A stretch of DNA of 49,184 nt from Salegentibacter tibetensis (lineage in GTDB: Bacteria > Bacteroidota > Bacteroidia > Flavobacteriales > Flavobacteriaceae): NCBI RefSeq assembly GCF_020164485.1, contig NZ_JAIQZA010000033.1, positions 1 to 49,184 on the forward strand. The letters run 5' to 3'. The translations under genes were made by a program, and so were the position numbers. Shown one piece after another: positions 1-49,184 of this stretch. A model generated the notes under the pieces. The model searched no databases. It saw nothing but the letters and a program-made list of their open reading frames with translations, and was not told the origin of the DNA. Position 1 is the first letter of the stretch. Every line of letters begins with the position of its first letter.

Positions 1-80
1 TCAAATGACTGACTGTGTGTGAGCCTTTTCGTTGATAACTCATAGCTCGAAAATATAGATTTTTTCGCAATACTAAAGTG

Positions 81-116
81 CTGCAATAAAATTGCAGGGT
101 TTAAATCCCTTTTTTG
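81..116 (+). terminator. possible terminator-like double hairpin
   Basis: A perfect 7-bp stem (CTGCAAT, loop AAA, ATTGCAG) is followed at once by the palindrome GGGTTTAAATCCC and six T residues. On the plus strand this looks like a terminator for a gene ending before the window. It also lies just beyond the 3' end of the heme oxygenase gene on the other strand. The GGG/CCC stem is short, so the call is tentative. Confidence 0.35.
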
Positions 117-163
117 AGACCAATAAAATGCGGGAAGAAACAAGACCGGAAAATAAATGAAAA

Positions 164-730
164 TTAATCTTGTTGAGGAACTACTGAGGTTTCCCTAAAA
201 ACAAGACCAAAAAATTTAAAGGTTTCCTGTGCTTTTTTTGAAGCTTCAGCAACTTGAGTTTCGTTGAAATCTTCTGCTTTGAGTTCTTTTACAAATTTAT
301 TCCAGGATTTTACACCCTCGCGATCGCCATTAAAGAAATGCGGATTAGCAATATTTTCCAATTCAGGACAATTTGGAATTTCTTTAGAAATATACATTCC
401 ACCTAGAGCAGAGCCTAAAACAACATAAGCTGCCCCCAGGGCTTCCTCGTAAGAGCCTATCTTAAATTTATCCTGAAATTCTTTGAAAATTGAAGTATCA
501 ACATTTAAATTTTCCAGGTCCTGCGCGAGTTGATGGTTTTTATCAGATTTATAGGAAGGGATGAATTTTGAAATTTCAGCCTCGGTAATTTTATAGGCGA
601 TATAGTTTTGAAGAAGCAGGAGCTTATAGTCCTCCAGGCTTATCTCGTGTGAAATAATCTTCCCGGCCAGGTTTTCTTTCTCCAGCTCTTCGTGAAGTTT
701 TTTCGTGGAATTTCTAAGCTTAGTCAGCAT
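164..730 (-). CDS. biliverdin-producing heme oxygenase-like protein
   Basis: Predicted cytosolic all-helical heme oxygenase of 188 residues, which would open heme to biliverdin, CO and iron. Seen in the sequence: a candidate proximal heme ligand His13 in KKLHEEL, and the distal-helix glycine motif LGSALGG near residues 105-112, typical of the bacterial BphO/HemO group; the length fits that group. It lies 182 bases downstream of, and on the same strand as, a large CheB-CheR-PAS histidine kinase. Flavobacterial BphO genes often sit beside a bacteriophytochrome that uses biliverdin, but the neighbouring kinase shows no phytochrome GAF/PHY module. Here the product may serve an unlinked photoreceptor or simply iron recovery. 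Family assignment is good; the physiological partner is inference. Confidence 0.85.
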   Translation of the reverse strand: MLTKLRNSTKKLHEELEKENLAGKIISHEISLEDYKLLLLQNYIAYKITEAEISKFIPSYKSDKNHQLAQDLENLNVDTSIFKEFQDKFKIGSYEEALGAAYVVLGSALGGMYISKEIPNCPELENIANPHFFNGDREGVKSWNKFVKELKAEDFNETQVAEASKKAQETFKFFGLVFRETSVVPQQD

Positions 731-912
731 CTTCTAAATTGAATTTACCTAAGTTATTTCTTGTTTTCTCAATATCCTCTCCAGGGAGATTTTAAATGTT
801 TGCGAATCTACCGCGAAAATGCGCTTTTCCAGTTAAATAAACGAGTTCTTTTTACAATTTCGAATATTCCTATATTGGTAGGATATGAAAGCTACCTGAA
901 GCTTAAACACGG

Positions 913-3900
913 CTAGGCTTTTAATTTAAAGTAAAAAGTACTACCTACTCCAACCTGGCTCTCTACCCAAATGGTTCCTTCGTGAAGTTGGACAATTTTC
1001 TCCACGTGTGCAAGACCAACTCCAGTACCTTCATTTTCATCAGTCTCTTTCACCCGATTAAAGATGGTGAAAATATTCTTTTTATCTTCTTCTGAAATTC
1101 CGTAGCCATTGTCCATTACAGAGAAAACCCAATAAGCTCCCTCCCTGAAAGAAGTAATACGAACATCTGGATTTCGCTCTTTTGGAGTATATTTTATCGC
1201 GTTACTAATAAGATTTTGAAAAAGAAGGCGTAATTCAACTTCGTGCCCCATAATTTTTGGAAGTGACCCTGCATTTACTTTTGCATTGGTGTCTTTAATT
1301 CTTTTACCAAGGTCATACTTTACAACTTCTACAATCTCTTTAGTATTCACCAGGCTTTTTTCTCCCTGGCGGCCAATTCGGGAATGTTCCAATAGAGCTT
1401 TTATTTGCTCTGAAAGACGGGTAGAGGCATCTTTAATGTATTTTACATAATCTTTACCTTTATCATCTAACTGGGATGCATACATTTTACCCAGCACATC
1501 ACTGCCAAATTTAATAGTTGAAAGCGGTTCCTGAAGATCGTGAGAACAAATAGAAACAAATTGTTCCAGGTCTTTATTAGCCCGTTCTAAATCGTCGTGC
1601 TGTTGCTTTAATTTCATTTCAGCTTGTTTTAGCGCCAAAATATCAACACAGGTATATCTAATAGTTACAATCTTACCGTCTAAATCTTTTTCTGCAGTGG
1701 CATTTAGAATTACAGGAAGCAGATCTCCCGAAGCCGTTAGCATATCCTGCTCCAAATTAACTATGGCCCCGGTCTCTTTAAACTCTTTATTAGATTTTAG
1801 AGCTTTAAGTTGTGATTCTTCGTTATAAAGGTCAAAGACCGGTTTGTTAATTAAATCATCCTTGGATTCATAACCCAATCTGGTAACCGCCATTTCATTG
1901 CATTGTACAATGAGTTGAGTTTGTGGATCTACACTAATATGAATTACCGGGTCTTCTTCGTAGAAAGATTTAAAACGTTTTTCACTGGCTATCAATCTCT
2001 CTTTAGATTTTTGTAACAAACCAACATCTATAAACGTAATTACCACCCCGCTTATTTTCTCATTAGAATCAACATAAGGAGAAATCCTTCTCAGATAATA
2101 AGAACCATCTTTGGTCATTACCTGTTTTTCCAGGATCTTACCTGTCCTAAGAACCCTTTTACAACGGGTAATAAGATTGCTTTTTCCCATACTGGAAGTA
2201 AAATGCTCTATAGGCCTGCCTTCATCTGAATCAATTAAATTAAAGTGTCTCTGAATTGCAGGTGTAAACTTTCTAATTCTCAACTCTCTATCCAGGAAAA
2301 TCACCCCAATTTCGGTACTTTCCAGCATATTGGTCATATCGGCATTCAGGGCAGCGAGATCTTCTACTTTTTGAAGGTTTTCAGCATTAACTGTGTTGAT
2401 TTCTTCGTTTACGCTTTGCAGCTCCTCATTAGTACTTTGCAGCTCCTCGTTAGATGCCAGTAATTCTTCATTGGCAGCCTGCAATTCTTCGTTACTGTTT
2501 TCAATCTCTTCTATTGAAGTTTGTAGCTCTTCTTTAGTCTCTTTAAGCTCTTCCTCAAGATCTGCAACATATTCTTTAGTGCGACTGCTAAGGGTAAGTT
2601 TACCAAGGGTTTTAACCTCTTTGAGGTTTACTTCTTTCTCGATAAAAGTAATTACAAAATTGGCGCCGCTATCTTCAATACTTTGACCATAAGGTTTCAC
2701 TATAATATCTACCGACTTTTGCTCACCCTGATGCTCGAAAGAAGCATCCTTATATCTAAGTTTTTCGTTATCTTTTTTTACCTTTTTTAAGGTACTTTGA
2801 ATAATGTCTTTCAAATCGGTTCCCAGCATATCCAATAAATTCACTGAAAAACCGCTAACCGGTAAATTGGCATATTTTCTAAATTCCCCTACTGCCTGTA
2901 AAATATTAAAGTCTTTATCTACAAATACGCTGGCACCGCCAAAAGTATCCAGGATTGTTTCGTTAAGTTCTTCGGTAAGTTTATTCTTTATGGGATTTGA
3001 GGATTTTCTATAGGTAAGCTGTTGAACTTCCCTTGGTTCTGATGATAATCTATTAGAAACGCTTGCCTGAGAAACATTGGATTTTAAACGCGTACTGGTA
3101 TTTTCGTTCTGAAAAATTTTAGCTGCACGATTTATTACTTTTAAGTTGTTTTTCTGAGAAGACACATTCTCACTGGTGCCAAGAACTAAAATTCCCCCAG
3201 TTTTTAACGCATATTGTAAAAAATTTAAAGCCTTATTCTGAATTCCGGGTTGAAAATAAATCAATAAGTTACGGCAGGCCACCATATCCATATTACTGAA
3301 AGGTGGGTTTTTAATGATATTATGTCTTGAAAAAACCACCATCCGGCGCATCCTATCTATCACTTCGTAACCATCGGGCATACTGATGAAATATTTCAAA
3401 AGCAATTCTGAATCAATATCTGCAACAATACTTTCGGGATAAAATCCTTTACTGGCAATTTCAAGGTGTTTTTGTGAAATATCTGTTGCGAAAATCTTTA
3501 GGTCTATATTTTTTTTCTGGCGCTCAATTTCTTCGTTAACAATCATCGCAAAAGAAAAGGCTTCTTCACCACTACTACAGGCAACATCCCATAGTTTTAG
3601 AACGTCTCCATCTTTTTTCTTGTCTACCAGCTTTGGTATTACTTCTTTCTTAAGTACTTTCCATACTTTTTCGTCCCTGAAAAATTTGGTGACTCCAATT
3701 AAAAATTCACGATGTAGTATTTCTGCTTCTTCATCGTTTTTAATTATAAATTGATAATATTCTGAAATACTTTTGCATTTACAAACGTTCACCCTTCTGG
3801 CAATTCTTCGGGCCAGTGTCGCGTGCTTATATTCTCTGAAATCAAGACCGGTTTTCTCATCTATAAAGCGAAGAATTTTCATTAATTCGCTTTCATTATA

Positions 3901-4554
3901 ATTAATATCCCCGTCTTTGAAATGAAAAACCGCAGGCGACTCTATAAAACTTCTAAGTTCCTGAGCCATTTTAGAAACCGGTAAAATATAATCTACCATA
4001 CCGGTATTAATTGCACTGTGTGGCATCCCATCAAATTTAGCTTCGTCAGGATCCTGAACCATAATCATTCCATTACGCTCTTTTATTGCCCTTACTCCCC
4101 GGGTCCCATCGCTCCCGGTTCCACTTAAAATTACTCCAATGGCATCTTCCTTTCGCTCCCTGGAAAGTGCTTCAAAGAACATATCTATAGGAAGGTTTAA
4201 ACCTGGCCTTTTCGGTTTTTCTATAAGGTGAAGCTGATTATCTTCAAAAGTTAAATTGTTGACCGGTGGGATTAAGTAAATATGTCCTTGTTTGATGGTT
4301 GTGCGATCTTTAATCTCACGTATGGGCAGATTTGTATTTTTTTTAAGTAGCTCTGCCATCATGCTTTTATGGTCTGGGGAAAGATGCTGAATAACTACAT
4401 ATGCGTTTTTATCGGTTTCGTCTATGCCTTCAAAAAAAGCCTTGAGAGCTTCCAGCCCACCGGCGCTTGCGCCTACCGCAATCACGCGAGGCTCTTCAGT
4501 TTTAAGCTTAGTTTCCAGCTCCGATTTAGAAGGGTAGTTATTTACTTTTGTCAT
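913..4554 (-). CDS. CheB-CheR-PAS hybrid sensor histidine kinase
   Basis: A 1213-residue multidomain signalling protein. In order: CheB methylesterase (about 20-200) with the likely catalytic set Ser30 (GASAGG), His57 (VIQHLSPDH) and Asp149 (GTGSDG); CheR methyltransferase (about 215-480) with the SAM-site motif [11 protein letters not shown] and CRNLLIYF; a Glu-rich coiled coil with repeated ELQ-NEEL units (about 665-735); two PAS domains (about 745-985); a HisKA domain with phospho-acceptor His1005 (SHDLQEP); and a HATPase domain with the N box (NLISNAIKY) and G boxes (DNGYGI, GTGVGL). CheB has no N-terminal receiver domain. No chemoreceptor, CheA or CheW gene is nearby, so a role in classical chemotaxis is unlikely. 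The family is widespread in Bacteroidota and usually of unknown stimulus. The heme oxygenase gene follows on the same strand. Confidence 0.93.
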
Positions 4555-4635
4555 TTAGGAATGATTAAGTCAGTCTTTAGAGAATATTAAAAAAGCAAGC
4601 ACCAAAATTAAAGGTTAAATCTTCAAATTGTGGAC

Positions 4636-4818
4636 TCATTTGCCATTTATAATAACAGAATCTCCATAATGATGGAAATTACCCATTTTACAATTCTTAA
4701 TTTTAGATTTCAAAGCTTTGAAATTATCACTTTCTTCAAATAGCTTATAAAAATACTTTTTCGAACTCTTTTTAGCCGGAAACTTCCCTCGGTCTAACTT
4801 TCTAATTCCCAGCTTCAA
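4636..4818 (-). CDS. small basic hypothetical protein (60 aa)
   Basis: An open frame for a Lys-rich 60-residue protein, not recognised. The C-terminal part (MGNFHHYGDSVIINGK) is less basic than the rest. Its ATG lies only seven bases from a palindromic Crp/Fnr-like box that appears to serve the opposite direction, so no promoter for this frame is obvious. It sits 81 bases upstream of the CheB-CheR kinase on the same strand. It may be a genuine small gene or chance. Confidence 0.3.
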   Translation of the reverse strand: MKLGIRKLDRGKFPAKKSSKKYFYKLFEESDNFKALKSKIKNCKMGNFHHYGDSVIINGK

Positions 4819-4824
4819 TTAAAC

Positions 4825-4867
4825 TGATATATATCATTCCTATTAAAGACTTCTCAACCTAAATTTA
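4825..4867 (+). promoter_or_regulatory. Crp/Fnr-like box and -7 element upstream of the mla operon
   Basis: AACTGAT ATAT ATCAT contains a perfect TGAT-N4-ATCA palindrome at 4825-4836. Exactly 24 bases later comes TAAATTTA (4860-4867), a 7/8 match to the Bacteroidota -7 element TAnnTTTG. The same arrangement recurs upstream of the TerB-like, hsp20 and universal stress genes. That places the box near -41, as in class II activation. Target assignment to mlaE, about 95 bases downstream, is inference. Confidence 0.55.
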
Positions 4868-4890
4868 CTTGCAATGTGAGGTTTAAAATG

Positions 4891-4920
4891 ATTCGAAAAT
4901 ACTTCGGAGTATTTTCGAAT
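4891..4920 (+). other. strong 5'-UTR hairpin before mlaE
   Basis: ATTCGAAAATACT, loop TCGG, AGTATTTTCGAAT: a perfect 13-bp stem. It would lie about 15-45 bases inside the transcript predicted from the upstream -7 element and ends 42 bases before the mlaE ATG. No T-tract follows, so it is not a standard terminator. It may protect the mRNA 5' end, bind a regulator, or control readthrough. Confidence 0.5.
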
Positions 4921-4962
4921 GCTTTCAGGTAACAGCTCTTATAGCTAATAGAATATTTCAAT

Positions 4963-5742
4963 ATGAAATTTTTGTCCTCTTATCAACAAGGTTTTAATTC
5001 CTTTTTCATTGAAATTGGGGAAATGGGAAATTTTATGGGACGGTATTTTCGGGAACTTTTTAGCAGGCCCTTTGAATTTAGGGAATTCCTGAATCAATGT
5101 TACCAGATGGGCAATAAGTCTTTGCTTCTGGTAAGTGTTACCGGGTTTATTTTAGGACTGGTATTTACCCTCCAGTCCAGACCCACATTAATGGAGTTTG
5201 GTGCGGTTTCCTGGATGCCTTCTATGATAAGTATTTCTATTGTTAGAGAAATTGGGCCGGTAATGATTGCACTTATATGTGCCGGACGAATTGGCTCCAG
5301 TATTGGCGCCGAATTAGGTTCCATGAAGGTTACGGAACAAATAGATGCAATGGAAGTTTCAGGGACAAATCCGTTTAAATTCCTGGTAGTTACCAGGGTT
5401 TTAGCGGCAACATGTATGCTGCCAATACTTGTTATAATCGGTGATTTTGTGGCTCTAATAGGTTCTGCAATTATAGAAAATTCGAAAGGCGATGTTTCCT
5501 TTACGCTGTATTTTAACCAGGTATTTGAGGCCCTGGAATTTACTGATCTAATTCCCGCTACTGTAAAAACTTTTTTCTTTGGTTTTGCTATTGGCCTGGT
5601 GGGTTGTTTTAAAGGATATAACAGCAAAAAAGGAACCGCCGGGGTGGGTAAAGCCTCAAATTCGGCAGTGGTTTTCACCTCCATGCTGATATTCGTTCTG
5701 GATTTTATTGCAGTTTTTATTACTGATATTTTTTACAACTAA
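4963..5742 (+). CDS. mlaE: MlaE-type ABC transporter permease
   Basis: Inner-membrane permease of an MCE-type phospholipid transporter that moves lipids between inner and outer membranes. The 259-residue protein has an amphipathic N-terminus and about five hydrophobic segments. It carries the family's conserved central block (REIGPVMIALICAGRIGSSIGAE, about residues 90-112) and a following EQIDAMEVSGTNPF motif typical of MlaE/YrbE. It is the first of four plus-strand genes; the ATPase begins two bases after its stop, so the genes are surely co-transcribed. A strong hairpin and a Crp/Fnr-like box lie upstream. The family is secure; the direction of lipid transport cannot be read from sequence. 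Confidence 0.93.
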   Translation: MKFLSSYQQGFNSFFIEIGEMGNFMGRYFRELFSRPFEFREFLNQCYQMGNKSLLLVSVTGFILGLVFTLQSRPTLMEFGAVSWMPSMISISIVREIGPVMIALICAGRIGSSIGAELGSMKVTEQIDAMEVSGTNPFKFLVVTRVLAATCMLPILVIIGDFVALIGSAIIENSKGDVSFTLYFNQVFEALEFTDLIPATVKTFFFGFAIGLVGCFKGYNSKKGTAGVGKASNSAVVFTSMLIFVLDFIAVFITDIFYN

Positions 5743-5744
5743 AG

Positions 5745-6476
5745 ATGGAAAACAAAGCTGTAATAGAGATAAAGGATTTATATAAAAGTTTTGGGGATCT
5801 TGAAGTACTAAAGGATTTCAATTTAAATCTTTTTAAAGGAGAAAACCTGGTTTTAATGGGCAGATCGGGTTCTGGAAAATCTGTGATGATAAAATGCCTG
5901 GTAGGTTTAATGGGGTTTGATAAGGGCAGCATTAAAGTTTTAGGTAATGACATTTCTAAAATGAAGCAAAATGAACTGGACCAAGTAAGAACCGATATAG
6001 GTTTTTTGTTTCAGGGCAGCGCCCTGTACGATTCTATGACGGTGAGGGAAAACTTAGAATTTCCACTAAGAAGACATCGAAAAAACTCTGAAACTAAAAC
6101 TGAAGCGCTTGTAAAAGAAGCACTTGAAAATGTAGGTTTACCGCAAGCTATAGATCTAATGCCTGCTGAACTTTCGGGAGGAATGCAACGCAGAATTGCT
6201 TTAGCAAGAGCACTAATTTTAAAACCAAAGATCATTATTTATGACGAACCTACTACCGGCCTGGACCCTATTACAGCAAAAGAGATTATTTTATTAATGA
6301 TGAACATACAGAAAAAATATGAAACCTCATCCCTTATAATTACTCATGATGTAGATTGTGCGAGGGTAATTTCAAATAGAATAATTTTATTACTTGACGG
6401 AAAAGATTATGCCGAAGGAAGCTTTAACGATCTGGCGGCATCTGGTGATCCAAAAATTAAAGCATTTTTTAAATAG
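5745..6476 (+). CDS. mlaF: MlaF-type ABC transporter ATP-binding protein
   Basis: Cytoplasmic ATPase (243 residues) that powers the MlaE permease. It shows Walker A GRSGSGKS (about 39-46), a Q-loop within FLFQGSALYDSMTV, the ABC signature LSGGMQRR (about 143-150), Walker B IIIYDEPTTGLDP (about 164-176) and the switch His in ITHD. The Q-loop segment FQ-SALYDSMTVREN is characteristic of MlaF rather than of other importers. It starts two bases after mlaE and ends eight bases before mlaD. Confidence 0.93.
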   Translation: MENKAVIEIKDLYKSFGDLEVLKDFNLNLFKGENLVLMGRSGSGKSVMIKCLVGLMGFDKGSIKVLGNDISKMKQNELDQVRTDIGFLFQGSALYDSMTVRENLEFPLRRHRKNSETKTEALVKEALENVGLPQAIDLMPAELSGGMQRRIALARALILKPKIIIYDEPTTGLDPITAKEIILLMMNIQKKYETSSLIITHDVDCARVISNRIILLLDGKDYAEGSFNDLAASGDPKIKAFFK

Positions 6477-6483
6477 TATAGTT

Positions 6484-7473
6484 ATGAAATCAAATTCCGG
6501 CCGAAATCTAAAACTTGGAATTCTCATTGTCTCCGGGCTCATCGTCTTTACGTTGGGGGTCTATTTCATTGGAAATAAGCAAAACCTGTTCGGGGATTCT
6601 ATTTTGGTAAGTTCAGTATTTAAGAACGTAAATGGCTTGCAGTCTGGCAATAATGTACGTTACTCCGGCGTAAACGTAGGAACTGTAAAAAATATCAAGT
6701 TTTTAAACGATACTGCAATTTGCGTAGATATGCTTATAAACCGGGAAACAGGAAGCCTAATAAAATTTAATTCCCTGGCAACCATAAATTCTGATGGATT
6801 AGTAGGAAGTATGGTCTTAAATATTTTACCCCCAGATAAAGCACCTTCCAGGACTATTGAAGAAGGTGATACGCTTGCCTCGCTTAGCCAGATTGCCACA
6901 GCCGATATGCTTAATACCCTGAACAAAACCAATGAAAATGCAGCGCTTTTAACCGAAGATCTCTTGAAGATTACCAATAGCATTAATGCAGGAGAAGGTG
7001 TTTTAGGTGATTTACTTAAAGATGAAGGTCTTGCAAAAAACATCCAGGAAAGTGCTGAAAATTTAAATCGAACTACTAATTCGGCAAAGGCCGGACTTGC
7101 AAAACTAAATGGTATTTTAAACACAATAGATTATGAGAATAGTGTGGCCGGTTTATTACTCAGCGACTCTACCGCCCAAAAAAGCTTTAGTACCATTATT
7201 GAGGATTTGCAGGCTACTTCTTTACAAATAAAAGAGATTAGTGCAGGTTTGGGACAATTTTCCAATACTTTAAATTCAGAAAAAGGTGCGCTTAATTATG
7301 TAGTTAAAGACACCAGTTTTGTGAATCATCTCGATCAAAGTATGCAAAATATTGAAGAGGCTACTTTTCGCTTTAATGAAAATATGGAAGCTTTAAAGCA
7401 TAACATTTTATTCCGCGGGTATTTTAGAAAACAAGAACGCCAAAAGGCCAGGATGAAAAAAGAGAATCAATAA
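6484..7473 (+). CDS. mlaD: MlaD/MCE-domain lipid-binding protein
   Basis: Periplasmic substrate-binding partner of MlaEF, anchored by a single N-terminal transmembrane helix (GILIVSGLIVFTLGVYFIG, about residues 12-30). An MCE domain follows (about 38-115) with the family pattern GLQSGNNVRYSGVNVGTV. The C-terminal two thirds is a long helical region rich in Asn, Leu and Glu. I chose the ATG at 6484 (329 residues): the longer frame from 6394 would overlap mlaF by 83 bases and add a sequence that lacks MCE character, whereas the chosen start puts the membrane anchor immediately at the N-terminus. The start lies eight bases after the mlaF stop. Confidence 0.9.
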   Translation: MKSNSGRNLKLGILIVSGLIVFTLGVYFIGNKQNLFGDSILVSSVFKNVNGLQSGNNVRYSGVNVGTVKNIKFLNDTAICVDMLINRETGSLIKFNSLATINSDGLVGSMVLNILPPDKAPSRTIEEGDTLASLSQIATADMLNTLNKTNENAALLTEDLLKITNSINAGEGVLGDLLKDEGLAKNIQESAENLNRTTNSAKAGLAKLNGILNTIDYENSVAGLLLSDSTAQKSFSTIIEDLQATSLQIKEISAGLGQFSNTLNSEKGALNYVVKDTSFVNHLDQSMQNIEEATFRFNENMEALKHNILFRGYFRKQERQKARMKKENQ

Positions 7474-7490
7474 TCTTTAAGTGGTTTACT

Positions 7491-7991
7491 ATGAAAATGG
7501 AACATCTGGAAGAGCGGATCAATGAATACAAAAGTTCGATAAAAACGGTGGTAAATAAAAGAATTACCTGGGAAAACAAAACCAAAGAACTTATTATTAC
7601 CACCTTAAAAAAAGCTGAATCTGCTTATTCCGTTGGGTGGAAAGTACAGGAATTGAAATGGATTCACACCAACGAAGCGGTAAATATTACGTTTGATTCT
7701 TTTCCTGCCGATCTTATAGATTTCACCAATAAAATCCCAACCTATCAATTTTTGCAAGGAGGCGCCCTTGTTTTTTCACAATTACATAATGGGGATGTAG
7801 AGGTATTTGTCACATTTCCCATTTTAGAAAATTGGATACTTCCAGAAAATGAAATTGTTGAGTTAGGTGTTTATTCACCAGGTGATATTACAGAAAAACT
7901 AATCGTAGAAAAAATAGATGAATTTTTAAAAGAAATGATTAAATGGGAAGTTCCTATTTTAAAAAACAAGCTTGGTTTTAAAACGCAATAA
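7491..7991 (+). CDS. hypothetical protein at the end of the mla operon
   Basis: A soluble 166-residue protein not recognised by family. It has no signal peptide or membrane segment. The N-terminal 40 residues look helical and charged; the centre alternates hydrophobic strands (VNITFDSFPADLIDF, LVFSQLHNGDVEVFVTF), and the end is helical (KIDEFLKEMIKWEVPIL). It follows mlaD by 17 bases and is probably co-transcribed. That position suggests a link to lipid transport or envelope homeostasis, but nothing in the protein shows a function. Confidence 0.75.
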   Translation: MKMEHLEERINEYKSSIKTVVNKRITWENKTKELIITTLKKAESAYSVGWKVQELKWIHTNEAVNITFDSFPADLIDFTNKIPTYQFLQGGALVFSQLHNGDVEVFVTFPILENWILPENEIVELGVYSPGDITEKLIVEKIDEFLKEMIKWEVPILKNKLGFKTQ

Positions 7992-8017
7992 AATAACCGA
8001 AGCTAAACAGACCTGAC

Positions 8018-8083
8018 ATAAGTTCGGGGCCTTCCTGCGAAAAGGGCAGGCAAGTCCAGGAGCTCCCGATATTTATTGGGATA
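8018..8083. repeat. intergenic palindromic repeat fragment
   Basis: Short inverted pieces (CCTTCCTGC/GGGCAGG and TCCCGATATTTATTGGGA) lie in the 179-base gap between the mla operon and the zinc-ribbon gene. Related motifs (GACCTGAC, TCCCGATAGCCATCGGGA) occur near 48940-49060. It looks like a degraded copy of a dispersed element. I see nothing else in the gap. Confidence 0.4.
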
Positions 8084-8170
8084 AATCTCAATTATCGCGT
8101 AAAAAAATCATATTCGAATTAGAGCTATTGGGTATTAATAGTCCAGATTAAAACTCATTCATTTAGATTG

Positions 8171-8434
8171 CTAAATATTCTCCAACCGCCATCTTTTTAA
8201 CTCGGGAAGTTTTTTTATGAGTTGCTGAGCTTCTTCCAGGCTTATATCTTCGTGCACTTCAGCCATCTCCAATAATTTCACCTCTAATTGATGCAAACTA
8301 AGAGACTTATCGGTGAAAGCTCCATCCTGATAGCAATCCCGACAATAATCGGTATTTACCGACCTATCCCGATTTGTAGCGGCAGTGGCTGTAGTAAACG
8401 GCCAACCACAACTTTGGCAAATTAGCGTATTCAT
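8171..8434 (-). CDS. zinc-ribbon domain protein
   Basis: An 87-residue protein whose N-terminus holds a four-cysteine zinc ribbon: Cys6 and Cys9 (CQSC) with Cys31 and Cys34 (CRDC). The context GWPF...YCRDCYQDGAF is typical of the 'putative zinc ribbon' family (Pfam zf-ribbon_2). The second half is helical and acidic. It follows the TerB-like gene by 57 bases on the same strand and probably shares its promoter with the Crp/Fnr-like box. The molecular role is unknown. Confidence 0.8.
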   Translation of the reverse strand: MNTLICQSCGWPFTTATAATNRDRSVNTDYCRDCYQDGAFTDKSLSLHQLEVKLLEMAEVHEDISLEEAQQLIKKLPELKRWRLENI

Positions 8435-8491
8435 AACCTTATTTTTATTAAAATATATCTAGAAATTTTGGTTAGTTATTTTTTGATTATC

Positions 8492-8902
8492 TCAAGTAGT
8501 AAGTAAAATTTTCAATTTTGAAAGCATAATGAGCTCAGATTTGTTTTTCCCTGCAAATGAAGCTGCAATAGCATCGGCAGTTTCCCAAATTAACTGATTG
8601 ATTTGAACGCTAAATAATCGCTCATTTTCCTTTTTATAGTCTTTAAACTCATTAAAAGCCCAATCTGCTTCCGGCTCATTTTCTTCCAGCCAATCAAAGA
8701 TCATTTCAATTTTATAGGCTTCATCAGTTCCGTATTCATCGGTTAAAGTGTCTATTGGTACCCATTTTTTCTGAACAAGTTCTTTTAAAGTTTTTATTTC
8801 TTCGGGGCGCACCACTTTATCTGATGACGCAATGGCATAGAAAAGCATCCCAATATTTTGGTAGAATTTTTCGGTGAGTACTTGTTTCTTAGAAAGTTCC
8901 AT
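8492..8902 (-). CDS. TerB-like (tellurite resistance family) protein
   Basis: A 136-residue all-helical cytosolic protein resembling the TerB/DjlA-N fold: the early segment IGMLFYAIASSDKVVRPEEIKTLKELV matches the acidic metal-binding helix pair of that family (S-D/D-G-x-E/I-x-P-E-E). Function is usually unknown outside ter operons, and no other ter gene is present here. It is divergent from the crp/fnr gene. On its own side, a perfect TGAT-N4-ATCA box and a TATCTTTA -7 element lie 50 and 19 bases upstream of the ATG. Confidence 0.7.
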   Translation of the reverse strand: MELSKKQVLTEKFYQNIGMLFYAIASSDKVVRPEEIKTLKELVQKKWVPIDTLTDEYGTDEAYKIEMIFDWLEENEPEADWAFNEFKDYKKENERLFSVQINQLIWETADAIAASFAGKNKSELIMLSKLKILLTT

Positions 8903-8920
8903 AATATAATTTTCACCCTT

Positions 8921-8963
8921 TAAAGATAAGTCTCAGACGATTAGCTAAAAATGATAAAAATCA
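8921..8963 (-). promoter_or_regulatory. Crp/Fnr-like box and -7 element of the TerB-like gene
   Basis: Read on the minus strand: AACTGAT TTTT ATCAT (TGAT-N4-ATCA at 8963-8952), then 24 bases later TATCTTTA (8928-8921), 7/8 to TAnnTTTG. Spacing and upstream half-site are identical to those before hsp20 and the universal stress operon. Confidence 0.6.
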
Positions 8964-9014
8964 GTTTTCAGGAAGAAATCCTACCAATTCAGACACATTA
9001 CTAAATTTCATAAA

Positions 9015-9062
9015 ACTGATTTTCAACGTTTTATAATTTTATAAATTTTAAAAATTACTTTG
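9015..9062 (+). promoter_or_regulatory. half-conserved Crp/Fnr-like box upstream of the crp/fnr gene
   Basis: AACTGAT TTTC AACG keeps the invariant upstream half and the TTTC spacer seen at hsp20 and usp, but the downstream half is lost. A TTACTTTG sequence (9055-9062, 7/8 to TAnnTTTG) lies 26 bases beyond it rather than 24. It could give weak autoregulation of the regulator. Confidence 0.35.
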
Positions 9063-9163
9063 TATATTTAAGTATTGCAAAAAGCATTTCTCCCCTTCTC
9101 CCCCCACTAGAGATGTAAAGCAATCCCCAATTATCTTATTTATTAATTTAAATTTCTCCAGAG

Positions 9164-10177
9164 ATGAAGCGTATTCTTTGTATATCGGGAAAAGGTTCCG
9201 GGCATCTAAGTCAAGATGAATTATCGGGTTTAAAAGCCTATGAATGCTTGCAAACCGATTCTTTGAAAAACTTAGAGAATCTAATTACGGAAAAGAAACC
9301 TGATCTGCTTATTTGGGGAAGTAATGCGGAAATTTCTTCTGAAATTTTTAATCGAGCTCTGGAAATGTATAAGATCCCATTATTATCAATTATTACAAAA
9401 GATGAATTTGATAGCTGGAAGCCAATTCACCCTAACCATCACTATTTGCTAAATTTGTATTCACAGGCTGAACTTTTACAAAAAATAGAATTACTACTAA
9501 AACAGAAAAATCTTAATGGCATAGAGAATAAAAAAATTAATAAAACTACTATTTCCAATATTGAGGCTTTAAAATCATATATAGAAGAAAAAGGAGAACG
9601 AATAAGCCTGGATAAACATAAAATTATATTCAGAGAGAATAGGCACTCCAGCTTTATCTATCTTATAAGCAAAGGCCTGGTGAAAACTTCCAGGATGGAC
9701 CAATTGGGGAAAGAATTAATTACCGGGATTTATCGTGAAAATGAACTACTGGGACTTTATGGTTTTCATAAAAACCCCACCTGTCCTGAAATGGCTACAA
9801 CCTTAGAGCCTTCCAAATTATACCGGATTCTGCATAAAGAATTTAGGGAAATACTGCAGGAAAACCAGGGATTAAGCCTGGATATAGCCCAATATTTAAC
9901 CGATACTGTTTTAAGGCTGAAATCACAGCTTCTCGAAATGGCCTATGCTTCAGTATTAAAAAAAACCTCCAATACAATTCTTCAATTTGCCGAAGAATTA
10001 CAAAGCCCGGATTTCCAGGGATTAAGAATTTCCAGAACCGACCTGGCGAGTATTGCTGGAATTTCTCCGGAAAGTTTTATTCGTAGCCTTTCCAGTCTTA
10101 AGAAAGAAGGCATCATTGCCATAAAAGGAAGAAAAATAAATATTCTAAAACCAGAAAGATTACAGGAGATCACCTGA
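9164..10177 (+). CDS. Crp/Fnr-family regulator with N-terminal pseudo-receiver domain
   Basis: A 337-residue transcription factor. Residues 1-118 look like a response-regulator fold, but the phospho-acceptor position is Trp (PDLLIWGSN), so it cannot be phosphorylated in the usual way. A cNMP-binding-like beta barrel follows (about 145-255) and then a Crp-type winged helix (about 265-335). The recognition helix segment GISPESFIRSL keeps the Glu and Arg that in E. coli FNR (E-x-x-S-R) contact the TGA/TCA core; Ile replaces the Ser. The four-Cys iron-sulfur signature of FNR is absent. Boxes of the form AACTGAT-N4-ATCAT lie upstream of several neighbouring genes and are its likely targets. Regulators of this architecture commonly lie beside Hsp20 and Usp genes in flavobacteria. 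The ligand is unknown. Confidence 0.88.
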   Translation: MKRILCISGKGSGHLSQDELSGLKAYECLQTDSLKNLENLITEKKPDLLIWGSNAEISSEIFNRALEMYKIPLLSIITKDEFDSWKPIHPNHHYLLNLYSQAELLQKIELLLKQKNLNGIENKKINKTTISNIEALKSYIEEKGERISLDKHKIIFRENRHSSFIYLISKGLVKTSRMDQLGKELITGIYRENELLGLYGFHKNPTCPEMATTLEPSKLYRILHKEFREILQENQGLSLDIAQYLTDTVLRLKSQLLEMAYASVLKKTSNTILQFAEELQSPDFQGLRISRTDLASIAGISPESFIRSLSSLKKEGIIAIKGRKINILKPERLQEIT

Positions 10178-10276
10178 TCTTAATTTTTTGTTAAACATTG
10201 ATTTCCTGATATTTGTCATTTTTTTCGAGTATGTTTTAAGCTACTTTTAAAATATTAATCAGCATAACAAAAATAT

Positions 10277-10451
10277 AATTTGATTTCTATGTACTTGTTA
10301 GAGTTTGAAAATCAAATTTAGAAGGTATCAAAGGTATTTTTTAGCCTGATATTCAAATTTTACTTCGTGTATTATCACTGATATCAACCAAGTGTTAAAT
10401 AGTACACTTAATATCTTCTTAAGAAACAGGAGGCAATGGTCTCCTGTTTCT
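10277..10451. other. structured 395-bp intergenic region between crp/fnr and hsp20
   Basis: Three inverted repeats lie in a row: AATTTGATTT/AAATCAAATT (10277-10286 and 10309-10318), AAGTGT/ACACTT (10390-10395 and 10404-10409), and a perfect 11-bp stem AGAAACAGGAG/CTCCTGTTTCT with an 8-base loop (10422-10432 and 10441-10451). The last could terminate crp/fnr transcription, though its T-tract is weak, or end a small RNA. No coding frame is convincing here. Confidence 0.35.
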
Positions 10452-10486
10452 GTGTTTAAAAGGCTTTTCTATAAAATTCAAATAAC

Positions 10487-10529
10487 TGATTTTCATCATA
10501 TTAAATATCATTTTTAGATTTTAAATTAG
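10487..10529 (+). promoter_or_regulatory. Crp/Fnr-like box and -7 element of hsp20
   Basis: AACTGAT TTTC ATCAT gives a perfect TGAT-N4-ATCA at 10487-10498. TAAATTAG (10522-10529, 7/8 to TAnnTTTG) follows after the same 23-base gap as at the other sites. The hsp20 ATG is 44 bases further on. Confidence 0.6.
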
Positions 10530-10572
10530 TGTGCTTAATTGTAAATTATTAACCATTTAAAATCTAAATATT

Positions 10573-11052
10573 ATGTCTATCATTAAATCTAACAATCGCA
10601 GAACTCCTGCCCTGGGACGTTCAATTTTGGCAAACGATCCATTCTTTTCTGACTTATTGGACACCAAAAGAGGAATCTTTAATCTTAACAGGTTCTTTAA
10701 TGGAGATTTTGACCAGGATCTATTTCCGGCACTAAATGTAAAGGAAAAAGAGACCGAGTTTGAAATAGAACTTGCAGCTCCAGGACTTTCTAAACAAGAT
10801 TTTAAAATTTCTATAGAGGAAGGCATCTTATCCATCTCGGCAGAAAAAGAAAATAAAGTCGAAGAAGAAAAAGAAGGTTTCGTAAGAAAAGAGTTTAGCT
10901 ACAATAGTTTTTCCAGGCAAATTGCTCTACCCGAAGAAGTAGATATGGAAAAAGAAGTTGAAGCGAAATACAAGGAAGGTATTTTAAAAATGAGTCTGAA
11001 GAAAAGAAAAATAGATAAGTCTAAAAAGACTAAAACTGTAAATGTGTCTTAA
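10573..11052 (+). CDS. Hsp20/alpha-crystallin small heat shock protein
   Basis: ATP-independent holdase chaperone of 159 residues. It has a short N-terminal region followed by an alpha-crystallin domain (about 52-145). Visible family marks are the ELAAPGLSKQDFKISIEEGILSI strand pair and the conserved end motif YKEGILKMSLKK. The C-terminal tail is lysine-rich and shows no clear I-x-I anchor. The gene stands alone between its own Crp/Fnr-like promoter and a strong terminator, so it is probably monocistronic and induced together with the usp operon. Confidence 0.95.
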   Translation: MSIIKSNNRRTPALGRSILANDPFFSDLLDTKRGIFNLNRFFNGDFDQDLFPALNVKEKETEFEIELAAPGLSKQDFKISIEEGILSISAEKENKVEEEKEGFVRKEFSYNSFSRQIALPEEVDMEKEVEAKYKEGILKMSLKKRKIDKSKKTKTVNVS

Positions 11053-11056
11053 AAAA

Positions 11057-11093
11057 ATGAAACAATCCCGAAATTTTTTCGGGATTGTTTCAT
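11057..11093 (+). terminator. rho-independent terminator after hsp20
   Basis: ATGAAACAATCCCG and its exact complement CGGGATTGTTTCAT form a 14-bp stem with a 9-base loop, starting five bases after the hsp20 stop. A-rich sequence on the left makes it potentially usable from the opposite strand for the WG-repeat gene. Confidence 0.75.
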
Positions 11094-11203
11094 ATTATAT
11101 CTGTACGATACATCAACAACTTATATCTTTAAACAACTTCATGAGCAGGCCCTTAAACAAGTCCAGAAAGATGGTGACTTAAAATTCAGCAGTCACCTCC
11201 GTT

Positions 11204-11338
11204 TTAAAAATTATGAACCCGCCATTTTTTATTGGGGCCTTTCACACTCACTACATTTTCTCCCAACCATTTAGCCTCGATCTTTGGTGCTTCCCTTAAT
11301 TTCTGTTTGGATACAGCAACCGGAAATGGACCTTCTAA
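11204..11338 (-). pseudogene. out-of-frame 3' end of the WG-repeat gene
   Basis: Shifting frame by one base at about 11336-11339 replaces the odd ending RRSISGCCIQTE... with EGPFPVAVSKQKLREAP, followed further on by KWLGENVVSVKGPNKKWRV and a stop at 11204-11206. This reads as ordinary protein and continues past the premature stop, so it is very likely the original C-terminus. Removing one A would restore a frame of about 206 residues. Confidence 0.65.
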
Positions 11339-11825
11339 ATTTTAGTATTTCACCATTTTTATCAATTACAACCACATCATATTTATAAGAAAGCACATTC
11401 TTTCCCAGAAGTGGGTTTTCTCCAAGTCTCTCTTCTTCCAGTTTTAGCGCCAGGGCTTTTCCATTTGAGAAGTTGGTTACATTTAAAAATTCAGGCTCAA
11501 TAACTGTTTTTCCTTCCACATTTATAAATCCGTAATAATTAACGCCATCGTGCTGTTTTCTAATAATAGCCCGTTCATCTTTTAGTTGCGGAAATTTCAT
11601 TCCCGCTACGCCAATATTTCCCCTTTTCGGCTTTTCATTGACAATAAGATCGTTCCTAAGCTCAAATACCAGTTCGCCGTTGGCATTTAAAAACCCCCAA
11701 CTATTACCTTGTTGTACTGCGGTGAATCCATTCTCCTGACTGGCTACAAAATCAAATTCTTTCGGCTCCTGTGCAAATAACGCAAACGGAATACTTATTA
11801 AGATTCCAAAAATTAAATTTCTCAT
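11271..11825 (-). CDS. exported WG-repeat protein, frameshifted near the 3' end
   Basis: A secreted protein with a clear signal peptide (MRNLIFGILISIPFALFAQ). WG-repeat units follow, recognisable by NSWGFLNANGELVFE and VNYYGFINVEGKTVIEPEF. WG repeats are beta-hairpin modules found in many exported Bacteroidota proteins of unknown function. The uninterrupted frame is 184 residues, but its last 23 residues look unlike the family; a +1 shift recovers a plausible tail. Either the gene is mutated or the base call is wrong. It is divergent from the usp operon. Confidence 0.75.
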   Translation of the reverse strand: MRNLIFGILISIPFALFAQEPKEFDFVASQENGFTAVQQGNSWGFLNANGELVFELRNDLIVNEKPKRGNIGVAGMKFPQLKDERAIIRKQHDGVNYYGFINVEGKTVIEPEFLNVTNFSNGKALALKLEEERLGENPLLGKNVLSYKYDVVVIDKNGEILKFRRSISGCCIQTEIKGSTKDRG

Positions 11826-11944
11826 TGTTCAAAGTTTTATAATTAACATTAAATTTAGCGCAATTGTCTGTATTTAAATATGATACCCGTCATACTACGC
11901 CAAAGCTCTTATAAAATGTAAAGGCTTAAAAAACAGAAACAAAC

Positions 11945-11987
11945 TGATTTTCCTCATAGTTTAAACTTACCTCATCGGTTAACTTTA
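11945..11987 (+). promoter_or_regulatory. Crp/Fnr-like box and -7 element of the usp operon
   Basis: AACTGAT TTTC CTCAT (7 of 8 core bases, 11945-11956) followed after 23 bases by TAACTTTA (11980-11987, 7/8 to TAnnTTTG). The first usp ATG is 20 bases beyond the -7 element, implying a very short leader. Confidence 0.6.
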
Positions 11988-12006
11988 TAATTCAAAGTTC
12001 CAGAAG

Positions 12007-12861
12007 ATGAGAAAGATAATTATACCCACCGACTTTTCAGAAAATGCAAATAACGCATTGCGGTTTGCCTGTCAACTTTTTAAGTATGAAAAGAGCGAAG
12101 TCATTCTTTTGCATGCCTACGCAGAAAAGGTTTATACCGATGAAAGTTTGCTAAGCAATGAATTAATGGATGAGTTCAAAGCCGTCACCAAAGAAAAGAC
12201 TGACATGGCCCTGGCTGAAATAAGTTCGACAATTCACGATGAATTTTGTAATCCCAGGCACAGCATTAAATCTATTGCTGCTTTTGGCGATCTGGTAGAT
12301 GAGGTAAATAACCTCGTGAATTTAGAAAATGCCGATATTGTTATCATGGGAACCCGGGGTGCCACCAACGACAGGAACCTGGGTTTTGGAAGTAATACCT
12401 TACTCGTCTTAAAATATGTGCAATGTCCGGTTTTGGCAATTCCGGCGAATTTCAAATATAAGGAACCAAAAAAAATCCTGTTTCCTACCAATTTTTTAAT
12501 TCCCTATCAAAAAAGGGAATTAAAAATCGTTGGTGAAATTGCCCGGGATTTTAAATCTAAAATTCACTTTCTCTATTTATCTAAACATAAAGCAACTTCA
12601 GCCAGGCAAAAAGATAATCTTGAGTTTTTAAAACAACAGTTCTATAATATAAAGGTAGAAGAATACCAGAACGAGGAACTACATAAAGAAAAAGCAATAG
12701 AAGAATTTATTGCTACCAATAAAATAGATCTTTTAGTGATGGTAAATTCCCGCCACACGTATTTAGAAGATATGCTGCTGACTTCTACTATAGACAAAGT
12801 GGGTTTACATCCAAAAGTACCCTTACTTGTTCTGCAAAATTTTAATAGGGAATGCAATTAA
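12007..12861 (+). CDS. tandem universal stress protein (UspA), first of three
   Basis: A 284-residue cytosolic protein made of two UspA domains. The first (1-145) begins KIIIPTDFSENANNAL and has the full ATP-binding motif G-x2-G-x9-G-S/T (GTRGA...FGSNT). The second (about 155-284) starts ILFPTNFLIPYQ but lacks the glycine motif (LVMVNSRHTYLEDM), so it is probably non-binding. It is the lead gene of a tightly spaced operon with two paralogues, an ATP-cone nuclease and a beta-CASP hydrolase. A Crp/Fnr-like promoter lies just upstream. Usp proteins usually aid survival under energy or oxygen limitation. Confidence 0.93.
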   Translation: MRKIIIPTDFSENANNALRFACQLFKYEKSEVILLHAYAEKVYTDESLLSNELMDEFKAVTKEKTDMALAEISSTIHDEFCNPRHSIKSIAAFGDLVDEVNNLVNLENADIVIMGTRGATNDRNLGFGSNTLLVLKYVQCPVLAIPANFKYKEPKKILFPTNFLIPYQKRELKIVGEIARDFKSKIHFLYLSKHKATSARQKDNLEFLKQQFYNIKVEEYQNEELHKEKAIEEFIATNKIDLLVMVNSRHTYLEDMLLTSTIDKVGLHPKVPLLVLQNFNRECN

Positions 12862-12873
12862 AACATAGAAATC

Positions 12874-13722
12874 ATGAAAAAAATACTCTTACCCACAGAT
12901 TTTTCAGAAAACGCATATAACGCTATTTCTTATGCATTAAAAGCCTTTCAGGATGAAGAATGTACTTTTTATCTTCTGAATACCTATACCCCTGTTTTAT
13001 ATGATTCTGAATATATTTTATATAACAGCACTCAGCCAAACCTTGCTGACGCTTACAAGAAAAATTCCCTTGCGGGGTTGAGAAAAGTAGAACGAAAAAT
13101 AAACCGTGATTTTAAAAACTCAAAACATAAATTTGAGAAAATTTCAGCTTTCAATCTTTTGATAGATGAGATGAAAGAACAATTGAATTCTAAAGAAATA
13201 GACCTGGTAGTTATGGGAACGCAGGGCGCAACAGGCGCTGAAGAGATTTTAATCGGCACCAATACGGTACACGCTATAAATAAGCTAAAAGCCCCTCTGT
13301 TAATGATTCCTTCTGAGTATGAATACCACCCTCCGGTAAACATTTTATTCCCTACAGATTTCGATTTGCATTTTAGTGCTCCTCAACTGGACCCTATCTT
13401 AATCTTTGCAAGAAACCATACTTCAAAAATAAATATGCTACACGTTTTCTTAGGAAAAGATCTGGATGAAGAACAGGAAAAAAATAAGAAAAACCTAAGC
13501 AAAATTCTAAAGGACATTACACATCAATTTTATACCGTTGAGGATAAAAGTGTGACTAAAGCCATTAAAAAGTTTCAGGAACAAAACACGGTAGACTTAG
13601 TTTTGATGGTGAACAACAAACGTAGCTTCTTTGAAAACCTACTATTTAGGCCGGTAGTGAATAAAATAGGTTTTCATATTAAAGTTCCATTTATGGTAAT
13701 CCCATCGGGAAAATTTAATTAG
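12874..13722 (+). CDS. tandem universal stress protein (UspA), second of three
   Basis: A 282-residue paralogue of the preceding gene, 12 bases downstream. Domain 1 starts KILLPTDFSENAYNAI and keeps G-x2-G-x9-G-T (GTQGA...IGTNT). Domain 2 (from about NILFPTDFDLHF) has VLMVNNKRSFFENLLF in place of the ATP loop. The sequences have diverged well beyond a recent duplication, so the three copies probably have distinct partners or conditions. Confidence 0.93.
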   Translation: MKKILLPTDFSENAYNAISYALKAFQDEECTFYLLNTYTPVLYDSEYILYNSTQPNLADAYKKNSLAGLRKVERKINRDFKNSKHKFEKISAFNLLIDEMKEQLNSKEIDLVVMGTQGATGAEEILIGTNTVHAINKLKAPLLMIPSEYEYHPPVNILFPTDFDLHFSAPQLDPILIFARNHTSKINMLHVFLGKDLDEEQEKNKKNLSKILKDITHQFYTVEDKSVTKAIKKFQEQNTVDLVLMVNNKRSFFENLLFRPVVNKIGFHIKVPFMVIPSGKFN

Positions 13723-13724
13723 TT

Positions 13725-14558
13725 ATGAAAAATATACTCATCCCCACCGATTTTTCGGCTAACGCCTGGAAAGCTACAGTTTATGCATTTAGCTTTTTTC
13801 AAAATGAGCTTTGCGATTTTTATTTTTTAAATGCCTGCAAACCGGAATTTTATACTCCCGATATTAATGGGAAAAGTTTATTACAGGCTAAAGCTGAAAA
13901 TAAGATAAAAATGGATAAGCTGCTGAAAGAAGTAGCTGTGATAAACAAGAACCAAAATCATAGGTTTAAATGGATAATTTTAGAATCCTGGTTAAACGAT
14001 TCGGTAATTGAAATTCAAAAAGAAAATATTTTTGATCTCATAGTGATGGGCACAAAAGGCGAGACCAAACCCGATGACAGGATCTTTGGCACTAATAGTA
14101 TGAATGTGATAGAAACGGTAGATCACCTGCCGGTTCTATTAATACCAGAACAAAGTGTTTTTGTACCCGAGGTGAAAAAAGAGATGGTTATGGCTACACG
14201 TTATGACAAGTCGTTTTCTATTGCAGAGATTAATTTTTTGATAGATATGGCTAAAAAATTTAAAGCCAGTATTAGAATTTTATATATCCAGGATACCGAA
14301 AAACTTACTGAGGAGCAAGAAAATAAAAAAGAAGAATTACACGAATATTTTAAGGAAGTCACCCATAGTTTCCACACCCTGACTAATATAGAAGTTACTA
14401 AAGGAATTCATAGTTTCATTCAAAGCAGGAACAGCGATATATTGGTGTTAAACCATAAGAAAAGAGGATTTTTTAGAAATCTTTTTTCCAAATCTTTACT
14501 CAAAGAATTAGGGAGAAAACCGCAAATCCCCATCCTGTTTATGCCTTCAGATTTATAG
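13725..14558 (+). CDS. tandem universal stress protein (UspA), third of three
   Basis: A 277-residue paralogue beginning two bases after the second copy, which implies translational coupling. Domain 1 starts NILIPTDFSANAWKAT and keeps G-x2-G-x9-G-T (GTKGE...FGTNS). Domain 2 is the most degenerate of the three: it opens with MVMATRYDKSF instead of a PTDF motif, and its end reads LVLNHKKRGFFRNLF. The operon continues 36 bases downstream. Confidence 0.92.
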   Translation: MKNILIPTDFSANAWKATVYAFSFFQNELCDFYFLNACKPEFYTPDINGKSLLQAKAENKIKMDKLLKEVAVINKNQNHRFKWIILESWLNDSVIEIQKENIFDLIVMGTKGETKPDDRIFGTNSMNVIETVDHLPVLLIPEQSVFVPEVKKEMVMATRYDKSFSIAEINFLIDMAKKFKASIRILYIQDTEKLTEEQENKKEELHEYFKEVTHSFHTLTNIEVTKGIHSFIQSRNSDILVLNHKKRGFFRNLFSKSLLKELGRKPQIPILFMPSDL

Positions 14559-14594
14559 TTTCAAAATCTATTATTCTACAAAAAAACCATTAAA

Positions 14595-15431
14595 ATGGAT
14601 ATCTCCAATCTAAAAGTTATAAAAGCTTCAGGCGAAAAAGCTCAGTTTTCCATTGAACGGGTTGCAGAGTCCTTGAGACGCTCTGGTGCAAATGAAGAAT
14701 TGATTCAAAAAACACTTCAGAAGCTAAAAGCAGAACTTTATAATGGAATTTCTACCAAAGAAATTTATAATCGGGCCTTTAGTTTGCTTAAAGAAGGAAA
14801 TAAAACCATTGCCTCAAAATATAAGTTAAAGACCGCTATTTATGAACTGGGCCCAACCGGGTTTCCGTTTGAAAAATTTATAGCGGCGCTTTTAACCCAT
14901 AGCGGCTATAAAACGGCCACGGGGAAAACATATCAGGGAAAATGCGTAACCCACGAAATTGATGTGGAAGCAAAAACCGGTACTAAACTTGTGTTAATAG
15001 AGTGTAAATTTCACAATGCCGGTAGAAATTGTGATGTAAAAATTCCTCTTTATATAGATTCAAGGTTTCGGGATATAAAAAATTTCAGAAATAACGGACA
15101 TAACAAACTGGACTTTGAAGAAGGTTGGGTCGTAACCAACACCCGGTTTACTGCAGATGCTGTAAAATATGCCAAATGCGCCAATCTTAAATTATTAAGC
15201 TGGGATTACCCAAAGGGCGAAGGTATTAAAGATAGAGTAGACAAACTTGGTCTATATCCAATAACGGTTTCAACTTTACTTTCAGAAAGGGAAAAAAACT
15301 TTTTATTAAGCCGGGATGTGGTATTATGTCAGGAGCTTATTGATGACACCTTCTATCTGGATCATTTAGGAATTAATAATCCACGTAAAAATAAAATTCT
15401 CAAAGAAATGAAAGAACTCTGTAAACACTAG
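14595..15431 (+). CDS. ATP-cone domain fused to an Mrr-like PD-(D/E)XK nuclease
   Basis: A 278-residue soluble protein. Residues 5-85 form an ATP-cone, the nucleotide-sensing module of NrdR and class I/III ribonucleotide reductases (VIKASGEKAQFSIERVAESLRRSGA). Residues about 88-205 resemble a restriction-endonuclease-like fold: GFPFEKFIAALL followed by the candidate catalytic set Asp123, Glu136 and Lys138 (EIDV, IECKFH). The rest (SERE-NFLLSRDVVLCQEL) is helical. The architecture suggests nucleic-acid cleavage gated by ATP/dATP level. It is co-transcribed with three Usp genes upstream and a beta-CASP hydrolase five bases downstream. Cleavage activity and substrate are inference. Confidence 0.85.
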   Translation: MDISNLKVIKASGEKAQFSIERVAESLRRSGANEELIQKTLQKLKAELYNGISTKEIYNRAFSLLKEGNKTIASKYKLKTAIYELGPTGFPFEKFIAALLTHSGYKTATGKTYQGKCVTHEIDVEAKTGTKLVLIECKFHNAGRNCDVKIPLYIDSRFRDIKNFRNNGHNKLDFEEGWVVTNTRFTADAVKYAKCANLKLLSWDYPKGEGIKDRVDKLGLYPITVSTLLSEREKNFLLSRDVVLCQELIDDTFYLDHLGINNPRKNKILKEMKELCKH

Positions 15432-15436
15432 AAAAG

Positions 15437-16810
15437 ATGGAAAACAAGGTGAAGATTCATTTTCTTGGTGCTTCGGGTACAGTTACCGGATCTAAATTTC
15501 TTTTAGAAACACCAGAACTAAATATCTTAATTGACTGCGGGCTTTTTCAGGGAGTTAAAAGTTTACGTAAACTCAACTGGAAAAATTTCCCTTTTGATCC
15601 TGCAGCCATTGACCTGATTTTACTAACCCACGGTCACCTGGATCACACGGGATATTTACCACGTCTTGTGAAACAAGGTTATAAAAACGCAATTTTAGGA
15701 ACACCACCAACTTTAGGAATTGCCGGGGTGATCTTAAAAGATAGTGCGAAAATACAGGAAGAAGATGCCGAAAGAGCAAATAAGGAAGAATACAGCAAGC
15801 ACCAACCGGCTTTACCTTTATACTCTTTGCGTGATGCTGAAAAAACGATAGGTTTATTTAAAAATATTGAGTTGAATGAGTGGTACCATGTTTCAGAAAA
15901 TATAAAATATAGATATCAAACCAACGGCCATATCTTAGGCTCGACTTTTATTGAATTGGATATTTATAAAAAGCTTTTTGTATTTTCAGGAGATGTTGGC
16001 AGAGATAAAGATTTACTTTTGGAAGCGCCCAAAAAACCAGAATGGGCCGATTACCTCTTTCTGGAAAGTACTTATGGTGACCTGCTTCACCCCAAAGACG
16101 ATTCAGATGAAATTCTTATTAAAGCCATAAAAGATACGCTCAACCAAAAGGGGAATCTTATAATTCCGAGTTTCGCCGTAGAACGTTTACAGGGGATTAT
16201 GTATAAGCTTTACCTCTTAATCAAAAAAAATAAAATCCCTGAAATTCCCATTTATATAGATAGTCCTATGGGAAATGAGGTACTTGGCTTATTTGAAAGT
16301 TTCAGCAAGTGGCACAAACTAGAGGCTGCTGAATTTAGAAAAATGCTTTCTTATTTTAATATTATTACCTTGTATCGGGATACCTGGAAAACAATAGATG
16401 AGAACAGGCCAAAAGTAGTGATTGCCGGCAGCGGAATGGTTACCGGGGGGCGGGTCCTCACCTATTTGCGGTATTTAATAAATAAACCTGAAACGACTGT
16501 TTTACTAGCAGGCTACCAGGCAGAGGGTACAAGGGGAAGGCAATTGGAAAACGGAGCTTCAGAAATAAAAATCTTCGGAAAATATTGCCCGGTGAGAGCG
16601 AAAATCTTAAAAATTGAAAGTCTCTCTGCTCATGCCGATCAGCAAGAATTGCTGGATTGGGTTTCAGCAATTAAGAAAATTCCGGAAAAGGTATTTTTAA
16701 TTCACGGGGAACCCACAGCCTTAGATACTTTAAGAGTAAAAATTAAAGATCTGTATAAATGCGAGGTTACAATTCCGGCACTTGATGATATTATAAGCTT
16801 AAAGCTCTGA
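15437..16810 (+). CDS. beta-CASP metallo-beta-lactamase-fold hydrolase (RNA-processing type)
   Basis: A 457-residue cytosolic hydrolase of the CPSF/RNase J superfamily. It opens FLGASGTVTGSKFLLE and carries the zinc motif His65-x-His67-x-Asp69-His70 (THGHLDH), a downstream metal His in NGHILGST and an Asp in FSGDVGRD. The beta-CASP insert (about 190-370) shows LESTYGD and SPMGNEV. The C-terminal motifs SAHADQQELLDW and IHGEP complete the RNA-metabolising set. Family members are exo- or endoribonucleases. As the last gene of the stress operon it may adjust RNA turnover under the same conditions. Confidence 0.92.
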   Translation: MENKVKIHFLGASGTVTGSKFLLETPELNILIDCGLFQGVKSLRKLNWKNFPFDPAAIDLILLTHGHLDHTGYLPRLVKQGYKNAILGTPPTLGIAGVILKDSAKIQEEDAERANKEEYSKHQPALPLYSLRDAEKTIGLFKNIELNEWYHVSENIKYRYQTNGHILGSTFIELDIYKKLFVFSGDVGRDKDLLLEAPKKPEWADYLFLESTYGDLLHPKDDSDEILIKAIKDTLNQKGNLIIPSFAVERLQGIMYKLYLLIKKNKIPEIPIYIDSPMGNEVLGLFESFSKWHKLEAAEFRKMLSYFNIITLYRDTWKTIDENRPKVVIAGSGMVTGGRVLTYLRYLINKPETTVLLAGYQAEGTRGRQLENGASEIKIFGKYCPVRAKILKIESLSAHADQQELLDWVSAIKKIPEKVFLIHGEPTALDTLRVKIKDLYKCEVTIPALDDIISLKL

Positions 16811-17142
16811 ATTCTCAATCTTTCAACGAAAACCTTTTCGTCCATTTTAGCGCAATTTCTCCTGCTATAATGGCAGTAAACTGTCAGTAATATTATAGAA
16901 TCAATCTAAATTATTGCATATAGTTTTTTCTTATTACGAGGCAAAACCATATAAGAATTCAGCGTTTCCAAAGCCTAATAAGGGTTTTAATATTCCTAAT
17001 TATACCAAAAGTTAAATTCAAAATCGCTTTTAGCTTACTCCCCGTAAGGTCTAAGCTTCATAGATTTATATATTCAAGAAAATTTGCTAATTTTCTTTTT
17101 AGATTAGTTTAACCTTATATTTTAAAAGATACGCTCAAAATA

Positions 17143-17254
17143 AATTAATTTACTTCTGGCTTTTGTACATTAAGATGGTCTATTAGGAAACATTGCATAG
17201 TCTTTGTTCTTAATAGACCGGATTTGGAGATCCAAAAGTCAAAATGAATTAATT
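17143..17254 (+). ncRNA. candidate structured leader RNA upstream of proC
   Basis: Three nested stems lie between the beta-CASP gene and proC: AATTAATT/AATTAATT (17143-17150, 17247-17254), GGCTTTTG/CAAAAGTC with one G-U pair (17158-17165, 17233-17240), and GGTCTATTA/TAATAGACC (17177-17185, 17211-17219). TTTGGA/TCCAAA (17223-17228, 17231-17236) would compete with the middle stem, so two exclusive folds are possible, as in attenuators or riboswitches. The rest of the 460-base gap (16811-17142) shows only a small CGAAAA/TTTTCG palindrome near 16827. Confidence 0.4.
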
Positions 17255-17270
17255 AACCAAAAAATATAGA

Positions 17271-18074
17271 ATGAAAGTATTAGTTATTGGAGCAGGAAAT
17301 ATGGGACTTACTTACGCTGAAGGAATGGCGAAGTCTAGTTTACTTAACCACCGAAATCTTATGATTTTCGATAAATCGGCTGAAGTAATTACTACACTGA
17401 GTAAGGTAGACCACTTTGATGTTTATGATGATATAGAAGAATGTCTTCCAAAGGCAGACATCGTATTCCTTGCGGTAAAACCATATCACTGTGATGCTTT
17501 ATTTGAGGAAATTAAACCTTTGGTAAACGACCAACAAATATTTGTTTCCTTAATGGCTGGTGTAACTATCGATAAAATTCAAGAAGGATTAGGCGTTAAA
17601 AAAGTAGTCAGATCTATGCCAAATCTTCCTGCCCAGGTAGGAAAAGGGGTTACTTCATTTACTGAAGCTAAAGAAGTATCCAGAGTTGAACTTTTAATGG
17701 TAAGAAATTTATTAGATACTACAGGAGCATCAATTCACGTAGATACCGAGAATTTTATAGATGCTTCAACAGGAATTTCAGGAAGTGGACCGGCTTACGT
17801 TTTTTACTTTATGAACTCCATGCTGGAAGCAGCTTTAAAAATGGGCTTTTCCAAAAACGATTCTAAAGTACTGGTAAGCCAAACATTTGAAGGTGCTGTA
17901 AAACTTTTTAATGAATCAGATCTTTCTCCAAGCACCTGGATGGAGCGTGTTGCTTCTAAAGGAGGTACAACTCGTGCAGCTTTAGATTCTATGGACGATA
18001 ATAACGTAGAAGAACTAATTAAAGATGCAGCCTATGCAGCTTTTGACAGAGCTGTAGAATTAGGAAAAGAGTAA
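17271..18074 (+). CDS. proC: pyrroline-5-carboxylate reductase
   Basis: Final step of proline synthesis: NAD(P)H-dependent reduction of 1-pyrroline-5-carboxylate to L-proline, in the cytosol. The 267-residue protein has an N-terminal Rossmann motif (VIGAGNMG, residues 5-12), the VRSMPNLPAQVGKGVT block, and the C-terminal catalytic/dimer motif STGISGSGPAYVFYFMNSM. The near-terminal VASKGGTTRAAL is diagnostic for ProC. It leads a proC-proB-proA cluster preceded by a structured leader region. Confidence 0.97.
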   Translation: MKVLVIGAGNMGLTYAEGMAKSSLLNHRNLMIFDKSAEVITTLSKVDHFDVYDDIEECLPKADIVFLAVKPYHCDALFEEIKPLVNDQQIFVSLMAGVTIDKIQEGLGVKKVVRSMPNLPAQVGKGVTSFTEAKEVSRVELLMVRNLLDTTGASIHVDTENFIDASTGISGSGPAYVFYFMNSMLEAALKMGFSKNDSKVLVSQTFEGAVKLFNESDLSPSTWMERVASKGGTTRAALDSMDDNNVEELIKDAAYAAFDRAVELGKE

Positions 18075-18114
18075 TCTAAGTCTAAAGAAGGAAGTTTAAA
18101 TATAACTTTACAAA

Positions 18115-18885
18115 ATGGAAAAAAAGAGAATTGTGGTTAAGGTCGGAACTAATGTGATGACCAATAAAGATAATAGGATTTTAGGCCCGGTACTAAAACA
18201 TCTTGTAGAACAAATAGCTACACTATATGAAGAAGATATAATGGTAGTTCTCGTTTCTTCTGGATCGGCTATTGCGGGGAAAGAAGTGCTTGGAGATGTA
18301 GATATTGAAGATGCCTCTAAGAGAAGACAGGTATTTTCTGCGGTAGGGCAACCTCGTATGATGCGCCACTATTATAGTATTTTTCACGATTATGGAATGC
18401 GTTGTGCACAGGTCCTTGCTACTAAAAGAGATTTTAGCCCGGGAATTCACCGCGAAAATATGATTAACTGTTACGAATCTTTATTGTCTGAAGGGATTAT
18501 CCCAATTGCCAATGAAGATGATGCAGTTTCGGTAACTATGTCTATGTTCTCTGATAACGATGAACTGGCAAGCCTTGTTGCTGAACTCATACAGGCAGAT
18601 TCCTTAATCATTTTAAGTGATACCGATGGTCTATACACCGGTCATCCTGAAGATGACGAATCTGAAAAACTCAACAAAGTCACAGTTGACGAAAATGTTG
18701 AAAAATATGTTCAGGAATCTGGAAAAGGTGAAGGCGAAGGCCGTGGTGGTATGGAATCTAAAATAAAGATTGCAAAAGGTACCGCTGCCAAAAATATTAC
18801 CACTTATATCGCTAATGGTAAACAAAGAAATGTGATTTTGGATATCGTAGCCGGAAAACCGGTAGGTACCAAATTCACCGCTTAA
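18115..18885 (+). CDS. proB: glutamate 5-kinase (short form without PUA domain)
   Basis: First step of proline synthesis: ATP-dependent phosphorylation of glutamate. The 256-residue protein contains only the amino-acid kinase domain (KRIVVKVGTNVM at the start; SDTDGLYTGHP; GRGGMESKIKIA near the end). The E. coli enzyme is about 367 residues with a C-terminal PUA domain; the short form is usual in Bacteroidota and does not indicate truncation here. It starts 40 bases after proC. Confidence 0.95.
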   Translation: MEKKRIVVKVGTNVMTNKDNRILGPVLKHLVEQIATLYEEDIMVVLVSSGSAIAGKEVLGDVDIEDASKRRQVFSAVGQPRMMRHYYSIFHDYGMRCAQVLATKRDFSPGIHRENMINCYESLLSEGIIPIANEDDAVSVTMSMFSDNDELASLVAELIQADSLIILSDTDGLYTGHPEDDESEKLNKVTVDENVEKYVQESGKGEGEGRGGMESKIKIAKGTAAKNITTYIANGKQRNVILDIVAGKPVGTKFTA

Positions 18886-18924
18886 AAAGCTACAAAAATT
18901 GAAGTTTAATTAAACTAAAATATA

Positions 18925-20124
18925 ATGAAATTATTAGATTCTAAAACAAGAAATAACGTTCTGCAATCCATGATCAATATCCTGGATAAAAGGCGTAAAG
19001 AGATCGTAGCCTCAAATCAAAAAGATCTTGATGCTTTTGGCGAAGGAGATCAGGCTATGTATGATAGGTTGGTAGTTAATGATGCCAAGGTAGACGATAT
19101 GATGCGCTCTGTAAAAGAAGTTATGGACCAGGAAGATCCTGTAGGCCAGACTATAGAGCATAGAAGATTAGATACGGGATTGGATATCACCAATAAAACC
19201 GCACCATTCGGAACAATTATGATTATTTATGAGTCTCGTCCCGATGTTACTATTGAAGCTGCTGTACTTGCTTTTAAAGCAAATAACAAGATCTATCTAA
19301 AAGGTGGTAAAGAAGCCAATCACTCAAACAGAATTCTTGAGGAATGCTGGCACGAAGCACTTCAGGAAAATAACCTGGAAAAAGACTGGATCGAGCTATT
19401 GCAATTAAATAGAACCGAAACTCAGGAATTTCTTAAAAATCCACCACAGCATATCGATTTAGTAGTGCCACGAGGTGGTGAGAAACTAATCGCCTTTGTT
19501 AAGGAACATTCAACCGGTGCTGTTTTAGTAAGCGGACGGGGAAATAATTTCCTTTATGTTTCTAAAAACGCCGATTTTGATACCGCTAAAAAGGTAATGC
19601 TAAATGCCAAAGTCGATAAGATTTCAGGGTGTAATGCATTAGATAAGGTATTGATCGATAAAAATCTGCCAGACTTTGAAAAAAGAGTGAAAGAGCTTTA
19701 TGATATGTTCACTGAAAATAAAGTACAGATTCAGGTAGATGATGATATCGCCAAAGTACTTCCAAACGAAGAAAAAATACCTTCTGAAGACACCTGGTAT
19801 GAAGAATTCCTGGCAATGAGAATTGTACTTGGTGCTATAGATGGTAATGATGCCGCAATGGATAAGATCAACAAATATTCGGGTGGTCACTCTGCTGTGA
19901 TTATCACTAAAGATAAAGAAGAAGCTGCCAATTTTATGGAGCAGGTAGATAGCGCTGCCGTATACCACAACGCCTCTACCCGATTCACGGATGGCGGTCA
20001 AATGGGAGTTGGAGCAGAGCTCGCTATTAGTACCGATAAACTTCACCACCGTGGACCACTTGGTTTAAAACAACTGGTGACCAACAAATACTATGTATTA
20101 GGTGAAGGTCATATTAGAGAGTAG
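18925..20124 (+). CDS. proA: glutamate-5-semialdehyde dehydrogenase
   Basis: Second step of proline synthesis: NADPH-dependent reduction of glutamyl-5-phosphate to the semialdehyde, which cyclises to the ProC substrate. The 399-residue protein belongs to the aldehyde dehydrogenase superfamily. Visible marks are PFGTIMIIYESRPDVTIEAA, LKGGKEANHSN, the active-site Cys in KISGCNALDKVLID and the final FTDGGQMGVGAELAISTDKLHHRGP. It starts 39 bases after proB and completes the pathway in the cluster. A terminator lies about 125 bases downstream. Confidence 0.96.
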   Translation: MKLLDSKTRNNVLQSMINILDKRRKEIVASNQKDLDAFGEGDQAMYDRLVVNDAKVDDMMRSVKEVMDQEDPVGQTIEHRRLDTGLDITNKTAPFGTIMIIYESRPDVTIEAAVLAFKANNKIYLKGGKEANHSNRILEECWHEALQENNLEKDWIELLQLNRTETQEFLKNPPQHIDLVVPRGGEKLIAFVKEHSTGAVLVSGRGNNFLYVSKNADFDTAKKVMLNAKVDKISGCNALDKVLIDKNLPDFEKRVKELYDMFTENKVQIQVDDDIAKVLPNEEKIPSEDTWYEEFLAMRIVLGAIDGNDAAMDKINKYSGGHSAVIITKDKEEAANFMEQVDSAAVYHNASTRFTDGGQMGVGAELAISTDKLHHRGPLGLKQLVTNKYYVLGEGHIRE

Positions 20125-20160
20125 TTTACTTTTTCTTTTACGAAAACTAAGTCTATTATG

Positions 20161-20237
20161 TCGTCATCCTGAATTTATTTCAGGATCTAGTTCTAAATGA
20201 AATGATTTCATATTAGAAGCTGAAATTAGTTTGACGA
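20161..20237. repeat. palindromic intergenic repeat (TCGTCA...TGACGA)
   Basis: The outer arms TCGTCA and TGACGA enclose the inner stem TCCTGAA/TTCAGGA. The CGTCATCCTGAA...TTCAGGATCTA stretch matches pieces at 30256-30285 and, inverted, near 30687-30700. It is a member of a dispersed family rather than part of proA. Confidence 0.55.
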
Positions 20238-20249
20238 TAATATAGCTTT

Positions 20250-20282
20250 AAAAACCGCTGATAAATTCAGCGGTTTTTTTTA
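20250..20282 (+). terminator. rho-independent terminator after proA
   Basis: AAAACCGCTG, loop ATAAATT, CAGCGGTTTT, then further T residues: a perfect 10-bp stem with a U-tract. Confidence 0.8.
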
Positions 20283-20434
20283 TGCCTAATTTGTAACCCT
20301 GATTGAAAATGAATACCCAGCCAGAGCACATTTCCATAATTTCGCGTCCAATTTTATTAAAATCATAATTTCAGACTAGATAATTGTAACTTTTAAGCAT
20401 TTTTGCAGTCATATAAATAAAGAAAAGTTTATCA

Positions 20435-22300
20435 ATGAAAAAAGCTATTTATACGCTGGCGTTTATTTGCGCCCTTTACAGTTGTAAAACCACACAAACC
20501 TCAGAAAAAGCTCAACCGGTAATTGCAAGTATAGACCTTGTAAATATTGTAGAAGACAAAGTTTCGGTAACAGTAGATCCCGATAGGTTCACCACTGAAA
20601 ATACCACTTTCTATATTCCTAAAACTGTTCCCGGCACCTACTCTATAGATAACTACGGAAAATTTATCGAAAATTTTAAAGCCCTGGATTATGATGGAAA
20701 TGAACTGGAGTTTGAAAAAATAGACGATAATTCCTGGACAATTCCAAATGCCGCAAACTTAGACAAAGTAAGTTATCAGGTTAATGATACTTATGACATT
20801 GAAGGCGAAGAAGGTGTGTTCTCACCCTCAGGAACCAATATTGAAGCCGGAGAAAACTTTATGCTTAACCTCCACGGTTTTGTAGGGTATTTTGAAAATG
20901 AACAGGAAGAAGCTTATCGTTTGGAAATTAAAAGACCACATGGTCTAATCCCTGGAACGGCTTTAAGTAAAACTGTTGCAGCTTCAGACAATATGGAGTT
21001 TAAAGAAGATATTTATTCTTTAAGTCGGTATTTTGAAGTAATAGATAACCCAATTATGTATGCCAAACCAGATACCACCAGTTTTATGGTAGAAGGAATG
21101 GAAGTACTTATCAATGTATATTCTCCTAATGAAGTATATACTTCAGAAAGTATAAAACCGGGGATCCAGGAGATGATTAGCGCACAGAAACGCTTTTTAG
21201 GAGAAGTAGACAATACCGGAAAATATGCTATTCTATTATATCTTTCAGATAGCGAAAAGCAGGATGCCCGTGGTTTTGGAGCTTTAGAACACCACACCTC
21301 TACCGTGGTTGTGCTTCCGGAGTCTATGCAGCCCGATCAATTACAAAAAACAATGACAGATGTGGTTTCTCACGAGTTCTTCCACATTTTAACTCCGCTA
21401 AATGTTCATTCAGAAGAAGTTCATTATTTCGATTATAACGACCCGAAAATGTCCCAGCATTTATGGATGTATGAAGGTGTTACCGAGTATTTTGCAAACC
21501 TGTTTCAGATCAACCAGGAGTTAATTGAAAAGCAGGATTTTTATGATCGGATTTCAGAGAAAATAAAAACTGCGCAACAGTTTGACGATACCATGCCATT
21601 TACTGAAATGAGCAAAAATATCCTTGAAGATCCTTATAAAAACAGTTATTATAATGTGTACCAAAAAGGAGCCTTAATTGGGATGGCCCTTGATATTCGT
21701 TTAAGGGAATTAAGTGATGGAGAAATGGGAATTCTTGATCTTATGAAAGCCTTAAGCGATAAATACGGGATGGATAAACCATTTAAGGATGATGAATTGT
21801 TTGATGATATCGTTGAGCTAACTTATCCTGAATTAAGAACTTTCCTGGAAACTTATGTTAGCGGAACTACTCCCATTCCTTACAATGAATTTTTCGCAAA
21901 AGTAGGCCTCGAAGAATCTGAGACTGAAATCAACACCGGCTATTTTATAAAAGGCCAAACTCCTTATATAGACGGCGATCCTGCCAAAGGTGAGTTGTTT
22001 TTTAGAAAAAATATTCAATTTAATTCTTTTCTTCAGGAGCTTGACGTGAAAGGGGGCGATGTAATTAAAACTGTAAACAATGAAAAATATAATATTCAGA
22101 ATGTTTATAATTTAATAATGACTGCTGAATCCTGGGAACAAGGAGAAGAAGTTAGCTTTGTGGTAATGCGAGACGGGAAAGAATTAGAACTCACCGCAAC
22201 AACTGCACAGCCTACAGATACCGACACCACAATTACAGAAAAAAGCCTGCCTGAAAGCAGCGAAGAAGTCAAACTTAGAAATGCCTGGTTAAAAGGTTAA
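20435..22300 (+). CDS. M61-family glycyl aminopeptidase lipoprotein
   Basis: A 621-residue zinc peptidase probably anchored in the envelope: the N-terminus MKKAIYTLAFICALYSC is a lipoprotein signal with Cys17 as the lipidated residue. The catalytic zinc motif is His313-Glu-Phe-Phe-His317 (SHEFFHILTPLNVHSE), with the further Glu expected in MYEGVTEYFANL. The N-terminal beta domain and a C-terminal PDZ-like domain (about 520-600, DVKGGDVIKTVNNE) give the typical M61 layout. It stands alone, with a dispersed repeat and a terminator downstream. The substrate is unknown. Confidence 0.92.
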   Translation: MKKAIYTLAFICALYSCKTTQTSEKAQPVIASIDLVNIVEDKVSVTVDPDRFTTENTTFYIPKTVPGTYSIDNYGKFIENFKALDYDGNELEFEKIDDNSWTIPNAANLDKVSYQVNDTYDIEGEEGVFSPSGTNIEAGENFMLNLHGFVGYFENEQEEAYRLEIKRPHGLIPGTALSKTVAASDNMEFKEDIYSLSRYFEVIDNPIMYAKPDTTSFMVEGMEVLINVYSPNEVYTSESIKPGIQEMISAQKRFLGEVDNTGKYAILLYLSDSEKQDARGFGALEHHTSTVVVLPESMQPDQLQKTMTDVVSHEFFHILTPLNVHSEEVHYFDYNDPKMSQHLWMYEGVTEYFANLFQINQELIEKQDFYDRISEKIKTAQQFDDTMPFTEMSKNILEDPYKNSYYNVYQKGALIGMALDIRLRELSDGEMGILDLMKALSDKYGMDKPFKDDELFDDIVELTYPELRTFLETYVSGTTPIPYNEFFAKVGLEESETEINTGYFIKGQTPYIDGDPAKGELFFRKNIQFNSFLQELDVKGGDVIKTVNNEKYNIQNVYNLIMTAESWEQGEEVSFVVMRDGKELELTATTAQPTDTDTTITEKSLPESSEEVKLRNAWLKG

Positions 22301-22305
22301 TAAAT

Positions 22306-22457
22306 TTTAATCCCTTACCTCATTGAGGGTTTAACCCGCCTGAATGAAATTTATTTCGGGCAGGTTCTCCGAGGCCTGCCCGAATCATTCAGGCGGGCTT
22401 GCCTCGAAATTATAAAATAGTTTTCCAATTCATACCTCGTGGACCTGCCCCGAGGTT
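22306..22457 (+). repeat. dispersed intergenic repeat, copy 1
   Basis: About 150 bases containing CATTGAGGGTTTAA, GCCTGCCCGAATCATTCAGGCG and then a 46-base stretch from the GCTTGCCTCG motif through CCAATTCATACCTCGTGG that is identical to copy 2 (39992-40107, opposite strand). This copy has an extra 30-base arm that makes a long hairpin (CCCGCCTGAATGA.../...TCATTCAGGCGGG). Confidence 0.75.
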
Positions 22458-22475
22458 TTTGGTTTTAAGTGTTTT

Positions 22476-22502
22476 AAGCGGCGGGTATTCCCGCCGCTTT
22501 TT
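22476..22502 (+). terminator. rho-independent terminator after the M61 gene
   Basis: AAGCGGCGGG, loop TATT, CCCGCCGCTT followed by T residues. It lies beyond the dispersed repeat, 175 bases after the peptidase stop, and may originally have followed the gene directly before the repeat inserted. Confidence 0.8.
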
Positions 22503-22562
22503 ATTTCCATAATTGGGTTATAACCGCTAAATTAGGGCGCCGAACCAACTAAAAAATCGTTT

Positions 22563-24566
22563 ATGGAAATTCCTATTTTACAGGATATTGTAATTATTCT
22601 GGGACTTTCAATATTGATTATCCTTATATTCCAAAAGATAAAGGTCCCTTCTATCCTGGGATTCCTTCTAGCGGGAATTATTGCAGGCCCACACGCCTTT
22701 AACCTTATAAGTTCTTCACACGAGGTAGAACTACTTTCTGAAATTGGTATTATTTTCCTGCTTTTTGTTATTGGAATTGAACTCTCTATAAAGGAACTTA
22801 TTGCTATGAAAAACACCGTCCTAATTGGCGGGGGGCTTCAGGTTGGTGGTACAATCTTTTTTACCACGATCATTGCTTATTTCCTTGGTTTACCTTTAAA
22901 TTCGGCAGTATTCCTTGGGTTTCTTTTCTCTTTAAGTAGTACGGCAATCGTATTAAAGCTAGTCCAGGAACGAGGCGAAATTACCGCTCCACATGGCCGT
23001 GTGGCACTTGGCATTCTGATTTTTCAGGATATAATCGTAGTTCCTATGATGCTACTTACCCCAATTTTAGCGGGTGATGGTGGCGATCTCCTAACTACCG
23101 TGCTTTTTCTTATCCTTAAGATTGTTGGGGTTGGAGTGGTAATCTATTTATTGGCTAAATATATAGTACCTCGTATTTTTAGTATGGTTGTTAAAACAAA
23201 AAGTAAAGAACTCTTTATATTAACAACAGTAGTTTTCTGCTTTGCCATTGCCTGGCTAACTTCTTCGGTTGGATTATCGTTGGCTTTAGGAGCTTTTTTC
23301 GCCGGACTTATTATTTCTGAATCGGAATACAGCCACCAGGCTACCGTGAATGTTTTGCCTTTTAGGGAAATTTTTATCAGTTTCTTTTTTATCTCGGTAG
23401 GTACACTACTGAATTTAGAATTTTTTATCAAAAACATCTTAATGATCCTTGCCCTGGTAATTGGGGTGGTCTTATTAAAAATGTTAGTAGTGGGTGCAAC
23501 GGTTATGTTGCTTAAATATCCACCAAGAACTGTATTTTTAAGTTTATTTAGTTTATTCCAGGTTGGGGAATTTTCTCTGTTACTTTCAGGAGTTGGTTTA
23601 GATAATAATATTATTCCTGACAGTATCTACCAGTATTTCCTGGCAATTTCAATTATTACTATGGGTTTAACCCCATTTCTAATTGCAGCAGCCCCAAAGA
23701 TCACTTATTCGATTTTAAAAGCCAGGGTTCCATCTTCAGTAAGGCATAGGCTGGAGAGTCTTAATAAACATAAGACTACTGAAGAAACTGATGAACCCAA
23801 AAAATTAGATGATCACCTAATTATTATTGGCTACGGAATTAATGGAGAAAATATCGCGAAAGCAGCCCGTAACGCTGAAATTCCTTATGTTATTCTGGAT
23901 ACCGATCCCATAACCTTCAAAAAGGCAAAAGCTAATGATGAACCTATTATTTTTGGAGACGCTACAAACTCGCTAATTTTAAAACACCTTCACGTTCAGG
24001 ATTCTCGTGTTGTGGTAATTGCTATTTCAGATCCCGGGGCTACTAAAAAAATTATTAGTAATGTCCGCTTATATTCTAAAACAGCCTACATTATTGTAAG
24101 AACACGCTATGTAAGGGAAATTGAAGAAAACATTAAATTAGGAGCCGATGAAGTTATCCCTGAAGAGTTTGAAACCTCAATAGAAATATTTAACCGTGTA
24201 CTTAAAAAATACCTGGTCCCGTATAATGAAATAATGGATTTTACCGCAAGCATACGTTCTTCAGATTATGAGATGTTAACCTCGGTAAAAGGCAGGCCGC
24301 ATAAACCATCACTACAACATTTACATATCCCAAACCGGGAAATCGTGACCTTAAGTGTTCAGCAGAATAACAGGGATATTGTAGGGAAAAGTATTCAAAC
24401 TTCAGGAATTGGCAAGAACTTTCGGGTTACCGTTCTAGCAATAAAAAGAGATACCCAATATATCACTGAAATTTTACCAGACACTCAAATTAAACAAGGC
24501 GATCTATTGTATATTTTCGGTAATCCTGTAAACATTAATAAACTAAACGAAAAGCTTTCATACTAG
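22563..24566 (+). CDS. KefB-type cation:proton antiporter with TrkA domains
   Basis: A 667-residue inner-membrane CPA2 antiporter for K+ or Na+ against H+. Residues about 5-385 hold roughly 12 hydrophobic segments (Na+/H+ exchanger fold). A RCK/TrkA-N nucleotide-binding domain follows (about 410-530; IIGYGINGENIAK has GxGxxG), then a TrkA-C ligand domain (about 580-665). RCK domains gate such transporters by NAD(H) or similar ligands. Its stop codon shares the CTAG tetranucleotide with the convergent SulP gene, so both mRNAs overlap at their 3' ends. Ion selectivity is not readable from sequence. Confidence 0.93.
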   Translation: MEIPILQDIVIILGLSILIILIFQKIKVPSILGFLLAGIIAGPHAFNLISSSHEVELLSEIGIIFLLFVIGIELSIKELIAMKNTVLIGGGLQVGGTIFFTTIIAYFLGLPLNSAVFLGFLFSLSSTAIVLKLVQERGEITAPHGRVALGILIFQDIIVVPMMLLTPILAGDGGDLLTTVLFLILKIVGVGVVIYLLAKYIVPRIFSMVVKTKSKELFILTTVVFCFAIAWLTSSVGLSLALGAFFAGLIISESEYSHQATVNVLPFREIFISFFFISVGTLLNLEFFIKNILMILALVIGVVLLKMLVVGATVMLLKYPPRTVFLSLFSLFQVGEFSLLLSGVGLDNNIIPDSIYQYFLAISIITMGLTPFLIAAAPKITYSILKARVPSSVRHRLESLNKHKTTEETDEPKKLDDHLIIIGYGINGENIAKAARNAEIPYVILDTDPITFKKAKANDEPIIFGDATNSLILKHLHVQDSRVVVIAISDPGATKKIISNVRLYSKTAYIIVRTRYVREIEENIKLGADEVIPEEFETSIEIFNRVLKKYLVPYNEIMDFTASIRSSDYEMLTSVKGRPHKPSLQHLHIPNREIVTLSVQQNNRDIVGKSIQTSGIGKNFRVTVLAIKRDTQYITEILPDTQIKQGDLLYIFGNPVNINKLNEKLSY

Positions 24567-26809
24567 GAAATTGGTACCGAATCATATAATTCAGAAAACT
24601 CAATTTTTCCATTTTCACGATGAAAAAATGCAGTGGCCAAACCTATGTTACCTTGAGTGATTCGTTGGTTTAGGTACTGGCTTTGGTTCATAATTCTTTG
24701 TTGCGACTCTTTGAGGCTCCAGCGTGTTAAAAGATCGGCATAAGTGTATAAATCTTTCTCCTCGAATTTAGCTGGAATTTGTTTTGCTTTTAAAGCTTCA
24801 GCAATAAGGGAATCGGGATTCTGATATCCATTTTCCATATAATCTTTTAAAGCTTCTGCATAAATTTTATTGGATGAATTACCCATAATTAATATAAATC
24901 GTGCTCCCTGTTGTTTACAGGAAATTTCTATAGTTTTTATAATATGAGTGTCTACAAGGTTTCCTGCAGCTCTAATAGGAATTAAATCTCCAATTCCGGT
25001 ATTCATCATCACATTTAGAGGCTCCCTTAAATCTATACAATTTACCACAGTAGCTAACGGTGCCGAATTAATGAAATCCATCAATTCTTTATTCCGAAGA
25101 CGTCTGGAAACCAGTTTTCCATCTACATAGCGTGAATTTCCGTCCTTTAAATATTCCAGAATCTCCTTTGGAGTAGATTTCTCTTTAGATTCTTCTATAT
25201 CTTCCCGAACAAAATCCAGCTCTTTCCCTGCAGAATATTTGTCTTTAAGCCCAATAATACTCACGTTAATATTATTCTCCTCAGCGAAAGTTGTTTTAAA
25301 ATCTTCAAAGATCTCTAAAATATCATGATCTATATAGCTGGCAAAAGTTGCATCTATGATCACGTTAGAATTCTGTGGAACACTCCAAAGACTGTTCTTT
25401 ATTGAAGCCTTATTAAAGAACGAAACCTCATTAGAAAGTTCCAGCCTTATTGTTTCTCCTTTAAATATCTTGGTATTTTCAATAAAAAAGGCATTATGAT
25501 AGTTGCTACGCAGTATAATGAAGATACTTACCAGCGATCCTATGAAAATACCTATAAGTAAATCGGTTAAAATAATCGCCACCACGGTAACCACAAAAGG
25601 AATAAACTGGTTCCATCCTTTTTTGTACATGGTACTAATAACATCCCAGGAAGCCAGCTTATAACCAACTACCAGCAAAATAACCGCCAGGCTGGAAAGT
25701 GGAATAAGATTTAAAACCGTACTTAAGAATAACACACTTAAGAGCAGAAAAATCCCGTGTAAAATTGTAGAAAGTTTGGTTTCGGCCCCGGCATTAATAT
25801 TTACAGAACTTCTAACAATCACAGACGTTAATGGGATACCACCTACAAGACCTGCTATTGTATTGCCAACTCCCTGGGCAACCAATTCCCGGTTTGGAGG
25901 GGTTTTTCGTTTATGCGGGTCTATTTCATCTGCAGCTTCAATAGCCAGTAAACTGGCAATAGACGCGATAAGGGTAATAGTTATCGCTACACCCCAAACC
26001 TCAGGATTTGTTATTGCAGAAAAATCGGGAAATGTAATTAACTCGGTCACCGTGTCAATCTTCGGAATATTAACCAAATGAGCTTCTCCCAGATGAAGCA
26101 CTGGAGCTATATACTTAAAAAGCAGGTTTAAGAAAACACCCAGGATCACCACAATTAAAGATGGGGGCAAAAGTTTGAAATTTTTAAGCGGACTTTTCTC
26201 CCAGAATATAATTATGGCAAGGGAAATTATAGATAAAACTACTGCCCCGGGATGAAGCGAATAAAAGAAACCTTTAAACATTCCCGAAACCTGATCAAAT
26301 ATATCACCTCTAGTTGAAAAATAGCCTGCCGGATCTTCTACAAAACCAACAGCATAAGGTAGTTGAGCGATAATTAATATGATTCCAATTGCCGCAAGTA
26401 AACCTTTAATAATGTTTGAAGGCATATAATCGGCGATAAGACCGGCCTTTAGAATTCCCAGGATAAACTGAAAAATACCCCCCAGCACCACGGCCATCAG
26501 GAAAATATCAAAACTCCCAAGGGAAGCAATGGAGGCCAGGACTACCGCAGTTAAACTGGCCGCTGGACCACTAACACTCACCGAAGAATGACTAACACTT
26601 CCTATTACAATACCACCAATAATTCCGGATATTAGTCCGGAAAGCAATGGGGCTCCACTGGCCAGAGCTATTCCCAGGCATAAGGGAAGGGCTACAAGGA
26701 AAACTACTATACTCGCAGGTATATCTTTACCAGGACGTGAAAATAATGGTTTACGCAAAGTAGCTTGATCTACTTTTTCCTTAAAATTGAAGTTGCCGTT
26801 TTTGCTCAC
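24563..26809 (-). CDS. SulP-family anion transporter fused to a carbonic-anhydrase-like domain
   Basis: A 748-residue inner-membrane protein. Residues about 15-430 form the SulP permease (IPASIVVFLVALPLCLGIALASGAP; SVSGPAASLTAVV), about 440-540 a STAS domain, and about 555-690 a beta-carbonic-anhydrase-like domain. SulP-CA fusions are thought to couple bicarbonate uptake to CO2/bicarbonate interconversion. In this copy the CA domain keeps Cys591, Asp593 and Arg595 (CIDLREP) and the GDLIPIRAAGN block, but the usual GHxxCG zinc-ligand segment is GNSSNKI. It therefore appears to lack His and Cys ligands and may be catalytically dead or regulatory. The gene is convergent with the KefB-type antiporter, overlapping by four bases. 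Confidence 0.92.
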   Translation of the reverse strand: MSKNGNFNFKEKVDQATLRKPLFSRPGKDIPASIVVFLVALPLCLGIALASGAPLLSGLISGIIGGIVIGSVSHSSVSVSGPAASLTAVVLASIASLGSFDIFLMAVVLGGIFQFILGILKAGLIADYMPSNIIKGLLAAIGIILIIAQLPYAVGFVEDPAGYFSTRGDIFDQVSGMFKGFFYSLHPGAVVLSIISLAIIIFWEKSPLKNFKLLPPSLIVVILGVFLNLLFKYIAPVLHLGEAHLVNIPKIDTVTELITFPDFSAITNPEVWGVAITITLIASIASLLAIEAADEIDPHKRKTPPNRELVAQGVGNTIAGLVGGIPLTSVIVRSSVNINAGAETKLSTILHGIFLLLSVLFLSTVLNLIPLSSLAVILLVVGYKLASWDVISTMYKKGWNQFIPFVVTVVAIILTDLLIGIFIGSLVSIFIILRSNYHNAFFIENTKIFKGETIRLELSNEVSFFNKASIKNSLWSVPQNSNVIIDATFASYIDHDILEIFEDFKTTFAEENNINVSIIGLKDKYSAGKELDFVREDIEESKEKSTPKEILEYLKDGNSRYVDGKLVSRRLRNKELMDFINSAPLATVVNCIDLREPLNVMMNTGIGDLIPIRAAGNLVDTHIIKTIEISCKQQGARFILIMGNSSNKIYAEALKDYMENGYQNPDSLIAEALKAKQIPAKFEEKDLYTYADLLTRWSLKESQQRIMNQSQYLNQRITQGNIGLATAFFHRENGKIEFSELYDSVPIS

Positions 26810-27003
26810 TAAAAATAGGTTTCAGAGGTGAATAAAATAAATACTGAAAATAGAAAATTTACCCGGTAAAATCTTAATTTCTGTAAAACATTCAAAAGGT
26901 TTCTTAAATAATGCAAAAAAATGCTTTGCAATTCTTCTCAAATTGGTGTTATAATTTTAAATAGATATCTTTAAAATTAAATAACCTAACAACCAATAAC
27001 CAT

Positions 27004-28674
27004 ATGTCTGTACTTCCCGACGATCTTTTGCGTTACCAGAAATTTATAGGCTTCATGTTAAAATACTGGAACAGCGATTTATTTGCAAACACAGCATCCC
27101 AGGCAATGGATGAAACTTCAGATAAAAATAATACCCAAAACACTTACGATCAAAGCCCCGATGAGTTGGTAGAAGATCTAAAAAATATGGGGCCAACCTA
27201 TATAAAAATGGGACAATTGCTTTCAACACGGCCAGACCTACTCCCCAACGCTTATTTAGAAGCTTTGGCGACATTACAGGATGATGTGCCCGCAATCCCA
27301 TACGAAGAAGTGCACCGTATTGTTGAGGAAGAAATAGGTACAAGAATTTCCAAAGCTTTTGAGAGTTTTGATGAAAAATCCCTGGCAAGTGCTTCCATTG
27401 GGCAGGTACATAAAGCTACGCTAAGATCTGGTAAACCGGTGGCGGTTAAAATTCAAAGGCCCGGAATTAAAAAACAATTCCTTTCAGATTTAGATACCTT
27501 AAAAGAGCTGGCTGATCTTGCTGTTAAACACAGCGCCACGGCTAAAAAATATGCTTTTGACGATGTTTTAACTGAACTGAGGCGTATTTTATTGCAGGAA
27601 CTGGATTATCACAGGGAAGCACAAAATTTAATCACCCTTGGCGATAATTTAAAAGGTTTCAAGGATCTTATCGTGCCGCAACCCATTCAGGATTATTCTT
27701 CTGCCAAGGTGCTCACCATGGAGTATATTGAAGGTAAAAAGATCACTTCAATTTCTCCGCTCAAGCAAATTGAAGTAGATTATTCACCACTGGTAGATCA
27801 GCTTGTAAAGGCCTATTTACAACAGGTAATCAATGATGGATTTGTACACGCCGATCCGCATCCCGGGAATATTCAGTTTACAAAAGATGATAAGATTGCC
27901 CTTATAGATCTTGGAATGGTCGCTAAGTTTAGCCCGGCCATTAAAGAATATATTTTAGAGCTTTTAATGGCTATTAGTAACAATAGTGGCGAAGATACCG
28001 CTCGGGTATTGTTAAGTATGAGTGAAGTGAATGAGGATGCTAAGCTTAAATTCTTTAAAAAGACTATCGGTGATATTATCATGGATAGTGAGCATGGTAG
28101 GGCAAAAGATATGCAAACCGGCCGCCTGCTTATCCAGTTAAACAGGCTCGCAGCTGAAAGTGGAATTCACCTTCCGGTAGAAGTAAATATCCTGGGGAAA
28201 ATCCTTCTAAACCTGGATCAGATAATCGCTGTTTTAGATCCTGATTTTGATCTGAGAGATGCCATAAAACGTCACTCTAATAAAATGATGCGCGATAAGA
28301 TGTATGAGGAATTAAAACCTGAAAACTTTTTCTCTTCCCTCCTGGCATCAAAGAAATTCATAGAATATTTACCCGATCGTTTAAACATTATTTCAAAAAA
28401 CCTGGCAGAAAACGAGTTTAAAATAAAGATTGATGCCATAGACGAAAAACGGGTTACCGATGGTTTTCAGAAAGTTGCCAACCGCATTACCTTAGGATTA
28501 ATTATAGCAGCAATGATTATAGGTGCTTCAATGTTGATGCAGGTGCCTTCAGATTTTACCATTTTTGGATATCCCGGTCTTGCTATGCTCTTCTTTTTAC
28601 TTGCAGCGATTGGTGGAATTATTCTTAGTTATATTATAATATTTAGAGATGAAAATTTGAATAATAAAGATTAA
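27004..28674 (+). CDS. ABC1/UbiB (AarF)-family atypical kinase
   Basis: A 556-residue protein-kinase-like membrane-associated protein of the ABC1/ADCK/UbiB family, linked in other organisms to isoprenoid quinone synthesis. The family-specific KxGQ motif is in GPTYIKMGQLLSTRPDLLP (about 66-84). The Ala-rich nucleotide loop is ASASIGQVHKATL, and the catalytic segments are HADPHPGN and IDLGMV. Two hydrophobic helices near the C-terminus (about 495-550) form the usual membrane anchor. A role in menaquinone metabolism is plausible but inferred. The S10 peptidase gene follows 57 bases downstream. Confidence 0.92.
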   Translation: MSVLPDDLLRYQKFIGFMLKYWNSDLFANTASQAMDETSDKNNTQNTYDQSPDELVEDLKNMGPTYIKMGQLLSTRPDLLPNAYLEALATLQDDVPAIPYEEVHRIVEEEIGTRISKAFESFDEKSLASASIGQVHKATLRSGKPVAVKIQRPGIKKQFLSDLDTLKELADLAVKHSATAKKYAFDDVLTELRRILLQELDYHREAQNLITLGDNLKGFKDLIVPQPIQDYSSAKVLTMEYIEGKKITSISPLKQIEVDYSPLVDQLVKAYLQQVINDGFVHADPHPGNIQFTKDDKIALIDLGMVAKFSPAIKEYILELLMAISNNSGEDTARVLLSMSEVNEDAKLKFFKKTIGDIIMDSEHGRAKDMQTGRLLIQLNRLAAESGIHLPVEVNILGKILLNLDQIIAVLDPDFDLRDAIKRHSNKMMRDKMYEELKPENFFSSLLASKKFIEYLPDRLNIISKNLAENEFKIKIDAIDEKRVTDGFQKVANRITLGLIIAAMIIGASMLMQVPSDFTIFGYPGLAMLFFLLAAIGGIILSYIIIFRDENLNNKD

Positions 28675-28731
28675 CGAATTTGGGGATTCGCCTATTTCGG
28701 TGTATTTTTCGTTTCTAAAAATTAGAACCAC

Positions 28732-30216
28732 ATGAATAAAATCTTTACCCCACTATTTTTACTTGTTTTTATAACAGCGGCCTGGAGCCAAAAAGTTGAA
28801 ATTCCAGTAGATACCACAGTTACTACCAATCATTCGGTAACTATTAATTCAAAAAACATCAATTATACCGCTACTACGGGAATGCAACCGCTTTGGGACA
28901 ACGACGGTGAACCAATTGCCAGTTTATTTTATACATATTACAAGCGAAGTAATGTAAAAGATACTGAAAATCGCCCTTTAGTTATTTCATTTAATGGCGG
29001 CCCGGGATCGGCTTCGGTTTGGATGCACGTAGCTTATACCGGCCCCAGGGTTTTAAAAATTGATGATGAAGGTTTCCCAATTCAACCTTACGGAATAAAA
29101 GAAAATCCGCATTCTATCTTAGATGTTGCCGATATCGTATATGTAAACCCAATTAACACCGGTTACTCCCGCCCTATTCCTGATGAAGACGGAAAAGTAG
29201 ATAGAGAAAAATTCTTTGGCGTAAACTCCGATATTAAATATTTAGCCGAATGGTTAAATACGTTTATGAGCAGAAACGAACGCTGGTTATCGCCTAAATA
29301 CCTTATTGGGGAAAGCTACGGCACAACCCGAGTTTCAGGTTTGGCATTAGAACTGCAAAACAGCCAGTGGATGTATCTTAACGGAGTTATTTTAGTTTCT
29401 CCTACCGAAATTGGGATTGAACGCGACGGCCCGGTGGGCATCGCTAATAGATTACCCTATTTCGCTGCCGCAGCCTGGTATCACGATGCTTTACCGGCAG
29501 AACTTCAGAATAAGGAATTAGAAGAATTATTAGAAGAAGTTGAAGAATATAGTATTAACGAATTACTTCCGGTACTAGTAAAAGGAGGCTTTACTGAAAC
29601 CACCAAAAAAGAAGCAGTAGCCGAAAAAATGGCTTATTATTCAGGAATTTCAGAAGAAGTGATCCTTCAGAATAATCTTGATGTAGATTACCGTTTTTTC
29701 TGGAAAGAATTAAGACGAAAAGAAGGCACCACAATTGGCCGACTTGACTCGAGATATCTTGGAATAGATGCTAAAGAATCTGGTGATTCCCCCGATTATA
29801 ATGCTGAGCTGACTTCCTGGTTACACTCGTTTACACCGGCTATAAATCATTACTTGAGACAGGATCTTAATTTTAAAACCGATTTAAAATACTATATGTT
29901 TGGCCCTGTACACCCCTGGGATCGCAGCGGGAACAATACCGGCGAGAATTTAAGACAGGCAATGGCACAAAACCCAAATTTAGATGTCATGATTCAGTCG
30001 GGATATTTTGACGGGGCTACTACCTATTTCAATGCAAAATACACGATGTGGCAATTAGACCAAAGCGGAAAGATGAAAGATCGCTTAAGTTTTAAAGGTT
30101 ATGAAAGTGGCCATATGATGTACTTGAGAGCCGAAGACCTTAAAAATGCCAATGATGATATTCGGGAGTTTATAGAAAATAGCCTTCCAAAAGAAGGGGC
30201 TCCTGCTAAATATTAA
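28732..30216 (+). CDS. secreted S10-family serine carboxypeptidase-like protein
   Basis: A 494-residue exported hydrolase with a signal peptide (MNKIFTPLFLLVFITAAWSQ). The alpha/beta-hydrolase catalytic triad is visible: Ser195 in GESYGTTR, Asp427 in GYFDGATTYF and His461 in ESGHMMY. The oxyanion segment is FNGGPGSASVW. This matches the bacterial branch of peptidase S10, which removes C-terminal residues from peptides, probably in the periplasm. It may be co-transcribed with the ABC1 kinase, though no functional link is evident. A repeat-filled 523-base region separates it from convergent thrC. Confidence 0.93.
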   Translation: MNKIFTPLFLLVFITAAWSQKVEIPVDTTVTTNHSVTINSKNINYTATTGMQPLWDNDGEPIASLFYTYYKRSNVKDTENRPLVISFNGGPGSASVWMHVAYTGPRVLKIDDEGFPIQPYGIKENPHSILDVADIVYVNPINTGYSRPIPDEDGKVDREKFFGVNSDIKYLAEWLNTFMSRNERWLSPKYLIGESYGTTRVSGLALELQNSQWMYLNGVILVSPTEIGIERDGPVGIANRLPYFAAAAWYHDALPAELQNKELEELLEEVEEYSINELLPVLVKGGFTETTKKEAVAEKMAYYSGISEEVILQNNLDVDYRFFWKELRRKEGTTIGRLDSRYLGIDAKESGDSPDYNAELTSWLHSFTPAINHYLRQDLNFKTDLKYYMFGPVHPWDRSGNNTGENLRQAMAQNPNLDVMIQSGYFDGATTYFNAKYTMWQLDQSGKMKDRLSFKGYESGHMMYLRAEDLKNANDDIREFIENSLPKEGAPAKY

Positions 30217-30224
30217 TAAACATA

Positions 30225-30730
30225 AATTGTTTTTGGGAAGCTATCTCTTTTTTAACGTCACCCTAAACTCGTTTCAGGGTCTAGGTTGATATCACTTATC
30301 GCTCAACTTAGACCCTGAAATAAATTACCATTGACAGAGTAGATTTTATTATTTATTAGAGAGTTATAGGAGTAGGTATATAATAGAAGGAAATTTAAGC
30401 GGCCTATCGAAAATTGATCGTAAAATTCGAAGTGAGATGTCGTTTAAATTTTCTGCTGTTTGAGCGACACCTCTTTTTCTAATTATTCATATTTTCCCCG
30501 CGAGTTCAGAAAATTTAGACATCGAACGAAAAATTTAGATCCATTTTCGTAAGCCTAGATTTTTTGGTTCTTTTTCATCAATGGAAAAAGAACAGAATAC
30601 CAATCTATTTTCAGCTCATTAATAAATTCAGTAATTTCATATTTATCTGTCATTTCCCTCCGCTAGATAAAGCTTCTTTATCACGGGTCTCAGGGTGACG
30701 TTAGTTGAAAAAAGCTTCCCAAACAATTTT
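30225..30730. repeat. 505-bp repeat region bounded by imperfect inverted repeats
   Basis: The left edge (AATTGTTTTTGGGAAGCT... through AACGTCACCCT) is matched in reverse by the right edge (AGGGTGACGTTAG... through AAGCTTCCCAAACAATT), about 40 bases each. Inside are a near-perfect 18-bp hairpin (30272-30289/30303-30320) and sequence resembling common flavobacterial dispersed repeats (GTCGTTTAAATTTTCTGCTG; CTTTTTCATCAATGGAAAAAG). No credible coding frame. It could be a MITE-like element or nested repeats between convergent genes. Confidence 0.6.
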
Positions 30731-30739
30731 ATAATAAAA

Positions 30740-32035
30740 CTACTGCATCAAATACTCCTTCAATTCAGAGTAATCTGAAATTTCGATGGATTTTTTCTCT
30801 TTATTCATCGCTTCTTTAATTGAAGCAGGAATTTCTACCTTTTCTTCAATCACCTCTTCTACTGTTTCGAGGAACTTAACCGGATGTGCAGTTTCCAAAA
30901 ATGTACCGTAGTAATCAGGGTTTTTAGTTAAAAACTCCTGAAGTCCGAGATACCCAACAGCTCCGTGAGGATCCATTACGTAATTGTGCTTTTGTTTTAC
31001 CTCTTTTATGGCTTTTTTGGTTTCTTCATCAGAATAACTAAAAGAAGAAAGTTGCTGTGATAGTGGTTTAAACTCATTGTTGAATAATTCCAAAATTCGC
31101 ACAAAATTACTTGGATTTCCAACATCCATTGCGTTAGAAATAGTTTGTACGCTGGGTTTTGGACTGTAATCCTGGGACTGCAAATAACGGGTCACTACAT
31201 TATTTTCATTGTTTGACGCGATAAAATGATCTATTGGTAATCCCATTTTTTTAGCAAACATTCCGGCGCAAATATTACCAAAATTCCCGCTAGGTACTGA
31301 AAAAGCCAGTTTTTGTTGTTTTTCTACCAATTGTTTATACGCAAAAAAGTAATAGAACATTTGCGGTAACCAGCGCGCTACATTAATGGAGTTAGCTGAA
31401 GTAAGCTGGCGTTTCTCACTAATTTCTGAATCAGAGAAAGCTTTTTTCACCATATCCTGACAATCGTCAAAATTACCATTCACCTCAAGAGCTGTAATAT
31501 TTTGGCCAAGGGTAGTAAGCTGTTTTTCCTGGATTTCACTCACTTTTCCTTTAGGGTATAAAATTACAACATCTATACCATCAACCCCTAAAAATCCATT
31601 AGCCACTGCTCCACCGGTATCCCCGGAAGTAGCTACCAAAACCGTGATCTTCCCTAAATTTCCTTTCTTTACAAAATGGCCAAGGCAACCGGCCATAAAT
31701 CCTGCACCTACATCCTTAAATGCCAGCGTTGGCCCGTGAAATAGCTCCAGTGTTCCCATACTTTCTGATATTGGCACAACCGGAAACTCGAAATCCAAAG
31801 TTTTTTTTAGAATTTCCTGAAGTCCGTTTTTATCAATTTCGTCTCCAACAAATTGCTTTATCGCTTCATAAGCGATTTCCTCTTTGGAGAGCTTATCCAG
31901 GTTTTTAAAAAATTCTTTAGATAAAACCGGGATTTCTTCAGGAAAATAGAGTGCTTTTCCCGGTGCAAGTCCGCGAACAACCGCATCTTCAAAGGAAACT
32001 TTATGATTTTTATCGTTTAAACTAATGTATTTCAT
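30740..32035 (-). CDS. thrC: threonine synthase
   Basis: Last step of threonine synthesis: PLP-dependent conversion of O-phospho-L-homoserine to L-threonine. The 431-residue protein has the PLP-lysine motif in LFHGPTLAFKDVGA (about 100-113) and the glycine/serine loop ATSGDTGGAV that binds cofactor phosphate. It is the third gene of a minus-strand thrA-thrB-thrC operon. The 98-base gap to thrB is longer than the thrA-thrB gap and contains a small CCAGCATCATGCTGG palindrome. Confidence 0.96.
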   Translation of the reverse strand: MKYISLNDKNHKVSFEDAVVRGLAPGKALYFPEEIPVLSKEFFKNLDKLSKEEIAYEAIKQFVGDEIDKNGLQEILKKTLDFEFPVVPISESMGTLELFHGPTLAFKDVGAGFMAGCLGHFVKKGNLGKITVLVATSGDTGGAVANGFLGVDGIDVVILYPKGKVSEIQEKQLTTLGQNITALEVNGNFDDCQDMVKKAFSDSEISEKRQLTSANSINVARWLPQMFYYFFAYKQLVEKQQKLAFSVPSGNFGNICAGMFAKKMGLPIDHFIASNNENNVVTRYLQSQDYSPKPSVQTISNAMDVGNPSNFVRILELFNNEFKPLSQQLSSFSYSDEETKKAIKEVKQKHNYVMDPHGAVGYLGLQEFLTKNPDYYGTFLETAHPVKFLETVEEVIEEKVEIPASIKEAMNKEKKSIEISDYSELKEYLMQ

Positions 32036-32133
32036 CTGTTTATAATTTTATCCCTATTTGGGAATTAAGCACAAACTTATAATTATACTCCTGTTTGTTG
32101 CTAATTTTAGGGTCCAGCATCATGCTGGTCTCA

Positions 32134-33057
32134 TTAGGCTATTATTTTTATTCCTTCGGAATTGATTTTAGATAAATGCAGGTCAAAATCTATATTTTTA
32201 TCCTGATAAAATTCCTGAAATTCGGCTTTTACTTTTTCGGCTACAGTATCGCCTTTACACAAAGCAAAAACCGAAGGTCCAGAGCCGGAAATTCCGAAAC
32301 CCAGTGCCCCATTAGCTGAAGCCAGAGCTTTAAGCTTGTCGAAATACGGAATTAAAATAGAACGCACGGGTTCAATAATTTCATCCTTTAAACTTCTGCC
32401 TAAGAGCTCGTAATCCTGGGTGTACAATGCACTTACCAAAGCGGCTAAATTACCCCATTGACTAATCGCCTTTTTCAGTTCAACATTTTGCCTGATTACA
32501 GACCTAGAATCCCGGGTTTTAAGCTCGATTAGCGGATGAAGTACCAACATTCGTAATTCCGGCAAACTTGGTAAACTTATAATTTCAAGGGGTTCGTAGC
32601 TTTTCACCAGGCTAAATCCACCCAGGAGGGCCGGCGCCACATTATCGGCGTGGGCATTCCCGCTGGCGAGGCGCTCCCCTTCCATCGCAAACTTTATCAA
32701 TTCTTTAGCCGAAAATGGTTCTCCCAGTAATTTATTGATTCCAAAAACGGCTCCTGCGGCACTGGCCGCGCTACTTCCTATTCCGCTACCCGCTTTTATA
32801 TTTTTCTTGATTTCAATATCAAATCCCTGCTTTTCTCCCAGCTCAGCTAACATCACTTTTGCTGAAACCCCGGCCACGTTTTCATCTACATCCAATGGAA
32901 GATCCTGGCCGGTTATTTTGGTGATCCTAAGTTTCTGTTCTGAATTTTTAGAAATAATCATCTCATCACCAACACCGTCTAAACAACAGCCCAAAACGTC
33001 GAATCCGCAGGAAAGGTTGGCTACAGTTGCCGGTGCAAACAGTTTTATTCTATCCAT
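32134..33057 (-). CDS. thrB: homoserine kinase
   Basis: GHMP-family kinase of 307 residues that phosphorylates L-homoserine with ATP, making the ThrC substrate. The ATP loop is GSGIGSSAASAAGA (about 91-104) and the C-terminal GHMP motif is LGFGISGSGPSVFAL (about 251-265). The start KLFAPATVANLSCGFDVLG is typical of ThrB. It begins three bases after the thrA stop and is therefore likely translationally coupled. Confidence 0.96.
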   Translation of the reverse strand: MDRIKLFAPATVANLSCGFDVLGCCLDGVGDEMIISKNSEQKLRITKITGQDLPLDVDENVAGVSAKVMLAELGEKQGFDIEIKKNIKAGSGIGSSAASAAGAVFGINKLLGEPFSAKELIKFAMEGERLASGNAHADNVAPALLGGFSLVKSYEPLEIISLPSLPELRMLVLHPLIELKTRDSRSVIRQNVELKKAISQWGNLAALVSALYTQDYELLGRSLKDEIIEPVRSILIPYFDKLKALASANGALGFGISGSGPSVFALCKGDTVAEKVKAEFQEFYQDKNIDFDLHLSKINSEGIKIIA

Positions 33058-33060
33058 AAC

Positions 33061-35508
33061 CTATTTCTTTCCTATTCTTATTACATCAGCAAAAATTCCC
33101 GAAGCAGTAACCTCGGCTCCAGCACCCGCACCTTTTACAATTAAAGGTTGTTCCGGGTATCTCTCGGTAAAGAACAACACGATATTATCGCTACCGCTAA
33201 GGTTATAAAATGGATGTTGGGAGTCTACAGCCTGCAATCCAACCACAGCTTTTCCATCTTCCAGCTGTGCTACGTATTTTAATTGGGCGTCTTTTTCTTC
33301 AGCCGATTTATAGATTTCCTGGAATTTAGGTTCGTCTTTTTTCAGCAACTCGAAAAAGTCCTCATTATTGGTGGTCGCCAAACTTTCCTGGGATAGGAAA
33401 TCTTCACTTTCAATATCCTCCAGTTCCATTTCATATCCACTTTCGCGAGCAAGAATTAGAATTTTTCGCGCCACATCTACCCCACTCAAATCTATTTTAG
33501 GATCGGGTTCAGTATAACCTTCTTCCATAGCCATTTCCACAGTCTTATAAAAAGGATCTTCTCCTTTATAAGTATTGAAAACGAAATTTAAACTTCCCGA
33601 AAGCACCGCCTGTATTTTCTTAATTCTATCTCCAGAAGCAATTAGATTTTTAAGGGTGTCTATTATTGGGAGACCTGCACCTACATTGGTTTCATATAAA
33701 AATGAAGCTCCATATTCCCGTGCCAGGTTTTGTAATTCCTGGTAGTTTTCAAAACTATCGGCGCAGGCAATTTTATTACAGGTTACCACAGAAACCGAAT
33801 TCGCCAAATATTCTCTGTACCAGGCAGAAATTTCAGCACTTGCCGTGTTATCTACAAAAACACTGTTTCTCAGGTTAAATGCATTAACCTTTTTAAAGAA
33901 TTCAGCTTTATCAGCTTTTTCCCCTTTTTCAAGGGCTTCTTCCCAATTTTGAAGATCAATACCGTTTTCATCAAAAAGCATCTTTCTTGAATTTGAGAGT
34001 CCGTGTACGCGAACCTTTAACCTAAGGTTTTCCAGAAGGAATTTTTCCTGTTTCTTTAATTGGTTCAATAATTTACTACCCACATTTCCAACGCCGGTAA
34101 TAAATAAATTGAGTTCTTTTGAAGGTACTTCAAAGAATTGCTCGTGTAGAGTATTGAGGGCTTTCTTTACATCCTTTTTAGCGATTACTGCAGAAATATT
34201 ACGTTCTGAAGATCCTTGAGCGATTGCCCGAATATTGATATTGTTATTCCCTAATGCACTAAACATTTTTCCGCTTAAACCGTGATGGCTTTTCATTCTG
34301 TCACCTACCAGGGCTACAATAGCAACATTATCTTCAATCTCTACCGGTTTGATTTTTTTATACTGAATTTCAACCTCAAAAGCTTCATCTAAAGCTTCTT
34401 TCGCAAGCTCTGCTTCATCATCTTTTACCGCGATACAGATACTATGTTCTGAAGATGCCTGGGTAATTAAAACCACATTGATATTCTCCTGAAAAAGCAC
34501 TTCGAAAAAACGTTTGGAAAAGCCGGGGATGCCTACCATTCCACTGCCTTCAATATTCAGTAATTTTATGGAATCTATATGCGTGATCCCTGTAACCCAT
34601 CGGAAATTCTTTTCTGAAGATTTTGAAATTAAAGTTCCTTCTTCATCGGGTTTAAAGGTGTTTTTAATAAGGATATTGATTTGTTTATCCAGCAAAGGTT
34701 GAAGCGTTGGCGGATAAAGCACTTTGGCCCCAAAATGCGACAATTCCATCGCTTCCTGGTAAGAAATATCTTTAAGCGGATAAGCGTGCGGAACAATTTG
34801 CGGATTGGCCGTATACATCCCGTTAACGTCGGTATAAATAAGCACTTCTTTTACATCTAAAGCAGCACCATATAGCGCAGCTGTAAAATCTGAACCACCA
34901 CGCCCCAGTGTACTGGGAACGCCTTGCTCGTTTCGGGAAACAAAACCAGGAGCTATATACAGGGAAGCATCTTTTTCAGCAAAATACTTATCTATATTTT
35001 TATTGGTTAGCTGATAATTCACCTGTACTTTTTCATTCGTATTTTTACAAACTATAAGCTCTCGTGAATCAACATACTGAGAATTTATTCCCAGATTTTT
35101 GAAATATTCAGCAATAATTAAAGAAGATAAAACTTCCCCGAAACCAGCTACTACGTGGCGTGTTTTGTTGGATAGTTCATTAAGCAGGTAAACACCTTCG
35201 TATAAAGTTTCAAGACGATTTAATTCGGTTTTAACTTTGCTTAAAATGCTACTTTGAGAGTTTACCGGAATTAATTCCCGAACCGCTTCAAGATGCCTTT
35301 TTTCATTGTTTAATAGAATATCTTTGTAGGCAAGATCTTCACGGGAAGCCAGATCGGCCATTTCCAGTAAATCGTTGGTAACACCACCGAATGCTGAGAA
35401 AACAACAAGAGTTTTGTCTTCCTTTAAATGTTTTTGAACTGTTTTTGCTACGAGTTTTATACGCTCTGGAGATGCCAAAGAGGTACCTCCGAATTTTAGG
35501 ACTTTCAT
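33061..35508 (-). CDS. thrA: bifunctional aspartokinase / homoserine dehydrogenase
   Basis: An 815-residue fusion catalysing two steps from aspartate to threonine/methionine: phosphorylation of aspartate and reduction of aspartate semialdehyde to homoserine. The aspartokinase domain (1 to about 290) begins MKVLKFGGTSLASPERI and has the GRGGSDFTAAL block. Two ACT domains (about 310-450) are the expected site for threonine feedback. The homoserine dehydrogenase part (about 465-815) shows GVGNVGSKLL, ETNVGAGLPIIDTL and DLSGVDVARKILILARE. It is first in the operon and is preceded by a Thr/Ile-rich leader frame. Confidence 0.96.
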   Translation of the reverse strand: MKVLKFGGTSLASPERIKLVAKTVQKHLKEDKTLVVFSAFGGVTNDLLEMADLASREDLAYKDILLNNEKRHLEAVRELIPVNSQSSILSKVKTELNRLETLYEGVYLLNELSNKTRHVVAGFGEVLSSLIIAEYFKNLGINSQYVDSRELIVCKNTNEKVQVNYQLTNKNIDKYFAEKDASLYIAPGFVSRNEQGVPSTLGRGGSDFTAALYGAALDVKEVLIYTDVNGMYTANPQIVPHAYPLKDISYQEAMELSHFGAKVLYPPTLQPLLDKQINILIKNTFKPDEEGTLISKSSEKNFRWVTGITHIDSIKLLNIEGSGMVGIPGFSKRFFEVLFQENINVVLITQASSEHSICIAVKDDEAELAKEALDEAFEVEIQYKKIKPVEIEDNVAIVALVGDRMKSHHGLSGKMFSALGNNNINIRAIAQGSSERNISAVIAKKDVKKALNTLHEQFFEVPSKELNLFITGVGNVGSKLLNQLKKQEKFLLENLRLKVRVHGLSNSRKMLFDENGIDLQNWEEALEKGEKADKAEFFKKVNAFNLRNSVFVDNTASAEISAWYREYLANSVSVVTCNKIACADSFENYQELQNLAREYGASFLYETNVGAGLPIIDTLKNLIASGDRIKKIQAVLSGSLNFVFNTYKGEDPFYKTVEMAMEEGYTEPDPKIDLSGVDVARKILILARESGYEMELEDIESEDFLSQESLATTNNEDFFELLKKDEPKFQEIYKSAEEKDAQLKYVAQLEDGKAVVGLQAVDSQHPFYNLSGSDNIVLFFTERYPEQPLIVKGAGAGAEVTASGIFADVIRIGKK

Positions 35509-35578
35509 AAGTCGATTGATTAGAATTAGAATGATTTTGTTTTAAAAAAACAGGTGTGTACGCTGGTGCTATGTAGAA

Positions 35579-35680
35579 TTATACCCCAAAAGGGGTAATA
35601 CGAATAATAGTCATGCCAGAAATGCCCCGGCCGGAAATGCTTTTTGAAGTAGTGAAATCGATATTTTCTTTAATCCTCAT
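35579..35680 (-). CDS. candidate Thr/Ile-rich leader peptide of the thr operon
   Basis: A 33-residue frame between the likely promoter and thrA, too short for standard gene calling. It has four Thr and seven Ile codons. The end reads MTIIRITPFGV, and an internal ATG would allow just this 11-mer. The last codons form a TACCCC/GGGGTA hairpin (35582-35597). The arrangement is that of amino-acid attenuators such as E. coli thrL (Thr/Ile-rich). A T7 run follows about 25 bases after the stop, but I cannot see a canonical terminator stem before it. Confidence 0.55.
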   Translation of the reverse strand: MRIKENIDFTTSKSISGRGISGMTIIRITPFGV

Positions 35681-35700
35681 TTTTGACCTTATTCTGATGA

Positions 35701-35735
35701 TAAAAGTATATAATTTTAGGGGTAATAAAAACAAA
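35701..35735 (-). promoter_or_regulatory. likely promoter of the thr operon
   Basis: On the minus strand TTTG (35735-35732) is followed 23 bases later by TACTTTTA (35708-35701), 7/8 to TAnnTTTG. Transcription would begin near 35694, about 14 bases before the leader-peptide ATG. Confidence 0.4.
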
Positions 35736-35780
35736 AATGAGGTTACAAGGGAAGAATTATGAATTTCTTTTTATTCCATA

Positions 35781-35820
35781 AAAAAAATACCCGATTAATA
35801 ATTTAACCGGGTGTTTTTTC
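35781..35820 (-). terminator. terminator of the MoxR operon
   Basis: A stem ACCCG/CGGGT flanked by A7 and T6 runs lies about 20 bases beyond the MoxR stop codon. On the minus strand it ends with a T7 tract. It separates the MoxR-VWA operon from the thr promoter. Confidence 0.65.
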
Positions 35821-35839
35821 GTTTTATTTCAATAATTAT

Positions 35840-37303
35840 TTAAAGGTCACTTATATAACTTCCGTAAAGATCTTTAAATTGAACCCCTTTGGCAAAACGG
35901 TGTTTGCTCAGCTTCTTATATTCTACTAATGCCCACAGCAAAAACTCTTTTAAGAAATAAGAATCTTTCTCTGATATCTCAGGCTGGTACTTTTTAATCA
36001 ATTCGTTTAACGGCTTTATGGAGTCCAGTTTTTCTTTGTATTCGGCATCAGAAAGGTCGTCGGGAAGTTCAAAACCGCTTTGTTCAAAAAACCATTCTAC
36101 CAAATCATCATAAGGTGTGGTTTCATCTGGCCTTTGTAACTTTTCAATCTTAGGAAAATATTCAGGAAACAATGTTTTTACCGAATCACCAATTAATTGA
36201 AGTGCAACACTGGCTGCTCCTTCTTCTTCTCCTTCGTAAACAAGTTCCACTTTTCCGGTAATGGAAGGAACCACACCCAAAAAATCCCCAAACCTCAACA
36301 AGGTTTGATCGTCTCCAGATTTCAACGAACGTCTTTCTGCGGTACTGAGCAGGTTTTCATAAGCCGTAATACTCAATCTGGCGCTAATTCCGCTTTTTTC
36401 GTCTATAAATTCACTTTCCCTGGCTTCAAAACTAATTTGTTCCAGCAGGTCTTTTGCGAGTTCCGGAACGTGAACCAGTTCACTTTGTCTTTCATCCAGT
36501 TTTGCTTCCTGGGCGGTAATTGTTTTAGCTACCTCAATACTATCGGGATAATGCGTTAAAATTTGAGAACCAATTCTATCCTTTAACGGAGTTACAATGC
36601 TACCGCGATTGGTATAATCTTCGGGGTTAGCAGTAAATACAAACTGAAGGTCTAAGGGTAGCCTCAATTTAAATCCCCGAATCTGGATATCGCCTTCCTG
36701 GAGAATATTAAATAAGGCCACCTGGATACGAGCCTGCAAATCGGGCAGTTCATTTATTACAAAGATGCTTCGATTGGCCCGTGGGATCATTCCGAAGTGG
36801 ATTACGCGGTCATCAGCATAACTTAACTTTAAATTTGCTGCTTTAATTGGGTCAACATCCCCAATTAGATCGGCCACGGTAACATCTGGCGTGGCGAGTT
36901 TCTCGAAAAACCGTTCATCCCTGTGTACCCAGTTTATAGGAGTTTCATCTGCTTTTTCCTTTAACAGTTCTCTGGCGTACCGGGAAATTGGGTTTAGCGG
37001 ATCGTCGTTAATCTCTGAACCCTGGACCACCGGCATATATTCATCAAGTAAATTGACCATTAAGCGAGCCAGCCTGGTTTTCGCCTGACCTCTTAACCCG
37101 AGTAAATTAATATTATGCCGCGATAAAATTGCCCTTTCCAGCTCCGGGATTACGCTATCTTCATAACCGTGAATTCCCGGAAAAGTAGGTTCGTTTTTCC
37201 TGATCTTTTCAATTAAATTCTCCCTGAGTTCCTCTTTAATCCCCCGACTTTTATATCCGGATTTCTTTAATTCACCAAGTGTATTTATATTTTCTATTTT
37301 CAT
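35840..37303 (-). CDS. MoxR / Mg-chelatase-type AAA+ ATPase
   Basis: A 487-residue cytosolic AAA+ protein related to MoxR and ChlI. Walker A is LLGLRGQAKTRLARL (about 74-88). The Walker B position reads IFVINELPDLQ, with Asn before the Glu where Asp is usual. Pore and sensor regions follow (GDIQIRGFKLRLPLDLQFVFTANPEDYTNRGSIVTPLKDRI). Such ATPases pair with VWA-domain proteins to remodel or load cofactors into targets. The partner VWA gene lies upstream on the same strand, separated by three DUF559 genes. The target is unknown. Confidence 0.9.
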   Translation of the reverse strand: MKIENINTLGELKKSGYKSRGIKEELRENLIEKIRKNEPTFPGIHGYEDSVIPELERAILSRHNINLLGLRGQAKTRLARLMVNLLDEYMPVVQGSEINDDPLNPISRYARELLKEKADETPINWVHRDERFFEKLATPDVTVADLIGDVDPIKAANLKLSYADDRVIHFGMIPRANRSIFVINELPDLQARIQVALFNILQEGDIQIRGFKLRLPLDLQFVFTANPEDYTNRGSIVTPLKDRIGSQILTHYPDSIEVAKTITAQEAKLDERQSELVHVPELAKDLLEQISFEARESEFIDEKSGISARLSITAYENLLSTAERRSLKSGDDQTLLRFGDFLGVVPSITGKVELVYEGEEEGAASVALQLIGDSVKTLFPEYFPKIEKLQRPDETTPYDDLVEWFFEQSGFELPDDLSDAEYKEKLDSIKPLNELIKKYQPEISEKDSYFLKEFLLWALVEYKKLSKHRFAKGVQFKDLYGSYISDL

Positions 37304-37357
37304 GTTTGTTATTTTTTTATTCTTGTTTTAACCCATCCTGCTGCTCAAACCCTCCGC

Positions 37358-37403
37358 CTGAATTTCTATCGAAATTCAGCCACCTCCCTTTAAAAAAGGG
37401 AGG
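37358..37403. repeat. paired hairpins flanking the DUF559 array (MoxR side)
   Basis: CTGAATTTC-TATC-GAAATTCAG (37358-37379) is followed by CCTCCCTTT-AAA-AAAGGGAGG (37383-37403), both perfect 9-bp stems. The CCTCCC/GGGAGG hairpin resembles the CCCTCTTT/AAAGAGGG hairpins between the nuclease copies. Confidence 0.6.
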
Positions 37404-37407
37404 AGCA

Positions 37408-37776
37408 TTATTTGTGGTTAAGATTATCTGTAATTTCCTTTAATACTGAGGGCAGGAAGTCGAATATCATTTTATTTTCAAAACGAATAATCTTAAATCC
37501 TAATCCTTGTAAATATTCAGTACGTTTTAAATCCTTCTCTTCGTCGTTGCTATTTAAATGTACTTCGCCATCCAGTTCAATGATCAATTTTTCTGAAGCA
37601 CAGTAAAAATCTACTATATAGTTACCAATACTATGTTGTCTTGTAAACCGTTTTCCTTCCAGCTTTCTGGCTTTTAAATAATTCCATAGAAAAGCTTCAG
37701 CCGGTGTCAGGTTATCTCTAAGGATTTTGCGATATCCTTTTAATTCCTGACGTGTATGAATCTGCTTCCTTATCAA
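37408..37776 (-). CDS. DUF559 endonuclease-like protein, copy 1 (MoxR-proximal)
   Basis: A 122-residue Vsr-like PD-(D/E)XK-fold protein of family DUF559. Visible marks are the opening ELKGYRKILRDNLTPAEAFLW, the core FTRQHSIGNYIVDFYC with the conserved Asp, IELDGEVH with the following acidic residues, and GFKIIRFEN. Translation must start at TTG: a TAA lies directly before it and no ATG is available before the conserved N-terminus. It differs from copy 2 by one visible residue (Asp/Ala in the NSNDEEKD stretch) and by its last four residues. It is the third nuclease in transcription order. Substrate unknown. Confidence 0.85.
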   Translation of the reverse strand: MIRKQIHTRQELKGYRKILRDNLTPAEAFLWNYLKARKLEGKRFTRQHSIGNYIVDFYCASEKLIIELDGEVHLNSNDEEKDLKRTEYLQGLGFKIIRFENKMIFDFLPSVLKEITDNLNHK

Positions 37777-37824
37777 TTATTTATTTTTTTAACTGCTCCC
37801 CTCTTTAGATAAAGAGGGAAAGTT

Positions 37825-38193
37825 TTAATTGGATTTAAAATTATCTGTAATTTCCTTTAATACTGAGGGCAGGAAGTCGAATATCATTTTATTTTCAAAA
37901 CGAATAATCTTAAATCCTAATCCTTGTAAATATTCAGTACGTTTTAAATCCTTCTCTTCGGCGTTGCTATTTAAATGTACTTCGCCATCCAGTTCAATGA
38001 TCAATTTTTCTGAAGCACAGTAAAAATCTACTATATAGTTACCAATACTATGTTGTCTTGTAAACCGTTTTCCTTCCAGCTTTCTGGCTTTTAAATAATT
38101 CCATAGAAAAGCTTCAGCCGGTGTCAGGTTATCTCTAAGGATTTTGCGATATCCTTTTAATTCCTGACGTGTATGAATCTGCTTCCTTATCAA
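37825..38193 (-). CDS. DUF559 endonuclease-like protein, copy 2
   Basis: Middle member of the array, 122 residues, with the full set of conserved residues (VDFYC, IELDGEVH, RFEN) and a TTG start preceded directly by TAA. It carries Ala where the other two copies have Asp in the NSN-EEKD loop, and its C-terminus (NFKSN) matches copy 3 rather than copy 1. DUF559 proteins resemble the very-short-patch repair nuclease fold; in vivo function is not established. Confidence 0.85.
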   Translation of the reverse strand: MIRKQIHTRQELKGYRKILRDNLTPAEAFLWNYLKARKLEGKRFTRQHSIGNYIVDFYCASEKLIIELDGEVHLNSNAEEKDLKRTEYLQGLGFKIIRFENKMIFDFLPSVLKEITDNFKSN

Positions 38194-38241
38194 TTATTTA
38201 TTTTTTTAACTGCTCCCCTCTTTAGATAAAGAGGGAAAGTT

Positions 38242-38610
38242 TTAATTGGATTTAAAATTATCTGTAATTTCCTTTAATACTGAGGGCAGGAAGTCGAATA
38301 TCATTTTATTTTCAAAACGAATAATCTTAAATCCTAATCCTTGTAAATATTCAGTACGTTTTAAATCCTTCTCTTCGTCGTTGCTATTTAAATGTACTTC
38401 GCCATCCAGTTCAATGATCAATTTTTCTGAAGCACAGTAAAAATTTACTATATAATTCCCAATACTATGCTGTCTTGTAAACCGTTTTCCTTCAAGCCTT
38501 CTAGCTTTTAAAAAGTTCCAAAGAAAAGCTTCACACGATGTCATATTTTCTCTAAGGGCTTTGCGATATCCTTTTAATTCCTCACGTGTATGAATCTGCT
38601 TCCTTATCAA
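38242..38610 (-). CDS. DUF559 endonuclease-like protein, copy 3 (promoter-proximal, Asp to Asn)
   Basis: First nuclease copy in transcription order after the VWA gene, 122 residues, TTG start. It diverges in the N-terminal half (REELKGYRKALRENMTSCEAFLWNFLKARRLEG) yet is identical to the others from about residue 57 on. The conserved aspartate of the core is Asn here (IVNFYC instead of IVDFYC; codon AAT against GAT). If that Asp is catalytic, as its conservation suggests, this copy is probably inactive. Confidence 0.85.
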   Translation of the reverse strand: MIRKQIHTREELKGYRKALRENMTSCEAFLWNFLKARRLEGKRFTRQHSIGNYIVNFYCASEKLIIELDGEVHLNSNDEEKDLKRTEYLQGLGFKIIRFENKMIFDFLPSVLKEITDNFKSN

Positions 38611-38655
38611 TTATTTATTTTTTTAACTGCTCCCCTCTTTAGATAAAGAGGGGAA

Positions 38656-38676
38656 GTTTTGGTTGTAAACCAAAAC
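38656..38676. repeat. hairpin at the VWA-side edge of the DUF559 array
   Basis: GTTTTGGTT and AACCAAAAC form a 9-bp stem immediately after the last CCCCTCTTT/AAAGAGGGG hairpin and 12 bases before the VWA stop codon. It appears to mark the outer border of the repeated insert. Confidence 0.5.
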
Positions 38677-38687
38677 GGGGAGTTTGA

Positions 38688-39818
38688 TCAATTCCCCCTT
38701 ATCCTCTTTTTCCTATTGGTTTCATAATCCTCAAAAATCATTTCACCCAGGCCTTTTAAGCCGGTGTAAAAAGCTTTGCCCTGATTAGCGTAAGTGAACT
38801 CCCTTACAAACTGCATTAAGTAGGGATCTTGTGCAATCATAAAAGTGGTGATGGGAATATGTAATTTCCTTGCCTGCCGGGCCATGGTGTAACATTTTCC
38901 CAAGATATATGGATCGAGTCCCATGCTGTTTTTATAGTAAGAACCATCACGCTCTCGTAAACAACTCGGTTTTCCATCGGTGATCATAAAAATCTGACGG
39001 TTAGTACTTCGCTTTCTTCTAAGAATATCCATAGCCAGTTTTAAACCGGCAACAGTGTTAGTATGATAAGGGCCAACTTTAAGATAAGGTAGATCGGCTA
39101 TAGAAACCGGCCAGGCATCGTCACCAAAAACTATAATATCCAGGCTGTCTTTTGGGTATCTGGTAGTGATCAATTCAGCTAAAGCCATGGCTACTTTTTT
39201 CGCTGGTGTAATGCGATCTTCGCCATATAAAATCATGCTATGGCTAAGGTCTATCATTAACACGGTACTCATTCGGGATTTATAATGGGTTTCTTCTATC
39301 ACCAGATCCTCTTCGGTCATATTGAAATTTCCGATGCCGTGGTTAATTTGGGCATTTCGCAGACTTTCGGTCATCGAAATCTTATCGGGCGAATCTCCAA
39401 ACTGAAATGCTCTGAAATCACCTGTATGTTCGTCTCCTCTGCCTGCATGGTTTGTTCTATGGCTTCCGGAGGCACTTTTTTTCAACTTTCCGAAGATTTG
39501 GTCTAAAGCTTGTTTTCTTATAGCGCGTTCGGTTTTGGCCGTAATTGCCATTCCGCCGCCTTCTTCTTCGCTTTCTTCTTTTATGTAACCTTTCTTTTTA
39601 AGGTCTTCCACAAAATCATCCAACGTATAATCTTCAGTGCTTAATTTATACTCTTCGTCCAACTGTTTCAGCCAGTCTAAAGCTTCATCTAAATCGCCAG
39701 AGGTATGCGTGATGAGTTCCTTAAAAACTTCAAACAACCTGTCAAATGGTGATTTTTCAGGTTCTTCAAACTTATTAAAGACAAATCCGCTGCCCTGTCT
39801 GTAATCTCTCTTCTTCAT
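38688..39818 (-). CDS. VWA-domain protein, partner of the MoxR-type ATPase
   Basis: A 376-residue cytosolic protein. The C-terminal half (about 180-370) is a von Willebrand A domain with the MIDAS motif D-x-S-x-S in VLMIDLSHSMILYGEDRITPAKK and a downstream metal residue in MITDGKPSC. The N-terminal half is helical and acidic (EESEEEGGG near residue 85). By analogy with ChlD and other MoxR partners, it would bind a client through the MIDAS metal and present it to the ATPase. It is first in the operon; three DUF559 genes now separate it from its ATPase. Confidence 0.9.
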   Translation of the reverse strand: MKKRDYRQGSGFVFNKFEEPEKSPFDRLFEVFKELITHTSGDLDEALDWLKQLDEEYKLSTEDYTLDDFVEDLKKKGYIKEESEEEGGGMAITAKTERAIRKQALDQIFGKLKKSASGSHRTNHAGRGDEHTGDFRAFQFGDSPDKISMTESLRNAQINHGIGNFNMTEEDLVIEETHYKSRMSTVLMIDLSHSMILYGEDRITPAKKVAMALAELITTRYPKDSLDIIVFGDDAWPVSIADLPYLKVGPYHTNTVAGLKLAMDILRRKRSTNRQIFMITDGKPSCLRERDGSYYKNSMGLDPYILGKCYTMARQARKLHIPITTFMIAQDPYLMQFVREFTYANQGKAFYTGLKGLGEMIFEDYETNRKKRIRGN

Positions 39819-39991
39819 ATTCTAAAATTAAGGTATTTTAAATAGATTTAGAAAATCTTTAGCTGCAACAGGGATTAAACTTATGTTAATCTATAAATCT
39901 GGGAGTGTTATAATTGAGTTTTATATTGTTATTCTTTTCTTAAATACTTCAGCATTTACCATGGAGTTTAGAGATTTGGAAATTAATCAAG

Positions 39992-40107
39992 AACCTCGGG
40001 GCAAACCCACGAGGTATGAATTGGAAAACTATTTTATAATTTCGAGGCAAGCTCGCCTGAATGATTCGGGCAGGTCTCGAGAATTAAACCCTCAATGAAG
40101 GATTAAA
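39992..40107 (-). repeat. dispersed intergenic repeat, copy 2 (inverted)
   Basis: Reverse-oriented copy of the element at 22306-22457, lacking the extra 30-base arm. Both share a 46-base identical stretch and end in GCCCCGAGGTT. It fills most of the 306-base gap between the VWA gene and the PAP2 gene; the remainder is AT-rich and featureless. Confidence 0.75.
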
Positions 40108-40124
40108 CCTGCAACAATAGAATA

Positions 40125-40940
40125 ATGAAAAAAACACTTTTAATTCTTTTTTGTTATCTTCTTAGTTATAACAGTTATTCGCAAGATTCTCCTTATAAAA
40201 CCGATCTTTGGAAAGATGGGGCTTATATTGCAGGAACCGTAGGCTTAAACGTACTGGGGTTTACATTTATTCAGAATAAGGATGCACTTACAGAAGACGA
40301 AGTAGCTGCTTTAGATAAAAATGATATTGCGGGAATTAATCGTTGGGCAGCAGGATACCATTCTGAGAAAGCTGATGCTGTAAGTTATATTCCGTTTTAT
40401 GCCGCCCTGGGAATGCCCCTGGCCTTTTTACCGGGTAAAGCAGAACGAAATAATTTTGGACAAATAAGTGTTCTATTTGTTGAAACTATGGCAACCACCG
40501 GGGTTATTTACACCATGACAGCCGGTTTAATAGATAAAAGCAGGCCCCTGGTTTACAATGAGGAGCTTCCTTTTGGAGAACGTGCCGAAGGCGGGGCGCA
40601 GCGTTCTTTTATTGCCGGTCACACCGCTGTTGCCTCTGCCGGTAGTTTTTTTGCCGCCAAAATCTTCAATGATTTTCATCCAGATTCTAAAGCCGTACCT
40701 TATGTATGGGGAGGTGCTGCAGGTTTTTCGGCATTAATGGGCTATTTGAGAACCAAAGCCGGTAAACACTTTTTAACCGATAATATCGCCGGTTTGGTAG
40801 TAGGTGCTGCGAGTGGAATCTTAATTCCAGAATTACATAAAAAGGGTAAAGAAAATATTGATGTTTATCCTACGGCTAGATTTAATATTAATGGTACAGG
40901 AATAAATACTAAAGGCCTGGCGCTTTCTTATAAGTTTTAA
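40125..40940 (+). CDS. exported PAP2-family phosphatase
   Basis: A 271-residue protein with a signal peptide (MKKTLLILFCYLLSYNSYS) and the three-part acid phosphatase signature: K-x-x-P as DKSRPLVYN (about 139-147), the S-x-x-GH block RSFIAGHTAVASAG with the catalytic His, and R-x5-H-x3-D as RTKAGKHFLTD. PAP2 enzymes of this envelope type remove phosphate from lipid carriers such as undecaprenyl or phosphatidyl-phosphates. It is followed 10 bases later by an EEP-family gene, so the two are probably co-transcribed. Confidence 0.88.
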   Translation: MKKTLLILFCYLLSYNSYSQDSPYKTDLWKDGAYIAGTVGLNVLGFTFIQNKDALTEDEVAALDKNDIAGINRWAAGYHSEKADAVSYIPFYAALGMPLAFLPGKAERNNFGQISVLFVETMATTGVIYTMTAGLIDKSRPLVYNEELPFGERAEGGAQRSFIAGHTAVASAGSFFAAKIFNDFHPDSKAVPYVWGGAAGFSALMGYLRTKAGKHFLTDNIAGLVVGAASGILIPELHKKGKENIDVYPTARFNINGTGINTKGLALSYKF

Positions 40941-40950
40941 GTTATTCTCC

Positions 40951-42027
40951 ATGGAAATTTCAGAAATTATAATGCTTGTGTTATGTGGGATTTTTTTAAT
41001 CCCCAGCCTGGCATCTGCAACACGTTTTGACCAATGGTGGATACGTGCTTTTGATTTTCCACGTATTCAAATTTCATTTCTTATTATCGTGGTTATTATT
41101 GCTGCATTTCTAGTATTTGATTTTTCTGAAATAATACATTTCATAGCTTTAGGATTACTTATTTTAAGCCTTATATATCAACTTCATAAAATTTACCCTT
41201 ATACCTTACTGGCTGAAAAAGAAGTGATGGAATTTGAAGATGGGGATCCCAGCGATAATATCGCGCTTTTGGTTAGTAATGTGCTCACTACAAACAACAA
41301 TTACCATAAGCTTCTTGAAATTATAAACAGAAGACAGCCTGATATTGTACTTACCCTGGAATCTGATAAGAAATGGGAGGATGCTTTAAAAGAATTAGAG
41401 AAGGAATATAAATACACCGTAAAAGTACCCCAGGAAAATCTCTACGGAATGCACTTATATTCTAAATTGAAATTAGAAGAAACCGAGATTAGGTATCTGG
41501 TAAGAAACGATATTCCTTCTATTCATGGATTCGTACGTTTAGATGATGATACAAAAATTAGAATTCACTGTATGCACCCAAGACCTCCAAGCCCTTCTGA
41601 AGCCGATACATCTACCAATCGTGATGCCGAATTATTAATGCTTGGCAGGGATGTAAAGGAACAGGATAAAAGCGTTTTGGTTTTTGGAGATTTAAATGAT
41701 GTAGCCTGGTCCAGAACTACCCGATTATTTCAGGAAATGAGCGGATTATTGGATCCTAGAAGGGGTAGAGGCTTTTTTAACACTTTTCATGCTAATTATC
41801 AATTTTTTAGATGGCCGCTGGATCACGTTTTTCACAGCAATGATTTTACTTTAATAGAAATTGCACGGGAAAAACCCATGGGATCTGATCATTTTCCTAT
41901 GTATATCAAACTGAATTTTGAAAGAAAAGCGGAAGACGAACAAGAAAAACCTGAAGCCGAGGAAGATGAAAAAGAATGGGCACAGGAGAAAATTGATGAT
42001 GCCGAACCCCGGGAAAAAGGGGTCTAA
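40951..42027 (+). CDS. membrane-anchored endonuclease/exonuclease/phosphatase family protein
   Basis: A 358-residue protein with two or three N-terminal membrane helices (about 5-78) and an EEP domain (about 88-325). The EEP fold is indicated by NVLTTNNNYHKLLEIINRRQPDIVLTLE at the start, FGDLNDVAWS in the middle and the metal/catalytic SDHFPMYIKL at the end. The C-terminal 35 residues are highly acidic. EEP enzymes cleave phosphodiester bonds in DNA, phosphoinositides or sphingomyelin; the substrate cannot be told. Its stop overlaps the convergent response-regulator stop in the sequence CTAA. Confidence 0.88.
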   Translation: MEISEIIMLVLCGIFLIPSLASATRFDQWWIRAFDFPRIQISFLIIVVIIAAFLVFDFSEIIHFIALGLLILSLIYQLHKIYPYTLLAEKEVMEFEDGDPSDNIALLVSNVLTTNNNYHKLLEIINRRQPDIVLTLESDKKWEDALKELEKEYKYTVKVPQENLYGMHLYSKLKLEETEIRYLVRNDIPSIHGFVRLDDDTKIRIHCMHPRPPSPSEADTSTNRDAELLMLGRDVKEQDKSVLVFGDLNDVAWSRTTRLFQEMSGLLDPRRGRGFFNTFHANYQFFRWPLDHVFHSNDFTLIEIAREKPMGSDHFPMYIKLNFERKAEDEQEKPEAEEDEKEWAQEKIDDAEPREKGV

Positions 42028-42434
42028 ACCCGCTCAAAGAAATGACTAATTTCTGAAATCTCTTTAATTTTTTCACAATCTGAAGTAGAGATAGGCTTTT
42101 CTATAAAAGAACGGACGGTACTGTACTTCTTAGCTTTCTTTTTATCTTTATTATCAATAGATGAGGTTACCATTATCACATGGTAATTAGATTTTTCTTC
42201 GTGATTTTCTAAACAGTCCAGAAAATCCCAGCCGTTCATATTGGGCATATTTATATCTAAAAGAATCAGGAAGTTCTTTCGCTGTTTGCCCTGCTTTTCT
42301 CCAATTATATAATCTAAAGCAGCTGCAGCATCGTGAAAGCTAATAGGGTTTATGGCAATCTCGTGATTGGTTACCATTTTCTTTTGGATAAATACCACAA
42401 TTTGATCGTCATCTACGATAATTACTTCAAGCAT
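42024..42434 (-). CDS. stand-alone response regulator receiver protein
   Basis: A single-domain CheY-like receiver of 136 residues with the acidic pocket VDDD (8-10), phospho-acceptor Asp60 in LLDINMPNMNG, the switch Thr/Ser in VMVTSS, and Lys in FIEKPIS. No output domain. It is last in a three-gene minus-strand cluster behind two multi-PAS signalling proteins and likely receives phosphate from them or shuttles it onward. It overlaps the convergent EEP gene by four bases. Confidence 0.92.
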   Translation of the reverse strand: MLEVIIVDDDQIVVFIQKKMVTNHEIAINPISFHDAAAALDYIIGEKQGKQRKNFLILLDINMPNMNGWDFLDCLENHEEKSNYHVIMVTSSIDNKDKKKAKKYSTVRSFIEKPISTSDCEKIKEISEISHFFERV

Positions 42435-42457
42435 TTTAAAAAATTTAGGGCAGGAGC

Positions 42458-44212
42458 TTAAAATTCTTCTTCGGTCTTATTTGTAATCTTCCGAATCACT
42501 TTATCAAGCTCTTTAGACGAATTTAAGATATTATCTATAATTTCCTCAATATTATCAAGGTTATTTCTTTGATTTTTTAATAAATCTATCAAACCCATAA
42601 TTCTTGCTAAAGGGGCCCTAACCACGTGAGATTGGGTCCAGGCAATTTCACGAAGCCTTTCGTTACTGCGCTCTATAGCATTAATATATTTCCTTCTTTC
42701 GGTAATATCCTGTATAGAACCAATTATACGTGATGGGTTCCCGCTATCGTCAGTAATTACATAGCTACGATCCAGAACATATTTATAGTCCCCATCTGAA
42801 CATTGAAAACGATATTCAATGCTCAACAATTTCTGCCCTCGTTCATAAATTGCATTGGTAGCCTCAACTACGCGTAATCTATCATCAGGATGAATTTGCT
42901 CCTGCCACCATTTTTTTGAGGCTCTTAATTCATTTTGAGAATAGCCAAAAATATCGTAAATCGCATTACTATACTGAAAAACATCTTTTTCAATATTATA
43001 ATCGGTTATAAGATCGCTGGTAGCTTTAGCTACTATATCATAGCGTTCCAGGCTTTCCCTTAACTGTTTTTCCTGCAATTTGAACTTAGTAATATCACGG
43101 GAATTTGCTACCAATCCATTTACCGCAGGATCATGCCGTAAATCACTAATAATGGTTTCAAGCCAGCGCCATTCCCCATTTCCGTCTCTATATCTATAAG
43201 ACGGCAACTGAATGGTCTTTTTCTTTCCTAGATACTGAATTTGTTCTTGGATTTTTGCACGATCGTCCAGATGAATTAATTCAAAGGCATCTCTACCTTC
43301 CAGATTTTCAGGTTTTATCCCTAAAATATTTTTTGAACTAGGGCTTACGTAAGCATAATAAAAATTTTCATCTAAAATTTTTATTAGATCACTGCCATCC
43401 TGTACCAGGGCCTTAAAACGCTGCTGGCTGTGTTTTAACTTTTCTTCGGCTTTAAGTTTTTCGGTTACATTATGTGCAAGGGTTACCCTTGCTTCCCGCC
43501 CTCCAAATAAAATAGGATTGCTCTGTACATCTATGTAAAGCGTATCGCCACCTTTTGTAAAATGCTTTACTTTGACGGTAAACAAATCGTGAAAATTTTC
43601 TTCCACGACTTTCTCAATTCTATCGCCCTCTTCAGCCCATAGATCCCTAACCGTCATTTGTAAAAATTCTTCCCGGCTATATCCATATAATTTGATCGCG
43701 GCCTGATTTACACTTAGAAACTCAAGGCTATGCCTGTCTAAAACCCACATAGGCAAAGGACTGGAATCAAAAAGGGTACGGTACTTTTCTTCAGATTCGT
43801 ATAGTTGTCGCTGTACCTTTTTACGCTCCATGCTATAATGAATGCTTTTTGAAAGATTAGAAGCATTAATTTCATCTTTCAGTAAATAATCGGAAACACC
43901 CCAGGAAAGGGTTTTAGCGCCATAGTCTTTATCTGTATACCCTGTAAGCACCACTACTGGGGCAGCATTTGATAATGCCAGGATTTCTTTTACAAGAATT
44001 TCGGTATCATTAATATCTGGAAGCGATAAATCGAGTAATATAGTATCGAAATTTGAAGAAGCCTGGAGGATTTCTTTCGCCGACTTAAAGGTTTCGGCGC
44101 GCTGTAATTCCAGGGCATTATGTTCTTCAGAAAGATAATCTTCAATAAGAATAAAATCTCCCGGGTTATCCTCAATGACTAAAATTTTTAATTCCCCGGA
44201 ACTTTTCCTCAT
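42458..44212 (-). CDS. receiver-PAS-PAS-PAS protein with an H-box but no ATPase domain
   Basis: A 584-residue signalling protein. An N-terminal receiver (about 8-130, phospho-acceptor Asp61 in LLDLSLPD) is followed by three PAS domains (about 145-255, 265-380 and 385-510) and a short dimerisation/phosphotransfer-like end with His529 in QSHVVRAPLARIMGL. The protein ends about 55 residues later, so no HATPase domain exists and it cannot autophosphorylate. It is best read as a sensor-relay intermediate served in trans, perhaps by the complete kinase encoded 134 bases upstream, with the downstream receiver as acceptor. This relay order is inference. Confidence 0.88.
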   Translation of the reverse strand: MRKSSGELKILVIEDNPGDFILIEDYLSEEHNALELQRAETFKSAKEILQASSNFDTILLDLSLPDINDTEILVKEILALSNAAPVVVLTGYTDKDYGAKTLSWGVSDYLLKDEINASNLSKSIHYSMERKKVQRQLYESEEKYRTLFDSSPLPMWVLDRHSLEFLSVNQAAIKLYGYSREEFLQMTVRDLWAEEGDRIEKVVEENFHDLFTVKVKHFTKGGDTLYIDVQSNPILFGGREARVTLAHNVTEKLKAEEKLKHSQQRFKALVQDGSDLIKILDENFYYAYVSPSSKNILGIKPENLEGRDAFELIHLDDRAKIQEQIQYLGKKKTIQLPSYRYRDGNGEWRWLETIISDLRHDPAVNGLVANSRDITKFKLQEKQLRESLERYDIVAKATSDLITDYNIEKDVFQYSNAIYDIFGYSQNELRASKKWWQEQIHPDDRLRVVEATNAIYERGQKLLSIEYRFQCSDGDYKYVLDRSYVITDDSGNPSRIIGSIQDITERRKYINAIERSNERLREIAWTQSHVVRAPLARIMGLIDLLKNQRNNLDNIEEIIDNILNSSKELDKVIRKITNKTEEEF

Positions 44213-44346
44213 TTAAATTAATTTTAAATCGATTTATTAGAATTTTATTAGTTGAATAAACTAGCTTAAATCAGGTTTATAAGATGTAATATAAAAAAAT
44301 CCGAATCGCTTATCGGAAATTAGTTTTTGCCTATTGAGTAAATATA

Positions 44347-46518
44347 CTAAAATTGTTTTGGGATCGTAAAATAAAAGCTACTCCCTTTACCATATTCGGA
44401 ATCCACCCATATTTCGCCCCCAAAATTCTCTACGATCTTTTTACAAATTGCCAAACCAATTCCTGTTCCTTCATATTCTTCACGCTGATGCAAGCGCTGG
44501 AAAATCACGAATATCTTTTCCGTGAATTCCTTTTCAATTCCAATACCGTTATCGCTTATTCTAAACTCCCAGTACTTATCCTTTTCTAAAGCCGAAACTT
44601 TAATTTTTGGAGGCCTGTCTTTTGAATAATACTTTAAAGCATTCCCAATTAAATTTGAAAACAGCTGTCTTAAAAGTGGTTCTTCAACTTTCAACGTAGG
44701 AAGCTGATCTATTATGATTTCGGCTTTTTTCTCTTCGATACATTTTTTCTGAAGTGATAAGACTTCAGAAACCAAATCCTCAATATTCACCACAGTTACC
44801 GTATGCTCCAGCCTGCCCACCCTGGAATATTCGAGCAGATCTAAAATTATTTGCCGCATACGGGTTGCACCATCGTGCGCAAAATAAATATACTGCTGCG
44901 CTTTTTCATCCAGTTTATGGTTATATTTTTTCTTCAGCTGACTGAGAAAACTAGTGACCATTCTAAGCGGCTCCTGGAGATCGTGTGAGGCGATATAAGC
45001 AAATTGTTCCAGTTCTTTATTAGATAGAGCCAGCTCTTCCGCGTGCTTTCGCAATTGATTATTTAGGTCTTCCAGGGCTTTTTCTTTTTCTTTAATTTCA
45101 GTGATATTTCTTGAAATTCCCACTAAACCTTTCTTATTATCCCCGAATTTAACAGGAACCTTAGTCAATAGCGTATATTCCTGATCACCATTAAAATTCT
45201 TTACAATATCGCCACGATTTATCACAGGAATCCCCTGATTCATAACCCGGGCGTTATCCTGAATAATTCCCTCTGCTTCTTCTTTCGGAAAATAATCTGC
45301 CGGAGTCAGACCCAAGCTTTTTTGTTCGTTTTCCACCCCAATGTAATTCTTATAAAAACTATGATTAGTTAAAATCGTTTCATGTTTTTCGTTTACCACA
45401 AAAATACGATCGGGGATATAGTCTATAATTGCCCGAAACATATTACGCTCCTCCCGTAGTTTCTGTTTTATATTTAGTTGTTGGGTTATATCCTTTGCTA
45501 TGCCGTAAACCCCGGTTATTTTTCCATTTACATAAATAGGAAAATTGGTCACATCCAGAACTTTTTTTGTGCCTTTTAGACTTTCAAAATTTGTTTGATA
45601 GTGTTGTATTTCACCAGAAGCTGCCTTGGTAAAATGAGCCATCACCCGGGCACGATCTTCTGCAGGGATTAAAGGCAGAAATGTCATATCCAGTAATTCC
45701 TCCCTCGATGCCTCACTAAGTTTTGTAGCACCATTATTAAGGCTTAAAAAATTCCCTTCCAGATCGAAAGAATACACCGCATCAGGATTATAATCGAATA
45801 AAGACTGAAATGCCTGCTTGCTATTTTCTGCAATTAACTCCTGATTTTTTCTATCTGAAATATCTACAATCGTAGTACTGGTTCTTTTTTCCCCCTTATG
45901 AGTGGTAAAAATAACTGAATGCACTTCACAGGGAAAAGTCTCCCCATTTTTCTTAATTCCTGTTAATTCCCGTCTTATTTCCCCGGCTTCATTTCTTTGC
46001 TTTACCGCTTTTTCTAAATCGATGTTTTTTTGAATTATATCTTCCCGACCTAAACCGATAAGCTCTTCAAAAGTATAGCCGAACATTCTACAAGCTGCTT
46101 TGTTAACATCTAATATTGGTCCAGCAGGATCGGTTAAGAAAATTGCCAGGGACGAATTTTCAAGAATATTTCTAAGCTGAATTATATTTTCAGACGATGA
46201 GGACTCTTTTTTGGAAGTCAATTTTAAACATATAGAAAAGCCATCAATATTTGCTTTAGCATCCAAACAAGGGCTACTTGATAATTCTATATCTTTTGTT
46301 GCTGAAAAAGAAAAAGCATTATAAAAAGCTCCTTCATTTTTTTTAAAATCACTTTTGAAGTTTTCTAAAAGTTTTTGAGGAAAAACCTGGTCAATACTTA
46401 AACCTATCTTTAATTGTTTATTGAGATTTTCCTTTAAGAATTCTTCCGCAGAGGGATTCCAGGTTATAAGTTCAAAATTATGATTGATTTTTAAAATGGG
46501 CGTAGCTATTTGCTTCAT
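44347..46518 (-). CDS. multi-PAS sensor histidine kinase
   Basis: A 723-residue soluble kinase with no membrane segments. It carries about four PAS domains (roughly 1-95, 110-230, 235-350 and 360-480), a HisKA domain with His512 in [13 protein letters not shown], and a HATPase domain (about 615-720) with NLIGNALKYYS, DNGIGIE and GTGIGLAICKK. Its H-box resembles that of the CheB-CheR kinase at the other end of the window. It is first of the three-gene cluster with the PAS relay protein and a lone receiver. The sensed signal is unknown; PAS cofactors cannot be assigned from sequence. Confidence 0.92.
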   Translation of the reverse strand: MKQIATPILKINHNFELITWNPSAEEFLKENLNKQLKIGLSIDQVFPQKLLENFKSDFKKNEGAFYNAFSFSATKDIELSSSPCLDAKANIDGFSICLKLTSKKESSSSENIIQLRNILENSSLAIFLTDPAGPILDVNKAACRMFGYTFEELIGLGREDIIQKNIDLEKAVKQRNEAGEIRRELTGIKKNGETFPCEVHSVIFTTHKGEKRTSTTIVDISDRKNQELIAENSKQAFQSLFDYNPDAVYSFDLEGNFLSLNNGATKLSEASREELLDMTFLPLIPAEDRARVMAHFTKAASGEIQHYQTNFESLKGTKKVLDVTNFPIYVNGKITGVYGIAKDITQQLNIKQKLREERNMFRAIIDYIPDRIFVVNEKHETILTNHSFYKNYIGVENEQKSLGLTPADYFPKEEAEGIIQDNARVMNQGIPVINRGDIVKNFNGDQEYTLLTKVPVKFGDNKKGLVGISRNITEIKEKEKALEDLNNQLRKHAEELALSNKELEQFAYIASHDLQEPLRMVTSFLSQLKKKYNHKLDEKAQQYIYFAHDGATRMRQIILDLLEYSRVGRLEHTVTVVNIEDLVSEVLSLQKKCIEEKKAEIIIDQLPTLKVEEPLLRQLFSNLIGNALKYYSKDRPPKIKVSALEKDKYWEFRISDNGIGIEKEFTEKIFVIFQRLHQREEYEGTGIGLAICKKIVENFGGEIWVDSEYGKGSSFYFTIPKQF

Positions 46519-46548
46519 TGGGGCGAAGTTTAAAATTGCTGATGTTTT

Positions 46549-47907
46549 TTATAAAAACGATTTGGAAATAGATATACCGGCACCAAAATTAGGGCCGTCA
46601 ATTTCACTAAAATCAGTCCCCAGCTGAAGGTTTAGATTTACTATATTTTGTAAAAGACTTAGGTCAAGATAGGTAGAAAGAACGTGGTGCTCGGTGATGT
46701 TTCCTCCTCCTTTTGCTCCATAATTTTGCCTAAAACTCCCCAGAAATCTATACGGAACTTTCTTAAAAGCCATTCCGCTTAAACCAATATGATGGGCAAC
46801 TATTTTATTGTTGTTTATTCTGAAACGATCCGGTCCAAGTGTGATAAATGGAAGTCCCAGGACACGATTTTCATAGGTCCAGCCAGAACGGTACAAATTA
46901 TTATTAAAGTAATTATCTTCCCCATCGGAAGTTGGGAAGTTTTTACTCTGGTTTTTGGTATAATAAAACTCATACATTACCGCCTGAAACCAGGAGTCTA
47001 CAGGCGCCGCAGGGTCTTCTATAAAAATCCCGTAACGGCCATCGGGGGTATTTCTAAGAACGCTTCCCGAACCATCTTCAAATAAATGATTATAAATAAT
47101 TTCAAGATTATAACCGGCTAAAATAGTTTTGATATTTATCTCGTAACTCCCCAGGTGGTTTCCAAGTCCGTTGATTTCTTGTTCTGAAATACCATCGCCG
47201 GTATCTTCTCCAACTCCTCTGGCGGTTACTACCCTTGTATAGGCCTCGAAATCTGAAGGTAAATCCCCAAGCTCGGGGTGAGTGCCTCCCCATTGCACAA
47301 AATGCCTTAAACCCGCTGAAATTTGAAAACCGGGCGAAGATCTATAGACTAAATGGAAACTTTTATGATGAATACGGGTATTCTCTACATAGCGATCATC
47401 GTCCATAAAATATTCTTCCAGGGAAGCCTCAAAACCAAATCCGCTGTTGTTTTTAAAAAATACAGGTCGCTTTGTAAAAAGTCGAATTCCGGGAAGTGGC
47501 CTCGCATTTAGAGACCATAAAATACTTTGGTTGGTGGCGCTTAACCCACGATACATTTCTTTGCGCTGTTTGCGGCCGGCAACAACCCCCAGCCAGGAAT
47601 TATTAAAAGCCAGATAGGCTTCGTCTAATTGCAGTTTATCAGCATATCCATCCTGATAAAGGGCTCCCAGGCCCAATTCTAAATTTGAATTTTCAGAAAG
47701 ATTATATAGCGCAAAGGCATTTATAAGGCCAGAAAAATTGGTGAGTTCATCTATTCTTCCTCTTTGATTGGTATGCATCCAAAAAGGAGAATTTTCTTCA
47801 CTAAACAATAAGCCGTTTGTATTTATATTACCCCGGAAGTCTAGTTCCTGAGCATTCACCGATAAGACGAAAGCCACAAATAGGAGTGTAAGTAGTTTTT
47901 GTTTCAT
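46549..47907 (-). CDS. Wzi-family capsule assembly outer-membrane protein
   Basis: A 452-residue exported beta-barrel protein with a signal peptide (MKQKLLTLLFVAFVLSVNAQ). It has alternating aromatic/polar strands throughout, for instance NLELGLGALYQDG and FQISAGLRHFVQWGG, and ends with Phe-Leu as barrel proteins often do. The opening FSEENSPFWMHTNQRGRID is typical of the Bacteroidota 'capsule assembly Wzi' family. E. coli Wzi anchors capsule at the cell surface. It is divergent from a CpsB/YwqE-like phosphatase, so this may be the edge of a polysaccharide export locus continuing beyond the window. Confidence 0.88.
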   Translation of the reverse strand: MKQKLLTLLFVAFVLSVNAQELDFRGNINTNGLLFSEENSPFWMHTNQRGRIDELTNFSGLINAFALYNLSENSNLELGLGALYQDGYADKLQLDEAYLAFNNSWLGVVAGRKQRKEMYRGLSATNQSILWSLNARPLPGIRLFTKRPVFFKNNSGFGFEASLEEYFMDDDRYVENTRIHHKSFHLVYRSSPGFQISAGLRHFVQWGGTHPELGDLPSDFEAYTRVVTARGVGEDTGDGISEQEINGLGNHLGSYEINIKTILAGYNLEIIYNHLFEDGSGSVLRNTPDGRYGIFIEDPAAPVDSWFQAVMYEFYYTKNQSKNFPTSDGEDNYFNNNLYRSGWTYENRVLGLPFITLGPDRFRINNNKIVAHHIGLSGMAFKKVPYRFLGSFRQNYGAKGGGNITEHHVLSTYLDLSLLQNIVNLNLQLGTDFSEIDGPNFGAGISISKSFL

Positions 47908-47983
47908 AAGTAGGCGTTAAGTCATTTTAAATATGCTTAATTCGATTTAAAAATATGTAATTTTATACTCCTAAAACTTAGAA

Positions 47984-48715
47984 ATGCTATCCATTTTTCA
48001 GAAAAAAATATTTTTAGCCGATTTATTGGAAGGTTTTACCGATTTCCATAATCACTTATTGCCCGGAATAGATGATGGTGCGAAAAATGTGGAGGATTCT
48101 ATAGCAATGATTAAGCGATTTAATGAATTTGGAGTAAAGAATTTTATAGCCAGCCCTCACGTTATGGGGGAATTCTATCCCAATACTCCAGATACTATTC
48201 TTCCGGCGTTAGAACAGGTAAAAAAGGAACTACCGGATGGAAATTCGATTAAAGCCGCGGGAGAATATATGATGGATCAATTTTTAATAGATCAGCTGGA
48301 AAAGGAAAATGTTTTGAACGTGGTAGATAAGTATGTTTTGGTTGAAATGTCTTATTTCCAGGCACCGATTAATTTAGCCGAAATTTTATTTAAAATTCAA
48401 AATAGAAACCTAAAACCGATTCTGGCTCATCCCGAACGATATGCGTTTTACCACGGAAGTAACCTTAATAAGTATGAGGATTTAAAAGCCCGGGGCTGTA
48501 GTTTTCAACTGAATATGTTATCACTTACTCCGCATTATGGAATCAGTATGCAGAAAACAGCATTCCAGCTCCTTGAAAGCGGCATGATAGATTTTATTAG
48601 CAGCGATGCCCACCGTATGGAACACCTGGAAAAAATTGGGAATATAAAACTCAAGAAAAAGCAACTCCACTTGATTGAGCCTGTTATTGAAAATTCTAAA
48701 GCTTTGTTTGTTTGA
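47984..48715 (+). CDS. CpsB/YwqE-type PHP-family tyrosine phosphatase
   Basis: A 243-residue metal-dependent PHP-fold phosphatase. The metal motif H-x-H is in FTDFHNHLLPGIDDGAKN (about 17-34); further ligands are in ASPHVMG, LAHPERY and SSDAHRME. Such enzymes dephosphorylate tyrosine kinases of the Wzc/CpsD type that control capsule or exopolysaccharide export. The neighbouring Wzi-like gene supports that role. The N-terminus has no signal peptide, so it acts in the cytosol. Confidence 0.9.
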   Translation: MLSIFQKKIFLADLLEGFTDFHNHLLPGIDDGAKNVEDSIAMIKRFNEFGVKNFIASPHVMGEFYPNTPDTILPALEQVKKELPDGNSIKAAGEYMMDQFLIDQLEKENVLNVVDKYVLVEMSYFQAPINLAEILFKIQNRNLKPILAHPERYAFYHGSNLNKYEDLKARGCSFQLNMLSLTPHYGISMQKTAFQLLESGMIDFISSDAHRMEHLEKIGNIKLKKKQLHLIEPVIENSKALFV

Positions 48716-48760
48716 TCCTTCACTTGAAAGTGCATTCGTGGCAAAAAAATAAAATCATAA

Positions 48761-48863
48761 GGTCATTGCGATGGAGGCACGACTGAAGCAAAATATGTTG
48801 GTTCATTCAGCAGATTACCACGTCACAATTCTACTTTCGTAAAATTATTCCTCGCAATGACGG
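48761..48863. repeat. palindromic intergenic repeat (GTCATTGCGA...TCGCAATGAC)
   Basis: A 10-bp perfect terminal inverted repeat encloses GGAGGCACGACTGAAGCAA and AGATTACCACGTC, motifs that recall widespread Bacteroidota/bacterial intergenic repeats. Non-coding. Confidence 0.65.
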
Positions 48864-48942
48864 TTAAATTAAAAAGAAGGAGTCCAAGAATCAAAAGCTA
48901 AGTCTTCAAAATATTCCTGAATTGATGGCTTTTTAGTTATCA

Positions 48943-49072
48943 GTCCCGATAGCCATCGGGATGTATCGAGAAGTGCCATGGATTTACAACTTCTATTGGG
49001 TCTCGATACTGCGCTATTTTCGCTTAAGGTTCAAATACCGCAACTCGACCTGACGGGCCGTCACTTCGATTT
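48943..49072. repeat. repeat sequence adjoining the IS110-type transposase end
   Basis: TCCCGATAGCCATCGGGA hairpin followed by GTCTCGATACTGCGCTATTT and ACTCGACCTGACGGG, resembling dispersed 'CTCGACCTGAC' repeats. It may be the target into which the element inserted, or in part the element's own non-coding end. The 354-base stretch from 48719 holds only these repeats. Confidence 0.45.
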
Positions 49073-49184
49073 CTATGACAAAACCAAGCGATTTTGGTAA
49101 TATGTTTTGTTTTTAACCAATGCCATAGCAATGTGGATTAACTTGTTTCTTACTGCATTTAATACGCTCATTTTATTTTTCCCT
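49073..49184 (-). mobile_element. C-terminal fragment of an IS110-family-like transposase
   Basis: A frame open to the window edge, ending in a stop at 49073-49075. It encodes the last 36 or so residues, including GKNKMSVLNAVRNKLI and ALVKNKTYYQ. This resembles the C-terminal end of IS110/IS116/IS902 transposases (G-K-x-K-M/S...NAVRNKL...). The catalytic regions lie outside the window, so completeness cannot be judged. Confidence 0.55.

Follow-up and report, generated by a model that had tools for sequence, protein, structure and literature searches.

Predicted sites of a putative low-oxygen regulon in Salegentibacter tibetensis and other Flavobacteriaceae, with a FixL-like kinase, a receiver-Crp regulator and a candidate small RNA

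The window (the whole stretch of 49,184 nucleotides from S. tibetensis that was analysed) carries mlaE, a permease gene and the first of an mla operon (4963..5742, forward strand, Pfam), a TerB-like gene on the reverse strand (8492..8902) followed by a zinc-ribbon gene (8171-8434), a gene for a Crp/Fnr-type regulator whose receiver-like N-terminus is degenerate (9164..10177, forward; assigned from Pfam, receiver residues, tree and model), hsp20 (10573..11052, forward, Pfam) and a WG-repeat gene (11271..11825, reverse, Pfam). Further along, 12007..16810 on the forward strand holds three usp-type genes, an ATP-cone/Mrr gene and a beta-CASP metallo-hydrolase gene. Pfam labelled the ATP-cone/Mrr, beta-CASP and first usp genes; the other two usp genes were named by resemblance only. 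The label TerB-like, taken from a previous sequence-only reading, is weak (Pfam TerB E 0.095, under its cut-off).

That reading had pointed to four AACTGAT-N4-ATCAT sites, all of which were recovered: three exact ones, upstream of mlaE (4822-4837, +), the TerB-like gene (8966-8951, -) and hsp20 (10484-10499, +), and one with a single mismatch upstream of the usp operon (11942-11957, +). Each is followed by a TAnnTTTG-like -7 box with 7/8 matches, beginning at the 24th base past the last core base, i.e. 22 nt past the end of the 16-mer (4860-4867, TAAATTTA; 8928-8921, TATCTTTA; 10522-10529, TAAATTAG; 11980-11987, TAACTTTA). Two further sites had been overlooked, one upstream of a predicted RNA (10204-10219, +, TCCTGATATTTGTCAT; box 10242-10249, TACTTTTA) and one upstream of the WG-repeat gene (11895-11880, -, GTATGACGGGTATCAT; box 11857-11850, TAAATTTA), both with the same 22-nt spacing. 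Since neither contains AACTGAT, this upstream half, which does face the gene at the four sites first noted, is not invariant across the regulon as had been claimed.

Comparison of orthologous promoters in nine loci of the genus showed that the sites were kept: in 8/8 loci where mlaE was found, 9/9 each for the TerB-like gene, the RNA and the usp operon, 5/5 loci keeping hsp20 and 6/7 keeping the WG-repeat gene. Counted together with the window, and over loci having the feature, this amounts to 9/9 for mlaE, 10/10 for the TerB-like gene, usp and the RNA, 6/6 for hsp20 and 7/8 for the WG-repeat gene. The orthologous RNA site lay 27 nt past the regulator stop codon in 9/9 genus loci. The site alone, at two mismatches or fewer, was weakly enriched in the window (12 against 6.9 expected, a count reached by 5 of 100 shuffles), so the signal is carried by the spacing.

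The regulon had been called local, a view that did not survive a scan of the whole 4.21-Mb genome. The exact 16-mer occurred four times, three of them in the window, yet 11 of the 15 best matches lay outside it and, of 60 related genomes, 49 contained the composite pattern. Site and box together, at three mismatches or fewer, gave 27 matches in the genome versus 3 for the reversed pattern; none of the 15 matches with 0-2 mismatches fell inside an ORF of at least 100 aa, against 10 of the 12 with three mismatches. These counts indicate that the sites are not due to chance. When the spacer was left free (8-36 nt), it was exactly 22 nt in 53 of 56 matches from nine same-genus genomes and in 7/7 matches of the genome itself. 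In PMC9723704, the TAnnTTTG element of F. psychrophilum is placed at -12 to -5; combined with the 22-nt spacer, this would put the middle of the site near -41.5, where class II sites of FNR-type promoters lie. The Crp/Fnr-type regulon with fixed promoter geometry and FNR-like half sites proposed earlier was supported. Its targets in this genome included COX1/FixO (cbb3 oxidase), a P-type ATPase, a HemN-type radical SAM protein, PEP synthase, HPF, usp, hsp20 and fasciclin plus a nos cluster, as well as NhaA and an NrfH-like gene, each with a three-mismatch site. The cbb3 oxidase, hemN, nos cluster, usp, hsp20, HPF and PEP synthase apparently constitute a low-oxygen set.

The window regulator belongs to the Crp/Fnr superfamily (PF00027, 2.8e-12; PF13545, 1.1e-13). 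As previously noted, its recognition helix keeps Glu and Arg and it has no FNR-like cysteine cluster, its cysteines being Cys 6, 28 and 207; in FNR proper such a cluster lies at the N-terminus and serves an iron-sulphur centre. The acidic pair, phospho-aspartate and lysine of a working receiver are all missing. Among the ten proteins that the genus contributes to its clade, both acidic residues were found in 0/10 and the lysine in 0/10, and the aspartate was missing from 8/10; among the nine genus orthologues, only those of loci L138 and L141 displayed aspartate at the phospho-acceptor column. In the tree, this clade was nested inside the main receiver-Crp clade, as sister to proteins with intact receivers. 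The structure model showed the receiver order of elements in the N-terminus (block pLDDT 61-86, residues 1-110). The 50 Foldseek matches listed for the whole model were all Crp/Fnr-type proteins and thus lent the receiver part no independent support; its assignment is based on homology and on the order of elements in the model. Judged on these features, the window regulator is a descendant of the receiver-Crp family with a degenerate receiver. Aspartate-less receiver (ALR) domains are a known class (PMC4395418), and the modelled element order without phospho-aspartate resembles them. The decay here differs in being datable to after the split from intact-receiver regulators, and in that 2/9 genus orthologues still have aspartate at that column.

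The window regulator might read the sites alone, its signal being a small ligand or oxidation state. It is flanked by three of the four exact sites of the genome, it has kept the helix residues, its locus and sites were conserved together in nine same-genus loci, and the L138 and L141 orthologues retain the aspartate. This explanation is nonetheless unlikely given that 11/15 best matches lie elsewhere in the genome, that genus member G006 has 8 sites with no window-regulator protein among the matches listed, and that other genera with an intact receiver-Crp protein have this site, with this spacing, next to it. The sites kept by G006 and the widespread pairing of sites with receiver-Crp and kinase make it doubtful as main reader, and it is probably neither the sole nor the main one.

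That role likely falls to a receiver-Crp paralogue (C1) encoded elsewhere in the genome, behind a PAS kinase. It is composed of PF00072, PF00027 and PF13545, keeps D9, D10, D52 and K104 of a working receiver and, with Cys 51 as its sole cysteine, has no FNR cysteine cluster. FixJ consists of a receiver and a LuxR-type helix-turn-helix, whereas the output of the paralogue is Crp-type. Among 80 named receiver-Crp loci, the kinase was directly upstream in 76, and in 77 usp followed as the next gene to be recognised. A site stood between regulator and usp in 66/80 with at most one mismatch and in 76/80 with at most two; altogether these loci contained 239 sites, whereas the reversed pattern occurred 0 times. 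In the PDB, the kinase PAS domain matched FixL best (2.3e-17), with the heme histidine aligned. This heme ligand was present in 75/76 kinases of the named loci (one gap), the equivalent of FixL Arg220 was R in 67/76, and the kinase of S. tibetensis has both the histidine and the arginine near bound oxygen. The histidine was missing from kinase L123, and from kinases L147 and L153, whose neighbouring receiver-Crp proteins are more divergent.

Site numbers across relatives, which are not independent of one another, followed the regulators: genomes averaged 11.9 sites with receiver-Crp only (n=16), 9.0 with both types (n=5), 3.9 with the cysteine type only (n=24) and 1.1 with neither (n=15), genome size being mixed into the last figure as 13 of those 15 genomes have at most 2.0 Mb, besides the incomplete G008. 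The latter (61% complete) had 7 sites and no full-length receiver-Crp protein among the matches listed. Conversely, G011, of the same genus, has the receiver-Crp gene yet only one site at two mismatches or fewer, and five with a looser pattern. Many relatives have, instead, an Fnr-like protein that bears cysteines, together with sites of the ATATGAT version.

A third Crp/Fnr-type protein (198 aa, contig C122, near the nos cluster), perhaps a nitric-oxide sensor, would be a distinctly improbable main reader. Its helix (V-E-T-V-I-R) is similar, and it occurs in 13 of 15 genus genomes and is missing from G011, which has few sites; it could therefore share in reading them. Against a main role, it had no match at E 1e-20 in G015, G025, G032, G035 and G036, which nevertheless have 13, 10, 11, 4 and 6 sites, respectively, and in the named loci a different gene lies between kinase and usp.

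No gene stands behind the 10204 site; a predicted small RNA of about 200 nt is found there instead (10254..10457, forward strand; 5' end inferred from the -7 box). Its conserved core (10318-10457) was 93.6% identical, versus 68-83% for neighbouring genes, and is predicted to fold into a long hairpin and then a terminator-like one of 13 bp, itself conserved (about 10422-10451). Nine covarying pairs were recorded; the 58-copy alignment A5, having been fitted to the structure model, was left out of pair counts. BLAST against 299 genomes of the family recovered complete or almost complete copies solely in sampled genus members and G021; in six other genomes, matches were limited to the terminator end and seemed due to chance until the structure model uncovered whole or partial copies. 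The RNA recurs in other genera, often in tandem; G169 has four copies on one strand and a fifth match on the other, over a terminator. At 24 loci with distant copies, a same-strand site was seen upstream in 19 and an opposite-strand one upstream in 2, and, as 14 also had a same-strand site downstream, part of this reflects a site-rich neighbourhood. No small-ORF frame was common to all ten loci. The block adjoins hsp20 on its upstream side, and in several relatives GTG-started frames of about 22 codons cross its 3' part. It is nonetheless very unlikely to be a leader regulating hsp20 or a small protein-coding gene, since the terminator-like hairpin precedes hsp20's own site, RNA and site persist in the 4/10 loci where no hsp20 was found (L138, L139, L140, L142), sequence changes keep the pairs and distant copies are often tandem.

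With Rfam 15, neither window positions 8000-12100 nor 20 loci with distant or divergent copies reached a gathering score, and Flavo-1, itself an Rfam family, was not among their matches up to E 1. FnrS is an FNR-dependent small RNA, and the present RNA resembles it in following an FNR-type site; it differs in its long hairpin plus terminator-like hairpin, its frequent tandem arrangement, its lack of an Rfam match and its occurrence, so far, in the one bacterial family searched. Rfp18 and Flavo-1 are likewise structured RNAs of Flavobacteriaceae (PMC9723704). By comparison with Rfam, the RNA seems undescribed.

Our preferred reading, with a probability of roughly 0.75, is that the sites serve class II activation in a low-oxygen regulon of Flavobacteriaceae, run by the FixL-like kinase and the receiver-Crp regulator. 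It builds on features read from the DNA: sites, geometry, targets and conservation, kinase-regulator-usp order, heme-ligand histidine, receiver decay, and conservation and covariation of the RNA. From these we infer that the sites are bound, that binding activates rather than represses, that oxygen is the signal, that phosphotransfer takes place and that the RNA is transcribed. At low oxygen, the heme-PAS histidine kinase would phosphorylate the response regulator with Crp/Fnr DNA-binding output, the two proteins combining the jobs of FixL, FixJ and FixK. The activated dimer would bind [A][A/C]CTGAT-N4-ATCAT and activate RNA polymerase from about -41.5, switching on high-affinity respiration, denitrification, the structured small RNA and a group of stress proteins made up of usp, hsp20 and a ribosome hibernation factor. 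The window regulator would be a duplicate in which the DNA-reading helix was kept and the receiver decayed, and it should therefore bind the same sites without phosphorylation.

FixL-FixJ-FixK is the oxygen cascade of rhizobia, with site TTGA-N6-TCAA; FixL is a heme protein in which bound oxygen shuts off the kinase. The present system resembles it in the PAS kinase with FixL heme histidine and arginine, the Crp/Fnr-type output and the cbb3, hemN and nos-type targets. It differs in that receiver and Crp part are fused, with no FixJ-type step seen between kinase and Crp output, and in occurring in Bacteroidota with site CTGAT-N4-ATCAT. The TGAT-N4-ATCA core, the -41.5 position and the low-oxygen target set are those of FNR/ANR regulons, yet an FNR-like cysteine cluster is missing from both receiver-Crp proteins of S. 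tibetensis. Many relatives encode the cysteine-bearing type as a distinct protein, its spacing being C-x2-C-x45-C-x52-C in the seven that were inspected.

A broader proposal, which as a whole could go either way, is that in a branch of Flavobacteriaceae the FixL-like heme kinase and fused receiver-Crp protein took over promoters that belong to an iron-sulphur Fnr-like protein in sister genera, with a matching change of one base, A to C before TGAT, in the upstream half site. It would include a noncoding arm, the undescribed and often tandem hairpin-plus-terminator RNA family, and, through the duplicate regulator with decayed receiver, another route to these sites that needs no phosphorylation. 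Titles and abstract openings of the open-licence papers listed yielded no description of a receiver-Crp protein or FixL-like kinase controlling flavobacterial low-oxygen genes. Flavobacteriaceae form a major part of marine bacterial communities, and the finding supplies sites, a likely sensor, a likely regulator, targets including nitrous-oxide reductase and a candidate RNA family, each open to direct testing. It would also provide a natural example of sensor replacement in a regulon with its promoters kept, and of receiver decay following duplication.

The sequence-only reading placed the predicted Crp/Fnr-type site AACTGATN4ATCAT at four positions, where it was indeed found, exactly at 4822, 8966 (minus strand) and 10484 and with one mismatch at 11942. 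Its claim of a fixed distance to a TAnnTTTG box (-7 element) also held, as a 7-of-8 match started 22 nt past the 16-mer at all four sites. Two additional sites with the same 22-nt spacing occurred at 10204-10219 (plus strand, no gene behind) and 11895-11880 (minus strand, facing a WG-repeat gene), giving six sites inside 7.1 kb of the window. An extra match to a looser pattern (20754-20799, one mismatch) lay within a long ORF and was regarded as a chance occurrence. Divergent to the site preceding mlaE is a 1213-aa ORF (913-4554), CheB/CheR-PAS-kinase-like by eye, an orthologue of which is present at that position in several loci of the genus.

Taken alone, the site was mildly over-represented in the window (12 occurrences versus 6.9 expected, a count attained by 5 of 100 shuffles). 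Scanning the whole genome (4.21 Mb) for site and box together, as had been proposed, yielded 27 matches, the reversed pattern 3. All of the 15 best matches fell outside ORFs of at least 100 aa, whereas 10 of the 12 weakest were inside one; chance is excluded for the site with its box at fixed distance. The regulon is not the local one initially suggested, since its sites are spread over the genome and the composite is also present in 49 of 60 related genomes (up to 2 mismatches).

The geometry of site and box is rigid. With the spacer left free between 8 and 36 nt, it measured exactly 22 in 53 of 56 matches from nine same-genus genomes, many of which are orthologous promoters and therefore not independent, and in 7/7 matches of the S. 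tibetensis genome. The other spacers were 15, 16 and 28; only the first is an independent exception, because the latter two are second matches at sites also displaying the 22-nt spacing. Class II sites of CRP and FNR are classically centred at -41.5. In the Flavobacterium psychrophilum transcription-start map, TAnnTTTG is located at -12 to -5 (PMC9723704), and placing the first T of the box at -12 on this basis centres the site at -41.5.

Conservation in relatives, another proposed check, was clear among the window and nine same-genus loci, counting those that have the feature: the site preceded mlaE in 9/9 loci, the TerB-like gene and usp in 10/10 each, hsp20 in 6/6 and the WG gene in 7/8. 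In 10/10 loci a site was also found 27 nt past the stop codon of the window regulator gene (9164-10177, plus strand), where it precedes a predicted small RNA.

This RNA (10254-10457, plus strand) corresponds to the block between the 10204 site and hsp20. Its core displayed 93.6% mean identity over the ten loci, compared with 68-83% in ten genes nearby and 46-59% in the sequence on either side of it. The window copy folded 5.5 standard deviations better than shuffles. Together with three more divergent copies, both-side changes were observed at nine of 49 pairs, a number attained by 0/500 shuffles; 98.6% of cells pair in the alignment, and slid versions yielded 0-3 such pairs. An Rfam search with the RNA gave no match attaining the gathering score. 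That the block is a regulatory leader of hsp20 is very improbable, because RNA and site are kept in all ten loci, including the four that are without an hsp20 gene.

Across the family, a covariance model detected the small RNA in 28/299 genomes, belonging to 26/236 genera (E 1e-3). Folded singly, 23 divergent copies mostly formed a long hairpin with a terminator-like one behind it, which is not independent support since these copies were picked by a structure model. Tandem copies were frequent, with as many as four on one strand; a locus from another genus (L285, 1025-1644) carries three consecutive copies with differing terminator stems and two sites upstream of the last. The covariance model contains no promoter, yet in 19/24 other-genus loci the RNA strand carried a 22-nt-spaced site at most about 600 nt upstream, versus 0/24 for the reversed pattern. 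This excess is partly the neighbourhood's own, because the latter is site-rich on the RNA strand (14/24 loci with sites downstream on the same strand, 2/24 upstream on the other). The gap from box to RNA measured 53-78 nt (7 loci), 257-291 nt (6 loci) or 438-470 nt (4 loci), groups that fit first, second and third RNA copies as expected; two loci fell elsewhere.

As to the regulators, a cysteine-bearing Fnr-like query matched 31/60 relatives (E 1e-30). The seven proteins of this type inspected (L126-L131, L133), from other Flavobacteriaceae, all share C-x2-C-x45-C-x52-C, from which the cysteine spacing of E. coli FNR differs. Mean site numbers per genome were 11.9 with only the receiver-Crp type, i.e. 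a receiver joined to a Crp DNA-binding part (16 genomes), 9.0 with both regulators (5), 3.9 with only the cysteine type (24) and 1.1 with neither (15), against reversed-pattern means of 0.1 to 0.5. Thirteen of the 15 genomes with neither are 2.0 Mb or less; besides these, G008 (61% complete) carries 7 sites. The base before TGAT was C in 96/135 listed sites from nine receiver-Crp genomes of the genus versus 19/107 from eleven cysteine-type genomes, where A was commonest (69), a contrast whose Fisher p of 5e-17 is inflated by shared descent. A simple rule linking regulator and sites is contradicted by G011, of the same genus, with a receiver-Crp gene yet a single site, or 5 when the loose pattern is used. 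In G011 this gene lies at both contig ends, probably an unclosed circle.

The S. tibetensis genome gave eight HTH_Crp_2 matches (seven above cut-off), and two of these proteins start with a receiver or a domain resembling one, namely the window regulator and a 343-aa receiver-Crp paralogue with an intact receiver on another contig. A 410-aa PAS histidine kinase gene is directly upstream of the paralogue gene, and a site, then a usp gene, downstream. At least 548 relatives were confirmed in the genome collection; the best 80, analysed here with neighbours recognised by BLAST against S. tibetensis proteins, came, by their titles, from flavobacteria or flavobacterial/Bacteroidia bins, the closest named one being Salegentibacter flavus (77%); identities to genus members G001, G003 and G011 were 76-78%. 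Among these 80 loci, the kinase was directly upstream in 76, usp came next among recognised genes, no more than 400 nt away, in 77, and a site lay between receiver-Crp and usp in 66 (76 with 2 mismatches); they totalled 239 sites versus 0 for the reversed pattern. The closest PDB relatives of the kinase PAS domain were FixL structures, then DosP. Its His68 aligns with the FixL heme histidine and is kept in 75 of the 76 adjacent kinases (one gap), as is the FixL Arg220 equivalent in 67. In another kinase set, the heme histidine is missing from the L123 kinase and from those of L147 and L153, beside more divergent receiver-Crp proteins. Among the open-licence papers listed in literature searches, none, judged from its title and the beginning of its abstract, connects flavobacteria with a receiver-Crp protein or a FixL-like kinase, and neither Fnr nor Crp occurs in the main text of PMC9723704 (term counts). 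The paralogue is the likely main reader of the sites.

Ten same-genus proteins, the window regulator among them, form a clade (support 100/100) that is sister to three intact-receiver proteins (100/99), the whole being nested within the main receiver-Crp clade (99/98). The window regulator has neither the acidic pair nor the phospho-aspartate nor the lysine. None of the ten proteins keeps the lysine or both acidic residues together, and an aspartate persists at the phospho-acceptor column in two (L138 and L141). Five alternating strands and helices remain in the structure model of the window regulator. The recognition-helix Glu and Arg noticed earlier are present and invariant in the protein alignment. 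The window regulator would be expected to recognise these sites with no need of phosphorylation. The L141 orthologue (6034-7176) measures 380 aa by the first-start rule versus 332-337 elsewhere in the clade, probably a start-site matter.

Elsewhere in the S. tibetensis genome, sites precede a cbb3 oxidase gene in which COX1 and FixO domains are fused, and the adjoining P-type ATPase gene. Other targets are a gene for a HemN-type radical SAM protein, a fasciclin gene with the nos cluster behind it, and nhaA and an NrfH-like gene (3-mismatch sites both). Further sites precede two more usp genes and genes for a 128-aa protein (then PEP synthase), a ribosome hibernation factor, a heavy-metal-associated protein and two short-chain dehydrogenases, one of them examined with Pfam. 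Judged by its predicted functions, this set looks like a low-oxygen regulon.
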